Source: Bacillota bacterium (GTDB lineage: Bacteria > Bacillota_I > Bacilli_A > Izemoplasmatales > Hujiaoplasmataceae). Taken from it: 61,435 nucleotides of DNA. Both the position numbers and the translations under genes were made by a program. The stretch is from positions 1 through 61,435 of the forward strand of contig JAHIRM010000018.1 of the NCBI GenBank assembly GCA_018818595.1, in the 5' to 3' direction. Shown here piece after piece: positions 1 to 61,435 of the stretch. The notes under the pieces are model-generated. The model was given only the letters and a program-made list of their open reading frames with translations. It was not told where the DNA came from and searched no databases. Numbering within the stretch: the stretch's first letter is position 1; every line of letters begins with the position of its first letter.

Positions 1-3000
1 AAGCCTTCGTATTGTACTCTTTCTAATTCAAATGCACTAAATACGAATAAGCCATCTTCGATTAAACCTTCATCAAGTGTGTCAAATGTTCCCATATTGA
101 TTTGTAGACCAAATGATGAATTTTCAGCTCTAAATGGTAATTCTAATGCGTTATCTCCGGCTACTAAGTCTACTATGAATTCAGTCATAACTCCACCAAA
201 CGTATTATCTTTTACTTGAATGGATACTTTTCTTGCGACTTCAGCATTCACATTTAATTTGAGGATATAATCTCCACCAAATTGAATTTCTCCACTCTTG
301 TATTTCACTTGGATTCCCCAGAATTCAGGTGATCCAGTTTTAGTAATATCTAATTTAACAGAATCATCTTCATAGATACTTGTAAGTTCTGGAAGTTCAG
401 TCCAACTACCAAACCAATCTGCGATTCCATACCATAAAATAAAGGTATCTGCAGGAATTGGTTCTGGGTTAAAGGCTAATGCTTCTCCATTTACGTTTGC
501 AATTGCTTCAAAAGGATAAGGTGCTACTTCTTCAACTGGAGCAATTGGTTGTGAATATTTAAAGTTGTCAAATATTAGTGTTGAAGGATCTGTTAATCCT
601 AGTAACATAAATAATCTAAATTGAGCTTGAGTTGCAACATAATATACTGTGACATGGTTGTCTCCTACTTCAAGCGAAACAATAACATCTTTATTTCCAG
701 CATCACTTGCAGCTTTTAATTGAACTCCAATTGTTGTTGCAACAGTACTGTTTACGTCAAATTCAACTTTATAAACTGCTCCAACTGTCATATTATCTTC
801 TTCGTGATTGTATTGAATTTGACATGCCCATAATGCATGTCCTGTTTGTGTAGTAACTGCAGTTAAAACTCCACCATCAATTACTTGAGTACCAAGATAT
901 TCAGGTTGATCAACTTCTAGCCAATCTGCGCCTGTACTTGTCCATAATGCCCAACCGAGTGCGTTTTCTCCTCCAAATACTTGAGTAGTTTCAAAATCGC
1001 CATTATCGATATATCCAACTACTTCTTCAACTGGTCTTGAAACCATAAATCTTTCAAAAGAAAGAGTTCCAATATCAGATAAATCATCTGCAAAAGTACC
1101 TAAATTAATTTGCATATTGAATGTATCAAATTCAGCGGTAAATGGGAGTTCAACTAAATTATATCCCGCTGTTAATACGATATCTTCGTTAATTGTACTT
1201 GCATTAAATGCAGCATTTTTAACTTGAACATTAATTGTTCTTGCAATTTCTGAGTAAACTATAAAGCTTAGTGAATAATCTACATTAACATAAAGATTAT
1301 CACCAATGTATTTAAGTTGAGTAGAATAGAATTCAGGTCCATTTTGAGTAATATCTAGATTAACTTTTCCGTCTGTAACATCGCCTGTTAAGGTTGGATA
1401 AGTTCCCCAAGTAAACCATCCTGAAGCTTCAAATCCATACCATAAGAAGAATGTGTTTACTGGAATTTCAACTGTTTCTTCTGATGCAAATAAGAATCCA
1501 ATATCAACACTTTCAACTGCCAGTGCTTCTTCGTTAACATTAAGAGGTGTTCCAAATACGTTTCCAATAATTGATCCATCATCTACCGGATCAGGAGGAG
1601 CAACTGCGCCAGCTTCTTCGTATAGTTTCAGATCTGTAATTGAAAATAAACCTGTTTGAGTTAAATCGCCATAATTTCCAAAGAATATCTTCATAAAGAA
1701 ATAATCATATAACGATACAAATTCTAATACTATTTCATTGTCTCCAGCAACCAAACTATAACTTTGAGTTCCTGAGATAGGAAGAGCATTTGCATTTCCC
1801 GTTACTGAAACAACCATTGTTCTAGCAACTTCGGCATTTACGCTCATTGTTAATTTGTAATTGGCATCTATTTTTAAAGCTACTCCGGCTTTGTTCATAT
1901 CATTCCATTGTAATTGAATGCCATAATCATGAGGTGCAGCTGTAATGACTGTAACATCAATTCCATCGGCCGTTACTTCGCCACTCATAAGATCGCCATC
2001 AGATTCATCCCAATAATAAAATTCTCTTACATAATTCGAATCCGTTGTCGAATTGTATTCAATACTTGTTTCTGCTGCTACATCTACATTTGTGAAGAAA
2101 TCTTCTAATTCTGTATATTCAATTACGATTGGTCCCTCATAAATAACAAAATTTGAAAATTTTAAATATCCAAAGTCTGTTTCTAGTTCAACATTACCTG
2201 TCATAATGTTTAAATGAAGAATTTCCTGTGGCGCAACAAATATGATTTCATAATCATGAACTCCAGCTTGTAGTTCAAGAATATTAGGATAGTCATCATC
2301 ATATCCTGCATCAGCATTTTGCGCTTTAACTACGATATTGATGTATCGCGCGACTTCTGAATCAATCGTCATTGTAATTTTGTAAGTACGAGCTGCTTCT
2401 AAAGCGATGTCTGTCATTACTTTAGCTTGTAAAGAATAATCATTTCCTCCCATGGCTTCTTGATCCATGACAAGAGAGTCATTTTCGACGCTTAAAGCAA
2501 CTGTTGAAATGTCAGTCCAATAATACCATTCATTGGCAACAGCATCTTTTGTAAGTTTTGCCTCTACTGTATAATCCGTTCCAAACAGTAATTCATTGTC
2601 CCAAAGTGTGGTTTCAGTAAATTCCATAACATTTGGGGTGGCTGTAATCTTAATTAACCGTGTTGCTCTAGCCATAACACTGTTTATTACAACCGTGTAT
2701 ACTACTGAGCAAGTTTTAGCAGATGAAGCCATTAATTGTTTATCTGCTATTTGACATGCAGCATCGTCGCTTTGGAATAAAATATTATTTTTATAATCGA
2801 CGCTATCTGATCCATAGGCATGTACACCTTCTAAAAGATCAAAATATTCGCCTGAATAAATGACATCTTCTTCCAAAAAGCCAACTTCTGTCAATCCAGA
2901 TAAAGCAATTGTGAAAGGTGTTGCCGTTGTCGTTGTTGTTGTTTGAGTCGTAGTAGTTGTTGTAGTCGTTCCACTAGTTGTAGTGGTCGTTGTGACTTCA

Positions 3001-3065
3001 TTACAAGCAACAAGTCCAAATCCAAGAAGTATTGCTAACACAAATACAAACGCTTTCTTTTTCAT
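1..3065 (-). CDS. Lipoprotein with five carbohydrate-binding-like modules (partial, 3' end outside window)
   Basis: The frame is open from ATG 3065 to the window edge (about 1,021 codons, no stop), so the C-terminus is missing. The N-terminus has a basic KKK start, a hydrophobic core and a lipobox LVAC with Cys21, so the product should be a membrane-anchored surface lipoprotein. A Thr-rich linker follows. From about residue 140 the same module recurs at least five times. Each copy has a Trp/Tyr-rich start (e.g. WYYWTDIS, GWFTWGTYP, DWFGSWTELP), a central [IV]AR-x(3)-[IV]-x-V strand (VARYINIVVK, IARTINVQVK, VARKVSIQVK) and an end such as FSNFVIYEG or FSITDLKLYE. This pattern is typical of CBM4/9-type beta-sandwich modules. 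AGGAGG lies 5 nt before the ATG. Likely role: glycan binding at the cell surface; no catalytic domain is visible in the part seen. Confidence 0.8.
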   Translation of the reverse strand, partial: MKKKAFVFVLAILLGFGLVACNEVTTTTTTSGTTTTTTTTQTTTTTTATPFTIALSGLTEVGFLEEDVIYSGEYFDLLEGVHAYGSDSVDYKNNILFQSDDAACQIADKQLMASSAKTCSVVYTVVINSVMARATRLIKITATPNVMEFTETTLWDNELLFGTDYTVEAKLTKDAVANEWYYWTDISTVALSVENDSLVMDQEAMGGNDYSLQAKVMTDIALEAARTYKITMTIDSEVARYINIVVKAQNADAGYDDDYPNILELQAGVHDYEIIFVAPQEILHLNIMTGNVELETDFGYLKFSNFVIYEGPIVIEYTELEDFFTNVDVAAETSIEYNSTTDSNYVREFYYWDESDGDLMSGEVTADGIDVTVITAAPHDYGIQLQWNDMNKAGVALKIDANYKLTMSVNAEVARTMVVSVTGNANALPISGTQSYSLVAGDNEIVLEFVSLYDYFFMKIFFGNYGDLTQTGLFSITDLKLYEEAGAVAPPDPVDDGSIIGNVFGTPLNVNEEALAVESVDIGFLFASEETVEIPVNTFFLWYGFEASGWFTWGTYPTLTGDVTDGKVNLDITQNGPEFYSTQLKYIGDNLYVNVDYSLSFIVYSEIARTINVQVKNAAFNASTINEDIVLTAGYNLVELPFTAEFDTFNMQINLGTFADDLSDIGTLSFERFMVSRPVEEVVGYIDNGDFETTQVFGGENALGWALWTSTGADWLEVDQPEYLGTQVIDGGVLTAVTTQTGHALWACQIQYNHEEDNMTVGAVYKVEFDVNSTVATTIGVQLKAASDAGNKDVIVSLEVGDNHVTVYYVATQAQFRLFMLLGLTDPSTLIFDNFKYSQPIAPVEEVAPYPFEAIANVNGEALAFNPEPIPADTFILWYGIADWFGSWTELPELTSIYEDDSVKLDITKTGSPEFWGIQVKYKSGEIQFGGDYILKLNVNAEVARKVSIQVKDNTFGGVMTEFIVDLVAGDNALELPFRAENSSFGLQINMGTFDTLDEGLIEDGLFVFSAFELERVQYEG

Positions 3066-3090
3066 TTTTTCCTCCTATATTTTTTTGGCC

Positions 3091-3102
3091 GTAACCGTTT
3101 AC
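3091..3102 (-). promoter_or_regulatory. LacI-family/cre-like operator
   Basis: On the minus strand GTAAACGGTTAC is an imperfect palindrome around a central CG. It lies just downstream of the -10 box of the lipoprotein promoter, near the expected transcription start. It matches the GTAAxCGxTTAC core typical of LacI/GalR-family and CcpA (cre) sites. This suggests repression by a sugar-responsive regulator, which suits a carbohydrate-binding product. The regulator itself is not in the window. Confidence 0.5.
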
Positions 3103-3108
3103 CTATTC

Positions 3109-3137
3109 ATTATATCAAAACATGTTAGCGATTTCAA
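3109..3137 (-). promoter_or_regulatory. Sigma-A promoter of the carbohydrate-binding lipoprotein
   Basis: Minus strand TTGAAA (3132-3137), a 17-nt spacer and TATAAT (3109-3114), followed by the cre-like palindrome, AGGAGG and the ATG. Confidence 0.7.
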
Positions 3138-3169
3138 TAGATTTAATTTAGAAAAAATGAAATTTTATA

Positions 3170-3208
3170 AAAAAAGAAAAAGGAATGTGTCACTGTTTAC
3201 ACATTCCT
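3170..3208 (-). terminator. Intrinsic terminator of the CDF gene
   Basis: Inverted repeat AGGAATGTGT / ACACATTCCT with an 8-nt loop, followed on the minus strand by a T-rich tract (TTTTTCTTTTTTT). It sits just after the CDF stop codon. Confidence 0.8.
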
Positions 3209-3228
3209 CAGAATCTTTCATAATTTAA

Positions 3229-4119
3229 TTATTCTTCGTGGGGGTTCACATGAATCATGCAGTGCTTTACATCAGGTACTAATTCTTCTATTTGATCATG
3301 TATCATGTCCGCTATTTTATGCGCTTCTAGAATAGATAAACTCTGATCCACTGATATTTCTAAATCCACGTAAAGTTTCATCCCAAACATTCTGGTTTTT
3401 AAATCATCGAGTCCTTTTACTTGAGGATTATCCAAAACAATCTTTTTAATTTGTAAAATGATTTCTTCGTCTGCGGATTGATCTACAACTTGACTGAATC
3501 CTACTTTTATAATTTGGAACCCAACTCTTAATACAAAGAAACAAATGACGATAGAGGCGACCGGTTCTAAAAAAGCAACACCTAGCATGGAGCCTCCAAT
3601 TCCAATTACTGCTCCAAAACTTGCAAGTTCATCTGAACGATGATCTAATGCTTGAGCATTTAAGGAAGAGGATCTTGATTTCTTTGCATTTATTTTAGTA
3701 AAACGATACATTCCTTCTTTTATAACAATGGTTGAAATCGCGACGATTAAAGCAATTAATTTAGGGGGTGTAATCTCATCTCCATAAACAGCATAGTTAT
3801 AAATTATGATTACTGCTGCTTTCCCAATTTCAAATGCGGTAATAATAATCGCAACTCCTAATAAGACGGAAACCATACTGTCAAATTTTTCATGACCATA
3901 TGGATGAGAATCATCGATTCCTTTACGAGAGAATTTCCCTGAAATCATCACGACAAGGTTGGTGAGTACATCACTTATTGAATTGACGGCATCCGAAATC
4001 ATCGCCGTTGAATTTCCTAATACTCCAGCGATAATCTTAATGACTGCCAAAAATCCATTTAAAAGCATAATCCAAATCGATGTTTTAACAATGATTTCAG
4101 CTTCTAGTTTATCTTGCAT
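3229..4119 (-). CDS. Cation diffusion facilitator (CDF) family transporter
   Basis: A 296-residue protein with the CDF layout: several membrane segments, then a C-terminal cytoplasmic metal-sensing domain. Metal-site residues are visible in DAVNSISD (after the first helix) and in HRSDE at about 160. The loop DDSHPYGHEKFDS is typical of the family. The tail HCMIHVNPHEE matches the ferredoxin-like regulatory domain. CDF proteins exchange divalent metals (Zn, Fe or Mn) for protons across the membrane; which metal is exported cannot be told from sequence. GGAGG lies 6 nt before the ATG. It stands alone between two terminators, with no metal-sensor gene beside it. Confidence 0.9.
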   Translation of the reverse strand: MQDKLEAEIIVKTSIWIMLLNGFLAVIKIIAGVLGNSTAMISDAVNSISDVLTNLVVMISGKFSRKGIDDSHPYGHEKFDSMVSVLLGVAIIITAFEIGKAAVIIIYNYAVYGDEITPPKLIALIVAISTIVIKEGMYRFTKINAKKSRSSSLNAQALDHRSDELASFGAVIGIGGSMLGVAFLEPVASIVICFFVLRVGFQIIKVGFSQVVDQSADEEIILQIKKIVLDNPQVKGLDDLKTRMFGMKLYVDLEISVDQSLSILEAHKIADMIHDQIEELVPDVKHCMIHVNPHEE

Positions 4120-4130
4120 AAAGTGCCTCC

Positions 4131-4160
4131 AAACAAAAGTGCGAGTCTTTTCTAGCTCGC
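4131..4160 (-). terminator. Intrinsic terminator after the PrsA-like gene
   Basis: Stem GCGAG / CTCGC around a 10-nt loop, then ACTTTTGTTT on the minus strand. It separates the foldase gene from the CDF gene downstream. Confidence 0.55.
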
Positions 4161-4178
4161 CCTATTTGTTATGTTAAA

Positions 4179-6821
4179 TTATTCACTAATTGTATCTAAA
4201 TTTTGAAATACTTGATTAAAATAGATGTCTTTAATTTCAGCAATATATGTCTTTAAATTAGCATCTGTAACATTACAGTAAGTTGTATCTTGGTTTAAGA
4301 ACGTTCCAGCCATTAATTTATCTGCTACAATAATATTTAAGTACCCAACGACATACATTGAATCGTGTAGTGTCGTAAAATAGGCTTCCATCGCGTTTGT
4401 TACAGCAACTGGTATTCTAGGAACGGTTATTCCATAAGTCTCTTCAAGGTCTGTTGATGTTCCATAGATAATCTCATAAAAACGATACTCAGAATATACT
4501 TTTAATTGTTCGATTGAAGGAACGTTTTCTGTGTTATCTGTTCCTGCTGTATAGTTAGGTAATCCTTCTGTATCATAGGTCATCGTAAATTTAGCTGATG
4601 GTTTTACAAAATCTGTTCCTTTTTGTACGTATAATAAGTGAACGCCATATGTGGTTTGAATTAAATCATCAACATACATAAATGTTTTTGTTTTGTTTTC
4701 GGTTAAATTATAGGTGTTATAAGCAGAAATTAGTCCGTCTACAAATGGGGTTTCATAGGTATCGACTGAATTTAAGTAATTTAAAGATTCTGAAGCTGAT
4801 AAATTTTCAGTTAGAAGATTAAATCCATAACTTTTAAAAATACCCCAAATTGGATCTGTTCTTTTTGCTTTATTATAAGTAGAAATTAATGAGGCAAACG
4901 TGTTATCTTCTGAAGCATCTAAATAGGTTTGGATGGTATCATGAAAATCAGACAATAAAGCATCATAGGCTACTTGATCTGTTAATCCAAGTAAAAATTC
5001 TTGATAATCATCTGGTGAACCATTTTCATCGCGGTCAACAAAAATTAGTAAATGTTCCACATTAAGGCTAAAATAGTTGTCATAATAATCTTGAATTAAA
5101 TCATATAAATAATCAGTTAGTAACCACCAATCATCTTTTTGAAGTTCATCATAGATTAGATAAGGTTGAAGTGTTGATTTTACATAATATTTTTCAATCA
5201 TTTCTGTTTCTGTTTTAGCACCATATGCTAAGTAAATATATTCATCAAAGGTATAGTAGTACACGTAATAGCTTTCTTCAAAAGAGGTTCTTAGTTCTTC
5301 AAGAGTTGCGCGGTGTTCTACTACTTTTGCTGATTCATTTTCGCTTAAATCGTAATTGCATACAACCGAAGTATCTGTACAATATACTTCGCTAAAGTAA
5401 GCATCCATAACTACTGCAACTTGTGCGGCATAAAGCGCATATAGGGCTGCGTTTTTGTTTAAAGCAAACGTTAAAAGTTCATCGGCAGTAATGGTGTATT
5501 CATCTCCAAAAGATGCTACTTGTGTTAAATGTCCTGCTTTGTTCGTTATGTAATCAACATCTACTGCTTGATAATCAATTCCCAAATAATAATCGTAAAT
5601 TACTAAATTATTTAAAGCGCGTAAATCCGTAACTCTTGAAGATACAAATCCACTTGTTAAAATGGATGTATCTATTTTATCTTGATAGATTTCATCGTAA
5701 GTGGAAGCGCCAATTATTCCTTTAAGAGCTGCTTCATCTCCTGAAAAATCTGATAAATCCTCTTTTATAGTTCTCGATAAATTTAAAATCATATAACAAC
5801 TTGTATCGCTTTCTCCATAATATTTTACAGGAGCATAAGTGTAGTAAAGAGGAGATGTTTCATCCAAACTATACGCATTAATTGATCCTAAAGTACGATA
5901 CATAAACGTTGCAAGACTTGTATTAGAAGACGCAAGGTCTGTATAATCCATTTGTAAATCTTCAATGGCATCTAACTCTGAAAGAGTAGCTGCTTTGCTT
6001 AGTGGCAGACGATAATCTTCATATACATAATTATACATATCAATGAAGGCATCAACTAATTCTGCTTCAGATAACTCTCTTGTGTTGATATCAGTAAAAC
6101 TAGAAGAAGGGACTTCATCAATGGGTTTGTCACCAATATATAATTTAAGAGTGCCACCAATGCTAACTAAATTAAATACTTTTAATACATTTTTTGCATC
6201 TGTTTCACTTAAAAAACGGATTTTAATGGAACTTAAATCTTCGTAGTATCCGTTTGTGTAAGAAGTTGCAACCGTAGAAGGTCCAACATACCATGTTTCA
6301 GAACTGTTTGCCTCAGAAGTCATCGCTTCAATTGCATAATTTTCTTTTGCAACAACCATTCGAACATAGGTATTTTCATTTCCTGAATAGCCTAGCAAAT
6401 ACATGTTCTCATCATAATTTTTTTCATAATCTAGTTTATCTTGAGGCTCAATGTCTGCAATTTCATCGTCATTAATCGTTCCATAAGTTAAATACTTAAT
6501 TTTAGAATCGATTTCAGATTGTGTGACTTGATCTAAGTAATCTGATAATAAAACCGTATCCACCATAAATAATAATTGGTTAATACCGTCATTTATTTTA
6601 AATTCTTCATAGATATCGCTATAAGTGACATCATAAGTATCTCCAGAAAAAAAGACTGCATCAGGATTGCTTAATGTAGGCATAATTCCAGTAACAGTTG
6701 TATCAGCCGTTGTGGTTGTATTGTTTCCATTAACGGTTATAAGGATAATTCCTACAATTGTTCCAACAAGTAATATAATTCCTAAAGATAGTAGTACGGT
6801 CTTTTTTGTAATAAATCGCAT
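4179..6821 (-). CDS. Large membrane-anchored PrsA/parvulin-like foldase (paralogue of the 35.6 kb gene)
   Basis: The 880 residues start with one membrane segment (about 8-30) and continue outside the cell. Residues about 50-120 (YSDIYEEFKINDGINQLLF, then VDTVLLSDYL) resemble the SurA/PrsA N-terminal chaperone region. A parvulin-like stretch starts near 585 (VEHLLIFVD) and ends near 730 (YGVHLLYV), recalling the HILV...GYHIIKV edges of peptidyl-prolyl isomerases, but it is expanded and may be inactive. Just after VEHLLIFV comes DRDENGSPDD, an EF-hand/dockerin-like acidic loop that may bind calcium. The same layout, motifs and order occur in the protein at 35.6 kb. At three times the usual PrsA length (about 300) it is an unusual family member. 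It could help fold secreted surface proteins; this is inferred. Confidence 0.65.
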   Translation of the reverse strand: MRFITKKTVLLSLGIILLVGTIVGIILITVNGNNTTTTADTTVTGIMPTLSNPDAVFFSGDTYDVTYSDIYEEFKINDGINQLLFMVDTVLLSDYLDQVTQSEIDSKIKYLTYGTINDDEIADIEPQDKLDYEKNYDENMYLLGYSGNENTYVRMVVAKENYAIEAMTSEANSSETWYVGPSTVATSYTNGYYEDLSSIKIRFLSETDAKNVLKVFNLVSIGGTLKLYIGDKPIDEVPSSSFTDINTRELSEAELVDAFIDMYNYVYEDYRLPLSKAATLSELDAIEDLQMDYTDLASSNTSLATFMYRTLGSINAYSLDETSPLYYTYAPVKYYGESDTSCYMILNLSRTIKEDLSDFSGDEAALKGIIGASTYDEIYQDKIDTSILTSGFVSSRVTDLRALNNLVIYDYYLGIDYQAVDVDYITNKAGHLTQVASFGDEYTITADELLTFALNKNAALYALYAAQVAVVMDAYFSEVYCTDTSVVCNYDLSENESAKVVEHRATLEELRTSFEESYYVYYYTFDEYIYLAYGAKTETEMIEKYYVKSTLQPYLIYDELQKDDWWLLTDYLYDLIQDYYDNYFSLNVEHLLIFVDRDENGSPDDYQEFLLGLTDQVAYDALLSDFHDTIQTYLDASEDNTFASLISTYNKAKRTDPIWGIFKSYGFNLLTENLSASESLNYLNSVDTYETPFVDGLISAYNTYNLTENKTKTFMYVDDLIQTTYGVHLLYVQKGTDFVKPSAKFTMTYDTEGLPNYTAGTDNTENVPSIEQLKVYSEYRFYEIIYGTSTDLEETYGITVPRIPVAVTNAMEAYFTTLHDSMYVVGYLNIIVADKLMAGTFLNQDTTYCNVTDANLKTYIAEIKDIYFNQVFQNLDTISE

Positions 6822-6857
6822 AATCTCAAACCCCTTCTAAAATTGACACTTTCTTAT

Positions 6858-6863
6858 ATTATA
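6858..6863 (-). promoter_or_regulatory. -10 box for the PrsA-like gene
   Basis: TATAAT on the minus strand, upstream of an AAGGGG ribosome binding site and ATG 6821. No clear -35 box is seen. Confidence 0.4.
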
Positions 6864-6949
6864 TAACAAATCCTCTTGTTTTAAAAACATTTTTTCAAGA
6901 TTTTTGTTAATACTATTATACATTTGAATCGTGGTTAAATTGTGAAGAT

Positions 6950-6985
6950 TTGAAAGAAAGATGGCTCCTTTTGAAAGGGGCCATC
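6950..6985 (-). terminator. Intrinsic terminator of nifJ
   Basis: Minus strand GATGGCCCC / GGAGCCATC (one G-T pair) around TTTCAAAA, then TTTCTTTC. It follows the nifJ stop codon. Confidence 0.8.
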
Positions 6986-7002
6986 CCTAATTTAGTCTAT
7001 TT

Positions 7003-10000
7003 TTATTTAATAATATCCGAATAATCCATCGCTAAGTATCGTTTGTACATTTGATAGCGACGTTTTGCATCTTTTAAATTGAGTTCTAATAATTCATCTG
7101 CTTCTTTTGGATTAACTAAAAGTAGTTGTTGATAACGGTTTTCACTTAATAAGAAATCGTGATATTTAGACCAATCGGGTTCTTTTGAATCAAGTTGGAA
7201 TGGATTTTTCCCTTGTTCAATTAAACGAGGATCATATCTAAATGTTGGCCAATATCCACATTCTGTAGCAAGTTTTGCTTGTTGATGAGAATTGGTTAAT
7301 CCACCATTAATTCCATGAGCAATACAAGGAGAATACGCAATAATTAAGGAAGGTCCCGGATAGGATTCTGCTTCTTTCATCGCTTTTAACAATTGTGTTG
7401 CACTTGCTCCATGACTAATGGTTGCTACATATACATGTTCATAAGTCATCGCAAGAGAGGCTAAATCCTTTTTCTTTCCTGGTTTTCCAGAAGCGGTAAA
7501 TTTAGCAATGGATCCAGTACGAGCTGATTTGGAAGATTGTCCACCTGTATTTGAATATACTTCAGTATCTAATACTAATATATTAACGTCTTCTTGATTT
7601 GCGATAACATGGTCAAGTCCACCATATCCTATATCATAAGCCCAACCATCTCCACCAATAATCCAAGTGGATTGTTTTACAAGGTAGTCTTTTAATTCAA
7701 GAATGTCTTTTGCGGATTTGGAAGAATCACTTTCAAGTAATGGAATTAATTTTTTGGCAATGGCTAAGGTAACATCTCCATTTTGACGATTTTCAATCCA
7801 TTCGGTTAATAATGGTTTGATTTTTTCGTTTTTAAATTGATCCAAAGAAGAAAGGATTAGATTTTGCAAACGAGCCCGAATGGTTTCTTGAGCAATCATC
7901 ATACCAAAACCAAATTCAGCATTGTCTTCGAATAAAGAATTTGCCCATGCAGGACCTCTTCCTTCATCGTTGGTTGTAAATGGTGAAGCTGGGAAAGACG
8001 CTCCATAAATAGAAGAACATCCTGTTGCGTTAGCTATTACCATTCTTTCACCAAATAATTGGGTTACAAATTTGATATAAGGTGTTTCCCCACATCCTGC
8101 GCATGCCCCAGAAAATTCAAACAATGGTTTTTCAAATTGTACATTTTTATATGTCGATTTACCAACTAAATGAACTTTTGTAGGAACATCGTTGTATAGA
8201 TATTCTGCTCTTAAATGTTCTTTGTTTTCGATTTGTTCGATAATCGGTTTTAGTTCCAAAGCTTTTGATTTAGCAGGACAGGTATTAATACAGACTGCGC
8301 ATCCTGTACAATCTAAGATGGAAACTTGAATACGATATTTTAATCCTTCAAGTCCTCTTCCTAATGCATCTTTCCAAACTGTACCCTCTGGTGCTTTTAA
8401 AGCTTCCTCTTCTGTTGCAAGAATAGGACGAATGCAAGCATGAGGACATGCATAAGCACATTGATTACATTGGATACAGTTTTCGGAAATCCATGTGGAT
8501 ACTTCTTCAGCTACTCCTCTTTTTTCATATGCGGCTGTTCCATTTGGAATATGTCCATCTGCATAATCTAAGAAAGCTGATGTTGGTAAATCATATCCTT
8601 TAATAGCGTTAACAACGTCTGCTACATTTTTTACAAATGCAGGACGTTTTTCATCCACAACTACTATATCTTCTAACGATACCCAAGAAGGATTTACTTT
8701 AATTTGAACAAGTCCATCGGCTCCGCGATCAACGGCTTCGACATTCATTTTTACAATGTCTTCGCCTTTACGAGCAAATGATTTTTTCGCAAATGATTTC
8801 ATAGCATCTTGTGCTTTTTCAAATGGCATAATTTGTTCGTTTAGTTTAAAGAAAGCAGATTGCATAATGGTAGAAACTAGTTTAATTTCTCCAATTTCTT
8901 TTGCTAATTTATAAGAATCTATAATATAGAATTTAACTTCTTTTCTCGCAAGGATTCTTTTAATATCGTTTGGTAAGAATTCAACGATATGATCTTGATC
9001 TTGCGTTGTACTTAGCAAGAAAATACCACCACGTCTTATTCCTCTTAATAAATCAAAACGGAACAAATAACTTTCTTGTGAGCAAGAAATAAAATGTGCA
9101 TGATTAACAAGATAAGTAGAATGAATTGGGTTTTTACCAAAACGAAGATGCATTCTGGTAACTCCACCTGATTTTTTCGAGTCATACGATGCATAAGCTT
9201 GTCCATAAAGATCGGTATAATCTCCTATAATTTTAGAGATGTTTTTAACTGCTCCTACGGTTCCATCTGATCCTAATCCAAAGAATAACAATTCTGTTGT
9301 ATTTGGATCGGTTACATCAGGGGCTTCTTCGACAGGAAGACTTGTGAAATTGACATCATCAACGATTCCAATGGTAAAACGATCTTTCTTTTCGCCTAAC
9401 AAATTAGCATACACTGCAAAAATTTGAGCAGGAGTCGTATCTTTAGAAGAAAGACCATATCTTCCTCCAAGAATTAGTGGTTCAAAGTCTTTTCCATAAA
9501 AGATGGATCTAACATCTAAGTAAAGTGGTTCTCCAGCAGATCCTGGTTCTTTTGTACGGTCAAGTACTGCAATTCTTTTTACTGTTTTTGGTAAAACATT
9601 AAAGAAATATTTTTCTGAGAAAGGACGATATAAGTGAACAGCTATCATTCCTACTTTTTCGCCTTGAGATACTTTGTAATCCACTACTTCGTGCATGGTT
9701 TCTGTAACAGAACCCATTGCGATAATGATATCTGTAGCATCTTCTGCACCATAATAAGTAAATGGTTTGTAATCGCGTCCTGTTACTTTTGAAATTTCAT
9801 TTAGGTACCCATTAACGATATCTGGAACAGGAGTGTAATATTTTTCTTGTACTTCTTTTGCTTGGAAGTATACATCATCGTTTTGAGCTGTACCTTTTGT
9901 AACCGGATGACTTGAATTTAAGCCACGATTTCTAAAAGCAGTAATCGCTTCTTTATCTAACAAACGATCAAATACTTTATAATCCATTACTTCAATTTTA

Positions 10001-10548
10001 TTGACTTCATGACTTGTTCTAAATCCATCGAAGAAATGTAAGAAAGGAATGCTTGATTTAATGGCTGCCAAATGAGCAACTCCTGCTAAATCCATTGTCT
10101 CTTGAACAGAACCAGATGCGATCATAGCAAATCCTGTTTGTCTTGCGGCCATGACATCTTGATGATCTCCAAAAATGGATAAGGATTGAGCTGCTAAAGA
10201 TCTAGCTGCTACATGGATAACTCCTGGTAAAAGTTCTCCTGCAATTTTATACATATTAGGTATTTTTAAAAGCAAGCCTTGTGATGCAGTAAAAGTGGTT
10301 GTTAAAGCTCCTGAAATCAAGGATCCATGAACGGTACCAGCCGCACCAGCTTCTGATTGCATTTCTACTACTTTTACTGGCATTCCAAATAAATTCTTTT
10401 TGCCTTGAGCTGCCCACATATCCGTAAATTCAGGCATTGGTGTTGAAGGGGTAATTGGATAAATTCCTGCAACTTCTGTAAACGCATATGCACAATACGC
10501 CGCTGCTTGATTTCCATCCATTGATTCAAAGTTTTTCTTTGTTGTCAT
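7003..10548 (-). CDS. nifJ: Pyruvate:ferredoxin (flavodoxin) oxidoreductase
   Basis: Single-chain enzyme of 1,181 residues, the usual length for NifJ/PFOR. It oxidises pyruvate with CoA to acetyl-CoA and CO2 and passes electrons to ferredoxin or flavodoxin in the cytoplasm. The N-terminus (YPITPSTPMPEFTD) is the pyrimidine-binding domain. Two 4Fe-4S ferredoxin motifs lie in the middle (CIQCNQCAYACPH and CTGCAVCINTCPA), followed by CAGCGETPY, part of the proximal cluster site. The thiamine diphosphate site is GGDGWAYDIGYGG ... NTGGQSSKS. The gene is monocistronic, with its own promoter and terminator. It indicates an anaerobic or microaerophilic fermentative life, in keeping with the flavodiiron protein at 55-56 kb. 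Confidence 0.97.
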   Translation of the reverse strand: MTTKKNFESMDGNQAAAYCAYAFTEVAGIYPITPSTPMPEFTDMWAAQGKKNLFGMPVKVVEMQSEAGAAGTVHGSLISGALTTTFTASQGLLLKIPNMYKIAGELLPGVIHVAARSLAAQSLSIFGDHQDVMAARQTGFAMIASGSVQETMDLAGVAHLAAIKSSIPFLHFFDGFRTSHEVNKIEVMDYKVFDRLLDKEAITAFRNRGLNSSHPVTKGTAQNDDVYFQAKEVQEKYYTPVPDIVNGYLNEISKVTGRDYKPFTYYGAEDATDIIIAMGSVTETMHEVVDYKVSQGEKVGMIAVHLYRPFSEKYFFNVLPKTVKRIAVLDRTKEPGSAGEPLYLDVRSIFYGKDFEPLILGGRYGLSSKDTTPAQIFAVYANLLGEKKDRFTIGIVDDVNFTSLPVEEAPDVTDPNTTELLFFGLGSDGTVGAVKNISKIIGDYTDLYGQAYASYDSKKSGGVTRMHLRFGKNPIHSTYLVNHAHFISCSQESYLFRFDLLRGIRRGGIFLLSTTQDQDHIVEFLPNDIKRILARKEVKFYIIDSYKLAKEIGEIKLVSTIMQSAFFKLNEQIMPFEKAQDAMKSFAKKSFARKGEDIVKMNVEAVDRGADGLVQIKVNPSWVSLEDIVVVDEKRPAFVKNVADVVNAIKGYDLPTSAFLDYADGHIPNGTAAYEKRGVAEEVSTWISENCIQCNQCAYACPHACIRPILATEEEALKAPEGTVWKDALGRGLEGLKYRIQVSILDCTGCAVCINTCPAKSKALELKPIIEQIENKEHLRAEYLYNDVPTKVHLVGKSTYKNVQFEKPLFEFSGACAGCGETPYIKFVTQLFGERMVIANATGCSSIYGASFPASPFTTNDEGRGPAWANSLFEDNAEFGFGMMIAQETIRARLQNLILSSLDQFKNEKIKPLLTEWIENRQNGDVTLAIAKKLIPLLESDSSKSAKDILELKDYLVKQSTWIIGGDGWAYDIGYGGLDHVIANQEDVNILVLDTEVYSNTGGQSSKSARTGSIAKFTASGKPGKKKDLASLAMTYEHVYVATISHGASATQLLKAMKEAESYPGPSLIIAYSPCIAHGINGGLTNSHQQAKLATECGYWPTFRYDPRLIEQGKNPFQLDSKEPDWSKYHDFLLSENRYQQLLLVNPKEADELLELNLKDAKRRYQMYKRYLAMDYSDIIK

Positions 10549-10603
10549 AAATTAATAACCTCCCATAAATGATTCGTCTTTTTTAAGATTATTTCACTTT
10601 ACC

Positions 10604-10632
10604 ATTATAACGCAAAAAATGAGAAATGACAA
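10604..10632 (-). promoter_or_regulatory. Sigma-A promoter of nifJ
   Basis: Minus strand TTGTCA (10627-10632), 17-nt spacer, TATAAT (10604-10609). GGGAGG precedes the ATG by 10 nt. Confidence 0.75.
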
Positions 10633-10740
10633 TTAAAAAATTATCAAATAATACGCTTTCATTCTTTTTATAATTGAAAGTTAAAAAGTGTTTTTTTGTC
10701 TTGTTTTTAAGCAGATAAATTAATAAATGAAATCTTGAAT

Positions 10741-11529
10741 TTATAAGCACATCTCTTCAAGCGGCTCATTTTGCCTTGCACAAGTGATTTCAAAATCTTC
10801 TATGATTAGTCCTTGTTCTAAGAACACGTTCGTGTAAGCTGCCAAAGCATCTTCTTCGGTGTTGCATTCTTCTGATAGATGAGCAAGAATAATTAATTTT
10901 GTGTTTTCTCCCACTAAATTAATGGTAAGAAATGCACTATCATCATTGGAAAGATGACCTTGATCGTCTAAAATTCTTCTTTTTAATGTCCAAGGTCTGT
11001 TACTATCTAATAACAAATCTAAAGAATGATTTGCCTCAATAATGTAAGCTGTAGCATTTCGCAATATATCAAAATTCTTTTGTGGAAAATAACCCGTATC
11101 CGTTAGATATACAAGGGATGTTCCTGATTCGGTAAATCGATACCCACAAGGTTCAAGAGCGTCATGATAAGTCATAAAAGGCAGTATCGAACATTCATCT
11201 AATAAAATAGGTGATTCGAAATCAATAAACCGAAAATAAGAGGAATCTATTTTATCTAAAATGCGGAAGTTTAAATTTTTATAGGTGCCTTCAGATAAAT
11301 AAATTGGCATTTTGTATGTTTTAGCTACCATGATAAGCCCCATAACGTGATCGATATGTTCGTGGGTAATAAATACTCCATCAAGAGTACTTAGTTCTTT
11401 GTTTCTTATAGAAAGGCGAAAAACGATTTGTTTCAATGAAATTCCTACATCAATTAAAAATTTCTTTTGGCCTATTTCTAAGTAAGTACAATTTCCTTTG
11501 GACCCGCTTGCGAGTACTATAAATTTCAC
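10741..11529 (-). CDS. MBL-fold metallohydrolase of the WalJ/YycJ family
   Basis: Metallo-beta-lactamase-fold protein of about 262 residues. It has the N-terminal strand VLASGSKGNCTYLE and the metal motif THEHIDH, then LTDTGY, EANHS and a late LAHLSEEC histidine. This matches WalJ (YycJ/VicX), often linked to cell-wall control in Bacillota, though here no WalRK genes are adjacent. I chose the GTG at 11529 because GGAAGTGA stands just before it. An earlier in-frame ATG at 11565 would put the N-terminus across a TATAAT box. It lies downstream of the SipW operon, about 50 nt beyond it, with its own -10 element. Confidence 0.85.
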   Translation of the reverse strand: MKFIVLASGSKGNCTYLEIGQKKFLIDVGISLKQIVFRLSIRNKELSTLDGVFITHEHIDHVMGLIMVAKTYKMPIYLSEGTYKNLNFRILDKIDSSYFRFIDFESPILLDECSILPFMTYHDALEPCGYRFTESGTSLVYLTDTGYFPQKNFDILRNATAYIIEANHSLDLLLDSNRPWTLKRRILDDQGHLSNDDSAFLTINLVGENTKLIILAHLSEECNTEEDALAAYTNVFLEQGLIIEDFEITCARQNEPLEEMCL

Positions 11530-11548
11530 ATTATCACTTCCATGTTTT

Positions 11549-11554
11549 ATTATA
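11549..11554 (-). promoter_or_regulatory. -10 box for the WalJ-like gene
   Basis: TATAAT on the minus strand, about 15 nt before the GGAAGTGA ribosome binding site. No convincing -35 box. It supports the GTG start over the upstream ATG. Confidence 0.4.
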
Positions 11555-11615
11555 TAACAATACAAGTCTTTTTTTACATAAAAAAAGCAAAAACGAAGGT
11601 AATTATTGTTCGTTT

Positions 11616-12245
11616 TTACTCTTGATCATTTTTCTTTTCACTTTTTAATTTTTCGAGAGCATCTTGTATCATTTTCTCTTTTTCTTCTAAAAAAATTTGC
11701 TTTTTTTGTTGACTGAGCGTTTTAATGATGTTTAAGCTCTCAGTAAAAGCAATCATGAGAAAAATGAGGACCGCGATAGCATATAAGAAATTCATGCCAC
11801 CACTAAACACAAAATAATAAATATCTCCTAAAAAGGTTGATTTAGAAAGGTATTTCCCAATAACTAAGCTTGAATCAAAGTTTATTTCCCAGTCAAGTGA
11901 CTCTTGGTTATTATCGCCTTTTGTCGTGATGTATGTAACGCCATCAATGACGGTAATGGATTTTATTCTATGCGTAATATAGACGCTTTCATCTCCTGGC
12001 TGATGAAACGTAATGATATCGTCTTTAAAGTATTCCGTCTCATTTGTATCTACAAAAATTAAATCACCTGTCATGATCGTATCTTCCATAGAAGGAGACA
12101 CAACTAGAAACATTCCATAACCGAAAACGGTAGGAGTTCTTTCGTTTTTAATAGAAACTACGATTTGTAATATTAAGGCAATTGCCATCGCAAAGAAAAG
12201 ATAAGGTAACACTTGTAAAATTATTTTTCCAGTTTTTTTAAGCAT
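11616..12245 (-). CDS. sipW: SipW-type (ER/archaeal-type) signal peptidase I, copy B
   Basis: 209 residues with an N-terminal membrane helix (about 10-30), an extracellular catalytic domain and a second helix near 150-170. The catalytic serine lies in SPSMEDTI, the histidine in ITHRI and the aspartate in TTKGDNNQ. This Ser-His-Asp pattern marks the ER/archaeal SipW branch; bacterial-type LepB uses Ser-Lys. SipW enzymes process TasA-like substrates outside the membrane. A charged, coiled-coil-like tail ends the protein. It is the last gene of the fibre operon, directly after two TasA-like genes (gaps of 42 and 16 nt), which are its probable substrates. GAGGTGA provides the ribosome binding site. 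Confidence 0.88.
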   Translation of the reverse strand: MLKKTGKIILQVLPYLFFAMAIALILQIVVSIKNERTPTVFGYGMFLVVSPSMEDTIMTGDLIFVDTNETEYFKDDIITFHQPGDESVYITHRIKSITVIDGVTYITTKGDNNQESLDWEINFDSSLVIGKYLSKSTFLGDIYYFVFSGGMNFLYAIAVLIFLMIAFTESLNIIKTLSQQKKQIFLEEKEKMIQDALEKLKSEKKNDQE

Positions 12246-12287
12246 TAGCCTTCACCTCAAGTTTAAGCGGTATTTATTCCATAATCT

Positions 12288-12872
12288 CTATGGATTCGAA
12301 TAGCCAGTTGAAAAATTGTAATTTGTTAATTCAACCCACGAAACATTGTCTGCTTGTTTTACTTCAATGGTAACTGTAACGGATAAAGGAACTCCAGAAT
12401 AATCAATTCCTACAAATTCTCCATCATAATACATCGATGTAAGAATGCTTATCGCTCCAGATTCAGCTGATATCACATAATCTAAAGCCGTGTAATACCA
12501 ATACTCGCTTGAATACAAAAAATTCGCATTCATCAAAACCGTTAAATGATCATCTACTGCATTAGAGTAAACAACATCATTTGCGGATGTTGTAACTTTA
12601 GTATATATAATTTGCATTCTCATTTGAGAAGTTATGGGTGAATTATTAGTTAACTCAAAAGCAGTAGAAATTAATTCTTGGCTTGGAACAATAATACTAT
12701 CCTGTGCAATGAATTCTCCTGCTTTTTCATAGCGTAAATCTCCTACGCCGATTTCACCGCTTGGAAGGGTTGTTTGTTGAACAATCCATCCATAAGAAAT
12801 CCCTATAATTACGAAAGAAACAAGTGCTAAGACTAAAGAGATTACACTAAAAATGAGTGCTTTTTGTTTCAT
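12288..12872 (-). CDS. TasA/camelysin-like secreted protein, SipW-type signal
   Basis: 194 residues with a long N-terminal hydrophobic stretch (about 7-27) followed by ISYGWIVQQTT, the arrangement seen in SipW-dependent signal peptides. The mature part is rich in beta strands and Thr/Ser (e.g. FELTNNSPITSQMRMQIIY, VTVTIEVKQ), resembling the jelly-roll TasA/CalY fold. It has no Cys, LPXTG or C-terminal helix, so it is probably assembled or released rather than anchored. It lies between another TasA-like gene and SipW copy B and shares the operon with them. Likely a minor fibre subunit or adaptor; the exact role is inferred from position. Confidence 0.65.
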   Translation of the reverse strand: MKQKALIFSVISLVLALVSFVIIGISYGWIVQQTTLPSGEIGVGDLRYEKAGEFIAQDSIIVPSQELISTAFELTNNSPITSQMRMQIIYTKVTTSANDVVYSNAVDDHLTVLMNANFLYSSEYWYYTALDYVISAESGAISILTSMYYDGEFVGIDYSGVPLSVTVTIEVKQADNVSWVELTNYNFSTGYSNP

Positions 12873-12888
12873 AAGTATCCTCTCCTTA

Positions 12889-13497
12889 TCATCTTTGAGA
12901 AGAAATTGAAATTGAAGAAATAATTAATTTTAGATTTTGGAAGTCATTACCTGCAAGTAACGAATCAATTGTAAAGGTAAAATAAAGATATACTGTACCT
13001 GCTGGCGATAATTCTAAATCGCCGGCAATTACAAGCCCTGAAGGCATTATAGCAAGTAAATCAGACATTAATTCAGCGTCTAATGCTTCCGTATTTATCG
13101 TATTTGAAGTAGTAATACGAATCACATCTAAAAGAGTTTGATTGTTGTCAAAGTTAGTAGTATCTCCTAAAGGGTCTGCTGCTGAATCTGTAAATTCATC
13201 TAAAGCAACTTGACAATGAATATCGATGTTTCCTGTGTTTTCAATCAATAAACGATAATAATAGATATCCCCTGGCACTCCGTCTATGATTTCAATCGAT
13301 GTTGCTTCAACATAGTTTTCTCCGCCATCTGTTGACACTTCTAAAATGGCAGACGCTTCAATATTGGCGATGTTTACCATCGGATTAACTATCTCAACGA
13401 TTTCTGATACCGCAAACCAAGCAAAAGAGGCTAAAACAAACAAAAAAACAGAACTTATCAATGCAATTAAAGATAAGGTAAAGCGTTTTTTTTGCAT
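12889..13497 (-). CDS. TasA-like secreted protein, SipW-type signal (AWF motif)
   Basis: 202 residues. The N-terminus has basic residues, a hydrophobic core (about 8-26) and then ASFAWFAVSE. This [AS]-x-AWF signature also occurs in the proteins encoded at 17.8 kb (GSTYAWFTVSS) and 34.5 kb (ASFAWFTQMYED), and is characteristic of SipW/TasA signal peptides. The mature part contains strand-rich segments such as YYYRLLIENTGNIDIHCQV, a typical pattern for TasA-family beta-sandwiches. A GGGGTGA ribosome binding site lies just before the ATG. It is translationally close to the DUF2357-like gene (16-nt gap) and the next TasA-like gene. Probably a minor subunit of the same surface fibre. Confidence 0.65.
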   Translation of the reverse strand: MQKKRFTLSLIALISSVFLFVLASFAWFAVSEIVEIVNPMVNIANIEASAILEVSTDGGENYVEATSIEIIDGVPGDIYYYRLLIENTGNIDIHCQVALDEFTDSAADPLGDTTNFDNNQTLLDVIRITTSNTINTEALDAELMSDLLAIMPSGLVIAGDLELSPAGTVYLYFTFTIDSLLAGNDFQNLKLIISSISISSQR

Positions 13498-13513
13498 GAT
13501 TTCACCCCGTTTT

Positions 13514-15091
13514 TTAGTCTTCGGCAGCTTCTAATTCTCGTTTCGCTTTTTCAAATGCTTTCACTAAACGTTTTTTTCTAGCGATACGAAGCAGTTTTTC
13601 AGCTCGTTCAATTTTCTTTTTAAGTGCAAGTTCTTCTTTTTGTTTTTGTTTCTTTTCCTCTTCTTTTCTTAGTCTTTCTTCTTCTAACAGACGTTCTCTT
13701 TCTGCTTTTTCGATTGCTTGAATTCGTTTTAATTCATCGCGATAGTTTCTAAGATTTAATAAAGCCACAGCTTTATTTGTTTTAAGTTGACGAATATCAT
13801 CTTGTTTAATATTTTCAATTTGTCTATACACATTAAGAATTTTTTCTTGTGTTGATATTTTATCAGTTAGATTTGGTTCGTTTTCAGGATTAAACATAAA
13901 TTTTATGTAGTCTTCATAAACTGCATTTGAAATATCAACAATTTGTTTAAAGATAATGTCAATTGCTTCTTCAAATGATATTCCTGCTTCAGATAAAGTT
14001 TTAAACCTAGCATAGTTGCTTTTTCGAATTTGGTCCAAATAATATTGATTCAAGTGATTGTTTTCAAACTCTAAATATCCAGGTTGTAAATACACATCAC
14101 TTAAATTTTGCTTTGTAATTTTTGGAGCTTTAATTCGTTTGTAATCAAAAGGCACATCTTGATTAATACCAAAATCTTCGCTTTGTTGACTTGCAAATGT
14201 TGTATAAAGCATTAATAAAGCGTTATTAATTTGACCTATATATTCTTGGTCAAAATCAATGTCTCTTTCAAAAATATCTACGTCATACCCTACTCTGTCA
14301 ATTTGGTCCATTAACACCCAAAGACTATAACATTGTCTAAAATCAATGTCTTTCATGATGATATTAGTTTTCATAATTGGTGGAGTAACTGGTGCAAATT
14401 CTTTCATTGCTTTCATAAAAGTAGACATTTTAAAATAAGTAATATTCGTTCTAACTTTTGTCATGCGATCAAACAACTCTTGATTTTGTTTGTCAACTTC
14501 ATCAGAAGGTAACGTTTGATTAATTTTTAATGTAATATCGTAATCAAGTGTTGCATCGTTAAAAAAGACTTCAGATTTCAGATTCAAGTAATTAACATAT
14601 TCTGTATGCATCTTTTTAACAATTAAGTCATATCTTTTTTCAATAAAGATAAATAGTTTATCAACTAATGTCATAAGGAACCGGTTTTCATAGGTTCCAA
14701 AATCAGAATCAGTATAAGAAGTTAAAACTTGAGATGGCGTAACTTCGCCTTTTGAATTCACATTTTTAATAAATTGTGTATTAGCAGCCAAATGCCTGAT
14801 GGTTTCTTTGTCGGTTTTCTTTGCTTGTTCAACAGGAACCACAACTCTAACTTTTTTTAGACTTTCTCGAGGATTTCGAGTCAATTTATCAATTACGGGA
14901 ACCGCTTTTTCCACAGAATCCAACCAAGAGTCATCAAATATCCGACGTTCTCGACGTTCTTTCTGATACAAAGTCGTATTCCCGCTTTTTAATAGGTTTA
15001 AAAATAATTGTGAAAATTCATCTTGTTCATTGAGTCGAGAAAAAGTGGAGTTTATTTTTTTATAGGTTTTCTTAGAAGCGTTATCTTTCAT
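13514..15091 (-). CDS. DUF2357-like protein, partner of the McrB-like ATPase
   Basis: 525 residues, predicted soluble, with no signal or membrane helix. Residues about 120-145 (SYTDSDFGTYENRFLM) match the YDTYENRF-type core of DUF2357 proteins, which are usually encoded next to McrB-like AAA+ GTPases/ATPases. Such proteins commonly carry a C-terminal PD-(D/E)XK nuclease domain; I see none. The C-terminus from about 430 is instead a long Lys/Glu/Arg-rich coiled coil (e.g. ERLLEEERLRKEEEKKQK). The start has a GGGTGAT ribosome binding site. It lies 11 nt after the ATPase gene, so the two are probably made together and interact. The function is unknown; in this operon a role in fibre secretion or assembly is more plausible than restriction. 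Confidence 0.6.
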   Translation of the reverse strand: MKDNASKKTYKKINSTFSRLNEQDEFSQLFLNLLKSGNTTLYQKERRERRIFDDSWLDSVEKAVPVIDKLTRNPRESLKKVRVVVPVEQAKKTDKETIRHLAANTQFIKNVNSKGEVTPSQVLTSYTDSDFGTYENRFLMTLVDKLFIFIEKRYDLIVKKMHTEYVNYLNLKSEVFFNDATLDYDITLKINQTLPSDEVDKQNQELFDRMTKVRTNITYFKMSTFMKAMKEFAPVTPPIMKTNIIMKDIDFRQCYSLWVLMDQIDRVGYDVDIFERDIDFDQEYIGQINNALLMLYTTFASQQSEDFGINQDVPFDYKRIKAPKITKQNLSDVYLQPGYLEFENNHLNQYYLDQIRKSNYARFKTLSEAGISFEEAIDIIFKQIVDISNAVYEDYIKFMFNPENEPNLTDKISTQEKILNVYRQIENIKQDDIRQLKTNKAVALLNLRNYRDELKRIQAIEKAERERLLEEERLRKEEEKKQKQKEELALKKKIERAEKLLRIARKKRLVKAFEKAKRELEAAED

Positions 15092-15102
15092 CTAGCATCA
15101 CC

Positions 15103-16755
15103 CTATATCTGTTTTTGTAAGTTTCGGATATATTTAACCGATTCTTCAAAATTGTTTTTTCCAAAAATTTTATTGATTTGTTGAACTAAAGTATCTAATT
15201 CATCTCTTAAAAAAGCTAAATTTAAGCTTTCAAATTTACGCAATACTTTATTCGCAAAAATGTAATCCAATCCAGCCTCTTCTGCTCCTCCACACGCTAC
15301 ATATACAGGTATAAATTTATGAAGTTGAACCATGATTCTATTACCAAAAGCAATCTTAAAATTCGATTGAACGTATTTATCTAAAATAAGGAATTTATCT
15401 AGTAACTCTGTTGAAACAGGATATTTATAAAAAGCTTCATCAAATAATTCTTGAAGATAAGAGTTAGACATATGAACCGGTTCTGTTTCAGGAGCTTGAA
15501 AGAAAACTCCTTTGCTTTCGAATTCTAATGCGATGGCTCTGTCATATACTTTATCTGTAATTGTAAAGGTGGAATCATCCTTATTAGCAGTACCAACAAA
15601 CCATACGTTTGGTGGAACTGTAATTTTTCCGTTGATTACTTTTAAAGGATCATTTGGCTTGCTATCAGGAACAAGGTCAATTTTCCATTCAGATTGATCT
15701 GGCATTTCCATGATAGATAAAAATTCTGCAAAATAATACTCAATTCGTGCAAGATTCATTTCATCTAATACGATAAGACTCACGTCTTTTCGATAAATAG
15801 ATTCATATAAAGCTCTTAAGAAATCTGTTTCATTAAATCGTTTTGTAAATTCATTTAAATACCCAATGATTTCTGCTCTATCTCTCCAAGATGGTTGAAC
15901 GGAAATGATCGCCGCATTATTATCAAAGAATTTCGCCATAGAATATGGTAAAGAAGTCTTTCCTGTTCCAGAAATACCTTCAAGGATAATAACTTTAGAA
16001 GACGCCATTCCAGCGAAAAATAATGAAATCATTTTTGGAGTATAATATAGTTTAAGTTGCGATGCAGAAAAATTAACAAATCGAGTAACTAACTCAGGCA
16101 GTGTAATATAATCAGACTCCACCATATAGATTTGTGTATCTTTTCCAGCATATTCTTTGTCTACTTGAATTAATTTAACAAAACGAGAAGGCCCTGTTTG
16201 AGCTTGAGAAGATGCTCTTGATTCAGCGTCTGGCTGATTACTAGGCATAGAGGGTCCCATAACGACTGTTGTATTTCCTGATGCCGTTCCATAAGCTGGT
16301 TGCATATAAGATCTTCCTGGGATAGGCCCTGTAACAATTCTTTCTGAAGGTTCACCTGTAGTTGCATTAATTCCAAGTTGAGAAACTTTCATAGCCATAA
16401 TTTGATTTTTTTCATCGGCAAGAGCAATCACTTTGTCATTTAAAAGAGCAATTTCTTCAATTAACTCATTTTTTTCAATTTCAATTTTACGAAAAGCCAT
16501 GTATTTCTTTGCCCATATAAAAAGTTTTGCAAATATAAATATCAAAAGTGAAATATTTAAGACAAAAGTTAATGCTACCATAGCCCAGGAAATAGGCGTA
16601 AAATCACCAGATTCCACATCTAATAATGCGAGGTAGGATCTTATGTTATTATAGATTTTAACAATAATATCATTCCATAATACGTTAAAAAAATCTTGGA
16701 AATCTTGCCAAAAATATCTAAATAATTCTATATAATAGCGAGAAAATTGATTCAT
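15103..16755 (-). CDS. Membrane-anchored McrB-like AAA+ ATPase
   Basis: About 550 residues from the ATG at 16755, chosen because GGGAGG precedes it by 9 nt; upstream in-frame TTG 16779 lies before that site. A hydrophobic helix at about 57-80 is followed by a coiled coil (88-125), a Gly/Ser/Pro-rich linker (140-190) and an AAA+ module of the AAA_5/McrB type. Walker A is GISGTGKT (260-267). Walker B is LIVLDEMNLARIEYYFAEFL (327-346), very close to McrB proteins. A GTANKDDST segment stands where McrB has its MNxxDR motif. Nucleotide preference (ATP or GTP) is not predictable. The membrane anchor and the SipW/TasA neighbours are unlike restriction McrB. It probably works with the downstream DUF2357-like protein as a remodelling motor on the inner face of the membrane. 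Confidence 0.82.
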   Translation of the reverse strand: MNQFSRYYIELFRYFWQDFQDFFNVLWNDIIVKIYNNIRSYLALLDVESGDFTPISWAMVALTFVLNISLLIFIFAKLFIWAKKYMAFRKIEIEKNELIEEIALLNDKVIALADEKNQIMAMKVSQLGINATTGEPSERIVTGPIPGRSYMQPAYGTASGNTTVVMGPSMPSNQPDAESRASSQAQTGPSRFVKLIQVDKEYAGKDTQIYMVESDYITLPELVTRFVNFSASQLKLYYTPKMISLFFAGMASSKVIILEGISGTGKTSLPYSMAKFFDNNAAIISVQPSWRDRAEIIGYLNEFTKRFNETDFLRALYESIYRKDVSLIVLDEMNLARIEYYFAEFLSIMEMPDQSEWKIDLVPDSKPNDPLKVINGKITVPPNVWFVGTANKDDSTFTITDKVYDRAIALEFESKGVFFQAPETEPVHMSNSYLQELFDEAFYKYPVSTELLDKFLILDKYVQSNFKIAFGNRIMVQLHKFIPVYVACGGAEEAGLDYIFANKVLRKFESLNLAFLRDELDTLVQQINKIFGKNNFEESVKYIRNLQKQI

Positions 16756-16812
16756 AAATTCCAACCTCCCTTCCTGCAAATATCAGTAGCAAAAAGATTA
16801 TAGATTTTCTAC

Positions 16813-17526
16813 TTATTCAGTAGGTTCTTCTTCTTTTTTTTCTTTTGGTTTTATTTTTACTTTTGTTTCCGCTTCAAGTTGAGCTCTTGCCATAGCAAGT
16901 GCATCTTCTTGCATTTGTACTCGACTTCCCAAAGCTTTTTGAACGTTATAGTCTGACACTACTTTGACAAAGCGAATAATTTCGTAAACTAAGAAAGCAA
17001 AACATGGTAATACAATAAATAATAAGAATCCTGTTCCTGATTTCAAGAATGAAACAAGTCCATCGGTAAATGATCCAAGATTTGACCAAACTTTCCCATT
17101 CCATACACCGATAATATCGCCTTCAAAAACGATTTCTAATTGATCTTCGGGATTGTTATCACCATGAGTTGTAAACCACTTGATGCCTCCAATTTCATTG
17201 ATTTCTTTGATAGTATGCGTATTATAAATGTCAACTGGTCCATCAGGTGTGACTAACGTCATTCTATACGATATTACATCATTTTCTAGCAAATCATCTA
17301 CATTAAAGGTCGTGTCAATAAAAATTAAATCACCTTCATCAAAAGTAGGACTCATAGAATTAGATTGCACAGATAAAACTGATACACCTAAAAAAGTAGA
17401 ACTATTTTTGTCTTGATCTGAAAACAGTGCCAAAACAGAATAAATTAGTACTAACCCGAGTACAACCCAAAATATCACATTTCCCGCGACTTTTAGTTTG
17501 CTTTTGCTGTTTATTGCGTTTTCCAT
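16813..17526 (-). CDS. sipW: SipW-type signal peptidase I, copy A
   Basis: 237 residues from the ATG at 17526, which follows AGGAG by 8 nt; the in-frame GTG 17535 upstream is too close to that site. N-terminal helix about 15-35, catalytic domain, second helix about 165-190, then a Lys/Glu-rich cytoplasmic tail. Ser-His-Asp residues of the SipW/ER type lie in VQSNSMSPTF, YNTHTI and THGDNNP. It should cleave TasA-like precursors such as the neighbouring 299- and 255-residue proteins. It leads the distal half of the operon, behind a possible internal promoter, and precedes the McrB-like ATPase gene by 57 nt. A second copy closes the operon, suggesting a division of substrates. Confidence 0.88.
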   Translation of the reverse strand: MENAINSKSKLKVAGNVIFWVVLGLVLIYSVLALFSDQDKNSSTFLGVSVLSVQSNSMSPTFDEGDLIFIDTTFNVDDLLENDVISYRMTLVTPDGPVDIYNTHTIKEINEIGGIKWFTTHGDNNPEDQLEIVFEGDIIGVWNGKVWSNLGSFTDGLVSFLKSGTGFLLFIVLPCFAFLVYEIIRFVKVVSDYNVQKALGSRVQMQEDALAMARAQLEAETKVKIKPKEKKEEEPTE

Positions 17527-17543
17527 AAAACACACTCCTTATA

Positions 17544-17577
17544 ATAAGTTATTAAATTTAAGATAACTTATATTATA
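17544..17577 (-). promoter_or_regulatory. Possible internal promoter with operator-like inverted repeat before SipW A
   Basis: TATAAT (17572-17577) on the minus strand is followed by a perfect 9-bp inverted repeat ATAAGTTAT/ATAACTTAT (17544-17571, 10-nt spacer) right before the ribosome binding site. No good -35 box is present, so an activator might be needed. It may drive the SipW-ATPase-DUF2357 part of the operon separately from the riboswitch. Confidence 0.4.
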
Positions 17578-17664
17578 ACGTAAAAAAATAAATAATTCAT
17601 TACTATTTTAATAAATATATCGATAAATTAGGCATTTTTATGGTTTTTTTTGTATTTGGTCGTC

Positions 17665-17702
17665 TTTTCCAAACACACAAAGGAATTTATGTGTTTGGAA
17701 AA
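17665..17702 (-). terminator. Stable hairpin A in the intercistronic region after the major subunit
   Basis: Perfect 13-bp stem TTTTCCAAACACA/TGTGTTTGGAAAA with a 12-nt loop. There is no strong T tract directly after it. Probably a partial terminator or 3'-end stabiliser of the fibre-subunit mRNA. Confidence 0.5.
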
Positions 17703-17717
17703 AACAACCCTTTATGG

Positions 17718-17751
17718 TAACACAACTTAGGATTTCGCCTAAGTTGTGTTA
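17718..17751 (-). terminator. Stable hairpin B after the major subunit gene
   Basis: Perfect 14-bp stem TAACACAACTTAGG/CCTAAGTTGTGTTA with a 6-nt loop, the first structure after the subunit stop codon. On the minus strand TTTTTT follows only after 13 nt. It could reduce read-through and protect the upstream mRNA, giving more subunit than downstream machinery. Confidence 0.55.
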
Positions 17752-17807
17752 GTATTGAGGTTATTTTTTACTTTTAATTTTTGTGAAAAACTATTGTTTT
17801 AATCGAT

Positions 17808-18707
17808 TTAAAGAATGGTGAAATTAAAAGCTACTGTCATTGGAGCGGCAGCAACATCTTGAGTTGCCTCTGCATCCCATCCTTCAAGATAAATTGTAAC
17901 AAATACTACAACTGGAACGTTTGCTGTTAAAGTTTGAATAGTTGCGCCGTCAGCTCCGTTTGCAGCTGTAACAGATGCAGCAAAAGCAACTCCAGAATCT
18001 AGAACATAAGTAGAATATTCAGAAATTAAGTTAAAATTCGTATCCGTGATTGCAGGAATAGCAGCTAAAGATGTTCCGGCAAATGAGTAATCATAATCCA
18101 TATCTGTTCCAAAAATCTTTCCATTAGTATTACCAGTAGAAGTGATTGCAAGTCTCATGGAATTTTGAACAGCTGTATTAACTGTTCCAGATCCAGAAGT
18201 ACCAGTAACACTTTGTGTAGCTAATTTTAAAGTAGCATCCGTTTGTGCCATTACCCAAAATTTTAATTGGATAGCATATCCGCTTGTTGAATTAAAATCC
18301 GTTGTTGCAGTTAATGCTCTAGCGGTTGTTCCACCTATTACATTAAATGCATTTGCAAGTACACCAGAGTAATCTGTTTCCACTGTCGTAACAGGGGACA
18401 TAGTCCAAGTAGCTAGAGAATACCCTAGTCCGGTTCCAAGGCCTGTTGGATCAAAGTTGTCGCTTGTTAATGCTGTTGTGTAATTAGAAGGTGTTAGTTC
18501 AGCAGAAGTTGGAGAAGCATTAATAGCAGTAGTAGCTGGTGCAACTTTAATTAATAGTGACTCTGCTGTTGTAATGTTTAATTCAAGAGATGAAACAGCA
18601 ACAGTTGAAGATACGGTAAACCATGCATAAGTTGAGCCGATGGTCGCAACTAATGCGAAGAATAATACAAATGCTGATAGTAAAACTTTTGTTTTTAATG
18701 ATTTCAT
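17808..18707 (-). CDS. Probable major TasA-like fibre subunit, SipW-type signal
   Basis: 299 residues. The signal region (Lys-rich start, hydrophobic core about 8-24, then GSTYAWFTVSS) is a clear SipW-dependent TasA-type signal peptide. The mature chain is rich in Ala, Thr and Ser, very low in Lys/Arg, free of Cys, and made of strand-like segments (YAIQLKFWVMAQTDATLKL, VVVFVTIYLEGWD), as expected for a secreted polymerising beta-sandwich subunit. AAGGAG precedes the ATG. It is the second gene after the c-di-GMP riboswitch, and two very stable hairpins follow it, typical of an abundant subunit whose mRNA is stabilised or partly terminated. Probably the bulk component of the fibre; abundance is inferred, not measured. 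Confidence 0.75.
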   Translation of the reverse strand: MKSLKTKVLLSAFVLFFALVATIGSTYAWFTVSSTVAVSSLELNITTAESLLIKVAPATTAINASPTSAELTPSNYTTALTSDNFDPTGLGTGLGYSLATWTMSPVTTVETDYSGVLANAFNVIGGTTARALTATTDFNSTSGYAIQLKFWVMAQTDATLKLATQSVTGTSGSGTVNTAVQNSMRLAITSTGNTNGKIFGTDMDYDYSFAGTSLAAIPAITDTNFNLISEYSTYVLDSGVAFAASVTAANGADGATIQTLTANVPVVVFVTIYLEGWDAEATQDVAAAPMTVAFNFTIL

Positions 18708-18762
18708 AAATTTTCTCCTTTTATTTTTCTATATTTTTATTTTTTTGTTCTCTAAGTAAATA

Positions 18763-19530
18763 CTATAAATTTGGGTTGTAAATCCTACTAATCGTAAATT
18801 TCATTTCGAATTTTACGCCGCCGCTGTGAAGATTTATGTTATGATTGGAATCTTCTCCTTCATACCATAAAATAACTGTCACTTTTAAAGTTTGCTCCGG
18901 TTGAAATTCAATGAATTCTTGATTCATAACAGTGGTAGCCCCTACGAAAGGATCCGTTAACGGTTCAAGCATTCCTGGATTATCTCCTGATGCTGATTGA
19001 ACCCTTGCATAAGTTGTTCCAACTCCATTAAAGATCACCCTTACTCTTACAGCCTCATCAGCTCCCTTAGTAACAGATAAGAGCGAAATGGTCGCAGCTA
19101 AATCTACTGCATACTGTCCTGCATTTTGTACGTAAAAGGTTTGAACAAGGTAATTTTCGCCATTATTGGGTCCATTAACTGATCCAAGTTCTTCATCAGA
19201 AGGTATACATACACTATCTCCTATTGAAAATTCTGTGTACTCTGTTCCGCAATAGGCTGTCATTCCATCAGCTTCATCAACCTTATTTGCGATAATTCGA
19301 GTAACGAAATCAGGTACTTCAGGATCATCATACATCGTAATCCCAGCATCAAGGGCTAACCTATCAACTGAGAAGCTGAAGTTTCCCACCACTTCTCCAT
19401 AGTAAGATATTGCAAAAATCAGAAAGGTAAGAACAGCACTAACGACAATTCCTAAGCGACTAGCTTTGGCAATCCGTGTTGCTTTGGAAGCATAGATTAT
19501 TCTTCCGGCTAATTTAGCTTTTTGGCTCAT
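18763..19530 (-). CDS. SipW-type secreted protein, first gene of the riboswitch operon
   Basis: About 255 residues from the ATG at 19530 (GGAGGG lies 12 nt before it). An in-frame TTG at 19557 lies upstream of that site and is less likely. A long basic N-region (KAKLAGRIIYASKATRIAKA) precedes a hydrophobic core and then YYGEVVGNFSFSVDRLALDA, which recalls TasA/SipW substrates in which the mature protein starts soon after the membrane segment. The mature part has two Cys (in AYCGTEY and DSVCIPSD) that could form a disulphide, and strands such as EQTLKVTVILWYEGED. It lies between the riboswitch and the major subunit gene. It may act as a fibre initiator or anchor; this is inferred from its position. 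Confidence 0.65.
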   Translation of the reverse strand: MSQKAKLAGRIIYASKATRIAKASRLGIVVSAVLTFLIFAISYYGEVVGNFSFSVDRLALDAGITMYDDPEVPDFVTRIIANKVDEADGMTAYCGTEYTEFSIGDSVCIPSDEELGSVNGPNNGENYLVQTFYVQNAGQYAVDLAATISLLSVTKGADEAVRVRVIFNGVGTTYARVQSASGDNPGMLEPLTDPFVGATTVMNQEFIEFQPEQTLKVTVILWYEGEDSNHNINLHSGGVKFEMKFTISRIYNPNL

Positions 19531-19654
19531 ACCGCATGCAATCCCTCCCATCTTCAATTATAAGGCAGGCTTTTGGTAATAAAAAAAGCCACTACCTTTT
19601 TGAGTACTCGGTCATTTTATACTTCTCACACGTACATCATAAGAAATAAAAAAT

Positions 19655-19678
19655 GCCCTCGTCTCTAAAGACAACGGC
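19655..19678 (-). terminator. Riboswitch-controlled intrinsic terminator (expression platform 1)
   Basis: Minus strand GCC-G-TTGTCT-TTAG-AGACGA-G-GGC followed by ATTTTTT. The 5' arm GCCG is also the 3' end of the aptamer, so the two folds compete. If ligand binding stabilises the aptamer's closing helix, the terminator opens and the genes are ON; this direction is inferred. Confidence 0.75.
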
Positions 19679-19744
19679 AACTGGCTACCATCTCATCGAA
19701 GGCCCTATAGCTTTGCGTCACTAACTTTCGCTAGTTTTGCTATT
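19674..19744 (-). ncRNA. Cyclic di-GMP-I riboswitch aptamer (GEMM), copy 1
   Basis: Minus strand shows the GEMM-I features in order. First, AGCAAAA for the closing helix, pairing with TTGC. Then a hairpin ACTAGC-GAAA-GTTAGT capped by a GAAA tetraloop, then the conserved GACGCAAAGCTATAGGGCC, then a second arm ending in TGGTAGCCAGTTGCCG. The GAAA loop and the ACGCAAAGC core are hallmark ligand-pocket and tetraloop elements of this class. It lies in a 5' leader of about 220 nt, behind a perfect consensus promoter, before the TasA/SipW/McrB-like operon. Confidence 0.9.
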
Positions 19745-19753
19745 TACGCACTC

Positions 19754-19782
19754 ATTATATATTAGTCAAATTTCTTTGTCAA
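19754..19782 (-). promoter_or_regulatory. Consensus sigma-A promoter driving riboswitch 1
   Basis: TTGACA (19777-19782), exactly 17 nt, TATAAT (19754-19759): both hexamers perfect. Initiation is expected about 10 nt before the aptamer. Such a strong promoter suits an operon controlled mainly at the riboswitch. Confidence 0.9.
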
Positions 19783-20100
19783 GTGCTTTTATCCATTTTT
19801 TTTACTTTTTTTTTACTTTTTTTACACTTTAAGGCACTTTTAGGCTTTGTTGGGGCTTTTAAAAGTGCCTCTTTGTGAGAAAAAAAAGTTAAGTATATGA
19901 ATAAATAGCAATATATTTAAGAGAAAAATTCAAAAAATGTAGTCATTAATTCATCAAGTTTTACACAAGAGCAAAGCGTGTCACACCCATCAAATGTAAT
20001 GCAAATTGAATTTATCGTAAGAGCATTTACGTTATCTAATCTATGTAGTTTTGGTTCAAATAAAAATCTTTTAAACGAGTAATTTAAAAAGCGAGTATCC

Positions 20101-20820
20101 TTATAAACGCATCCCTCCATTTACATTGATTGTTTGTCCGGTAATATAAGATGCGTCATCACTTGCTAAGAAAACAGCTGCTTTTGCTATTTCAATTGGT
20201 TCTCCCAATCGTTTTAACATCGTTAAGGCAGCAAATTGATCTAATAAATCTTGTGGGACTGTTTTTAAAATATCGGTCATGATGTATCCGGGTGCAATTG
20301 CATTTACTCTAACCGGAACGCCTTTTCTTGCAAACTCTTTTGCCCAAGTCATGGTTAGTCCAATCGCTCCTGCTTTTGATGCCGCATAATTAGCTTGACC
20401 AATATTTCCAAAAACTCCGACAACTGATGAAATATTAATAATAGAGCCTCCTCCTATGTTTTCCATTTGAGGACCTACATATCTCACTAAATTGAACAAT
20501 CCTTTTAAGTTAACGTCTAAAACTAGATCCCATTGTTCGTCTGTCATTTTTCTTGTCATAGAATCTCTTGTAATTCCTGCGTTATTTACTAAAATATCAA
20601 TTTTGCCATATTTTTCAATTATTACATTATAAAACGTTTTACAACCTTCTGTGTCTGTTACATTTAGTTGATAAGGAATAACATTTGCCATTTCATAGGT
20701 CATTTGTCCCATATCTGCAGCAATAACGATAGCTCCTTCTTTTGCTAATTCTTTCGCTATTTCAGCACCAATTCCTTTTGCTCCACCTGTTACAACGGCA
20801 ATTTTTCCAATTAATTTCAT
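20101..20820 (-). CDS. SDR-family 3-oxoacyl/acetoacetyl-CoA reductase (FabG/PhaB-like)
   Basis: 239 residues from the ATG at 20820 (AGGAGG 10 nt upstream). The short-chain dehydrogenase hallmarks are all present: TGGAKGIG for NAD(P)H binding, NNAG, the catalytic Ser in INISSVVG, YAASKAG with the Tyr/Lys pair, and an ending TGQTINVNGGMRL. FabG/PhaB enzymes reduce 3-oxoacyl or acetoacetyl thioesters with NADPH. It follows the thiolase gene by 23 nt, so the pair probably runs acetyl-CoA to acetoacetyl-CoA to 3-hydroxybutyryl-CoA. No polyester synthase gene is seen, so whether the product enters storage polymer, fatty-acid or butyrate metabolism is open. Confidence 0.92.
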   Translation of the reverse strand: MKLIGKIAVVTGGAKGIGAEIAKELAKEGAIVIAADMGQMTYEMANVIPYQLNVTDTEGCKTFYNVIIEKYGKIDILVNNAGITRDSMTRKMTDEQWDLVLDVNLKGLFNLVRYVGPQMENIGGGSIINISSVVGVFGNIGQANYAASKAGAIGLTMTWAKEFARKGVPVRVNAIAPGYIMTDILKTVPQDLLDQFAALTMLKRLGEPIEIAKAAVFLASDDASYITGQTINVNGGMRL

Positions 20821-20843
20821 AATCAAAAAACCTCCTTTTATCT

Positions 20844-22049
20844 TTATCTTTTAATAATGATTGATGTTCCCATTCCTCCGCCAATACAAAGACTAGCGAG
20901 TCCAATGTGGTTATCTCTTTTAATCATTTCATATAGTAAACTTACAACGATTCTATTTCCAGAAGCCCCTAAGGGATGTCCTAAAGCAATGGCTCCACCA
21001 TTTACATTTATTTTTTTTAGAAGGTCTTCTTCATTGACGAGATGTTCTTTTACTAACTCTTTTACAACTCCAATGCTTTGAGCAGCGAATGCTTCGTTTA
21101 GTTCAATAAGTTCTAAATCATCTAAAGTAAGATTTGCATTTTTTAATGATTTTGAAATTGCAGGAACAGGTCCAAGTCCCATGACATTTGGATCTACTCC
21201 GCCTTGACCAATACTAATGATTTCTGCTAATACTGGTAAATGGTATTTTTTTACCATTTCTTCTGAGGCAATAATGGTAAAACTAGCTCCATCATTAATT
21301 CCTGAAGAGTTTCCTGCGGTAACGGACCCATCTTGTTTAAAGGCAGGACGTAGTTTTGAAAGCTTTTCAAGAGAAGTCGTTCTATTTGGATATTCATCGG
21401 TATCAAATATGATTGTTTCTTTTCTTGTCTTTATTGTTATAGGAATAATTTCATCTTTAAATCTTCCAGCATCTACTGCTGCAATGGCTTTTTGTTGAGA
21501 TTGAATTGCAAATTCATCTTGAGAAGCTCTCGAAATGGAATGCATATCAACAATATTTTCAGCTGTGACGCCCATATGCAATTGACTAAATGCATCTGTT
21601 AAAGAATCTGATATCATATGATCTGTAAAACTCAAATCTCCCATTTTAACGCCTTCTCTAACTTTAGAAGATACGATATAAGGAGCTTTACTCATCGATT
21701 CCACACCACCAGCTACTACAAGATTAGAAAACCCAGCTTGTATTCCCACAAAAGCATTCATAATGGCTTTCATACCACTTCCACATACCATATTTAAAGA
21801 ATAGGCAGGGACTGAATTAGGAATACCAGCTTTTATGGATACTTGTCTTGCTAACCCTTGACCTAATCCCGCCGATAAAATATTTCCAATAATTACTTCA
21901 TCAATCATGTCAAGCGGTATTTTTGTTTCTTCTAAAAGCGATTTTAAAACGAAAGCTCCCAAATCTGAAGGGTGAACATCTTTCAATGAACCTAAAAACT
22001 GACCAATTGGACTTCTTTTTGCACCGACAATAAAAACTTTTTGTTTCAT
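20844..22049 (-). CDS. Acetyl-CoA acetyltransferase (thiolase)
   Basis: 401 residues from the ATG at 22049; AAGGAGG overlaps the upstream in-frame ATG 22064, which is therefore not the start. Thiolase residues are complete: nucleophilic Cys in NMVCGSGMKA, GINDGAS, the His in GHPLGASGNR and the final Cys in LCIGGGMG. It condenses two acetyl-CoA to acetoacetyl-CoA, or the reverse. It forms an operon with the FabG/PhaB-like reductase. A TetR-type gene is read divergently, and a palindrome lies in the shared upstream region, so acyl-CoA or lipid-responsive repression is plausible. The match to PhaA/AtoB-type biosynthetic thiolases is good. Confidence 0.95.
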   Translation of the reverse strand: MKQKVFIVGAKRSPIGQFLGSLKDVHPSDLGAFVLKSLLEETKIPLDMIDEVIIGNILSAGLGQGLARQVSIKAGIPNSVPAYSLNMVCGSGMKAIMNAFVGIQAGFSNLVVAGGVESMSKAPYIVSSKVREGVKMGDLSFTDHMISDSLTDAFSQLHMGVTAENIVDMHSISRASQDEFAIQSQQKAIAAVDAGRFKDEIIPITIKTRKETIIFDTDEYPNRTTSLEKLSKLRPAFKQDGSVTAGNSSGINDGASFTIIASEEMVKKYHLPVLAEIISIGQGGVDPNVMGLGPVPAISKSLKNANLTLDDLELIELNEAFAAQSIGVVKELVKEHLVNEEDLLKKINVNGGAIALGHPLGASGNRIVVSLLYEMIKRDNHIGLASLCIGGGMGTSIIIKR

Positions 22050-22064
22050 AAAATCCTCCTTCAT

Positions 22065-22178
22065 TATATTTAAATTAGCTTAAACAAATCAACCCATTTA
22101 AGCTCTTTCAATTCTCATTTAAATCTTGGATATATCAATTCAAAAATATAATATGAATAATGTTTCATATTATGACAA
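22065..22178 (-). promoter_or_regulatory. Thiolase leader and promoter region with TetR-type palindrome
   Basis: Minus strand TTGTCA (22173-22178) is a plausible -35; downstream lies a perfect 9-bp inverted repeat ATAATATGA/TCATATTAT with an 8-nt spacer (22148-22173), overlapping the expected -10 zone. This is the right size and place for a TetR-family operator. The rest of the 335-nt gap before the TetR gene is very AT-rich and shows no other clear element except that gene's promoter. Confidence 0.5.
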
Positions 22179-22387
22179 CATTTTATAAGATTCAAATAAA
22201 TTTGTCAAGGGATATCAGGTAAAAAAACAAATAAATTTAAGGTCATTAATCCGCTTAAAATCTACAAGTATTAGAATATAATCTAATATAGTTAAAAATT
22301 CATTAAATAAAATAAACGTATTATCCTAATTTTATATATGAAATTTTATTCACCTATAATTTATGTAAAAATAAATCGTAAATAGTA

Positions 22388-22416
22388 TTGTCATTTTAAA
22401 TGCTTTGCTTTACAAT
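22388..22416 (+). promoter_or_regulatory. Promoter of the TetR-family gene
   Basis: TTGTCA (22388-22393), 17 nt, TACAAT (22411-22416). The start at ATG 22436 follows a GGTGAT site; the earlier in-frame ATG at 22400 lies inside the promoter. Confidence 0.65.
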
Positions 22417-22435
22417 AAGAAGTGGTGATGAAACG

Positions 22436-23041
22436 ATGAATAAAATGGATTTTCGTCTTCCAAAAACAAAAGTAGGAGAAAAAACCTTCTACAAAATTAT
22501 CAAAGCAGGAAAAAAACTGTTTTCAAAAAACGGATTCCATGTAACTTCGATTAATGATATCATTGCTAAATCAAAAGTAGCTGCTGGAACATTCTATATT
22601 TATTTTGATAGCAAACTTGCGCTTTATTTATATTTGCTTGAAGAATATCGTTATAGCATTCAAGATGAGGCAAATAAAGCTATCGAAGGGCTTACAACTC
22701 GCTTTGATATCGAAAGAGAGGGATTGAAATCCTTTATTATGTTTGTAAAACGAGATCCTCTCGCATACAAGTTGATTTGGGAATCACTCTTTGTAGATTC
22801 TACTATTTTCAAAGAATATTATCAGTCTTTTTCTCTATCGTACGTAAATCATTTAAGAAAATATGTAGAAATAGGTGAATTAAGAAAAGATATAAACTTA
22901 GAAACAATGTCTTATGTATTAATGGGTATTTCTAATTTCATTGGCTTTCAAATAATTTTCAAAGAACAAGCCAGTGAAACTGATATCGATTTTGTGGTAG
23001 ATGAAACCATGAAATTGTTGAAAAATGGTATATTTCAATAA
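22436..23041 (+). CDS. TetR/AcrR-family transcriptional regulator
   Basis: 201 residues. The N-terminal helix-turn-helix domain (about 12-60) reads AGKKLFSKNGFHVTSINDII, then AAGTFYIYFDSK, the standard TetR pattern. The C-terminal ligand-binding and dimer domain is helical and less conserved. It is divergent from the thiolase-reductase operon, and the palindrome between them is a likely binding site. By analogy with FadR/PhaR-like TetR members it may answer to acyl-CoA or a similar metabolite, but nothing in the sequence proves the ligand. It ends at a bidirectional terminator shared with the c-di-GMP genes. Confidence 0.9.
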   Translation: MNKMDFRLPKTKVGEKTFYKIIKAGKKLFSKNGFHVTSINDIIAKSKVAAGTFYIYFDSKLALYLYLLEEYRYSIQDEANKAIEGLTTRFDIEREGLKSFIMFVKRDPLAYKLIWESLFVDSTIFKEYYQSFSLSYVNHLRKYVEIGELRKDINLETMSYVLMGISNFIGFQIIFKEQASETDIDFVVDETMKLLKNGIFQ

Positions 23042-23057
23042 TATAATTTTTGAAATA

Positions 23058-23090
23058 AAAGCACATTTTCTTCTATGGAAAATGTGCTTT
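23058..23090. terminator. Bidirectional intrinsic terminator
   Basis: Perfect 13-bp stem AAAGCACATTTTC/GAAAATGTGCTTT with a 7-nt loop. It stands between the TetR gene and the convergent GGDEF-EAL operon, with T-rich flanks on both strands. Confidence 0.8.
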
Positions 23091-23099
23091 CTTTATGTC

Positions 23100-24617
23100 T
23101 TATTTATAAAATTTATCGAAAGTATTCATATCCCATGGAGATTTCTTTAACATTTGGGTGACGTCTTCTGTAGATTTAGGTGGGCTGAAAAAATATCCTT
23201 GTAAAAATCTAACATCTAAATCAGCTATTTTTTGAATCATGATTTCGTCTTCAATGCCTTCGGCAATGACTATTTTTTGCTTTTTCATTGCAAATTGAAT
23301 GACTCGTTGAATTTGATCTGACTCTGGAAAATCATTCATAATTTTTAAGACATCTTCTCTGCTAATTTTAATAATGGTAGCTTGAATGGAATCCATATCT
23401 GTAACTAGTTCAAATTGATCTCCTAAATCATCGATTGCAATTCTAAACCCAAACTTTCTAAATTCTCCTAAATTGTGAATTGCAATTGGATTTTTAATAA
23501 TTGTGTAATAGTCCAATATCTCTAGGCAAAATATTTCTGTTGTTACTTCGTGTTTTTTTACAATATCAAAAAAAGATTTAGCTAAATTTTGAACCATTAA
23601 TTGTTTTGGAGATAAATTAATGGAAATAAAAACATCTTTTACTCTAAATTGTTTTTTCCAATTTACATATTGAGATACCACTTTTTCAAATCCCCACGTA
23701 CCAAACCACGTAATGTCACCAGTTAAATCCATTACGTTTAAAAATTTTCCTGGTGGCAAGATTCCCATGGTAGGGTGATTCCACCTTAAGAGGGATTCTA
23801 ATCCTATAATCTTTCCTGTCTTAATATCTACGATTGGTTGATAATAAAGTAAGAATTCATCATGAGAAATGGATTTTTTAATTTCTTGGTAGTAATTAAT
23901 GTTGAATTGTTCTTTTTCAATTAAATCTTCTGAATAAAGGGCGAAACGATTTTTCCCTTCTTTTTTTGATACGTAGAGTGCTATTTCAGCATTTTTAATT
24001 AGTTGCGTTGCATTAATTCCATCATAAGGAAATACGACGATACCGATTGATGTCGTAATATTCTCCGCCACAGACTTTAAGGGTTCGCTTACCATCAACA
24101 ATAATTCTTGTGCAGATCTTTGAATCACGTCATTGTCAATTTTGCCTGATAGATAGCAGATGAATATATCGTCTTCATAGTGTCCACAAATACTTGATTT
24201 TGATTGAGTTCTCTTTAATCGTTTTTCAATTTCTAAAATAATCTTATCTACTTCTTTTTGATCATACTTATCAACGATAAATCGAAAATTATCAAGATTC
24301 ATAAAAAATAAAACACTAATCGCTCCTTCTTTTGTATGACGAATTTCTTGATCGATTAGTCCAACGATGTCTTTGCTTTTCTTACTTATAGTTTTTGATT
24401 CTGAAATTAATTTAGCTTGTTTGTTTGAAGCGTTTTCCCCTTCGTCTTGTTTTGTTTTTAAAAGTTTTCGATCATTCTTTTCTTTTTTAATTTCTTTCAT
24501 TACATTTTTAAACAAAAAATACAAGACAAGGCATGTCATAAAAATTATGACGATAGCAGCAACTAATTCCCAGGTTTCTCCAGGGTATGTTGTATCTAAC
24601 ATGTTAAGTAATCTCAC
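23100..24617 (-). CDS. Membrane-bound degenerate GGDEF-EAL protein, likely c-di-GMP receptor or weak phosphodiesterase
   Basis: About 505 residues from GTG 24617 (GAGGTGA just upstream). One membrane helix lies at about 17-37, then a coiled segment, a GGDEF domain (about 75-230) and an EAL domain (about 245-500). The GGDEF motif is replaced by YEDDIF, so no diguanylate cyclase activity is expected. In the EAL domain ESL replaces EAL and the Asn of INLSPKQ, the Glu of LEILD and the Glu of AEGIE remain. However, loop 6 DDFGTGYSSL has become DDLGDQFELV and the KID lysine-aspartate motif is KIS. This mixture suggests binding without efficient hydrolysis. It is the last gene of the riboswitch-2 operon, starting 12 nt after the active-looking phosphodiesterase gene. 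Confidence 0.82.
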   Translation of the reverse strand: MRLLNMLDTTYPGETWELVAAIVIIFMTCLVLYFLFKNVMKEIKKEKNDRKLLKTKQDEGENASNKQAKLISESKTISKKSKDIVGLIDQEIRHTKEGAISVLFFMNLDNFRFIVDKYDQKEVDKIILEIEKRLKRTQSKSSICGHYEDDIFICYLSGKIDNDVIQRSAQELLLMVSEPLKSVAENITTSIGIVVFPYDGINATQLIKNAEIALYVSKKEGKNRFALYSEDLIEKEQFNINYYQEIKKSISHDEFLLYYQPIVDIKTGKIIGLESLLRWNHPTMGILPPGKFLNVMDLTGDITWFGTWGFEKVVSQYVNWKKQFRVKDVFISINLSPKQLMVQNLAKSFFDIVKKHEVTTEIFCLEILDYYTIIKNPIAIHNLGEFRKFGFRIAIDDLGDQFELVTDMDSIQATIIKISREDVLKIMNDFPESDQIQRVIQFAMKKQKIVIAEGIEDEIMIQKIADLDVRFLQGYFFSPPKSTEDVTQMLKKSPWDMNTFDKFYK

Positions 24618-24628
24618 TTGTTTCACCT

Positions 24629-27190
24629 CTATTCATAATAATCTTTTGCGGCAAAAACATCAATCCGTTTCATTTTTGCGACCTTATAAAATTGGTCAAT
24701 GTAATTGATGGTTTCATCGTATGTCAATGGTTTTGAAAACAAAAACCCTTGAAAAATATCTGTTGAGATTTGCTTTAAATATTCATACTGTTTTTTTGTT
24801 TCAATACCTTCAGCAACGACCTTCATGTCTAGGTTGTGGACAAGTTCCACAATCGTACCAATGATTGAATGATCTTTTTTCCCGCCAAAAATTCCATCCA
24901 CAAATGATTTATCTATCTTTAAATTATCAAATGGGATTTTTCGCAAATAGGTAAGTGAAGCGTATCCCGTACCAAAATCGTCAAGTGCGATTTTAGCTCC
25001 AATCGCATGTAGATAATTAATGGTTTCTTCTAAATAAATCGTAGATTCTATTAAAACACCTTCGGTTATTTCTAATACCAAATAACGAGGGTTAATATTT
25101 GTTTCTCTAATAATTCGTTTCAATACATCAATGAAATTCTTTTGCAAAATTTGTACAGGGCTTACATTGACTGACATCACAAAATCTCTTTTAAACTTTT
25201 TTGCGAACTCAACTTGAGCTTGACAAGAACTTTCTAAAATCCAAGTTCCAATCGGAATAATTAATCGCGATTCCTCAGCATTTGCAATAAAGACTTGAGG
25301 GCTGATTTCGCCAAGAGTTGGCGATTTCCACCTTACTAGTGCTTCAAATCCGTAAATTTCATTTTTATTGTCTATTAATGGTTGGTACTTTAAATATAAT
25401 TGATGTTTTTCAATAGCTACTGCTAGTTCATCACTAATTTGAGCGTGATAATTTACTTCTCTTGTTAATTGATCATTGTAAAAAATGTATTTCCCAAATC
25501 CAGCTTCTCTTGCTTTATATAACGCTGTATCACACTTCTTCATCAATTCAGACATGTTCTTACCATCTGATGGGAAGATAGAAATTCCTATATGTATTTT
25601 TACTTCTACTTTTATGTTTTTTATCTCAAATGGTTCTATAAAGCTTTCCAAAACTTTTAACACTTCTGTTTCAACGATTTCTAATGACTTAACTCCTTTA
25701 ATTATGAAAACAAATTCATTTGAACTGTTACTCAATATATTTTCATTATTAGGTAGCGTTTTTTGAAGTCTTAACGCAATTGCTTTGATTAATTCATCGC
25801 CTATCATTTGACCTTTAGTTACGTTGATATCTTTCAGATTATCAACATCTAACAGACAAATTGCGACCTTTTCATTTGGTTTTAATATTTGTTCGTCAAT
25901 TTCTGAATGAACGGACTTTCGGTTTTTAAGTCCAGTTAATGAATCATATAAATAACTTTGATATACTAAATCTACTTGTTTTCCAATTTCTTTAGACATA
26001 ATATTTAAAGCATCCGCAACGTTTTTCAATTCGTTATTTTCTGAAATTTGAACGTCGATGTTATAATTTCCATTCTTAATTTCTTCAATCGAATGAAGAA
26101 TGTCACTTACCGGGCTTAATGTTTTATTAATCTTTTTACTCAAAATGATTGCAACAAGAATCATAAGGATTAAAATGAACACCACTAAGAATAAAAAAAT
26201 GATTTCTATTCCAATAAAAACTTCTTTTTCAACGAGAACAGCAACGGTCCATTTACAATCATCTAAATAAGAAAACGACACACTATAGTCTGTTCCGAAG
26301 ATACTTAATTTTTGAACGTTATCTTGATTTTCAATGTTTTGAATTAACAATCCAAGTCCGTTTTCAGGGTATCCATAAGCTTGATCAAGAACAATAACTT
26401 CGGGTTCATCAAGCATTTGATAACCTGGAAGTGCTGCATCTGAATAGTGCAAAACAGTTAAAACTCCGTCTTTTTCAACAAAGATAGCAAGTGCTTTTTG
26501 AGAATCATTTGAGTAGTAATCGTATTCGTAAATTGCTGAGGAAATGGTTGATACCAAGACATCAATTCCAAGGTATCCAATCACTTCTTCTCCATTATAC
26601 ACTTTACTGACAAAAGTTAAAACATCTTCTGAAGATAAACTATCAATATAAGGCCCTGTAAACACAAAATCGTTTTGACCTAGTTCAATAAACCACGGTC
26701 TTTGTTGAAGTGTCCAAGTATCGTCAGATATTTGGCCGGAGGTTCCTACAAAACATCCATCCTCACCTGTCGAACAATTTGTGTCAGTTGCTACAAATAA
26801 AAAATCATATACTCCTTCAGAACTATAATCTTTCACAGATTCTAGTAGTAAGATAAATTCATTATAAATAAGATAATTAGGATCTAGTGTATCTGTTATA
26901 ATCGGATTTGACCCTGTTTGAAGGTATGTTAAATAATTAATGACCGCTTCATCTTCTGCAAGCATAAACACATCACTTGTAGTATCTTGAATAAAAGCAT
27001 GAATTGCTGTAACTGCATTATTTGATTCTAGTTCAGCATTTCGAATTTCAGAATTTGTTAAACTATCTATATAAACAAAAGAAATGATTGCCATGATGAT
27101 GACTAAAAAGAGCGCGTCCAAAAAAACAGTCAAACTAACAATTCTTTTGGCTAAACTATTTTGTTGAATTTTTGCTTTTCTTCTCTTCAT
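24629..27190 (-). CDS. dCache-HAMP-GGDEF-EAL cyclic di-GMP phosphodiesterase
   Basis: 853 residues. Helix about 17-38, a large extracellular sensor domain (about 45-325, dCache-like, with a Cys pair in TNCSTGEDGCF), a second helix about 327-350, a HAMP-like linker, a GGDEF domain (about 412-575) and an EAL domain (about 590-840). The GGDEF signature is SSNEF, so cyclase activity is probably lost. The EAL domain keeps its catalytic set: FEALVRW, VNVSPVQ, LEITEG, DDFGTGYASL, LKIDKSF, AEGIET and QGFLFSKP. It should hydrolyse c-di-GMP to pGpG in response to an outside signal. It shares its transcript with the giant secreted protein, under a c-di-GMP riboswitch, forming a likely feedback loop. Confidence 0.9.
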   Translation of the reverse strand: MKRRKAKIQQNSLAKRIVSLTVFLDALFLVIIMAIISFVYIDSLTNSEIRNAELESNNAVTAIHAFIQDTTSDVFMLAEDEAVINYLTYLQTGSNPIITDTLDPNYLIYNEFILLLESVKDYSSEGVYDFLFVATDTNCSTGEDGCFVGTSGQISDDTWTLQQRPWFIELGQNDFVFTGPYIDSLSSEDVLTFVSKVYNGEEVIGYLGIDVLVSTISSAIYEYDYYSNDSQKALAIFVEKDGVLTVLHYSDAALPGYQMLDEPEVIVLDQAYGYPENGLGLLIQNIENQDNVQKLSIFGTDYSVSFSYLDDCKWTVAVLVEKEVFIGIEIIFLFLVVFILILMILVAIILSKKINKTLSPVSDILHSIEEIKNGNYNIDVQISENNELKNVADALNIMSKEIGKQVDLVYQSYLYDSLTGLKNRKSVHSEIDEQILKPNEKVAICLLDVDNLKDINVTKGQMIGDELIKAIALRLQKTLPNNENILSNSSNEFVFIIKGVKSLEIVETEVLKVLESFIEPFEIKNIKVEVKIHIGISIFPSDGKNMSELMKKCDTALYKAREAGFGKYIFYNDQLTREVNYHAQISDELAVAIEKHQLYLKYQPLIDNKNEIYGFEALVRWKSPTLGEISPQVFIANAEESRLIIPIGTWILESSCQAQVEFAKKFKRDFVMSVNVSPVQILQKNFIDVLKRIIRETNINPRYLVLEITEGVLIESTIYLEETINYLHAIGAKIALDDFGTGYASLTYLRKIPFDNLKIDKSFVDGIFGGKKDHSIIGTIVELVHNLDMKVVAEGIETKKQYEYLKQISTDIFQGFLFSKPLTYDETINYIDQFYKVAKMKRIDVFAAKDYYE

Positions 27191-27212
27191 AGATCCTCAC
27201 CACCTTTTAAAT

Positions 27213-30200
27213 CTAATTGCCTGCCCACGATCTAAAGAAATCAAACAATCCCCAAGGTGCGTCCGTTGAAACGGGGTTTGCTTCTCTTATATATATATTA
27301 AATCTTCGAGATCTATTTTTTGTCGCATACTCGATGTAAAAATACTTGCCTTCGATTTCAGAAACTAAATCTAAATTGAAATCTGTTGTCTCATATAATG
27401 TATATTCTAAAAATTCGATTTCATAAGTATATAAATCATTTAGGTAAGCATCGAGTGGTAATTCGACATCAAACACATAGAATCCTCCACGGTTACGACC
27501 AAAACTATATCTGTAATTTTCTGAAGTTGTTAAGTAAAACTGACTCATTTGATTATATAATCCTGTGATTTCGGTGAACTCTGGATAATCATCTGGGTTT
27601 TCTACATTAATAACTGAGTCATCTCCATCGGTCATGAGATTCTTAACAGAAATAATAGCAAGTTTATCTGAAAAATCGACACTTTCTGAAGCTAAAGTAC
27701 AAACTTCAGGTTCTCCAGAACAATAATAGACATCAAAGATTAATGTAACATTATAGGTCACATCTGTGACGGTAACGTAGTAATAAGTATAAAAATCTCG
27801 GTCTTCTGATGTGACTCGATATTGAATTACGACTTCCTGTTCTCCAACTGGTTCTTCACCTGTCAAAGGCATCAAGGTATAATCGGTAATTAATTCATTT
27901 TTTTCAGCTGGATCTGAATTAATATCCACTTCAGTCGTCCAAGACCAAGTTAATGCCTGCAAATCATAATCATGTCTTGAAAGAGTGGCTCCATAAGGAA
28001 TATAGTTTAACATAAATGGTACATAATCATTTAAAGTAACATTGGAAACTTGTCCATCAACTCTAAAATAACGATAACCTAACGTATTTGCTCCATCATA
28101 ATCAATTCCCGCAAAATAGACTCTAGGATCAAGCCCGGTAGCTTCATTCACCGCTCCAAATTCATCAGTGATACGAATGGTGGGATAACTTGTTTCATTG
28201 GCTAAATCGGAAAAACGAATATCGGTTAAATAAGCATCAGTTCCAGCCAACTTCGTAATGTCAAGCGTATCCACAAAGGAAACATAATAGGCTGTTCCAT
28301 CACGGTAAAAGTATCCGCTAAATGTATAAATTCCTGGGATTGTAGAATAACTCATTGTAATGTATAGATAATCTCCTGTTGAAAAAGTAATCCCTACAAT
28401 ATCTTCTTCAAGATACGTGGTTAATCCATCTAAACTAGTCGCCGTAATAGAAATGTCAAAATAGGATGTACTTCCTTCAATTATGTTATAAAGATTTAAG
28501 TTTTGATCGAGTCCAAGATCTACCGTAAATACGGTAAAATCGTCTTCACGAAGAGCAAATACATCTTCTAAATCTGTATCATTTCCATTGGTCAATACTG
28601 AAACCAATCCAATGGAACGTTCAATCAAATTATGGGTGTATATTTGAGTTGAGTTATCTTCAGCTTTAATTATAATTTCAATTTGATACGTTTTATATCC
28701 ACTGTTATATGTTGTACTTACAAGTCTTGCACTTGTTACACTTGCAAACTTAGAAAGAGAAAGTGTGTCATCATACATATAGCTAATGTCATACGTTGCA
28801 TTTGATAAATAGGCAACTATTCCACCATCAATGTTTTCTGTAAAATTATCCGTTAATGCCGTTATACTAACCAAAGCACCTAAACTTATGTAAGACGTAA
28901 TGGTTGTTCCAACAATAGAAATAGAATCATCTTCTGAATAATAATCAAAATCAATTATTGTTTTTGCAGATGATGCTGCTTTATCAAACAAAACGGTATT
29001 TGTAGCACTACTGCTAAAGTATCGATATTCAAAGTGATAATCTGCCGAACGTAGATTACCATAAAACGTAAATGTAATACTATAATATCCTGTGCCGGAA
29101 GTAATCGTAACCGGATCGGCTAAAACAGTATAATAAGAGGAAGGGATAATATCATCATTACTATATCTTAACACAAAATAGTCTTTAAAATCATAGCCTA
29201 AAGTTAAAATACCTTTTGTATCCTCAAAATTAAAGCGAATCGATCCAGCAGAGGTTACATCGCCTAAACTTCGAACATCTTCAGGGTTGGTTGCTGTGAA
29301 GGTAGATCCTCCATTAAATTGAACAGAATCAATGCCGATTGTTCCTGTAGAAATCCCAGAAATTCCTGGTGTAAAGATAATATAGACTTCATAATCAGTA
29401 TAATAATTTGATGATGCAAAGATCAAACTTCCTATAAAAGCTTCAGAATAGACAGTTAAATAACCAAGAAACATCGGAGCTGTGTCAGCTACTATGTCTT
29501 TTGATGGTAGGGTTATTTCCAAAAGGGCAGGAAAACTCATTGAAATACCGTCATATCTTTCAGGGTACAACAGCGTTCGGTATTCCAATAAATCTACAGG
29601 ATCTGGATCATAGGCATCTTCGGCTTTTTCAGCTACGAGTGCATTTAACGATGTAAAAGCATTCGTTACAGCATAATTAGCTGTTAAGTCCAATCCTGAA
29701 AATGCTTCCATACTAATGGTATACGTAATAATGAAATTGTCATTATCAATATCCGCGTTGGCAAGTATCGTATCTGAACCATCATTTTCTGTTAAAATCA
29801 ACAGTTCTGTACCGCTTGCAATTAATTCTGATTTTTCATTAAAAATGGTTTGTCTTAAATCGTCGTATTTACTTATTAATAAAGTATTTAAATCTGCTTG
29901 AAACGAAACAGATACATTTGCATAATCAATCAGTAAAGAAATTTGTGATGCATAGTCTTCATCGATTGGTCTAATCTCATCTGTATTAATATTGGCAGGT
30001 AATACAGCTCCATAAGTAGAGCCTGCTGTAGTGGATAATACATACATTCCATCTGGACGATAGTTTGGGCTTAATTCGTCTTGAAAACGATCTGCTAATA
30101 GAGTAGATCCCATGAAATAAATATATTCGGTTAAATCAGGATTTACTCTCATTTCAAAATCTGCGTCGTACATATATTCGGTATCTGAATTCGAAATTAA

Positions 30201-33200
30201 TGGATCAAATTCATCTTCAGTGATCCAAGGAACATCGATTGAGTCTATGTAATAAGGTGTAGGAGTAGATAAAAGCGTGCCTATAACCGGAGTTGATCTA
30301 CTCGTTGAAGTGTACGAATACGTTCCTATAATAACATTAGGAACAGCTTTTTCTATTACAATCCCAACTTGTTCATACACGTAGTTCGTTGCTGTTATAC
30401 TCCAGTTTCTACTATATCCTGTATAACTTGTTATTTCATAGAAATAGCCTAGATTAAATCCAGTGAACACAGCTTGTGTGGTGTCGTCAACTTTTGCAGA
30501 ATAATAAACAGCATCATTAAATCTAAAAAAACGAGAAGAACTTGAAAAGTTATATACTTGATCTAATCGTCCAATTAAATCAACATCTGGGTCTGCGTTT
30601 ACAATAAAGTCAAATTCGCCACCCACACTTGTCATAATTCCACTTAATCCTCTTTGAAGACGTCCAAAGATACCGCCAAAACCTCTTTTACCTCTTGGTT
30701 CCTCAACGGTGTATCCTGTTGGATATAAAAAGATATCATCTATATCCATAAAATAACTGGAGATATCTGAATAACTCATAGAATAAGAATTAATACTTGA
30801 AACATCCCCCGCTGGGACTGCTCTAATATTTCCATAATTAATAGCGGTGTTGATGTGTACAATAGTGGTTTCTGATCCAAGAGCATAAGTTGCCCCTACT
30901 ACCCCTCCTGCCACATCCGTTGAAGAAACTGTTCCATGGTTTAACATGCGTCTCATCACTGAAAGTCCATACCCAATAACGCCTCCTGCAGAAGCGTTAA
31001 TTTCTGGTCGTTCTTGAGAAGCTGTTGTAGTATATTGAGAATAAACTGCTCCATATGTTGTAGCAGCTCCATAGATGATTTCAAAAGATTGATTAGTTGG
31101 AGTATCTTCAGTATACTCTTTTATAATAACAGTCAAAGCTGATACGTTTCCAAAATTTAATCCATTAGATAAAACGGATAACTGAATGGTGTTTAAAAGT
31201 CCCATTCCAGCAGTAATTCCTCCTGCATAGGCTTCAGCATACAAACTAACACCTAGTACACCACCAGCTCTTGCAAAACGATAACTTTTTGCGACGATAT
31301 CGCCATTGTTACCTGTATCATAAACTCTAGCATCACCTGATAAGGTTGCCGCGACTACTCCTCCTACAACCACTCCTCCTGCATAAATTGAAATTAATCC
31401 TGCTGAAGTTTGATCTGTTAGGAATGTTGCGGTTGCTGAAGAATTTGAATTATATACAGTGACATCTCCTAAATTTGCTGCATCTTGGATGGAGCCCGCG
31501 TTTAACGTAGCAATTCCACTAGCAAACGTATTGCTAAGTCCATTTACTCCATAAATATTTTGAGCTTCAAGTCCATAAGATGTCGTAATGTTTCCATAAT
31601 TAATGGTATTGATAATACCAATGGTCGCAATGGGTAGAGTAGGATTCTGAGTTTCTGACTGTAAATCTCCAGAAAGATTGGTGTTAGTAATTCCACCAAC
31701 CAGTAAAATGCCTGTACCAGTCATTTTAGCAAAAACAAGATTTCCTTCATTTAAAGAATTCTTGATGTATTTCCCGCTTGTTAGTGTTTTTGTGATTCCA
31801 GAAAGATAAAGTGCGTTCGTTCCAACGTTTACATTCACAACACTTAATGTTCCATAATTGGATACATTTAAGAAATTCACATTGGTCGAAGTGGTAATTC
31901 CAGAAATAGATAAAGTCGTCGCTAAATTAATGACGGTTAACCCTGAATCTTTCCAAAAAGTAACATCTCCATAATTCGCAGAATAGCGAATGATCGTTGT
32001 ATTATTATTATCAGAACGATACAAAGGCGAAATATTGACATAATAAGAAGAATCGTAAACGAAATCTCCATGATTATAAACTCGAGAAAGAGTTACGGCT
32101 TGTGTTCCTATATCAAAAATGGTTCCTGTGTATTGGAATAATTGATTGGTATAAGTTGCTCCAGTCGTATTATAAATAAAGGTTCCATAGTTAAATAATA
32201 ACGCATATTCGACTGGCACGCTTGTATTTGTTATTCCAATGCCAGCAGCTTTTATAACTGAGGTTTCTGTTACATATGAAGCATGAATCGTTCCGCTATT
32301 ATACAAATTTGCAAATTGATAATCAGGTCCTGTTTCTAAAACAGGTTTCACTCCCGTTAATTCACCAAATACACCACCAATTCGTTGATTTGATGGTAAC
32401 GAAACAGTATTTGTAACACTATTAACATAAAGATCTCCCATATTTGCTACATTGACAAATTGATGAATGGCAGTGGTTAAATTTAAGATATACCCAACAA
32501 CTCCACCCATTTTAACGGTGATAGCGGTTGTTCCAGATGCAAGATAAAATGTAGAAGAAGTTCCAAATCCATAAAGCGTTCCATGATTTACAGCTTCTGT
32601 TACTACTAATTGAGCTTGATCTGCAGAACCTACGATTCCACCAATATAATATTTAGCTGCGATATTATAAGTGGATAAAAAGGTATGAGTATTCATATTG
32701 ATTGTACCACTACTTGAAACTTCGTTGATGACTCCAGATGCTTGTCCTACGATGCCACCAACATGGGTTTCGCCTATGGCTCCAGTTCCCATATTAATGT
32801 CAACATCAACGATAACATCCTCTATGATGCCACCAGTCATTCTTCCAGCTATCGCGCCTACATAAAAGACACTACTATAGTAAGTTGCTGTATTGGTAAG
32901 AGAAATAGTAGATTCATTGAAATTTAAATTATTAACCGAAGCCCCAGATCCAATCACACTGAACAAACCAGCATAATATAGAGTTCCTCTCAAAATTCCA
33001 GTTGAAATTGTCAAATTATAAATATAAAAATTATCACTTAAATCCGTTCCTTGATCGTTAAAACCAGTCAGACTTCCATAAAAAGTCACATTTGGTGTTG
33101 TATAAACCGTTGTCGCTAAAACACCCATATCAATATCGTCAGTAATTTCATAATCTGCATAAGCATAAGCAACACCGTTATTTTCGGTAACAAATGCTAA

Positions 33201-34484
33201 AACTCTAGAAAAGAATTGTAAGTCAATTGCGGATGTTATTAAATACGCATTATTTGAATATTCTAATCCTTGAAGAAGTGGATAACAATCGTCTTCATAA
33301 AAATGCCAGTCATCTGTTAATGTGTTAAGGGATGATGCATCTGATTTCAACACGGAAGTTATTTCACCAGTTGCATAAGCATTTGGAGTTGCAATTGTAA
33401 AAGTGGATGTACCTACTACCACTTCTAATAAATAGACCTCTGAGTCATACACTAAATTTGAATAAGTTCCTGTGTTTAGATATAAGACAGGTTGAATATT
33501 AAACTTATTGATATAGTTACCATTGACTACTACTTTTGAAACATAATAGGAGTTGGTGAAAATTCCTGCATTAGTATGAACCAATCCAGCTGCTTCAAAC
33601 ACTTCAGAAGAGGTTCCTACTTTGTACCGAATACCAGCTTCTAAAACATCAGTTCGACTATCGATTACATACACATGGTCGACAACTCCGTTTGATAAAT
33701 TAATTCCCACAACATTTGATACTTTATCAATATCAATGTGTAAATTAAGTAATTCAAACGTCGGATTTAACAATCCAAAGTTTTTGATGACGCCATCATT
33801 AAAAGGAAACATCGAATAATAACTGGATAAAGCAATATCAACCGTATTTCCTCCTACGGTTTGAGAACTAACAAGATATTCATATCCTGCAACATATAAG
33901 TTTGAAATGGCAAACCCTTGTCCATCAAAAGAACCTGTAAAAATATTTTCATTAAATACTGGTTGTTCTAGCTCATCATATCCTGAAAAAGAATATCCAA
34001 TGGGAATAAATGTTTTTGATCCCATGACAGAATAATCAATGTTCTTTCCTAGCACATAGTCTAAAGATAATAATACTGCAATTTTTTCTTCTGATAATTT
34101 GTAATTTTCAGTTGGTACGGTGGATTGATATACTTGTTCAAACGATACATCTATAGAAAAACGATACAATCCTTCTGCGGTATCAAAACGAATTTTTTTA
34201 CCAGCTGCCGCATCAGAACATTCTTGAGGAGTAGCTGCTAAATTACAATAGTTGTTTCTATATTCAGTATAAGTAATATAATCCGTATTTGATGTTAATA
34301 CAGATAAAGTGGTTTCCCAATCATAATTTCCTTCAAAGACAGCCACATCTTCAATACCCGTAGTGGATAATCCAAGTGGTTTTGCTTCTACCACAAAAGC
34401 AGATGTAATAAAAGAAAAAACAACAAGCGAAAAAAACGCTATTAAGCGCAATAAATTTTGATTTCTAAAAATAATTTTTCGCAT
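27213..34484 (-). CDS. Giant secreted surface protein (2,423 residues) with GLUG-like repeats
   Basis: A Sec-type signal is at the N-terminus (about 1-35, ending FVVEAK). From about 170 to 1250 the protein repeats units of the type FTGSFDGQGFAISNLYV, YIGGIVGSA and AYAGGITAG, that is, GLUG-like motifs that form right-handed beta-helices in adhesins. The second half (about 1300-2400) is strand-rich, suggesting many Ig-like sandwiches. There is no LPXTG motif, lipobox or C-terminal helix; the chain ends in an aromatic stretch APWGLFDFFRSW. GGAGG lies 7 nt before the ATG. The gene is directly downstream of a TasA-like gene (12-nt gap). It is probably an adhesin or matrix protein attached through the TasA-like partner; the attachment is inferred. 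Confidence 0.7.
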   Translation of the reverse strand: MRKIIFRNQNLLRLIAFFSLVVFSFITSAFVVEAKPLGLSTTGIEDVAVFEGNYDWETTLSVLTSNTDYITYTEYRNNYCNLAATPQECSDAAAGKKIRFDTAEGLYRFSIDVSFEQVYQSTVPTENYKLSEEKIAVLLSLDYVLGKNIDYSVMGSKTFIPIGYSFSGYDELEQPVFNENIFTGSFDGQGFAISNLYVAGYEYLVSSQTVGGNTVDIALSSYYSMFPFNDGVIKNFGLLNPTFELLNLHIDIDKVSNVVGINLSNGVVDHVYVIDSRTDVLEAGIRYKVGTSSEVFEAAGLVHTNAGIFTNSYYVSKVVVNGNYINKFNIQPVLYLNTGTYSNLVYDSEVYLLEVVVGTSTFTIATPNAYATGEITSVLKSDASSLNTLTDDWHFYEDDCYPLLQGLEYSNNAYLITSAIDLQFFSRVLAFVTENNGVAYAYADYEITDDIDMGVLATTVYTTPNVTFYGSLTGFNDQGTDLSDNFYIYNLTISTGILRGTLYYAGLFSVIGSGASVNNLNFNESTISLTNTATYYSSVFYVGAIAGRMTGGIIEDVIVDVDINMGTGAIGETHVGGIVGQASGVINEVSSSGTINMNTHTFLSTYNIAAKYYIGGIVGSADQAQLVVTEAVNHGTLYGFGTSSTFYLASGTTAITVKMGGVVGYILNLTTAIHQFVNVANMGDLYVNSVTNTVSLPSNQRIGGVFGELTGVKPVLETGPDYQFANLYNSGTIHASYVTETSVIKAAGIGITNTSVPVEYALLFNYGTFIYNTTGATYTNQLFQYTGTIFDIGTQAVTLSRVYNHGDFVYDSSYYVNISPLYRSDNNNTTIIRYSANYGDVTFWKDSGLTVINLATTLSISGITTSTNVNFLNVSNYGTLSVVNVNVGTNALYLSGITKTLTSGKYIKNSLNEGNLVFAKMTGTGILLVGGITNTNLSGDLQSETQNPTLPIATIGIINTINYGNITTSYGLEAQNIYGVNGLSNTFASGIATLNAGSIQDAANLGDVTVYNSNSSATATFLTDQTSAGLISIYAGGVVVGGVVAATLSGDARVYDTGNNGDIVAKSYRFARAGGVLGVSLYAEAYAGGITAGMGLLNTIQLSVLSNGLNFGNVSALTVIIKEYTEDTPTNQSFEIIYGAATTYGAVYSQYTTTASQERPEINASAGGVIGYGLSVMRRMLNHGTVSSTDVAGGVVGATYALGSETTIVHINTAINYGNIRAVPAGDVSSINSYSMSYSDISSYFMDIDDIFLYPTGYTVEEPRGKRGFGGIFGRLQRGLSGIMTSVGGEFDFIVNADPDVDLIGRLDQVYNFSSSSRFFRFNDAVYYSAKVDDTTQAVFTGFNLGYFYEITSYTGYSRNWSITATNYVYEQVGIVIEKAVPNVIIGTYSYTSTSRSTPVIGTLLSTPTPYYIDSIDVPWITEDEFDPLISNSDTEYMYDADFEMRVNPDLTEYIYFMGSTLLADRFQDELSPNYRPDGMYVLSTTAGSTYGAVLPANINTDEIRPIDEDYASQISLLIDYANVSVSFQADLNTLLISKYDDLRQTIFNEKSELIASGTELLILTENDGSDTILANADIDNDNFIITYTISMEAFSGLDLTANYAVTNAFTSLNALVAEKAEDAYDPDPVDLLEYRTLLYPERYDGISMSFPALLEITLPSKDIVADTAPMFLGYLTVYSEAFIGSLIFASSNYYTDYEVYIIFTPGISGISTGTIGIDSVQFNGGSTFTATNPEDVRSLGDVTSAGSIRFNFEDTKGILTLGYDFKDYFVLRYSNDDIIPSSYYTVLADPVTITSGTGYYSITFTFYGNLRSADYHFEYRYFSSSATNTVLFDKAASSAKTIIDFDYYSEDDSISIVGTTITSYISLGALVSITALTDNFTENIDGGIVAYLSNATYDISYMYDDTLSLSKFASVTSARLVSTTYNSGYKTYQIEIIIKAEDNSTQIYTHNLIERSIGLVSVLTNGNDTDLEDVFALREDDFTVFTVDLGLDQNLNLYNIIEGSTSYFDISITATSLDGLTTYLEEDIVGITFSTGDYLYITMSYSTIPGIYTFSGYFYRDGTAYYVSFVDTLDITKLAGTDAYLTDIRFSDLANETSYPTIRITDEFGAVNEATGLDPRVYFAGIDYDGANTLGYRYFRVDGQVSNVTLNDYVPFMLNYIPYGATLSRHDYDLQALTWSWTTEVDINSDPAEKNELITDYTLMPLTGEEPVGEQEVVIQYRVTSEDRDFYTYYYVTVTDVTYNVTLIFDVYYCSGEPEVCTLASESVDFSDKLAIISVKNLMTDGDDSVINVENPDDYPEFTEITGLYNQMSQFYLTTSENYRYSFGRNRGGFYVFDVELPLDAYLNDLYTYEIEFLEYTLYETTDFNLDLVSEIEGKYFYIEYATKNRSRRFNIYIREANPVSTDAPWGLFDFFRSWAGN

Positions 34485-34496
34485 AATATTTCCTCC

Positions 34497-35198
34497 TTAC
34501 GGTTGAATCCAACTTCCTTCTGTGTCCCACGGTGGTGTCGCAAGACCCCAAACATTTTCAGGACCACCTAAAGCTTGTACTGCTTCAATTGAGAATGCAA
34601 TTTGCAAAGAATATCCTGGAGAATAATTCGAGAAAGTACTACCCGTATATTCTGAAATCAATTCAAATGTAAGCGGAACTACTTCTGATGTTCTTTGAAC
34701 AGGAGAAGTATAATAAATGTAATTATCAATACTTCGATTTAAATAATACCAATCAGTTGTTGCAAAAGTGAAAGGCATATACTCTTCATTTAAAATCGAC
34801 AATTCGGTAACGATTCCTTCAAAGTTTGTATAAGTTAATGTTAATTGCTCATAGATTTTAACTCTTAAATATGTATCAACATTGCTTAACACTTCAATAT
34901 CAAGTCTAAAGTTTTCGAAGTAATTCGAAGAAGAATTACTAATAATATTAATTGAGTATACTCCTGGCTTATAAGTGCTAGTTCCGATTAAGACCTCTAC
35001 CGCTTCAACCCTGTCTACTCCGTTTATAAAATAGGCATCAATATTGACATCGACAAATCCAACCTCAACTCCAAGGGAATCCTCATACATTTGAGTAAAC
35101 CAAGCAAAACTGGCAAAGACAAAAAGAGACAATGAGAAGATTAGCATTGCCAAAGAAATGAGAAATCTTTTTTTGAGTAGATTTTCGCTCAAATTCAT
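34497..35198 (-). CDS. TasA-like secreted protein, first gene of riboswitch-2 operon
   Basis: 233 residues from ATG 35198; the in-frame TTG one codon earlier is less likely. The N-terminus has basic residues, a hydrophobic stretch and ASFAWFTQMYED, the same SipW/TasA signature as the two proteins of the first operon. The mature part contains strands with many Tyr/Ser/Thr (e.g. SNYFENFRLDIEVLS) and no Cys. It ends in Trp-rich VWGLATPPWDTEGSW, which loosely echoes the end of the giant protein. No SipW gene is in this operon, so it would depend on the peptidases at 11.6 and 16.8 kb. It may anchor or secrete the giant protein. Confidence 0.68.
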   Translation of the reverse strand: MNLSENLLKKRFLISLAMLIFSLSLFVFASFAWFTQMYEDSLGVEVGFVDVNIDAYFINGVDRVEAVEVLIGTSTYKPGVYSINIISNSSSNYFENFRLDIEVLSNVDTYLRVKIYEQLTLTYTNFEGIVTELSILNEEYMPFTFATTDWYYLNRSIDNYIYYTSPVQRTSEVVPLTFELISEYTGSTFSNYSPGYSLQIAFSIEAVQALGGPENVWGLATPPWDTEGSWIQP

Positions 35199-35279
35199 CA
35201 ACTCTTTCTTTCCTTATATTTAATGTATGATTTTTTTATACAAAAAAAGCCATTATCTACATAACGATGCATTGATTTA

Positions 35280-35300
35280 TTTCTAATACGGTATTAGAAA
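35280..35300. repeat. Perfect inverted repeat in riboswitch-2 leader
   Basis: TTTCTAATAC-G-GTATTAGAAA, a 10-bp palindrome between the riboswitch terminator and the start codon. It is absent from the otherwise similar first leader. There is no T tract after it on the minus strand, so it is not a standard terminator; it may be an operator or mRNA hairpin. Confidence 0.5.
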
Positions 35301-35309
35301 TAAAAAAAT

Positions 35310-35334
35310 GCCCTCGTCTTTAAAAGACAACGGC
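35310..35334 (-). terminator. Riboswitch-controlled intrinsic terminator (expression platform 2)
   Basis: Minus strand GCC-G-TTGTCTTT-TA-AAAGACGA-G-GGC, then ATTTTTTT. Compared with copy 1 the loop region differs, but the stem is kept and lengthened, which supports it as a real structure. GCCG is shared with the aptamer. Confidence 0.78.
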
Positions 35335-35400
35335 AACTGGCTACCATCTTATCGAAGGCCCTATAGCTTTGCGTCACTAACTTTCGCTAGTTTTGCTATT
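35330..35400 (-). ncRNA. Cyclic di-GMP-I riboswitch aptamer (GEMM), copy 2
   Basis: Same elements as copy 1: AGCAAAA, the GAAA-capped hairpin, GACGCAAAGCTATAGGGCC and TGGTAGCCAGTTGCCG. The two aptamers differ at only one position in this part (TCTCATCG against TCTTATCG on the plus strand). It precedes the TasA-like/giant protein/phosphodiesterase operon. Confidence 0.9.
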
Positions 35401-35410
35401 TACAGAAGTT

Positions 35411-35439
35411 ATTATATAATTGAAATTAATTTTTGTCAA
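35411..35439 (-). promoter_or_regulatory. Consensus sigma-A promoter driving riboswitch 2
   Basis: TTGACA (35434-35439), 17 nt, TATAAT (35411-35416), both perfect. A second TTGACA sits 7 nt further upstream. Confidence 0.9.
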
Positions 35440-35575
35440 CTAAGATTGTCAATTTTTCCATAATTAATCTAAAAAAACAGCATCCAAATCCTTGTTTTTT
35501 TAAAAATTAATAAAATTTGAAATATTTTAGAGACTCAAATCCCTATAAGCTCATAAAATAATCACAATATTTTTG

Positions 35576-35604
35576 TTGTTTTTAAATGAAATTAATGATA
35601 TCAT
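35576..35604 (+). promoter_or_regulatory. Promoter of the second PrsA-like gene
   Basis: TTGTTT (35576-35581), 17 nt, TATCAT (35599-35604). It is divergent from the riboswitch-2 promoter; about 130 nt of AT-rich sequence between them shows no other element. Confidence 0.5.
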
Positions 35605-35636
35605 AGAGGTTGCAAATTTAATAAGGAGTGGAATCT

Positions 35637-38600
35637 ATGAAAAGCCTATTAACAAAGAAAGTCGTCATTGTATTTTCCGTTTTAATTGTAATAGTTCTAT
35701 CTGCTATCTTGCTTGCTTTTTTAACTGGATCAACAAATTATCCAGAAATCAGCGACCCAGATGGAATCTTTTATCAAACTACTGATGACGATGGAAATGT
35801 TCTTTATACAATAACAAATAAAGAATTATTTGAAGAAATCAAAACAAACGATGGTATCGAACAATTATTATTTATGGTTGATGCCTATTTACTCGAAGAT
35901 TATTTAAATGCTTTAACAACGGAACAAATTGAAGCAAAGTTGTTAGAACTTGAGTATGGTACATCTGATTTAGATGAAATCAATGCTCTTGAAGCCGATT
36001 TAAAACTTCAATATGAAACAGCTTATCAACAAAGCATTACTTTGGCAGGATATTTAAACAACGAAGAAGCTTACGCAAAAATCATTTTAGCGCGTGAAGA
36101 GTTTGTTCGCCATATAATCGACGTGAATGAAGAAATCACGGATTTAGCTGTCGCAAAAGAGTATGCTAATTACTATTTTGAAGACATAGACGCTCTTAAA
36201 ATTCGTTTTACTAGTTCAGAAGATGCAGCCTTTGTAATGAACAAAGTTAATCTTGTGGTTTACAACTTAACTAGTTTAAGAGAATACAGTGGTTTCATTT
36301 ACCAAACAGAATCTATTCTAGACCCTTTAGAAGGTGTCGTTGAAGCTTATAAAACGGTTACTCCATACTTTTTTGATCAAGATGAAAATATATTAAATCT
36401 AGATGAAGAAATTATTTATACGCTTGGGACAAATTCAATCTACACTGATTCAAGTGATGATGAATATGCAATTGATGAAACTGGAAACTTAGTAGACATC
36501 GCAGACGAAATCGTTATCGAAAATGATTTGTTATTTGATTCGGTCGAGACAGCGCAAGCTTACAAAGATGCAAACACCATTTATTACACCGTTTCTAAAG
36601 TGGATGCCTTTGACGAAAACGAAGACGCTGTTGTTACTGATGGAGCAGACGTTGTTCAATATACCATTGATTCTGATGGGAAAATATATGATCTATTATC
36701 TGTTGATGTTACTAGTACTACTGATTTAATTGTTAATAAAATTTATACACCTATCGAAGACGTTAATTCATTTACTTTAAACAACTCCATTGAATTAACC
36801 AATGCAGAAATCTTACTTAAATATATTGCAATGTACAATTATGTTTACGAAGTACAACGTGATTCATTACCAACAGACGCAACAGCTGATGAATTAATCG
36901 CTTTAAACAATGATTTTCTAATTCATAATTTTGATGAAGTTTCAGCGTACCAAGCTTCTCTTGCTACTTACATGTTTAGTACTCTAGACTTAAACGATGA
37001 AGATTTAAAACCATTTACCGTGACTCCTAAAAAATACGCTGCTTCAAGTGATAATGGCTATTATATGGTATATAAATTATCACAAGTTGATAAGGTTGAT
37101 GTTTTAGAAATCATGTTAGATTATATTGAAAACAATATCATTTTACCTTCACAAACCGTAGATAATTTAGAGCTTCCTGTTACAGGATGGTATAGTTCTA
37201 CTATTACTTGGTCTTCTGGAGACACAGCTATTATTTCAAATGCTGGAGTGGTTACTTTACCTGATGCGGATACAGAAGTTGAATTAACTTATACCATTAC
37301 CGCAAATAGTATCACAAGAACTGGAATTATTACTGTTAATGTTTTAACAGAAGGTACTACAAGCGAAGTGACTCAAAACACTTCAGACGAAGTGACATTC
37401 AAATCTTTATTAAATGATGACGCCTTATATCTTAGTCTATATAACGGACTAATTGAAGATATGGTTACCGGATCATCTTCTGATACAAATATTTCTTCTC
37501 GACTAGTTACATTAAGAGCGGATTATGGGTTTGTAATCTATGATCGTTATCTTGGACTAGATTACCAAGAAACAGATGCTACTTATGAGTTAAACGAAAA
37601 AGGAAATAAAGTGTTATTAGCTACCTTAACGGGTCGCCCAGGTAGTGAAGAAGCTGCCTTTGAAATCAGCGCAGATGATTTCTTCTCGTATACTCTTACA
37701 AAAAACGCTGCTCTTTATACGCTTTTTGCTTCTGAATACAAAGAACTTGTCGCATCTGATTATTTCACTGAAGTATTTGGCAGTGTGACAAACATTGAAA
37801 AAAACAAATCAGCTCGTATGCTTGAAATGTATGATTCCGTGCAATCCGCAAAAGATTACTACTCTTACTTACAATCACTTTATGCATCTTATGGATTGGC
37901 ATTTACCTATAATTCATTTGCTGATTACGCTTATTCTCAATACGGTACAAAAACGGAATACCAATTGCTTGAGTATTTTGTAGAAGGTGAACTTCAACCT
38001 TATTTGATTAACGAAGCTATTTCAGATTATGATTTGATTACATTACTTTATCCTACTGTTGAATCTTATTATCAAAACTATTTCTCTTTAAATGTAAGCC
38101 ATATCGTAATTTATCTTGATTTTAATGAAGATGGAACTCCAGATGATTTTATGGAATACATTGATAATTTAACAGCACTTGAAGCTGATGAATTTGAAAC
38201 ATTAAGAGCGGGATTAGAGTATGAAATTGATCAATACTTAGATGATGACACAAATAGTTTTACAACTCTTGTTTCTGATTTCCAAAATGCTTCACGGGAA
38301 GATGAAACATGGGGAGATTTTAAACAATATGGTTTTTTAATTCTAACAGAAGACTTAAATACCGTTGATGATGATGACGTATCTCATTCCTTACAATATA
38401 GCGGTACTTATGGAATTAAAGATACTTACGTTACTGAATACGTTGACGCTTTAATTGCTCTTTATCAAGCTTATCAATCAGACATTAACCAAGACGTTAC
38501 TGAATTGTATTCAAATGATGAAAACATTTCCATTGAAACAATCTTTGGTATTCACATTATCCTTGTTACACAAGGCGATGACTTTGATCATCCAACTGCT

Positions 38601-38996
38601 GCTTTTTCAGAAACAGATTCTCAAAATCCAATTTATTCTGTTGGGTCTGAAAACACAGAAGCAATTCCTTCAATGGAACAATTACAACTATACGCTGATT
38701 ATTTCTTCTATAGTACTGTTTATAATTTAACAGATGCAGATGTCGAATCAACGTATGGAATTACCATACCAAAAATTCCTGCAAGTGTTAACTCTACTCT
38801 AGAATTCTACTTTGGAGATTTACTTTCAAGCTTTTACGTTGTAGGAACGGTCAATGTTATTGTAGCAGATAAAATGGTAGATGGCAGTTTTGTTTCAACT
38901 GATTATTTAAATCTTACAAACGCCGAACTTCAAGCATCTCTTTTAGCAATAAGAACTGTATATTACGATGCTTTATACGGCCAATACGCTGACTAA
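35637..38996 (+). CDS. Large membrane-anchored PrsA/parvulin-like foldase with inserted Ig-like domain
   Basis: 1,119 residues from ATG 35637, after AAGGAG; the in-frame GTG at 35628 overlaps that site. One N-terminal helix (about 8-28), then an extracellular chain paralogous to the 880-residue protein at 4.2 kb. Shared features are the PDGIFYQ start, NDGIEQLLFMVDAYLLEDYL, the parvulin-like edges VSHIVIYLD (about 816) and FGIHIILV (about 968), and the acidic loop DFNEDGTPDD. It is longer because of an acidic insert (about 230-370) and an atrophied bacterial Ig-like domain (about 500-571; TITWSSGDTAIIS, GIITVNVL). Probably it helps fold surface proteins such as the giant protein read divergently from the same region; catalytic activity is uncertain. 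Confidence 0.65.
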   Translation: MKSLLTKKVVIVFSVLIVIVLSAILLAFLTGSTNYPEISDPDGIFYQTTDDDGNVLYTITNKELFEEIKTNDGIEQLLFMVDAYLLEDYLNALTTEQIEAKLLELEYGTSDLDEINALEADLKLQYETAYQQSITLAGYLNNEEAYAKIILAREEFVRHIIDVNEEITDLAVAKEYANYYFEDIDALKIRFTSSEDAAFVMNKVNLVVYNLTSLREYSGFIYQTESILDPLEGVVEAYKTVTPYFFDQDENILNLDEEIIYTLGTNSIYTDSSDDEYAIDETGNLVDIADEIVIENDLLFDSVETAQAYKDANTIYYTVSKVDAFDENEDAVVTDGADVVQYTIDSDGKIYDLLSVDVTSTTDLIVNKIYTPIEDVNSFTLNNSIELTNAEILLKYIAMYNYVYEVQRDSLPTDATADELIALNNDFLIHNFDEVSAYQASLATYMFSTLDLNDEDLKPFTVTPKKYAASSDNGYYMVYKLSQVDKVDVLEIMLDYIENNIILPSQTVDNLELPVTGWYSSTITWSSGDTAIISNAGVVTLPDADTEVELTYTITANSITRTGIITVNVLTEGTTSEVTQNTSDEVTFKSLLNDDALYLSLYNGLIEDMVTGSSSDTNISSRLVTLRADYGFVIYDRYLGLDYQETDATYELNEKGNKVLLATLTGRPGSEEAAFEISADDFFSYTLTKNAALYTLFASEYKELVASDYFTEVFGSVTNIEKNKSARMLEMYDSVQSAKDYYSYLQSLYASYGLAFTYNSFADYAYSQYGTKTEYQLLEYFVEGELQPYLINEAISDYDLITLLYPTVESYYQNYFSLNVSHIVIYLDFNEDGTPDDFMEYIDNLTALEADEFETLRAGLEYEIDQYLDDDTNSFTTLVSDFQNASREDETWGDFKQYGFLILTEDLNTVDDDDVSHSLQYSGTYGIKDTYVTEYVDALIALYQAYQSDINQDVTELYSNDENISIETIFGIHIILVTQGDDFDHPTAAFSETDSQNPIYSVGSENTEAIPSMEQLQLYADYFFYSTVYNLTDADVESTYGITIPKIPASVNSTLEFYFGDLLSSFYVVGTVNVIVADKMVDGSFVSTDYLNLTNAELQASLLAIRTVYYDALYGQYAD

Positions 38997-39017
38997 TACT
39001 TTAAAAGTTATATAAAA

Positions 39018-39049
39018 AAAACAGAAACTATTCAATAGTTTCTGTTTTT
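39018..39049. terminator. Intrinsic terminator between convergent foldase and yhaM genes
   Basis: Stem ACAGAAACTATT/AATAGTTTCTGT, followed by TTTT on the plus strand and by TTTTTTT on the minus strand (complement of the A tract), so it can serve both directions. Confidence 0.8.
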
Positions 39050-39084
39050 GTTTTCCTCTTGAATCGAATAAAAATAAGTCGTCC

Positions 39085-40014
39085 TTACTCTTGTGATAAT
39101 TTGTGCTTATAGTATCTTTCTCGTTCTAAAACGCCAATAGAAGCTGTTAAATCTCCTTGTTTTACTAAATCTAATTCTTCTCCTAGCACACAAACCTTGG
39201 AATCAATATTATCAATAAAATGAATAATTAGAGCTTCCGCAATGTTTGGTTTTTTAGGGGAACCAAAATTGCCATAATAATGATGACTTATAATAATATG
39301 TTGAAGTAACATCGTTTCTTCATCGTTTTCGTATCCTAATTCTTTTGCGGTGATGGCAATTAAATTGGCACCTAATGTAATATGTCCAATCAATCTGCCT
39401 TGAATAGTATACTCACTGCCTTCATAGGAATCAAATTCTTTAATCTTACAGACATCATGTAAAATGATACCAGAATAGATTAAGTCTTGATTTAAGAACG
39501 GATAAACCTTTATGAACCCATCCGCAAGTTCAAGCATCGAATACGTGTGATATGCCAATCCAGAAATATATGCATGATGAAATTTAGTCGCAGCGGGATA
39601 TAAATAAAAATCATCTGCGTGGTCTAAGTAAATTTTCTCTGTAATGGCTTTGAGGATGGGATTCGAAATAAAAGACAATTTATCTTCAATTCTTTTGCGG
39701 ATAACCGATAAATTAATCGGAGCGTAGTGATAAAAAGCTCTCATTAATTTTTCTTTTACATCATCAGATAAATCCATTTCTCCAATAATAGTAAAGTCGT
39801 TAGCCATTAAGTGAATTTTCTCTTTAAATAAAACTGCTTCCGTTTTAAAAAAGTAAATTTTGTTTAGGGAGATGTCTTCTCCTTCTTTGATTCTCACAAT
39901 AACATTTTCGTTATCTGCGCTTGTTACATTACAAGCAAAAGAATCATAAGTAGAAGTGTTAATTTGATCAACTTTTCCAAAAAATTCGTACGTTTGACCA
40001 ATTTCAATGTTCAA
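39085..40014 (-). CDS. yhaM: YhaM-type 3'-5' exoribonuclease (OB-fold plus HD domain)
   Basis: About 309 residues. An N-terminal OB-fold nucleic-acid-binding part (about 1-95) precedes an HD phosphohydrolase domain with KFHHAYISGLAYHTYSM, ILHDVCKI and an ISHHYYG histidine pair. This is the YhaM/CBF1 family, which degrades RNA, and single-stranded DNA in vitro, from the 3' end. The start codon is uncertain. I prefer TTG 40014, spaced correctly from GCGAGTGA; GTG 40023, overlapping the pullulanase stop codon, is an alternative. The gene follows pulA almost without a gap, so it is probably translated from the same mRNA. Confidence 0.9.
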   Translation of the reverse strand: MNIEIGQTYEFFGKVDQINTSTYDSFACNVTSADNENVIVRIKEGEDISLNKIYFFKTEAVLFKEKIHLMANDFTIIGEMDLSDDVKEKLMRAFYHYAPINLSVIRKRIEDKLSFISNPILKAITEKIYLDHADDFYLYPAATKFHHAYISGLAYHTYSMLELADGFIKVYPFLNQDLIYSGIILHDVCKIKEFDSYEGSEYTIQGRLIGHITLGANLIAITAKELGYENDEETMLLQHIIISHHYYGNFGSPKKPNIAEALIIHFIDNIDSKVCVLGEELDLVKQGDLTASIGVLERERYYKHKLSQE

Positions 40015-40019
40015 TAGAA

Positions 40020-42113
40020 TCACTCGCTTTCTTTTTGGAAGATATAGGTTCCAATGTCCTTTAAAGTAAAACAACATTCTTCAGATTTTTCGGATTTTGA
40101 AGAAGATGAAATGAATAAATGGTATCCTTCCGGAATGATAATTGTTTCATCATCTATCGTAGGCTTAAAGATTAAAATGAGATTTGCATCGTCATTTAAA
40201 TGCATCATAATGGACTTACTACCCAAAACGATGACTTCAACGTGTTGAGTTAATTCTGAGCTTGATTTTAATTTAAAGCAACTATATGTCTTTCTTAATT
40301 GTATGAGTTGCTTAAAATACTCGATGTCTAAATAATTTTCATCTACTAATTTCCAATCAATCAAATTAATTTCATCGCTGGAAATATATGAATTTTCATT
40401 TCCTTTTTTTGTACGATAAAATTCTTGGCCTGAATGAATAAATGGAACTCCTTGTGATAAAATAACAAAGGAAGTTGCCAGTTTTTGCCATTTCTTAATT
40501 AAAGAAATGTCTTTGGTTAGATGAAATGCTTTATCAAAAAAAGTTAAATTATCGTGACACTCCACATAGTTAATTGATTGAGTAGTGTATTTGAATAAAT
40601 AGCGATTCATTGCGCTTCCAAGTAACATTTCTTTGATAATATCCACATTTTGTACATTTCCCATGGAGTAACCTTTATCTTTTGGCAAAAAAGTAGCTCC
40701 TTTAATTGTTTCTCGAAACGTATCGTTAAAGAATCCAATGGTATGAATTACATTCTTGTTTTTCATATGAGCCATTCGGTCCGCAAGATTCGAAGAATAC
40801 ATCTTCCATCCTTCTCCATACACAATTATATGTTTGCTTATGGAGTGAAGCTCTTGACGAAGTTCATTCATGGTTTCTACATCAATTAATCCCATCAAAT
40901 CAAAACGAAAGCCATCGATATGATATTCGTTTACCCAGTATAAAACAGATTCAATAATTAATTTTCGAATCATTTTTCTGTCGGTTGCTAAATCATTTTT
41001 ACATCCAGATACATTGGTGTAAATTCCGTCTCTATCTACATGGTAAGAATATCCTGGCACCAGTAATTCATAAGAAAACGTTGCCGCATCAAACACATGA
41101 TTAAATACAACATCCATGACTACGTTTATGTTTTCTTTATGCAAAGCATCAATCATCTGTCTTAATTCATTGATTCTAGCATAGGGATCGTCTGGATTAG
41201 TAGAATACCATCCTTCTGGAACGTTATATTGTTGGGGATTATATCCCCAGTTATAGGTCGTACTTTGATTTAATTCATCGACTCCATCAAAATCAAAGAT
41301 TGGCATTAATTGAACGTGAGTGATGCCTATTGATTTTAGATAATCAAATCCCGCTGGATTTCCTTCTAAAGTTTTGATTCCTTTTTCAATAACTCCTAAA
41401 AATTTCCCTTTGTGTTGAAAATTCATTTTCGGATCAATCGTAAAATCTCGAACATTCATTTCATAAAGAATGGCGTCAAGTGGATCTCCTGAAAAAGAGG
41501 TGCTATACTTCATTGGAAACAATTTTGATTTATCAATAACATAGCTATACTCCCCAAAAGCAGTGGATGAAATAGCATAAGGATCAGAAACTATTTGTTC
41601 TTTTCCATTAACTAAAGCCAAAAAGCGATAACGATATTTTTCTAAATCCCCCATAACAAGAATTCGCCACACTCCAGAATTAGTGTAAAGCATGTCAATC
41701 ATTAATGTTTCGTTTTGTGGGTTAAGAAGCTCTAATTTAACGGATTTTGCAACAGGTGTCCAAATTTTAAACTTCGTTGATTCAGCCGTATACGTAAAAC
41801 CTAAATCGGTTTTCTTATACCGATAGATATTATCGAATAACTCGGTTCGAACAATTTTGCCAGTATAGAGTTCGGATTGTTCTAATTCTTCGTTTTCAAC
41901 ATAATAGGTCTTACCTAAATCAATATAGGCATCAAAAGAACAAATGAGTTTTACTTCAACGCCTAAATTCAATTTTTGCCGAATGGTTAATTCAATCCAT
42001 TCATCATTTCCAACTAATCGGTAATGATTGTTATCCCTATAATTCTTTAAAGGAATGATAATGGTTAATTCATCAAAATTATCTAAATAGGAATAAAAAG
42101 TTCTAAGGTCCAT
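40020..42113 (-). CDS. pulA: Type I pullulanase (GH13 debranching enzyme)
   Basis: 697 residues with no signal peptide, so cytoplasmic. A small N-terminal domain is followed by a CBM48-like domain (KFKIWTPVAKSVKLEL) and the GH13 barrel. Diagnostic YNWGYNPQQYNVPEG marks type I pullulanases. The catalytic trio is visible: nucleophile Asp in DGFRFDLMG, acid/base Glu in VYGEGW and the stabilising Asp in ECHDNLTF. It hydrolyses alpha-1,6 links in glycogen, pullulan or limit dextrins. It is in a tight cluster cca-pulA-yhaM (gaps of a few bases). Together with the glycogen debranching enzyme at 52-54 kb it implies glycogen or maltodextrin use. Confidence 0.95.
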   Translation of the reverse strand: MDLRTFYSYLDNFDELTIIIPLKNYRDNNHYRLVGNDEWIELTIRQKLNLGVEVKLICSFDAYIDLGKTYYVENEELEQSELYTGKIVRTELFDNIYRYKKTDLGFTYTAESTKFKIWTPVAKSVKLELLNPQNETLMIDMLYTNSGVWRILVMGDLEKYRYRFLALVNGKEQIVSDPYAISSTAFGEYSYVIDKSKLFPMKYSTSFSGDPLDAILYEMNVRDFTIDPKMNFQHKGKFLGVIEKGIKTLEGNPAGFDYLKSIGITHVQLMPIFDFDGVDELNQSTTYNWGYNPQQYNVPEGWYSTNPDDPYARINELRQMIDALHKENINVVMDVVFNHVFDAATFSYELLVPGYSYHVDRDGIYTNVSGCKNDLATDRKMIRKLIIESVLYWVNEYHIDGFRFDLMGLIDVETMNELRQELHSISKHIIVYGEGWKMYSSNLADRMAHMKNKNVIHTIGFFNDTFRETIKGATFLPKDKGYSMGNVQNVDIIKEMLLGSAMNRYLFKYTTQSINYVECHDNLTFFDKAFHLTKDISLIKKWQKLATSFVILSQGVPFIHSGQEFYRTKKGNENSYISSDEINLIDWKLVDENYLDIEYFKQLIQLRKTYSCFKLKSSSELTQHVEVIVLGSKSIMMHLNDDANLILIFKPTIDDETIIIPEGYHLFISSSSKSEKSEECCFTLKDIGTYIFQKESE

Positions 42114-42115
42114 GT

Positions 42116-43300
42116 TTATTCCGTCCTATCTTTTTGCATTTGAATGAAATGTAAAGCTAATTCTTTTAACGTATCATAGTCATTTGGTATTTCTAATGTG
42201 ATGACCTTATAAGTAAGTTCATCGATGATGTCTCCTATAATTCTTGCGTCTTTTAAAGAAGTCAATTCTAGAATATCTTGTCCTTTAAAAGCTAAATCAC
42301 AGGTTTGATGAATTGGCATTTTGTTATAAAGGGATAAAATGAAAGCTTCTTGGTTGTTTTGTGGATTTAAAGAAGCGTTTACTTTATTTGCCATCAAACA
42401 TAAATCGAGCCCATTACTATAAACAATTAGTTCGTTAAAAGAATCATTCTTTGTGACTTCTACTAATTCAATCATCCGGTTAATAATTGCTTTATCTTTA
42501 TTAGAAAAACGCCATTTATCGCTAATTTCCATACCATTTAGATAGAAACACAAAGCAAAAAATTCTAAAATATTTAAATCTATTTTTGTTTGCTTTGAAA
42601 GAAAATTGATTCCTTGTAGTAGGTCAGGAAAGTTTTCTTTTACAAGTGACTTGTTCATCCATTGGAGTGCTTTTAACGCAAAAGGATATTCGATGATTTT
42701 TCTAAATTCTTGGAGAATTCTTTCGTTTGAAATTTTAGAAAGCAAAGAATAATTCTTTTCAATACTTTGAAATGTTTTTTCTTCTATATCAAAATCTAGT
42801 TTGCTAATGAACCGAAAGGCTCTTAACATTCGCAATGCATCTTCATAAAAACGAGTATCTGGATTTCCTATGGCTCTTATCAGTTTTAGTTTTAAATCTC
42901 TTTTTCCATCAAACAAATCGATGATTTGTTTTTCTTGGTCCATAGCAAGTGCGTTTATTGTAAAATCTCTTCTTTTTAGATCTTCTTCGATTGTTTTAGA
43001 AAAAGTAATCTGTTTTGGATGTCGATGATTTGAATAAACTCCCTCAGAGCGAAAAGTAGTAACTTCAAAAGCAAAGTCATCTTCAAATACCGTAATGGTT
43101 CCATACTTAATGCCAGTGTCTCTTGTTTTCTTAAAATATGATTTTACAAGTTTTGGCGATGCATCGGTAGTAATATCAATATCATTTACAGGTAGTCCTA
43201 ATAAAAAATCACGAACAAAACCACCTACAAAATAGGCAAAATGTCCGTGTCCTGTTAAAATAGATAGTACTTTATTTCCTGTTTTTACGTATAAACTCAT
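42116..43300 (-). CDS. cca: CCA tRNA nucleotidyltransferase / poly(A) polymerase family
   Basis: 394 residues. The class II nucleotidyltransferase core is clear: GGFVRDFLLG and the metal-binding DIDITTDA pair, followed by RRDFTINALAMD and RMLRAFRF in the neck. It adds or repairs the CCA end of tRNAs. The C-terminal helical half is poorly conserved, as usual. The ribosome binding site AGGTGAT and the TGATATAAT promoter lie in one arm of a 21-bp inverted repeat shared with the divergent yigZ gene. First gene of the cca-pulA-yhaM cluster. Confidence 0.92.
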   Translation of the reverse strand: MSLYVKTGNKVLSILTGHGHFAYFVGGFVRDFLLGLPVNDIDITTDASPKLVKSYFKKTRDTGIKYGTITVFEDDFAFEVTTFRSEGVYSNHRHPKQITFSKTIEEDLKRRDFTINALAMDQEKQIIDLFDGKRDLKLKLIRAIGNPDTRFYEDALRMLRAFRFISKLDFDIEEKTFQSIEKNYSLLSKISNERILQEFRKIIEYPFALKALQWMNKSLVKENFPDLLQGINFLSKQTKIDLNILEFFALCFYLNGMEISDKWRFSNKDKAIINRMIELVEVTKNDSFNELIVYSNGLDLCLMANKVNASLNPQNNQEAFILSLYNKMPIHQTCDLAFKGQDILELTSLKDARIIGDIIDELTYKVITLEIPNDYDTLKELALHFIQMQKDRTE

Positions 43301-43305
43301 GATAA

Positions 43306-43385
43306 ATCACCTAATTTATTATATCATATCCTAACTTATTATTCTATCAAAATCAATTCTTGCGTGATATAATAAATTAGGTGAT
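43306..43385. promoter_or_regulatory. Mirror-image divergent promoters for cca and yigZ
   Basis: A perfect 21-bp inverted repeat (43306-43326 and 43365-43385). Each arm reads outward as TGATATAATAAATTAGGTGA plus T, that is, an extended -10 box followed by the ribosome binding site of the gene it faces. The 38-nt centre holds no clear -35 boxes. Confidence 0.7.
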
Positions 43386-43389
43386 AATT

Positions 43390-44001
43390 ATGCGCTCTAT
43401 AAAAGAATTTGTTTCTTCAGACATCGAAATTCAAAAATCAAAATTCATTTGTTGTTTCATTCCAGTGTCAAATGAAGAAGATGTTTCAAAAGCTCTTTTG
43501 GATATACGCATTTTATACCCAGGAGGAAACCACTACTGCTTTGCCTATATTTTAGGGGACACTGGCTTAATTCAAAGAGCAAGTGATGATAAAGAACCAA
43601 GCAAAACAGCAGGAATTCCTATTTTAGAAATTTTAAAGAAGAATGACTTGACAAATCTAATCGCAATCGTCATTCGCCATTTTGGAGGCACAAAACTTGG
43701 CGCTTCAGGACTCATTCGTGCTTATGCAAAAGTAACAAAACTTTGTGTTGAAAAGGCAACTCTAACATATAAAAACACTTTTTATCATTGCAAAGTTCAA
43801 ATTGATTATTTATATGTTGGATTACTTGAAAACAAACTAAGGGAACTAACAGAAATGTTAGAAATCAACTATTTAAAATCAGTTGAATATCACTTTAACA
43901 TCAACGCAGATCAATTTTCTTTCTTAGAAGAACAAATCAGTAAAGACACAAGTTATCTTTCAAAAATAGAAATATTAAATACTTTTACGAAATATCTTTA
44001 A
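43390..44001 (+). CDS. yigZ: YigZ/IMPACT family protein
   Basis: 203 residues from ATG 43390, which AGGTGAT precedes by 5 nt. The conserved N-terminal UPF0029/IMPACT domain contains KSKFICCF, GGNHYCFAYILGD, SDDKEPSKTAG and IRHFGGTKLGASGLIRAY. A C-terminal ferredoxin-like DUF1949 domain follows. The biochemical role is not settled; eukaryotic IMPACT is a translation-control factor, and YigZ genes are widespread and usually single. It is monocistronic with a terminator right after the stop codon. Confidence 0.9.
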   Translation: MRSIKEFVSSDIEIQKSKFICCFIPVSNEEDVSKALLDIRILYPGGNHYCFAYILGDTGLIQRASDDKEPSKTAGIPILEILKKNDLTNLIAIVIRHFGGTKLGASGLIRAYAKVTKLCVEKATLTYKNTFYHCKVQIDYLYVGLLENKLRELTEMLEINYLKSVEYHFNINADQFSFLEEQISKDTSYLSKIEILNTFTKYL

Positions 44002-44005
44002 AAGG

Positions 44006-44030
44006 AACATTGCAAAATTGCAATGTTTTT
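44006..44030 (+). terminator. Intrinsic terminator of yigZ
   Basis: Stem AACATTGCAA/TTGCAATGTT, then TTTC; it starts 5 nt after the stop codon. Confidence 0.8.
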
Positions 44031-44033
44031 CTT

Positions 44034-44255
44034 TTAAAACAGACTATTTAATTGCTCAAATAGAGATATAAAGACATCCACAAACAAATACCCTAAAATA
44101 ATTGAAATGACGATAAATAAAAAACGAATCTGGTCACTTGAGTTTGGTTTGAAGATTTTAGATAACTCTACTGATTGCATGGCCTTATACACAAAAATAG
44201 TTGCGACAAAAAACAAAATGATTCTTGATATAATAAATACACTAGGATCTAACAT
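44034..44255 (-). CDS. DUF1146 (YwzB-like) small membrane protein
   Basis: 73 residues with two membrane helices (about 6-27 and 45-68) separated by a basic loop. The segment SDQIRFLFIVISIILGYL matches DUF1146/YwzB, a small family in Bacillota often found near ATP synthase genes and of unknown function. Here it is instead downstream of the NusG_II protein (5-nt gap) and must be co-transcribed with it. GGAGTGAT is its ribosome binding site. Confidence 0.75.
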   Translation of the reverse strand: MLDPSVFIISRIILFFVATIFVYKAMQSVELSKIFKPNSSDQIRFLFIVISIILGYLFVDVFISLFEQLNSLF

Positions 44256-44260
44256 TTATA

Positions 44261-44761
44261 TCACTCCACAACTGCATCTAGAATAAATTCTTCTGATGCC
44301 ATATTGGTAAAAACTTGAATAAAAAGTTCATTTGGTAAACAAACGAGGGGTTCTAAACTTGAATTGGTTGGCTTTTGTAATTGACAAATATCTTTCGGAC
44401 TTTCTTGATATACGACACTTATTTTTTCGTTTTCCACTAAGATTTTAATTCCCTTGATTTCATTATCTCTTGCAAACTCATCGGTGATATACAAATCCTG
44501 CATATCAGTGGATGTTGTCCCAGGAACATAGAAAATACCTTGAGAAGATAGAGTTGCATTAATATCGTCTTTATACACTGTATCATAAATGATATAATCG
44601 AGTGATTCTAAATCAATCATCAAGATGAGTTCATCTTGATAAGTGATTTTCGCATAAAGATTTCCGGTTGAATTGACTTGTTCTATCTTTTTAAATCCCA
44701 CAAGAAGGATTGCACCAACAAAAAGCAAAGATATAATAAAGATTAGATCTATTTTTTTAAT
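44261..44761 (-). CDS. NusG domain II (NusG_II) membrane-anchored protein, probable ATT start
   Basis: 166 residues if translation starts at ATT 44761. That codon follows GAGGTGG by 4 nt and gives the expected N-terminus KKIDLIFIISLLF, a basic start plus membrane helix. The nearest standard start, TTG 44728, would cut into the helix and has no ribosome binding site. The C-terminal part (ESPKDICQLQ ... EPLVCLPNELFIQV) has the two-Cys pattern of NusG_II domains. Such proteins are regularly encoded with ApbE and Gx transporter genes in flavin- or electron-transfer loci, exactly the neighbours here. Probable extracytoplasmic role with a flavinylated partner; the mechanism is unknown. Confidence 0.75.
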   Translation of the reverse strand: MKKIDLIFIISLLFVGAILLVGFKKIEQVNSTGNLYAKITYQDELILMIDLESLDYIIYDTVYKDDINATLSSQGIFYVPGTTSTDMQDLYITDEFARDNEIKGIKILVENEKISVVYQESPKDICQLQKPTNSSLEPLVCLPNELFIQVFTNMASEEFILDAVVE

Positions 44762-44840
44762 GGTACCACCTCTTTTTCTAACTCATTTACTATTATACAA
44801 TATGGAAGCTTCTTTTAAAAGTTTATCCTTATGATATTGT

Positions 44841-44869
44841 TTGGAAAAGCAGATAATTTTTGGTATAAT
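44841..44869 (+). promoter_or_regulatory. Promoter of apbE
   Basis: TTGGAA (44841-44846), 17 nt, TATAAT (44864-44869), followed by AAAGGTGA and ATG 44888. Confidence 0.7.
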
Positions 44870-44887
44870 AAACAAAGGTGAAGCCTA

Positions 44888-46030
44888 ATGAAAAAAATAC
44901 TCAATTTTTTATCTATTCTCATACTTTGTATGACCATTCTTAGTTGCGACTCTTTTGACAATCCAAATAAAGACGTTTGCAATTTAGGAGCAAGTAATGA
45001 AGTCTATCTGTGTAGTAAAAGTTGGACATCGTTTTTCGATTCTCCGATTTCTTTAACATTATATGTTACCAGTGAAGACACTTACTCGATAAATGACGTA
45101 TTTGATTTTGTTGAATCTACTTTAGAACAATATCACAACTATTTTGATAAATACAACGAATATCCTAATCTTACGAATGTGTATTTAATCAATCACCGTT
45201 TAACTTCTTCTGTTGAAATTGAAGAAGCCTTATATGATGCAATTGCTTTTGCATTACTTCATCAAGAAGAAATTAAAATAGATGATTTTCCTTTATTTAA
45301 CATTGCTTTAGGCCCAGTATTATCCATCTGGCACGACGCCAGAGAGAATCCTCTTTGTGAAGTATCACTTTCCTCAATGAACACAGTCTGTCCCGTTCCA
45401 AATGAGCTTTTAACAGGCATTACCTTTCACACAGATCCTTCCAAGATTGTTTTGACTCATGATCAAGACTTTACCATTTCTTTTCTAGAAGAAGGAATGG
45501 AAATTGATTTAGGTGGCTTTGGAAAAGGATATGTATCTGAAATAATTACCGATTATTTAGATGAATTAAATGTGAAATATATTTTGAATACTGGAAATAG
45601 TAATGTAAAAGCTGGTGGAATAAATCCAAATTCTGAAGATGGATTTTATACCATTGCCTTAAAAAGACCAAAAATTGTTATAACAGATGAATCGGTGTAT
45701 TTTGCTTATATTAAACTTCCAAATAATCTTTCCATCGTGACAAGTGGTAATTACCAACGATTTTTTATTGGTCTAGAAGATGGGTTAGTCTATCATCATA
45801 TCATTGATCCAACAACGAATTATCCAGGTGGAGAAGCAATGAGTGTCTCCATACTATATGAAGACGGAGCTTTAGCTGATATCTATTCCACTGCTATATA
45901 TTTAATGCCATTAGAGGATGGACTTGCTTTTGTAAATCAAATAGAAGGCTTAGAAGCTGTATGGTATTTTGACAGTGGCGATATCATATATTCTGATCAT
46001 TTTGAATCTTATTTATATATTCCTTCTTAA
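44888..46030 (+). CDS. apbE: FAD:protein FMN transferase (ApbE family), lipoprotein
   Basis: 380 residues with a lipoprotein signal (lipobox LSC, Cys near residue 20), so it acts outside the membrane. ApbE features are DLGGFGKGYVSE (flavin/Mg site), NTGNSNVKAGG, IVTSGNYQRFF, HHIIDPTTNYPG and the metal-binding DGALADIYSTAIYLM. ApbE moves FMN from FAD onto Thr/Ser residues of extracytoplasmic electron-transfer proteins. It is divergent from the NusG_II gene and convergent with the Gx transporter gene. The set suggests a flavin-based respiratory or extracellular electron-transfer function, although the flavinylated acceptor is not in the window. Confidence 0.92.
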   Translation: MKKILNFLSILILCMTILSCDSFDNPNKDVCNLGASNEVYLCSKSWTSFFDSPISLTLYVTSEDTYSINDVFDFVESTLEQYHNYFDKYNEYPNLTNVYLINHRLTSSVEIEEALYDAIAFALLHQEEIKIDDFPLFNIALGPVLSIWHDARENPLCEVSLSSMNTVCPVPNELLTGITFHTDPSKIVLTHDQDFTISFLEEGMEIDLGGFGKGYVSEIITDYLDELNVKYILNTGNSNVKAGGINPNSEDGFYTIALKRPKIVITDESVYFAYIKLPNNLSIVTSGNYQRFFIGLEDGLVYHHIIDPTTNYPGGEAMSVSILYEDGALADIYSTAIYLMPLEDGLAFVNQIEGLEAVWYFDSGDIIYSDHFESYLYIPS

Positions 46031-46062
46031 CAAAAAAAGCAAGAGAGTCCTCTTGCTTTTTT
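46031..46062. terminator. Bidirectional terminator between apbE and the Gx transporter gene
   Basis: GCAAGAG/CTCTTGC stem with A7 before and T6 after it, so it can work in both directions. Confidence 0.8.
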
Positions 46063-46585
46063 ATTTCTTTTCTTCTTGTAACTGATTTTCAAAAACAAAA
46101 ACCAATTTTTTACTTGCAAGTCCTACAAAAATCCCTGTAGGAATGCTTATTAAAATCATGTAAGGTAAATAATAAAGAAGTGTTGGTGTATCAAGAATAA
46201 TCATTGCCATAATAATTTGCCCTACCATATGCATAAAAGCACCGGCAACACTAACACTAATAATGGAAAAAATTCTTATTTTTTTAAAAAACACCATCGT
46301 TATATAAGCAAAAATTCCTCCAGATAAACTTAAGAGTGCAGTAGGATTAAATATTCCAGAATAAACCAAAGCTACCAAAAAAATTCTAAGAATAACTACG
46401 ACAAAGGCTTCTTTATATCCATAAATATATAAAATAATCAGTGTAATAACATTAGCAAGTCCTAATTTTACTCCTGGGATGATAAACAAAGCGGTTGAAA
46501 ACATGGATTCTAGAATGCTTAAGACAATACTAGAAGAAATCATCAACGCAATAAAGATTAATTTTTTTAAATTCATACGTTTCAC
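46061..46585 (-). CDS. Gx transporter family / heptaprenyl diphosphate synthase component I-like membrane protein
   Basis: 174 residues, strongly hydrophobic, about five to six membrane helices. The N-terminal LSILESMFS and the GVKLGLANVITL segment are typical of the Gx transporter family (often labelled heptaprenyl diphosphate synthase subunit I), related to ECF substrate-binding proteins. Members are found beside ApbE and NusG_II genes in electron-transfer loci. The substrate is unknown; an isoprenoid or quinone-related role has been suggested by annotation only. CAGGTGA precedes the ATG. Confidence 0.82.
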   Translation of the reverse strand: MKRMNLKKLIFIALMISSSIVLSILESMFSTALFIIPGVKLGLANVITLIILYIYGYKEAFVVVILRIFLVALVYSGIFNPTALLSLSGGIFAYITMVFFKKIRIFSIISVSVAGAFMHMVGQIIMAMIILDTPTLLYYLPYMILISIPTGIFVGLASKKLVFVFENQLQEEKK

Positions 46586-46620
46586 CTGAAGTTATTGTAT
46601 CATTTTTATATAAAATCTTC

Positions 46621-46649
46621 AAGAAAAAGAAAAGACGGAAAATCCGTCT
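46621..46649 (-). terminator. Terminator of the DegV-PadR cluster
   Basis: Minus strand AGACGGA-TTT-TCCGTCT then TTTCTTTTTC. The 5' arm starts inside the stop codon of the last gene. Confidence 0.75.
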
Positions 46650-47067
46650 ATTTTTTACTGATTAAAAATCGATAAAGCATTGCAAGTGGCCAGAAAAACA
46701 CTCCTATAATAACAACCACAAACCAATAAACTCTCCCAAAAAAGTCAAGAAAAGTTAAATTGAAAAATAAGGCAAGTCCTACAATAAGAATGTATCCCAG
46801 TAATGAGAAGAAAAACTGATTTTTTCGTTCACGAAGTAAATTATATTTCTTTTCATTTTTTTTAGGAAACGCTTCTAAAATATCATCTGAACTTCCAAAT
46901 TCTTGAATAGATTGTTTAATGGCATCTTCTTTTGAAGTTCCAAGTTCCACTAAATCTTCTACTTTTTCTTCCAAACTAGTTGTCAATATTTCAATAAGTT
47001 CTTTTTTATCTTCTGCATTAAATAAATCTTTTAAAAGTCTAGATACAAATCGTTTAATCGTATTCAT
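46648..47067 (-). CDS. Small two-helix membrane protein co-encoded with PadR regulator
   Basis: 139 residues: an acidic helical cytoplasmic part (about 1-75; ELIEILTTSLEEKVEDLVE, GTSKEDAIKQSIQEFGSSDD), resembling the permease-prefix/DUF1700-type domain, then two membrane helices. Its start overlaps the PadR stop codon by 4 nt (ATGA), so translation is coupled. PadR plus such a membrane protein is a common pair in Bacillota, in which the membrane protein is usually controlled by the repressor and linked to envelope stress or export. Exact role unknown. Confidence 0.7.
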   Translation of the reverse strand: MNTIKRFVSRLLKDLFNAEDKKELIEILTTSLEEKVEDLVELGTSKEDAIKQSIQEFGSSDDILEAFPKKNEKKYNLLRERKNQFFFSLLGYILIVGLALFFNLTFLDFFGRVYWFVVVIIGVFFWPLAMLYRFLISKK

Positions 47068-47396
47068 TCAACATCACTTCCTAACATAGCAATCATAATC
47101 TCTCTCAGTAATTTCCATTCTTTAATCATTTCATTATAATATGCTTTTCCAAGAGGAGTCACTTGATAATATCTTCTTTTTCCCCCATGTGTTTTTTCGC
47201 CAGTATAAGAAACAATCAGTTCTCTCGATTCTAATCGTTGAACAACAGAATAAAGGGTAGCTTCTTTGATGTCAAATTTATTTTCTGTTCTTTGTTTGAT
47301 TTCTCCTGCAATTTCATACCCATATCGATCTCTTTCTAAAAGTAATTTTAAAATAATCGTATCGATATGTCCACGAATTACATCACTATGAATCAT
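47064..47396 (-). CDS. PadR-family transcriptional regulator
   Basis: 110 residues. Winged-helix features are RGHIDTIILKLLLERDRYGYEIA, here given only in part, then ATLYSVVQRLESRELI and GGKRRYYQVT, followed by a short C-terminal dimer helix, matching subfamily-2 PadR regulators. The ribosome binding site GAGGTGG is in the 10-nt gap after the DegV gene, so all three genes probably form one operon. The ligand is unknown. Such regulators often repress their own operon; no palindrome was found to confirm this. Confidence 0.9.
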   Translation of the reverse strand: MIHSDVIRGHIDTIILKLLLERDRYGYEIAGEIKQRTENKFDIKEATLYSVVQRLESRELIVSYTGEKTHGGKRRYYQVTPLGKAYYNEMIKEWKLLREIMIAMLGSDVE

Positions 47397-47406
47397 AAAT
47401 CCACCT

Positions 47407-48261
47407 CTATTTTTTTAACACATATCCAATCGTCATGGCTTTTGGTCCACAGTGTGCGCCAACAGCTGGAGTTAATAAATAATCTTTAATCTCTTTTAGT
47501 TCAGGTCTTACGTTTAAGATAACATCTCTAACGTATTGAACTCCTTGAGGATTGTTTGCATGAATGATAAATGGTTCGTAATCTTTTCCTTCGGTTTCTT
47601 CTAAAAATTTTTCAACCACACGGTTAAGTGCTTTTTGGAAGGTTCTTATTTTTTCAACGGTTACTACGGCTCCGTTTTTATCAACTTCAAGTAATGGTTT
47701 AATTTTTAAGACATCTGCCAAAAATCCTGCAGCATTGGAAAGTCTTCCGTTTTTCACTAAATATTTTAAATCAGAGACCGCAAAGTAAATATGATTGTTA
47801 TCTCTTATTTGATCTAGTGCTTCAAGAATTTCTTCCATTGATTTGCCTTCACTTGCTAAATCATGTGCTAAAAAAGCCATTTTGCATTGAAGGTATCCTA
47901 CTGTTTTTGAATCATAAACGGTTACTTTAATACCTTCAACCATATTTCTAGCAATCATGGCATTTTCAAAAATTCCACTCATTTTGCTTGAAATGGTAAT
48001 AAAGATGGCTTCGTCGCATCCTTCATCTCGAAGTTTTTCATAAGCTTCTAACATTGTACCAGTAGATGCCATGGCTGTTCTTGGAAATAAAGAAGGATCG
48101 CTTTCAAGCATTTCGTAAAATTTGTCTGCAGTTAATTCTTCAAAATCAACATATTCTTTTCCTCCCATTAAAATGGTGGAACGAATGATTCTGATGTCAT
48201 ACTTATGCGGAATATAATCTAGTGCTGAATTTGTACAAACTAAGACACCGAGTTTTTTCAT
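47407..48261 (-). CDS. DegV-family fatty-acid-binding protein
   Basis: 284 residues, the normal DegV length. Features include CTNSALDYIP at the N-terminus, the AMASTGTMLEAYEKL and TISSKMSGIFENA motifs that line the acyl pocket, LVKNGRLSN, LKIKPLLEVD and a C-terminal VGAHCGPKAM. DegV/FakB proteins bind fatty acids and present them to a kinase (FakA) for phosphorylation and lipid synthesis. FakA is not in the window. A second DegV at 56.6 kb may have a different acyl preference. GGGAG is the ribosome binding site; PadR and a membrane protein follow in the operon. Confidence 0.92.
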   Translation of the reverse strand: MKKLGVLVCTNSALDYIPHKYDIRIIRSTILMGGKEYVDFEELTADKFYEMLESDPSLFPRTAMASTGTMLEAYEKLRDEGCDEAIFITISSKMSGIFENAMIARNMVEGIKVTVYDSKTVGYLQCKMAFLAHDLASEGKSMEEILEALDQIRDNNHIYFAVSDLKYLVKNGRLSNAAGFLADVLKIKPLLEVDKNGAVVTVEKIRTFQKALNRVVEKFLEETEGKDYEPFIIHANNPQGVQYVRDVILNVRPELKEIKDYLLTPAVGAHCGPKAMTIGYVLKK

Positions 48262-48348
48262 TTATATTTCTCCCTTAAAAAAGAATTATTTCTAATTTTA
48301 TTATATCTATAAAGTACAATTTGTCAATGACTTCAGGTTTATAAAGGG

Positions 48349-49956
48349 TTAGTGTCTATAATTTACTGGTTTTCTTGGTTTCTTTGATATGGAAAGATTT
48401 GCTTTCTTGCCTTTTAATTTTGTATTGTTTAATTTCTCTAGGATTTCACTTGCGACAGGTGTTGGTACCGAAAAGAAAGTAAATTCAGTTAAAATTGCAA
48501 TGTCTTGAACTTCTCTTCGTTCTAATCGAATCTTCGAACAAACAAAATCTAAAATGTCTGATACACTTAAATCTTGATCTTTTCCCATGTTAAGGTGAAA
48601 TCTGGTTGATTTACTATCTGATGAGTGACCAGATTTTTGGCTTTTGAATTCAAATTCCTCGTTGATATCTGCTTCATTGATGGCTGCATTGTTTTTGCTC
48701 GTTACCATTTTTAGTAGTGAAACGATAATTTGATCTTCTGTCATTTTTGCGCCAATGGCTTTGTTTAGAATTAAGTATTCTTGGTCAAAGTTTTCTGTTT
48801 CTAATTCTCGCATCATTTGTTCGATTAATTTATCGTTTTTCACATCTTGAACTTTATCATAAGTAGGAATGCTTCTTTTCTTAATTTTTGTATTTGTAAT
48901 TCGTTCAATTTCAGAGATTTGTTTCATTTCTCCTCTTGAAACTAAGGTAAACGAATATCCAATATTGCCAATTCGCCCTGTCCTACCAATACGATGAACG
49001 TAGTAATCTGCTTTTTCAGGAACATCATAATTAAAAACAGCTTCAACCGCTTTAATATCCAGCCCTCTTGCGGCTACGTCGGTTGCGACAAGCACTTTAA
49101 TAATTCCATTGTGGAATTTCTTTAAGACATCCATTCGCGTTGTTTGTGGTAAATCTCCATGAATTTTATCGCAATTAATGCCTCTTTCAATTAGTTCTTG
49201 AGTAAGTTCGTCTACTTTAACTTTGGTGTTACAAAAAATTAAGCTTAGTTTAGGACGATAGATATTAATCAATCGATAAATGGCTTCTGTTTTATTTTCT
49301 CTTTTTACTTTGTAATAGTATTGATTGATATCACTGTTTGTTGATTCAGATCCGATAACACGAATTAATTCAGGATTTGTCATGTAACTTGTGGCAAGAT
49401 GCATAATTTGTCTTGGCATAGTTGCTGAAAACATAAGTGTTTGTCTTGATGCAGGCGTTGCTTGGAAGATTCTTTCGATATCTTCTTGGAAACCCATCTT
49501 TAACATTTCATCGGCTTCATCTAACACCATGAATTTGATTTCAGGCACTTTTAATGTATTACGATTCATGTGATCGATGGTTCTTCCTGGAGTTCCTACC
49601 ACGATTTGTGGATGTTTTTTTAAAGCATAAATTTGTCTAGTAATGGGATCTCCACCAAAAACAGTCACAATTTTACACTTATCTATGTATTTAGCAATTC
49701 TCATCAATTCATCATGAATTTGAACTGCAAGTTCTCTTGTTGGACAAATAATTAATGCTTGAACTTGATCATTATCAAAGTCAATCATTTGTAGAATGGG
49801 GATACCAAAAGCAGCTGTTTTACCAGTTCCTGTATGGGAGTGCCCAATGACATCTTTTCCTTCTAATAATAAAGGAATGGTTTGTTTTTGGATTTCAGTT
49901 AAATCAACGAAACCCATCTCATCTATTGCTTTTTGTATTTCTAAACGTATTTCCAT
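48349..49956 (-). CDS. DEAD-box ATP-dependent RNA helicase (CshA/DeaD type)
   Basis: 535 residues. All helicase motifs are present: Q motif (DLTEIQKQTIP), Walker A HTGTGKT, GG-TPGR, DEADEML, SAT, the DVAARGLD region and HRIGRTGR. After the two RecA domains come a helical dimerisation-like region and a C-terminal DbpA-type RNA-binding domain (FHLNMGKDQDLSVSDIL to about the end, 455-530). Such helicases unwind short RNA duplexes in ribosome assembly, mRNA decay and cold adaptation. It is monocistronic, with an extended -10 box (TGGTATAAT) upstream. Confidence 0.94.
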   Translation of the reverse strand: MEIRLEIQKAIDEMGFVDLTEIQKQTIPLLLEGKDVIGHSHTGTGKTAAFGIPILQMIDFDNDQVQALIICPTRELAVQIHDELMRIAKYIDKCKIVTVFGGDPITRQIYALKKHPQIVVGTPGRTIDHMNRNTLKVPEIKFMVLDEADEMLKMGFQEDIERIFQATPASRQTLMFSATMPRQIMHLATSYMTNPELIRVIGSESTNSDINQYYYKVKRENKTEAIYRLINIYRPKLSLIFCNTKVKVDELTQELIERGINCDKIHGDLPQTTRMDVLKKFHNGIIKVLVATDVAARGLDIKAVEAVFNYDVPEKADYYVHRIGRTGRIGNIGYSFTLVSRGEMKQISEIERITNTKIKKRSIPTYDKVQDVKNDKLIEQMMRELETENFDQEYLILNKAIGAKMTEDQIIVSLLKMVTSKNNAAINEADINEEFEFKSQKSGHSSDSKSTRFHLNMGKDQDLSVSDILDFVCSKIRLERREVQDIAILTEFTFFSVPTPVASEILEKLNNTKLKGKKANLSISKKPRKPVNYRH

Positions 49957-50035
49957 ATTTCACTCTTCTTTCGTCATATTTGACATTTAATTATACCATA
50001 TTTGGTAATGCATTTCATCTATATCGCTAAACAGA

Positions 50036-50065
50036 CAAAAAAGGCCGCACTACAGCTGACCTTCT
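50036..50065 (-). terminator. Terminator after the DUF523 gene
   Basis: Minus strand AAGGTC/GGCCTT (one G-T pair) around an 11-nt loop, then TTTTTT. It overlaps the 3' end of the gene. Confidence 0.6.
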
Positions 50066-50487
50066 TGATTTAAATCAATAATTTCAATTCCGTTTGCTAA
50101 TAGATACTTACAAGTAATTCCTTGACCGAGTATACGAGAACCAGTAAAAGTACCATCATAAATATACGAGTATCCGCAAGAAGGAGATCCATCTTTTAAG
50201 ATGACTTTCGTACAATGATGTTCTTTTAATAATTCTAAAGTTCTTTTCTTTCCTTGTTCGAAAAAGAAAGTCACTTCTTCTCCAACCGAACTATAGACCT
50301 TTTCTTGATCTATACTAATTTCTGAAGGAATTCTTGGAGTCGGCATACCACCAAATACTTCAGGACAGATTGGAATAATTTTCATGCCATTGGTTTTTTC
50401 AATGACGTTAAAATTTAAATTGTTTGAACCATTGTATTTACAATTATATCCTAGTAAACACGCACTAACTGCAATTAAACGTTCCAT
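50050..50487 (-). CDS. DUF523 family protein
   Basis: 145 residues. The conserved starts and motifs of the family are present: SACLLGYNCKYNG, ICPEVFGGMPTPR, KDGSPSCGYSYIYDG and GQGIT, including three Cys that might bind metal or act in sulphur chemistry. The function of DUF523 is not established. It is the last gene of a short ribosomal cluster, 19 nt after khpA. The ribosome binding site is weak, so it may depend on coupling or low expression. Confidence 0.88.
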   Translation of the reverse strand: MERLIAVSACLLGYNCKYNGSNNLNFNVIEKTNGMKIIPICPEVFGGMPTPRIPSEISIDQEKVYSSVGEEVTFFFEQGKKRTLELLKEHHCTKVILKDGSPSCGYSYIYDGTFTGSRILGQGITCKYLLANGIEIIDLNQEGQL

Positions 50488-50506
50488 ATATTAAATACAA
50501 AAGCCT

Positions 50507-50758
50507 TTATTCGAACGAATCAATATCGATGTTGATTCGCTTGCCGATTCTGGAAGCTGCTGCGTACGAAATGGTTCGGATGGCATTTGCAATTTTTCCA
50601 CCTTTACCGATGACTCTACCTAAGTCATCTTTATTCACAAGCACTTGAATCGTTATGGACGATTCATCTTCAGAAAACTTCTTCACTAATAAATCTTCCG
50701 GATGAATGACTAATGGCGTAACCAAATCTAAAACTAGTTTCTCAAAATTAACAGCCAT
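50507..50758 (-). CDS. khpA: KH-domain RNA-binding protein KhpA
   Basis: 83 residues making one KH domain, with the RNA-binding loop VIGKGGKIANAI. KhpA (YlqC) binds RNA, usually as a dimer with KhpB, and affects cell division and translation in Bacillota. It stands right after rpsP (12-nt gap), the typical order in this group, where ffh, rimM and trmD often also occur; those genes are absent here. AGGGAA is the ribosome binding site. Confidence 0.93.
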   Translation of the reverse strand: MAVNFEKLVLDLVTPLVIHPEDLLVKKFSEDESSITIQVLVNKDDLGRVIGKGGKIANAIRTISYAAASRIGKRINIDIDSFE

Positions 50759-50770
50759 TTTTATTCCCTG

Positions 50771-51040
50771 CTACTTATTTTTCTTAGATGCTAAGAATTC
50801 TTGGTTAATTCCTGCTTTAGTGAATAGGTTTTTTACAGTCTCAGTAGGTTGCGCCCCAACACTTAGCCATTTTAAAGCTAATTCATTGTTTATTTCCATA
50901 AATGCTGGTTTTTTTGTAGGATCGTATAATCCAACAATTTCTAAATATCTACCATCACGTTTTTTTCTTGCTTCTGCAGCTACGATACGATAGAATGGAC
51001 GTTTTGTTGTTCCGAATCTTTGTAATCTGATTTTAACCAT
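50771..51040 (-). CDS. rpsP: 30S ribosomal protein S16
   Basis: 89 residues with the S16 signature MVKIRLQRFGTTKRPFYRIV and RDGRYLEIVGLYDPT, then the conserved helix containing LKWLSVGAQPTETV. A core 30S protein required for assembly. AGGAGG precedes the ATG. It has its own promoter, whose -35 box is in the ylbG terminator, and is followed by khpA. Confidence 0.97.
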   Translation of the reverse strand: MVKIRLQRFGTTKRPFYRIVAAEARKKRDGRYLEIVGLYDPTKKPAFMEINNELALKWLSVGAQPTETVKNLFTKAGINQEFLASKKNK

Positions 51041-51073
51041 TGATATTACCTCCTGTATTTGAAAATCACTAGT

Positions 51074-51102
51074 ATTTTACCAAATAAAAAGTCATCTGTC
51101 AA
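51074..51102 (-). promoter_or_regulatory. Promoter of rpsP-khpA
   Basis: TTGACA (51097-51102), 17 nt, TAAAAT (51074-51079). The -35 hexamer is part of the 3' arm of the terminator hairpin of the preceding gene. Confidence 0.75.
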
Positions 51103-51123
51103 TGTTTTTCTCTTGACAGATGA
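51092..51123 (-). terminator. Terminator of ylbF-ylbG overlapping the rpsP promoter
   Basis: Perfect 11-bp stem TCATCTGTCAA/TTGACAGATGA with a 10-nt loop; on the minus strand CTTTTT follows. It begins 3 nt after the ylbG stop. Confidence 0.8.
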
Positions 51124-51126
51124 AAA

Positions 51127-51357
51127 TTATTCATTAAAATCAAATGTTTCCATTTCTAAGAGCGAATCTTCTACTTTTCTAACGTGTCGAAGATTAGCGA
51201 TTTGCTTTTTTACTTTGTCATAAGATATCGCGTCAACGTATCCAATAAGGTAGTTCATTTTCACATTAATATAGGTAATGTTCACGCCAAGCTTTTCAAT
51301 TTCTTTTTCTACTTTTTTGCTTTGGAAATATACTACCATTGCTTTTCTACTTACCAT
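51127..51357 (-). CDS. ylbG: YlbG family protein (DUF2129/UPF0298)
   Basis: 76 residues from ATG 51357, which has AAGGTGA 5 nt before it; the longer frame to 51390 would overlap ylbF and lacks a good site. Features VVYFQSKK, GVNITYINVKMNYLIGYVD and LRHVRKVEDS match YlbG. The family is small, cytoplasmic and of unknown function, and is nearly always next to ylbF in Bacillota, as here (4-nt gap). Confidence 0.85.
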   Translation of the reverse strand: MVSRKAMVVYFQSKKVEKEIEKLGVNITYINVKMNYLIGYVDAISYDKVKKQIANLRHVRKVEDSLLEMETFDFNE

Positions 51358-51361
51358 CTTT

Positions 51362-51733
51362 TCACCTTTTTTCACAAGTTGCTTTTTCATTTATAAAACA
51401 GTCTTTTGCAACTTCATTTAATTTTGAATTAAATTGATTTAATTTTTTATTAAACAAATTCAACGTTTTTATATAATCTTTGTAGTATTCATTTTGATAA
51501 AGAGCCGTTTTTGCTTGAATAAAGTTAAGGGTCACTTCTTTAGAGTCTGGATGATGCTTTCCATAAAGAGTAACGCTATTATATTTTGCTTTTGATTTTT
51601 TAAACTCCTCTATCAGAAAAGCAGCCTTTTGAGATAAAACGTTTAAAGAAGTTGTAACATTTAGGTATTCTTTGCTATTTTTTAATTCGTCTAATACATC
51701 ATAGCTTAGATCAATTAGTTCATAAGATTCCAT
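51362..51733 (-). CDS. ylbF: YlbF family regulator
   Basis: 123 residues, largely helical, matching YlbF/YmcA (Com_YlbF) proteins. In Bacillus subtilis YlbF with YmcA and YaaT controls RNase Y-dependent RNA maturation and thereby sporulation, competence and biofilm formation. Neither YmcA nor YaaT is in the window, and the C-terminus (DCFINEKATCEKR) has two Cys; in B. subtilis Cys residues of the complex bind iron-sulphur clusters, but whether these are equivalent is unclear. An extended -10 (TGATATAAT) and AGGTGAT precede the ATG. Confidence 0.75.
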   Translation of the reverse strand: MESYELIDLSYDVLDELKNSKEYLNVTTSLNVLSQKAAFLIEEFKKSKAKYNSVTLYGKHHPDSKEVTLNFIQAKTALYQNEYYKDYIKTLNLFNKKLNQFNSKLNEVAKDCFINEKATCEKR

Positions 51734-51783
51734 TGTATCACCTATTTGATTATATCATAAAGCCCGAAATATATTTAAAATAT

Positions 51784-52488
51784 TTACTGAAATATAAGCT
51801 CAATCTCAGATTCTAGGCACTCTCTATATTCTCCTTTTGGAAGTGTTTCATCTAAATGCAATCCACCAATCGAAACTCTTTTTAAAAAGATGACTTCATT
51901 TTGGATGGCTTCAAACATTCGTTTCACTTGATGAAATTTTCCTTCTTTAATGGAAATATAGACATGTGTTGAATCTATTTTTTCAATAATTGCTGGTTTT
52001 GTCTTATATGATAAATCTCTTCCATCTTTTATCGCGATTCCTTTTTCAAGTAATTCTTCGTTTGTGATTGGATCTAGTAATGAAACATAATACCTTTTGT
52101 AGACCTCTTTATTTGGATGAATGATTTTGTGCAATAGTTGTCCGTCACTTACAAGCAAAACAAGTCCTTCGGAATCTTTATCAAGTCTTCCGGCAATGTT
52201 TAAATCAAACCGATTATACGGTTCTTTTATTAAATCCATTACGGTTGGAAAAAGGGCGTCTTTATTCGCAGATACAACCCCTTCTGGCTTGTTTATCATT
52301 AAAACAATTCCTTCTTTGTAAAAAATGACTTCATCGTCTAATTTTATTACATCTTGCAAAGGATTTATTTCAAGACTGACATCTTTAATAACTTCACCAT
52401 TTAATTCAATACGATTTTTTCTTGAGAATTCTCTTATGTCTTTTCTTGAACCATATTTTAAATTGCTTAAAAATTTATCTAATCTCAT
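51784..52488 (-). CDS. RsuA-family 16S rRNA pseudouridine synthase
   Basis: 234 residues. N-terminal S4 RNA-binding domain (MRLDKFLSNLKYGSRKDI), then the pseudouridine synthase core with the catalytic Asp in GRLDKDSEGLVLL and the conserved INKPEGVVS and EGKFHQVKRMF. RsuA modifies U516 of 16S rRNA; RluB/E/F relatives use 23S sites, so the exact target is not certain. The start overlaps the end of the glycogen debranching gene by 14 nt, suggesting translational coupling. Confidence 0.93.
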   Translation of the reverse strand: MRLDKFLSNLKYGSRKDIREFSRKNRIELNGEVIKDVSLEINPLQDVIKLDDEVIFYKEGIVLMINKPEGVVSANKDALFPTVMDLIKEPYNRFDLNIAGRLDKDSEGLVLLVSDGQLLHKIIHPNKEVYKRYYVSLLDPITNEELLEKGIAIKDGRDLSYKTKPAIIEKIDSTHVYISIKEGKFHQVKRMFEAIQNEVIFLKRVSIGGLHLDETLPKGEYRECLESEIELIFQ

Positions 52489-54466
52489 TTTTATTTTCTC
52501 CTATCAAACCAATTTTATACTTTTCATATACTCTTAATATTTCACCTATACTCCATGCTTGAGTATAACATCCTCTTGAAACATCTCCATTTAATCCATC
52601 GAAAATTTCAGAATACCCATTAATGCATCCGTTGTGTAACTGTTGATTGATATTTTGGTAAAGGGCCAAAACTGAAGCTTGTGCTTTTTTAGAAAACCGA
52701 TGAACAATCAAAAGACTTTCCATGTAGCTTCCAAGCAGATACCCCCATGAAGTTCCCATATGATACGCATGGTCTCTTGTTTCAAGATTTCCAGTATAGC
52801 TTGACTTAAATCTTGGATCATCTTTAGAAAGAGTTCTTATTCCATAAACATCTAACAATTTTGAAGTAACAATTGTTAGAACTTTTTTAGCTTTATTCAT
52901 TGATAAAACTGGAAAGGTAAGGCTAATCGCAAACAATTGATTTGGACGAATTGAATCGTCCTTGGGATTTAGGACATCGTATAAACAGTTTGTTTTTGCG
53001 TTCCAAAAATGATGATTAAAATTCTTTTTTACTATTTTTGCCAATAACATATAATCTTTGTTATCTTCATCAAATAATTCTGAAAGTTTTGACATAATTA
53101 CTAAGCTATTATACCACAATGCATTGATTTCAACCGGTATTCCGTGTCGAGGTGTAATAACTTCTTCATTAATTCTTACATCCATCCAGGTAACTTGGTC
53201 TAAACCCGATCCCGCATGAATAAAACCAAATTGATCCATACCTATGTTAAATTGAGTTCCTTCTATATAATGATTTACGATATTTTTCATAGTTTGAAAT
53301 AATTCATTGTGAATAAAATAATAATCTTTTGTATAAAGAGCATACTGATAAATGGCATGAATATACCAAAGACTTGCATCACAAGTGTTATAGAGTGGTG
53401 ATTCTCCCTCATCGGGGAAAAGGTTTGGAATTAAACCATCTTTTTCATAAAGAGAAAAGGATTTTAATACTTCTTTTGCTTCCAAAAATCTTTTTGTTGA
53501 AAGAAACAACCCTTCAAAGGCAATCATCGTATCTCTTCCCCAATCGCTAAACCAAGGAAGTCCAGCTAAGACGGTTTTTAAATTCGTTGATTTTCGATAA
53601 GCGATAAACTGATCACTCGCAAGGACAAGTCGCCTTCCTAAATCAGTTTTTACTTTGGAGAGTTTGATTAATTCTTGAGCTCTTTCAATATAAGCATCCC
53701 TTATCTCTGAAGCCGTAAGTTTGGGAGGAGTTCCCAAACTACAAACGACTTCAATGTTTATGGTTTGAAATGGTAAAATCTCTATATCAATATGGTAGGG
53801 TTGAAAATGAGTGTCTTTTCTAGAATCACCAGTTGAATTGTCTTTATCGTAAAAGAAAGGGCGAGTATATTTTTCTTCGTTTTCGATAAAGGTTCCTTTA
53901 TCAATGGAAAAACTAATTACTTGATTTTGATCCGTAAAAGGAATCAATTGTAATGTGTTGTTTATAACAGAAGTTTCAAAGTTTAATGAGTTTTTGCTTG
54001 AGACTTCGCTATGACTTCGATAATTAAAAAGCGGGTTAATTTGAAAGGTTATTCCTTTGTTTTGAGTTGTAATGTTGTAAAGAATCGCACAAGTATTATG
54101 ACCGTAAAATGGCGATATTGTCTTTTTTACCATGATTTGATTAACAAGATAATGGTAGGTGGCAACTTCGCTTAATTCAAAATGAGTTAAAAATGAGTTT
54201 TCTGGTAAAGAATTTAATTCATATTCTTGAGAAGACAACTGATAGACTTGATTGTTTAACACAACTACCTCTTCTGTTTTGGAAAAGATTACTTTGCGTT
54301 TAATAGGAGAAGACAAAGAGGCTATCAAGTAGCCGTGATGTTTGCGAAAATGGGATCCTATTGCAGAACTACTTGCATAACCACCCATTCCATTTGTCAA
54401 AACCCATTCTAAAGGATCATGGTGGTTTTTAGATAAAATTTCATCTAGTTGAAACAGATATTTCAT
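52475..54466 (-). CDS. Glycogen debranching enzyme (amylo-alpha-1,6-glucosidase, GH133-like)
   Basis: About 663 residues. The N-terminal domain has the typical EWVLTNGMGGYASSSAIG. The C-terminal alpha/alpha barrel contains LPWFSDWGRDTMIAFEGLFL, ASLWYIHAIYQY, GIPVEINALWYNSL and HMGTSWGYLLGSY, all characteristic of bacterial/archaeal amylo-1,6-glucosidases. It releases glucose from alpha-1,6 branch stubs of glycogen. ATG 54466 lies 10 nt after GGAGG; GTG 54472 (4 nt after it) is possible. It overlaps the pseudouridine synthase gene, while pulA lies elsewhere in the window, so two debranching routes exist. Confidence 0.92.
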   Translation of the reverse strand: MKYLFQLDEILSKNHHDPLEWVLTNGMGGYASSSAIGSHFRKHHGYLIASLSSPIKRKVIFSKTEEVVVLNNQVYQLSSQEYELNSLPENSFLTHFELSEVATYHYLVNQIMVKKTISPFYGHNTCAILYNITTQNKGITFQINPLFNYRSHSEVSSKNSLNFETSVINNTLQLIPFTDQNQVISFSIDKGTFIENEEKYTRPFFYDKDNSTGDSRKDTHFQPYHIDIEILPFQTINIEVVCSLGTPPKLTASEIRDAYIERAQELIKLSKVKTDLGRRLVLASDQFIAYRKSTNLKTVLAGLPWFSDWGRDTMIAFEGLFLSTKRFLEAKEVLKSFSLYEKDGLIPNLFPDEGESPLYNTCDASLWYIHAIYQYALYTKDYYFIHNELFQTMKNIVNHYIEGTQFNIGMDQFGFIHAGSGLDQVTWMDVRINEEVITPRHGIPVEINALWYNSLVIMSKLSELFDEDNKDYMLLAKIVKKNFNHHFWNAKTNCLYDVLNPKDDSIRPNQLFAISLTFPVLSMNKAKKVLTIVTSKLLDVYGIRTLSKDDPRFKSSYTGNLETRDHAYHMGTSWGYLLGSYMESLLIVHRFSKKAQASVLALYQNINQQLHNGCINGYSEIFDGLNGDVSRGCYTQAWSIGEILRVYEKYKIGLIGENKNEIR

Positions 54467-54522
54467 ATCCACAAAACCTCCTTACCTCTACTCTAATTGT
54501 AACATAATTTAAAGCGTTTATC

Positions 54523-54552
54523 TTGGAATTTTTAGATTATTTATGTTATAAT
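54523..54552 (+). promoter_or_regulatory. Promoter of def
   Basis: TTGGAA (54523-54528), 18 nt, TATAAT (54547-54552), then GGTGAT and ATG 54568. Confidence 0.6.
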
Positions 54553-54567
54553 TAATTTGGTGATATT

Positions 54568-55146
54568 ATGTTATTAATGAAAGATATCTTGCAAGAAGGA
54601 AATCCAATTTTAAGAAAAAGAGCGCAAGATGTAAAGCTTCCTCTATCAGATGAAGATGCTCTGACTTTAAAAAAAATGATGGAATATATTTTAAATAGTC
54701 AAAACAAGGACCTTGTAGAAGAATTTAACCTGCGTCCCTCTATTGGACTTGCTGCTCCTCAAATTGGCATATCTAAAAAAATGTTCTGTATTAATACTTA
54801 TGACGAATCGGGAAGTGTTCTACATTCTTATGCTGTTGTAAATCCTAAGATCATCTCTCATTCTGAAGAACTTACTTATCTTCCAGGCGGAGAAGGATGT
54901 CTTTCCGTTTTAGAAGAAAAAAACGGATTGGTTGCTAGATCAAAACGAATCAAAGCTAAAACCATTTTAGTTAATTTAGAAACGTTTGAGACAAAAGAAG
55001 TTTTGTTAAAACTATCAGGATATGTAGGAATCGTTTTCCAACACGAGTACGATCATTTAATTGGCGTACTGTTTGTCGATAAAGTAAAAGAATCTTTGCC
55101 TTCTATTACTCCAGTTCATTTTGATGACGAAGAAGATATAAACTAG
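54568..55146 (+). CDS. def: Peptide deformylase
   Basis: 192 residues with the three deformylase motifs: GLAAPQIG, EGCLS and QHEYDHL (Cys and two His bind the metal, Glu is catalytic). The enzyme removes the formyl group from new proteins. Length and the spacing between motifs fit type II deformylases of Gram-positive bacteria. Monocistronic, with its own promoter and a terminator shared with the convergent flavodiiron gene. Confidence 0.96.
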   Translation: MLLMKDILQEGNPILRKRAQDVKLPLSDEDALTLKKMMEYILNSQNKDLVEEFNLRPSIGLAAPQIGISKKMFCINTYDESGSVLHSYAVVNPKIISHSEELTYLPGGEGCLSVLEEKNGLVARSKRIKAKTILVNLETFETKEVLLKLSGYVGIVFQHEYDHLIGVLFVDKVKESLPSITPVHFDDEEDIN

Positions 55147-55163
55147 TAAACTTTTTATATAAT

Positions 55164-55192
55164 AAAAGGACTCTCTTTCCCTTGAGTCCTTT
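55164..55192. terminator. Bidirectional terminator between def and the flavodiiron gene
   Basis: AAAGGACTC/GAGTCCTTT stem with a 10-nt loop; T-rich on the plus strand side (AATTTTAT) and AT-rich on the other. Confidence 0.7.
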
Positions 55193-55202
55193 AATTTTAT
55201 AT

Positions 55203-56423
55203 TTATTTTGAAATTCCTTGCATAAAAAATCCGAATTTTTTACCAAAATCAAAAGCTTCTTGTAATTGAGAACTAGAAGGATTAAACCGGATTCTAATGC
55301 CTTCGATAGTTTTCATTTTTAACTGAGTCAGTCTTTCCATTATAAATTTAACCGCTTCTCCACTCCAACCATATGAACCAAATGCCGAAGCGAATTTCAA
55401 ACCATGAATAACTGGATTTAATGAAGATAACAAATCCCAAACGGGTTTAACTGAATCGTTCAGAATCGTTGTTGATCCAATTAACAATCCTTCCGCTTCT
55501 TCGATTCGTTTGACAATGTCTTTTAAAGGTGTTTCAACCAAATCATAGAGTTCGACATCTACTTTAGTAAAAAACGCCTCTTCAAGGCCTTCTTTTATCA
55601 TTTGAGCCATCTTTGCCGTGTACCCATAAGCGCTAGCGTACGGAATGACTACTAAAGGAACTTCTCTTTTTGTGAAAGGAGTAGCCCATTCTTTATAAAG
55701 CTTCTGTACTTCTTCTAAATTAGAATTATCAATGACGGGTCCATGGCTCGTTGCGATGTACTTAATTTTTAATCGTTTGATGGTTTCTAATGCCTTTAAA
55801 ACGAAAGGTTTAAAGGGCGACATAATCGAATCAAAATAATATTTAAACGCTTCTTTATAAATTGTTTGATCCTTGACGTTTTTTGCAAGAACTCCTTCAA
55901 ATGCATAGTGCGCTCCAAAGAAATCGCATGTAAATAAAATCTCGTCTTCTTCTAAATAAGTAAATAGGGTATCTGGCCAATGTAAATTTGGTAAGTTAAA
56001 GAAACGAAGTGTTTTATTTCCAAGTGATATTACAGTATCGTCTTTTGTTCTTAAAGAGTGAAAGGGTCGATTTACAATTTCCTTGATATTAGAAAGAGCG
56101 GGAGACGAAGCGACAATAATAATGTCTGGATTCATATCGAGTATTTTCTCGATAGATCCAGAATGATCTGGTTCTGTATGATTAAGTATTAAATAATCGA
56201 TTGTTTTTATGTCAATAAGAGTGTTTAATTTTGCAAGGTAGTCTTCATTAAAATTTGCTTTTGAAGTATCTACTAAAGCAGATTTATGACTTCCTTTAAT
56301 GAAATAGGCATTATACGTTGTACCATATAATGTTTCCATTGTTATATCAAATACTCTTAGATCATAATCAGTAACTCCAACCCAAAAGATATCTTTATTT
56401 AATTCAAATGTGTTTGTTTGCAT
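55203..56423 (-). CDS. A-type flavoprotein / flavodiiron protein (FprA family)
   Basis: 406 residues from ATG 56423 (GAGGTGA 6 nt upstream). The beta-lactamase-like diiron domain has LNHTEPDHSG (HxExDH), HWPDTLFTYL, TCDFFGAHY and ATSHGP as iron ligands. The C-terminal flavodoxin domain starts near 265 (VIPYASAYGYTAKMAQMI) and includes GSTTILND and ASAFGSYGWSGEAV for FMN. Flavodiiron proteins reduce oxygen to water or NO to N2O, protecting anaerobes. It probably receives electrons from a rubredoxin or flavodoxin not in the window. Its promoter is TTGTTT-17-TATAAT. Confidence 0.95.
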   Translation of the reverse strand: MQTNTFELNKDIFWVGVTDYDLRVFDITMETLYGTTYNAYFIKGSHKSALVDTSKANFNEDYLAKLNTLIDIKTIDYLILNHTEPDHSGSIEKILDMNPDIIIVASSPALSNIKEIVNRPFHSLRTKDDTVISLGNKTLRFFNLPNLHWPDTLFTYLEEDEILFTCDFFGAHYAFEGVLAKNVKDQTIYKEAFKYYFDSIMSPFKPFVLKALETIKRLKIKYIATSHGPVIDNSNLEEVQKLYKEWATPFTKREVPLVVIPYASAYGYTAKMAQMIKEGLEEAFFTKVDVELYDLVETPLKDIVKRIEEAEGLLIGSTTILNDSVKPVWDLLSSLNPVIHGLKFASAFGSYGWSGEAVKFIMERLTQLKMKTIEGIRIRFNPSSSQLQEAFDFGKKFGFFMQGISK

Positions 56424-56441
56424 ATGCTTCACCTCTAGTTT

Positions 56442-56470
56442 ATTATACAATATTTACGCCGTTTAAACAA
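56442..56470 (-). promoter_or_regulatory. Promoter of the flavodiiron gene
   Basis: TTGTTT (56465-56470), 17 nt, TATAAT (56442-56447) on the minus strand. Confidence 0.65.
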
Positions 56471-56554
56471 TTAAATTGCACATTGTAAAAATCCATTTTT
56501 AAAAGCGGTATTTTTGTAAAATTATAAGAATTTGCTTAAAAAGAGTAGAAAATT

Positions 56555-56563
56555 TGTTATAAT
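56555..56563 (+). promoter_or_regulatory. Extended -10 promoter of the second DegV gene
   Basis: TGTTATAAT (TGnTATAAT) with no strong -35; a 54-nt AT-rich leader follows before ATG 56618. Confidence 0.5.
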
Positions 56564-56617
56564 CAAACTATCTAAAAATTTTTAACACGATTATTTTATA
56601 AAATATTGGAGGAAATT

Positions 56618-57502
56618 ATGAAAAATTATGTCATTATTACTGATTCATGTATTGATTTACCGTGTGAACTAGCAAACGAATTAGAGCTCGTCATTTTACC
56701 ACTAGCCGTAAATGTAGAAGGAAAAGAGTATCTCAATTATTTAGATGAAAGAGACATTACCGCTAAAGCTTTTTACCAACTATTACGAGAACATAAAAAA
56801 ACGTCAACAGCGCAAGCAACGCCTCAAAATTTTATCGAAGTTTTGACTCCTCTTCTTGAGGCGGGAAATGATATCTTGTCAATATCTTTTTCTTCTCAAT
56901 TATCTGGAACTTATAGTGCTTCTCTTGTTGCCAAAAAGGAATTATTAGAAAAATTTCCTGACAGAGTTATTCATACCATCGATTCAACCTGTGCATCTAT
57001 GGGACAAGGACTTCTTCTTACTTATGCTGCTCATTTAAAAAAAGAGGGTAAATCTTTAGAAGAGGTATCAACTTGGGTGGAAGAGAATAAATTGTTAGTA
57101 AGTCATCTTTTTACTGTTAGTGATTTAGGTCACTTAAGAAGAGGCGGAAGACTATCCGCAAGTAAAGAGATTTTAGGTACACTTCTTAATGTCAAACCCC
57201 TACTTCATGTATCCCTTGAAGGAAAATTAGTTGTCTATGGAAAAGCAAGAGGTCGTTATAAATCCTTAAACGCACTGGTAAACAGAATGGTGGAAACATT
57301 TGACAAATCTCTTGACCAAATCGTCTACATTTCTCATGGAGATTCGTTAGAAGATGCTATGTATGTCAAATCTCTTGTGATGGAAAAATTAAATGTAAAA
57401 GATGAGAATATCTTCGTAAACACAATAGGACCCGTTATTGGAAGTCATTCGGGAGTCGATACACTAGCTATTTTTTACTTAGGGAATGAAAGAACTGCTT
57501 AA
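56618..57502 (+). CDS. DegV-family fatty-acid-binding protein (second copy)
   Basis: 294 residues from ATG 56618 (GGAGG 6 nt upstream). Features parallel the first DegV gene: ITDSCIDLPCELA at the N-terminus, TSTAQATPQNF and SFSSQLSGTYSAS for the lipid pocket, LGHLRRGGRLS, LNVKPLLHV and a C-terminal VIGSHSGVDTLAIFYLG. It probably binds a fatty acid for a FakA-type kinase. It is only distantly similar to the copy at 47.4 kb, so different acyl chains are likely. Monocistronic with a strong terminator. Confidence 0.93.
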   Translation: MKNYVIITDSCIDLPCELANELELVILPLAVNVEGKEYLNYLDERDITAKAFYQLLREHKKTSTAQATPQNFIEVLTPLLEAGNDILSISFSSQLSGTYSASLVAKKELLEKFPDRVIHTIDSTCASMGQGLLLTYAAHLKKEGKSLEEVSTWVEENKLLVSHLFTVSDLGHLRRGGRLSASKEILGTLLNVKPLLHVSLEGKLVVYGKARGRYKSLNALVNRMVETFDKSLDQIVYISHGDSLEDAMYVKSLVMEKLNVKDENIFVNTIGPVIGSHSGVDTLAIFYLGNERTA

Positions 57503-57513
57503 ATATAAAATTC

Positions 57514-57540
57514 AAGGAAGCTATAAGCTTCCTTTTTTTT
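57514..57540 (+). terminator. Intrinsic terminator of the second DegV gene
   Basis: AAGGAAGCT-ATA-AGCTTCCTT stem followed by eight T. Confidence 0.9.
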
Positions 57541-57578
57541 CATTCAACAATAAATAAAAAAAATATATTATGTGCTAG

Positions 57579-57607
57579 TTGCATTTTAAATCTTTGAGAG
57601 ATATAAT
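57579..57607 (+). promoter_or_regulatory. Promoter of the two-gene unknown module
   Basis: TTGCAT (57579-57584), 17 nt, TATAAT (57602-57607). The leader of about 90 nt contains a GAAGGT/ACCTTC hairpin. Confidence 0.65.
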
Positions 57608-57703
57608 AAATTTAGACAATGCAAATTATCTTGATGAAGTAACAAATTGGTTTATCGGCGAAGGTCAATTCACCTTCAGCATTTTAAAAAAGGAGGCTTT
57701 AAA

Positions 57704-58225
57704 TTGAGTCAAGCTAGTATTACACAAGAACGTTACTGGAAAACAATGACTACAGCAAGGTTTCAAATTTTCTTTATTGATGAACACCAAATTAAGAGCA
57801 CGAAACTTTCTACTATGATGAATATTTACGCGGCACTTACTGCATCAGGATCCGTTGCAGCATGGGCTTTTTGGGGAACTCTCCCACTGAAATGGATATG
57901 GCCTGTACTAATTGCATTGGCAGAACTCATGCACATTCTTCGTCCTTATTTGCGATACGATCAAAGGTCATCTCGTCTACCAAAACTCATCAATTCATTA
58001 TTTGAACTATATTTTCCTTTTGAAAATCAATGGCTTGCCGTTTCTAAGGGCGAAATATCAGACAAAAAAATGAATAATATGATTTCAGCCTTTAATGAAA
58101 AATGGACGACCACATGCAATACCATTCTTAATGAAGACCATTTACCTGAAATCGACTCTATTATGAAAAAATCGGATGAAGATAATACTAAATATTTTGA
58201 AAGCAATTTTTTGAGAGGAATGTGA
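57704..58225 (+). CDS. Unknown protein with hydrophobic hairpin, first of a two-gene module
   Basis: 173 residues from TTG 57704, which follows AAGGAGG by 7 nt. A longer frame from ATG 57647 has no ribosome binding site. An N-terminal helical segment (QERYWKTMTTARFQIFFIDE) is followed by two closely spaced hydrophobic stretches (about 35-55 and 58-75; AALTASGSVAAWAFWG and WIWPVLIALAELMHIL), then a polar helical domain to the end. The 2-helix-plus-cytoplasmic-domain layout recalls small membrane effector families such as SLATT proteins, but I do not recognise the family. It has its own promoter, is followed 6 nt later by a 52-codon gene, and both end at one terminator. Confidence 0.6.
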   Translation: MSQASITQERYWKTMTTARFQIFFIDEHQIKSTKLSTMMNIYAALTASGSVAAWAFWGTLPLKWIWPVLIALAELMHILRPYLRYDQRSSRLPKLINSLFELYFPFENQWLAVSKGEISDKKMNNMISAFNEKWTTTCNTILNEDHLPEIDSIMKKSDEDNTKYFESNFLRGM

Positions 58226-58231
58226 TCATTT

Positions 58232-58390
58232 ATGAATGATAAGAAGAATAAAACAAAAAAAGAACTTGATGAATGCGTAAAAAGTTTGCCTTTCCAAGTG
58301 AACACAATTAGATTACCAGACAATGTTAAACCACCAAAAGAATTAGAAAAAGTCATTATCCCAGAATCAAGTAAAGTTGAAATAAAATAA
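58232..58390 (+). CDS. Small unknown protein, partner of the preceding gene
   Basis: 52 residues, starting MNDKKNKTKKELDE and ending PESSKVEIK; basic N-terminus, Pro-rich middle (RLPDNVKPPKELEK), no helix through the membrane. It begins 6 nt after the previous stop codon, with GTGAT 6 nt before the ATG, and ends 6 nt before the terminator, so it fits exactly into the transcription unit. No family is recognised. The compact unit of a membrane-hairpin protein and a small soluble protein is typical of accessory toxin/antitoxin-like or defence modules, but nothing here proves that. Confidence 0.55.
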   Translation: MNDKKNKTKKELDECVKSLPFQVNTIRLPDNVKPPKELEKVIIPESSKVEIK

Positions 58391-58396
58391 CCAAAG

Positions 58397-58426
58397 AAAA
58401 AGCAGCATTTACTCATGCTGCTTTTT
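58397..58426. terminator. Bidirectional terminator between the small module and the YcaQ-like gene
   Basis: AAAAAGCAGCAT/ATGCTGCTTTTT stem with a 6-nt loop, T-rich on both strands. Confidence 0.9.
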
Positions 58427-58439
58427 TTATTGTTTTTAA

Positions 58440-59609
58440 TCAGGGTTGATATTTGTACTCTTTTGCTCCTAAATACTTTGCAAATTCAAGTAATGCTTTA
58501 TCTAATGCTTTTTCTATTTTTTTATTTAGAACTATCTTTTCTTCATACCAAATGTTTTTAATAATCAGTGGATCTGACTTTCTTTGAGGTTCAAATTCAA
58601 TGCGTCCAATAAATTTGTTTTTATATAAGATAGGTAGAACATAATATCCCCATACTCTTTTAACAATTGGCGTATAGACTTCCCACTTATAGTCAAAGTC
58701 AAAAAGAACTTTAATTAGATTTCTATCCCAAATGAGGTTATCAAGAGGGGCAATAAAACTAATTTTATCTTCTAGATTACATTCAAAATCAAGTGCATGA
58801 GTAGGTAGGTAAAATGGTTCTTTGATCCCTTCAATTACTACTTTGGTTAATGTATTATTTTGCAATAAGATTTCAAGACATCGATTTCTTATTTTAGAAT
58901 TACCAACGTATTCTCCACTAAAATGAACTCCATTTTTATTCCAAACAAGTCCCATAGATAAAATTCTTCGATACACATGATATAGTTGTTCTTCTTCGAT
59001 ATTTGTAAAATAGCTCTCACAGGAATTTAAAATCAGATGTTCAATCAAATCATACCGTTTTTGAGTATTTCGTCTTTCTTTGATTCCAATTTTGCCTGCT
59101 TGAAATAAATAATCTAAAGTTGCAGAAGAAGCTTTGATATTTCCCCATTTATGATTGGTGGTTTCTCCAATTGTAATTTCGCTTGAATACAAAGGGCCTT
59201 TTTCTTTTAGCAGTTGGATGATTTCATCTACATATTTTAACGCATCTAATTGAACGCGATATTCAAGCGTGTTGATTTGTAACTCTCCTTGACGGACTCG
59301 AATCGTTGAAAAATTAGAATAATCTTTTAATTGATAAATACACATTTGTTTATCCCAGGCATCAATTAAAAATCTGTTTAGATATAAAGCTTCATATAAC
59401 ATACTTGCCTTATAATCACGAATTCTCGATTGAAGCACAAGATCAGCGTTAATTCCTACTACATTCAATGGGTCTTGTTGAATGGACATGATTCGATCAA
59501 AAACTTGTTTGATTCCCTCATCTCCTTTTAAGATTTGAGAAGAATTAATCATGTGATAATTCACTAAATAATTTCTTGCCTCTTCTTTGGTCATTTGAAT
59601 GTTGTTCAT
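58440..59609 (-). CDS. YcaQ/AlkZ-like winged-helix DNA glycosylase family protein
   Basis: 389 residues, made of repeated winged-helix (HTH_42) units as in YcaQ and AlkZ, which open DNA interstrand crosslinks by removing alkylated bases. The N-terminal IQQDPLNVV is in the place of the catalytic Gln-x-Asp/Gln motif of the family. Later conserved segments are RNRCLEILLQNNTL, FIAPLDNLIWDRNLI and VWGYYVLPILYKNKFIGRIE. The protein is present in many Bacillota as a stand-alone gene. Activity on crosslinks is inferred from the family. Confidence 0.85.
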   Translation of the reverse strand: MNNIQMTKEEARNYLVNYHMINSSQILKGDEGIKQVFDRIMSIQQDPLNVVGINADLVLQSRIRDYKASMLYEALYLNRFLIDAWDKQMCIYQLKDYSNFSTIRVRQGELQINTLEYRVQLDALKYVDEIIQLLKEKGPLYSSEITIGETTNHKWGNIKASSATLDYLFQAGKIGIKERRNTQKRYDLIEHLILNSCESYFTNIEEEQLYHVYRRILSMGLVWNKNGVHFSGEYVGNSKIRNRCLEILLQNNTLTKVVIEGIKEPFYLPTHALDFECNLEDKISFIAPLDNLIWDRNLIKVLFDFDYKWEVYTPIVKRVWGYYVLPILYKNKFIGRIEFEPQRKSDPLIIKNIWYEEKIVLNKKIEKALDKALLEFAKYLGAKEYKYQP

Positions 59610-59671
59610 ATTCTTTGCTCCTGAAATTTTGAAGTTGGTTTGTCAATTTAAAAAAATTCGCTTTATTATTT

Positions 59672-60187
59672 CTATTTCAAAACATGTTCGAAAATAATAA
59701 CCGATTCTTCGTTTTTGCCGATTACTTCAATGGATATGGTTGTAACTTGTGTAGAAAATTCTAAATCTTCTAATTTCAATTCATTAAATGCTTTGTCTAA
59801 CTCTTCTTTTGAATCAAATTTCCCAACCGTCATATGGGGAGTATATTCATATCCTAAATCAAAAGATTTCAATTGATTTGAATATAAAAGATTATGAATA
59901 TTTTTGATTTCTTTTGATCCCTTACTAACGTTTAGAAATATATAATAAGCGAACTCTTCTACTTGCTTATATATTCCTTTTAAAGACAGTTCAAAGGAAG
60001 AAACATTCTTTAAGGTTTCTTGAAAATGAGATATCAAATCTTCATCAGTTATTTCACCTTCAAAAGGAAAAACGATTGTTATATGTGGCGCAACTTTTCT
60101 TTCTAAAGGATCATATTTTAATCGAATATCATTAATTTTATTCATGTTATTAAAATCAGGAAATATCATTATCGTTCTCGTATACAA
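59672..60187 (-). CDS. 2H phosphoesterase / 2'-5' RNA ligase-like protein
   Basis: 171 residues from TTG 60187, with GAGGTGA 4 nt before it. Two HxT/S motifs are visible, PHITIVFPF and PHMTVGKF, which define the 2H superfamily active site. Family members hydrolyse cyclic phosphates or join RNA ends; the real substrate in bacteria is mostly unknown. It stands alone, 62 nt after the YcaQ-like gene's start, in the same direction. Confidence 0.88.
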   Translation of the reverse strand: MYTRTIMIFPDFNNMNKINDIRLKYDPLERKVAPHITIVFPFEGEITDEDLISHFQETLKNVSSFELSLKGIYKQVEEFAYYIFLNVSKGSKEIKNIHNLLYSNQLKSFDLGYEYTPHMTVGKFDSKEELDKAFNELKLEDLEFSTQVTTISIEVIGKNEESVIIFEHVLK

Positions 60188-60245
60188 TTTTCACCTCAGG
60201 ATATAATCAAAATTGTTTTATAAATTCTTATGTATTATAACATAT

Positions 60246-60279
60246 AATAAAAAAAGTTTGAACATTGTGTCCAAACTTT
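60246..60279 (-). terminator. Terminator of the downstream lipoprotein gene
   Basis: Minus strand CAAAGTTTG/CAAACTTT with an 11-nt loop, then TTTTTT. It lies about 100 nt past the stop codon; the rest of this 190-nt gap is AT-rich without visible features. Confidence 0.7.
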
Positions 60280-60379
60280 GAATGTGTTCTTTTTTGTTCA
60301 TTCTATTTCAAATAAATAAAATACAATATGGATTGTTATGGCATCTTACCTTTATAAGAAAAGAAATAATGGCTTTCCT

Positions 60380-61096
60380 TTATCCGATAAAAACACCTGT
60401 TCGAAACTCATCTTGTTCTGCTTTATCAAATACTCTTTGAAACAAGGTATTTATTTTTGTGCTATCATAGTCTGGAAAATAAGTAGAAAAATCTGGAAGT
60501 AACGATATAGTCTCAGCCCAAAGAATTTCTACTACTTGCACTTCTGAAACTTTTTGTATCACATCTTCTGCACTGATAGTATCTAATTTACTTAGGTACC
60601 CACTTAACATGACCAGTTCAAAGTCTAGAAAATATGCATTTTGAAATTCAAGTGCTTCAACGTATGCTTTTGCTTCTTGTTCATTCGAGAGAATTTCTAA
60701 GATATTGACCCCATCTTGATTGACATATTTCACTTGCCCTGTGTCAATTTCTGCAGTCCACGTATTTTCACCAATATGGACATACTTGGCAAAAACTTTT
60801 TGATTTGTTGAGTTATAATCGATGATTACAAAATTTGGGTCGTTTTCTGTAATTTGCATCTCCTCTGTTACTTCAATTTCTCCCCAAACAGAAGGCAAGT
60901 AATAAAGCTCCATTGAAAGCCAGTTCACATTATATGGTTTGTCGCTAACATAATTTAAAGATCCTTTTGCAACAAATGTATCGCTTATTACAGCATAACC
61001 CACAGGATGTGAAGTATATGTCATGTTTTGTTTATCACATCCAACTATCATCAAGATAAAAAAGAAGACAAAAGATAGAAGACTTATTTTTTTCAT
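60380..61096 (-). CDS. Unknown lipoprotein
   Basis: 238 residues. A lysine start, hydrophobic core and IVGC lipobox (Cys20) predict a surface lipoprotein. The mature part begins with beta-type sequence (SHPVGYAVISDTFVAKGS, WTAEIDTGQVKYVNQDG) and ends in an acidic helical segment. I recognise no domain. An extended -10 box (TGATATAAT) lies upstream, with AGAGGTG 4 nt before the ATG. It appears monocistronic. Confidence 0.75.
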   Translation of the reverse strand: MKKISLLSFVFFFILMIVGCDKQNMTYTSHPVGYAVISDTFVAKGSLNYVSDKPYNVNWLSMELYYLPSVWGEIEVTEEMQITENDPNFVIIDYNSTNQKVFAKYVHIGENTWTAEIDTGQVKYVNQDGVNILEILSNEQEAKAYVEALEFQNAYFLDFELVMLSGYLSKLDTISAEDVIQKVSEVQVVEILWAETISLLPDFSTYFPDYDSTKINTLFQRVFDKAEQDEFRTGVFIG

Positions 61097-61165
61097 ATAG
61101 CACCTCTTTATTGCATTTTCTTTATTATATCAAATAAGATAATTACTTGATATATACTAATTTAA

Positions 61166-61306
61166 AATAATAAATATATATTATTAAACAATGATAATGT
61201 ATTCATTGCTCGAGTAACTAAAATTATTATTCCTTCTGAATTACAAGGAATCGTTGGTTTTGCAACTGGCTTAGTTGAATCATTAAAAGAACCAGCAAAA
61301 AAATAA
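61166..61306 (+). pseudogene. Possible remnant of the 3' end of a coding gene
   Basis: A 46-codon open frame without a usable start or ribosome binding site ends in a coherent protein-like tail (FIARVTKIIIPSELQGIVG, FATGLVESLKEPAKK) followed by TAA and a good terminator. It looks like the end of a gene whose front was lost. The family is not recognised. A very small functional gene with a non-standard start cannot be excluded. Confidence 0.35.
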
Positions 61307-61345
61307 ATTTATTAAGTAAAAAAATGAAAAACAAGTTTTTCAACT

Positions 61346-61366
61346 AAAGAGGCCAAGCCTCTTTTT
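61346..61366 (+). terminator. Intrinsic terminator
   Basis: AAAGAGGC-CAA-GCCTCTTT stem then TTT. It follows the remnant frame by about 40 nt, which suggests a transcribed gene once ended here. Confidence 0.8.
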
Positions 61367-61396
61367 TGTTTGGTTGAAATTTGATAAAATAGACGT

Positions 61397-61435
61397 ATGA
61401 ATAATGTTGAATATACAAAGCGAGATGCTTTTAAA
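61397..61435 (+). CDS. Start of a gene running off the window (partial)
   Basis: The last 39 bases open with ATG and read MNNVEYTKRDAFK without a stop. A TAAAAT box lies about 12 nt before the ATG and there is no ribosome binding site, so translation could be leaderless. The start resembles the first strand of GyrI-like effector-binding domains, but 13 residues do not allow an assignment. Confidence 0.35.
   Translation, partial: MNNVEYTKRDAFK

Follow-up and report, generated by a model that had tools for sequence, protein, structure and literature searches.

Introduction

CoCoPALM is named in a few main-text sentences of Bell et al (2024, eLife, PMC11090510), where it is given no function; as described there, an NxD McrB-type GTPase with an FtsB-like transmembrane and coiled-coil N-terminus is accompanied by a coiled-coil McrC and by adjoining signal peptidase genes. 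In McrBC, the type IV restriction system of E. coli and Thermococcus gammatolerans, the DUF2357 part of the partner stimulates the AAA+ ring. PcdA of Staphylococcus aureus is a McrB-family protein that has moved from restriction to an envelope role; its catalytic motifs are degraded, it carries EVE domains and it lacks an McrC partner (PMC10602043). The Bacillus fibre operon, tapA-sipW-tasA, is under SinR control and holds neither an ATPase nor a DUF2357 gene, and the TasA fibre paper makes no mention of an ATPase. We also considered CapP/TasA/CalY of Bacillus cereus as a described relative and set it aside, as the portion of the source consulted presents a chaperone-like protein and mentions no AAA+ partner.

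Here, we analyse a locus in a 61,435-nt stretch of DNA from a Bacillota bacterium (Izemoplasmatales; hereafter the window), in which an McrB-type NTPase and a DUF2357-like protein are encoded among SipW-type peptidases and TasA-like secreted proteins.

Results

All genes of the cluster are confirmed at the coordinates given by a sequence-only reading of this DNA and lie on the minus strand, with the ATPase and DUF2357 genes between two SipW-type peptidases and among four TasA-like secreted proteins. In order of transcription, its features are:

19754-19782, minus strand: consensus promoter TTGACA-17-TATAAT (12/12 consensus matches), immediately ahead of the riboswitch
19673-19751, minus strand: aptamer of a c-di-GMP-I riboswitch at the head of the fibre operon (Rfam RF01051, 62.4 bits, gathering 35)
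19648-19679, minus strand: terminator-like hairpin with a T run (sequence and RNA fold), sharing 7 nt with the end of the aptamer match
18763-19530, minus strand: TasA-like protein 1, 255 aa from ATG, one N-terminal hydrophobic segment; homologues widespread
17808-18707, minus strand: TasA-like protein 2, 299 aa, signal peptide ending TYAWF; AF2 model nearest to the TasA fibre 8aur
17699-17769, minus strand: strong hairpin between subunit genes and machinery genes (-29.6 kcal/mol, z -7.6)
16813-17526, minus strand: SipW-type signal peptidase 1, ER/archaeal type, charged C-terminal tail (TIGR02228, 68.3 bits)
15103-16755, minus strand: membrane-anchored McrB-type AAA+ NTPase, NxD (NKDD) motif, transmembrane helix then coiled-coil-like linker
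13514-15091, minus strand: DUF2357/McrC-like protein with a long C-terminal helix and no nuclease (PF09823 in the alignment; AF2 model)
12889-13497, minus strand: TasA-like protein 3, 202 aa, signal peptide ending FAWF; family kept in the operon
12288-12872, minus strand: TasA-like protein 4, 194 aa; family kept in the operon, as for protein 3
11616-12245, minus strand: SipW-type signal peptidase 2 (TIGR02228, 70.9 bits)

An active-looking NTPase with a partner that lacks a nuclease

The Walker A/B pair and membrane helix from which an McrB-type AAA+ protein had been recognised are borne out. The window protein carries GISGTGKT, LIVLDEMNLARIEYYF, GTANKDD and one hydrophobic helix; its relatives retain all three motifs, and the helix is absent only from copies cut by contig ends. 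Its profile matches McrB structures in the PDB (6hz4, 7e-5), and NxDD, which reads GTANKDD in the window, is present in 10/10 aligned sequences. Walker A, Walker B, sensor 1, NxD and the conserved arginines are intact and the catalytic motifs invariant in the alignment, so that the ATPase looks active, as judged by its motifs. A TTG start would give 15103-16779, the likelier ATG 15103-16755. Complete copies have one strong hydrophobic helix, after which comes a conserved linker that is charged and looks helical, with transmembrane and topology calls made by hydropathy; the order of hydrophobic helix and positively charged segment suggests that the AAA+ ring faces the cytoplasm. McrB of the restriction system bears a domain that binds modified DNA; here, family searches, at the sequence level, gave no match to a DNA-binding family in the N-terminal 200 residues, and FtsB/DivIC was absent from the Pfam matches listed.

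The DUF2357-like gene begins 11 nt past the ATPase stop, as previously read. PF09823 (DUF2357) is matched by 14/18 alignment members (best 3.3e-12), the window protein itself falling below Pfam detection. The McrC structures 6ut5_G and 6ut7_G are the top structural rows for its AF2 model, with middling Z scores of 7.0 and 6.8, and Foldseek alone returned no significant match. After the DUF2357 part, the model consists of helices, a single strand apart, including a C-terminal helix spanning residues 408-524; long charged C-termini are found in most McrC-like relatives and missing in one (L067). The sequence-only reading saw no nuclease here and had called for a search for a hidden PD-(D/E)xK fold by profile and structure prediction. 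We rejected a hidden nuclease in the 525-residue protein, as Pfam, PADLOC, PDB profile searches and the AF2 model showed none, and Pfam likewise gave no nuclease match in the aligned relatives or in five long relatives. The McrC-like partner has kept the DUF2357 part, and a long helix replaces the nuclease.

The pair shares with McrBC an McrB-homologous AAA+ domain and a DUF2357 partner, but differs in the lack of a detectable PD-(D/E)xK nuclease, in the N-terminal membrane helix, in NxD instead of NxxD and in its fibre context. It resembles CoCoPALM more closely: the NxD motif, the two signal peptidase genes and the McrC homologue with a long helix (AF2) are all present. By the features given in the CoCoPALM sentences of Bell et al (2024), the window locus is a member of this known, uncharacterised kind. 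The earlier statement that no system with this combination had been described is contradicted by that naming (PMC11090510).

Two SipW-type peptidases and, in Ruminococcus, a fusion to the McrC-like protein

Both flanking peptidases score above the TIGR02228 cut-off (ER/archaeal-type signal peptidase I domain), and both fall below the 190-bit cut-off of the B. subtilis SipW equivalog NF046067 (79.5 and 67.7 bits). A single polypeptide combines the McrC-like protein with a signal peptidase in nine loci of Ruminococcus, the peptidase motifs being read in three of the nine sequences.

Such a fusion is also compatible with a scaffold that generates no force, that is, a membrane NTPase switch placing the SipW peptidases at a cell site as the McrB-derived PcdA does for FtsZ. 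PcdA offers a precedent for the co-option of McrB (PMC10602043), although its catalytic motifs are degraded whereas they are invariant here, and the activating partner is retained here; we judge a pure scaffold quite unlikely.

The secreted proteins are probably TasA-like

The best Foldseek and VIA row for the model of TasA-like protein 2 (17808-18707; pLDDT 66) is the TasA fibre 8aur, a weak match (E 2.9e-3; Z 6.2, 151 aligned, rmsd 6.3) closely followed by unrelated beta-sandwich enzymes and donor-strand pili. PF12389 is found in 4/17 of the joint alignment of TasA-like proteins 3 and 4 (3.3e-6). The four window proteins themselves match no family, PF12389 included; PDB sequence profiles of proteins 1 and 2 gave no match, and the TIGR04088 model of SipW-dependent signals matched weakly (0.016 and 0.13). 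The identity of these proteins as TasA-like, proposed from sequence, appears probable from alignment and model but is less secure than the peptidase or ATPase calls. Protein 1 is the most widely kept secreted partner; its homologues reach as far as Ruminococcus and are missing from few of the related loci. Protein 2, often duplicated in relatives, is likely the major fibre subunit. As in Bacillus, a SipW-type peptidase accompanies a subunit whose model resembles TasA and whose signal peptide ends just before the presumed donor strand; a c-di-GMP riboswitch stands in place of SinR control.

The neighbourhood is conserved

We examined the co-occurrence with SipW/TasA genes that the sequence-only reading had proposed as a check. 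A SipW-type gene adjoins the ATPase in 54/54 named loci with enough flank, a TasA-like gene lies upstream in 48/50, and a DUF2357 gene is present in 65/72, some second ATPase copies having none adjoining. Loci with SipW and ATPase span Izemoplasmatales, Acholeplasmataceae, Ruminococcus and other Bacillota; within the family, gene order is kept and the locus is near-universal and syntenic with housekeeping genes. The arrangement is therefore not due to chance, and this synteny and breadth rule out the chance insertion of a restriction system. Within the ATPase tree, the SipW association is almost wholly confined to a single clade. In control McrB clades, SipW was absent from the stretch read in all ~900-residue membrane (0/7), short membrane (0/3) and helix-less (0/4) forms, which excludes it as a trait of all McrB relatives.

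c-di-GMP riboswitches and linked GGDEF/EAL genes

Two c-di-GMP riboswitches and linked GGDEF/EAL genes, absent from the sequence-only reading, are present in the window. The second riboswitch, where the terminator-like hairpin arrangement is repeated, heads a giant surface protein and two GGDEF/EAL genes:

35329-35407, minus strand: second c-di-GMP-I riboswitch (RF01051, 64.3 bits, gathering 35)
27213-34484, minus strand: giant secreted protein, 2423 aa, under the second riboswitch; giant homologues adjoin the ATPase operon in relatives
24629-27190, minus strand: dCache-HAMP-GGDEF-EAL protein with EALVRW and DDFGTG; GGDEF motif degenerate
23100-24626, minus strand: degenerate GGDEF-EAL protein

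Relatives carry giant-protein and GGDEF/EAL genes inside or adjoining the fibre operon, and GGDEF/EAL genes occur in 28/41 loci having 6 kb upstream. A c-di-GMP-I riboswitch is also kept upstream of this operon in relatives; it is found in 30/80 named loci, every time on the operon strand, and in 13/20 strong-match loci versus 0/20 weaker-match loci.

The co-encoded EAL phosphodiesterase would fit a machine for disassembly or release, which, under changed conditions such as a fall in c-di-GMP through EAL activity, strips fibres from the cell or else extracts signal peptides and membrane-held subunits and recycles them. AAA+ proteins often extract proteins. A second SipW/TasA-like locus in the same genome has no such ATPase, and export in itself can therefore do without it. 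On the other side, machinery and subunit genes share one cluster, and in loci L061 and L062 the machinery genes have their own upstream riboswitch, which suggests that the two are expressed together and do not oppose each other. A release machine is therefore, in our view, unlikely.

The same regulation bears on a membrane-bound, CoCoNuT-like defence, in which the pair would sense or block phage or plasmid entry and the fibre genes would provide an outer barrier or merely be co-located. The ATPase is of McrB family origin and is matched by the PADLOC candidate-defence model PDC-M26A (6e-41), and Bell et al (2024; PMC11090510) place CoCoPALM near CoCoNuTs. However, no nuclease or other toxic effector was found, the near-universal syntenic locus is unlike a defence island, and both the c-di-GMP co-regulation with fibre genes and the fusion to signal peptidase speak against defence, which we consider very unlikely.

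Discussion

That the pair serves the production or handling of TasA-like fibres, and not restriction, is well supported by the lack of a nuclease, the conserved SipW/TasA context, the McrC-SipW fusion, the c-di-GMP control and the stable chromosomal synteny. This part of the earlier proposal of a membrane motor for TasA-like fibres stands, whereas we infer the motor action itself. We consider it probable that a CoCoPALM-type, McrB/McrC-derived membrane NTPase complex serves TasA-like fibre biogenesis when c-di-GMP is high; support for this reading is tempered by Bacillus TasA and SipW, which work without such an ATPase, by the second SipW locus of this genome, which also lacks it, and by the middling fold matches. 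c-di-GMP binding to the riboswitch would prevent the terminator. A hexameric ring, activated by the McrC-like cap, may dock via coiled coils on the SipW-type peptidases and, driven by NTP hydrolysis, pass on, release or position TasA-like precursors held at the membrane, by which signal-peptide removal would be coupled to donor-strand polymerisation. The giant protein would be a co-regulated surface adhesin, and the linked EAL enzyme may lower c-di-GMP as feedback. The bolder version, a GTP-driven membrane McrB/McrC ring acting as the assembly motor of a separate fibre class and coupling SipW cleavage to donor-strand polymerisation under c-di-GMP control, is offered tentatively, as a possibility that we rate somewhat below even. 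If true, this would make the ring an energised machine for fibres, descended from an antiviral enzyme and unlike type IV, sortase or chaperone-usher pili.

Relative to the main text of Bell et al (2024; PMC11090510), in which TasA-like cargo, c-di-GMP riboswitches, GGDEF/EAL genes and an McrC-SipW fusion were not found, the c-di-GMP link, the cargo identity, the fusion and the evidence against defence are new. The riboswitches, EAL-type genes, cargo and fusion give CoCoPALM a concrete, testable role, and the findings suggest a full change of trade, from restriction machine to envelope biology. They also call for caution, as defence-finding pipelines flag such loci (as PDC-M26A does) despite their appearance as fibre systems. 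Experimental tests are possible, since relatives include the cultured Acholeplasma granularum, Paracholeplasma vituli, Ruminococcus albus and R. flavefaciens.

Organisation of the locus and relation to CoCoPALM

Re-reading the genes on the minus strand upheld the coordinates and spacing given by the sequence-only reading, which had missed the c-di-GMP-I riboswitch at the operon head. Transcription runs from a promoter and this riboswitch through two secreted-protein genes, a hairpin, and the genes for a SipW peptidase, the AAA+ protein (hereafter the ATPase), its DUF2357-like partner, two further secreted proteins and a second SipW peptidase.

Features of the operon, and the second riboswitch of the window
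19782-19754, minus: promoter, sigma-70 consensus, 12/12 positions matching
19751-19673, minus: first c-di-GMP-I riboswitch, after the promoter and before the secreted-protein genes
18763-19530, minus: secreted protein, first of the upstream pair
17808-18707, minus: secreted protein, second of the upstream pair
17699-17769, minus: strong intergenic hairpin (z -7.6), between subunit and machinery genes
16813-17526, minus: first SipW-type signal peptidase
15103-16755, minus: AAA+ protein
13514-15091, minus: DUF2357-like protein
12889-13497, minus: secreted protein, first of the downstream pair
12288-12872, minus: secreted protein, second of the downstream pair
11616-12245, minus: second SipW-type peptidase
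35407-35329, minus: second riboswitch, nearly the same sequence as the first, heading the gene for a protein of 2423 residues, followed by two GGDEF/EAL genes

The hairpin is very stable and may set a high subunit-to-machine ratio.

Bell et al, 2024 (PMC11090510) apply the name CoCoPALM to NxD-type McrB GTPases that carry a transmembrane/coiled-coil domain and adjoin a coiled-coil McrC and signal peptidases. By these marks, the locus is a CoCoPALM system and thus of a kind already known, though not studied. In the literature searched, the term is used only in this article and its preprint version; the remaining hits are unrelated. Relative to the main text of the article, the c-di-GMP link and the gene fusion described below appear to be new.

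Conservation of the neighbourhood

DUF2357 orthologues occur in 32 of 34 genomes of the same family, within a shared gene order that extends to a gene with a metallo-beta-lactamase fold and one resembling pyruvate:ferredoxin oxidoreductase. Scanning GTDB genomes gave at least 579 ATPase relatives, and the loci of the best 80 were read. Among those with enough flanking sequence, a SipW-type gene adjoins the ATPase in 54/54 (flank on both sides) and lies directly upstream in 66/71; DUF2357 follows downstream in 65/72, TasA-like genes stand upstream in 48/50, and GGDEF/EAL genes are found within the locus in 28/41. Because these loci had been picked by similarity to the query, we sampled 392 genomes from the phylum as a control, 90 of them with an ATPase match, and looked at 40 loci, 20 from among the strongest matches and 20 weaker. 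All 20 strong loci carry SipW and TasA-like genes; no SipW was found in the stretch read for 14 of the 20 weaker ones, which include membrane forms of ~900 residues and forms lacking a membrane helix. On a tree of 62 ATPases, built by a quick method and with some long branches, the SipW label requires two changes, versus 13.6 with shuffled labels.

The ~900-residue membrane McrB-like ATPases (L166-L172) have a DUF2357 partner without SipW and are another uncharacterised membrane McrBC type. Second ATPase copies (L094, L096, L101, L105, L108, L110) adjoin TasA3-like or other secreted proteins and a giant protein, mostly of ~1950 aa, with no DUF2357 gene detected beside them; several of these genomes also carry a DUF2357-bearing copy, once on the same contig (L083/L101).

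The ATPase and its McrC-like partner

The ATPase displays the motifs GISGTGKT, LDEMN and GTANKDD and several invariant arginines, conserved with small substitutions in an alignment of ten diverse sequences, and a profile built from these ten matches McrB structures (6hz4, E 7e-5). The single NxD spacing is what characterises the NxD branch among McrB GTPases (Bell et al, 2024). Complete copies have one hydrophobic helix at about residues 60-80, which can be missing where a contig end cuts the copy; the positively charged stretch that follows it would place the AAA+ part in the cytoplasm, by the positive-inside rule.

The window partner is below match level for Pfam DUF2357; of the 18 sequences in its alignment, 14 match this family (best 3.3e-12). 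The two best structural rows for its AF2 model (pLDDT 78.8, pTM 0.42) are McrC chains of the T. gammatolerans McrBC complex (Z 7.0 and 6.8; rmsd ~7), a middling score that nevertheless agrees with the Pfam result. Apart from one strand, everything modelled beyond the DUF2357 part is helical, with residues 408-524 forming the last helix, a layout that could hardly accommodate a PD-(D/E)xK fold. Searches of the aligned relatives and of five long ones gave no nuclease family, and one relative has just 376 residues (L067). A role in defence, as the McrBC resemblance might suggest, is the least likely of the functions considered here. The PADLOC candidate-defence model PDC-M26A does match the ATPase (15103-16779, 6e-41), so that fibre loci of this type may get listed as defence systems.

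In nine Ruminococcus-type loci (L121, L128, L132, L134, L139, L141, L144, L146, L149), a SipW-type peptidase (E 2e-42 to 2e-46) forms the end of a DUF2357 protein of ~990 residues; the three sequences inspected have its serine, histidine and aspartate motifs intact. Of all the evidence, this fusion speaks most strongly for joint action of the McrC-like protein with the peptidase.

The secreted TasA-like proteins

Family searches assigned no sequence family to the window's secreted proteins; when the downstream pair is aligned with its relatives, 4 of 17 members match camelysin/TasA (PF12389). For the AF2 model of 17808-18707, the TasA fibre 8aur ranks top both in Foldseek, where its E of 2.9e-3 stays above 1e-3, and in VIA-align (Z 6.2); the rows below it include other donor-strand filaments (0406 filament, CFA/I and type 1 pilins, bundling pili) as well as some beta-sandwich enzymes. 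At a pLDDT of 66, we take this match as supporting, not conclusive. It begins at residue 30, directly past the presumed cleavage site, where the donor strand sits in TasA itself (residues 28-38; TasA fibre paper).

A possible role for the ring

In known complexes, McrC stimulates the McrB ring via its DUF2357 part. Here, where the ring has a membrane helix and the partner a coiled coil or a SipW peptidase, the same pair would put an NTP-driven ring where TasA-like precursors get cut. There, the ring could quite possibly hand over or position subunits for polymerisation; that it releases or recycles them is unlikely, and that it serves as a scaffold somewhat more so. In Bacillus, TasA fibres are made with no such ring (the TasA fibre paper mentions no ATPase), and a second SipW locus in the window's genome (L159, contig C15, 2618-6340), with TasA-like proteins, a repeat-rich secreted protein and three c-di-GMP-I riboswitches, lacks the ATPase. 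Together, these argue that the role of the ring must go beyond export, perhaps to regulating or directing assembly.

Probable control by c-di-GMP

Rfam places the riboswitch at the operon head in same-family genomes and, in two order-level relatives, also upstream of the SipW-ATPase-DUF2357 genes. The riboswitch model gave 48 matches in 30 of the best 80 loci, every one on the operon strand, and 30 matches in the control set, in 13/20 strong loci versus 0/20 others. All five RF01051 matches in the window's genome precede SipW/TasA-like or giant surface genes. Both riboswitches of the window have a terminator-like hairpin overlapping the aptamer end, which suggests that they are putative ON switches. 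Tandem riboswitches, two to four, precede the fibre operon in L091, L182, L186 and L189.

The Ruminococcus loci gave no match to the riboswitch model; a small degenerate EAL protein is encoded directly upstream. Those upstream of TasA1 in L121, L123, L128, L139, L141 and L146 are small EAL-family proteins without the EAL motif itself, perhaps c-di-GMP receptors rather than enzymes.
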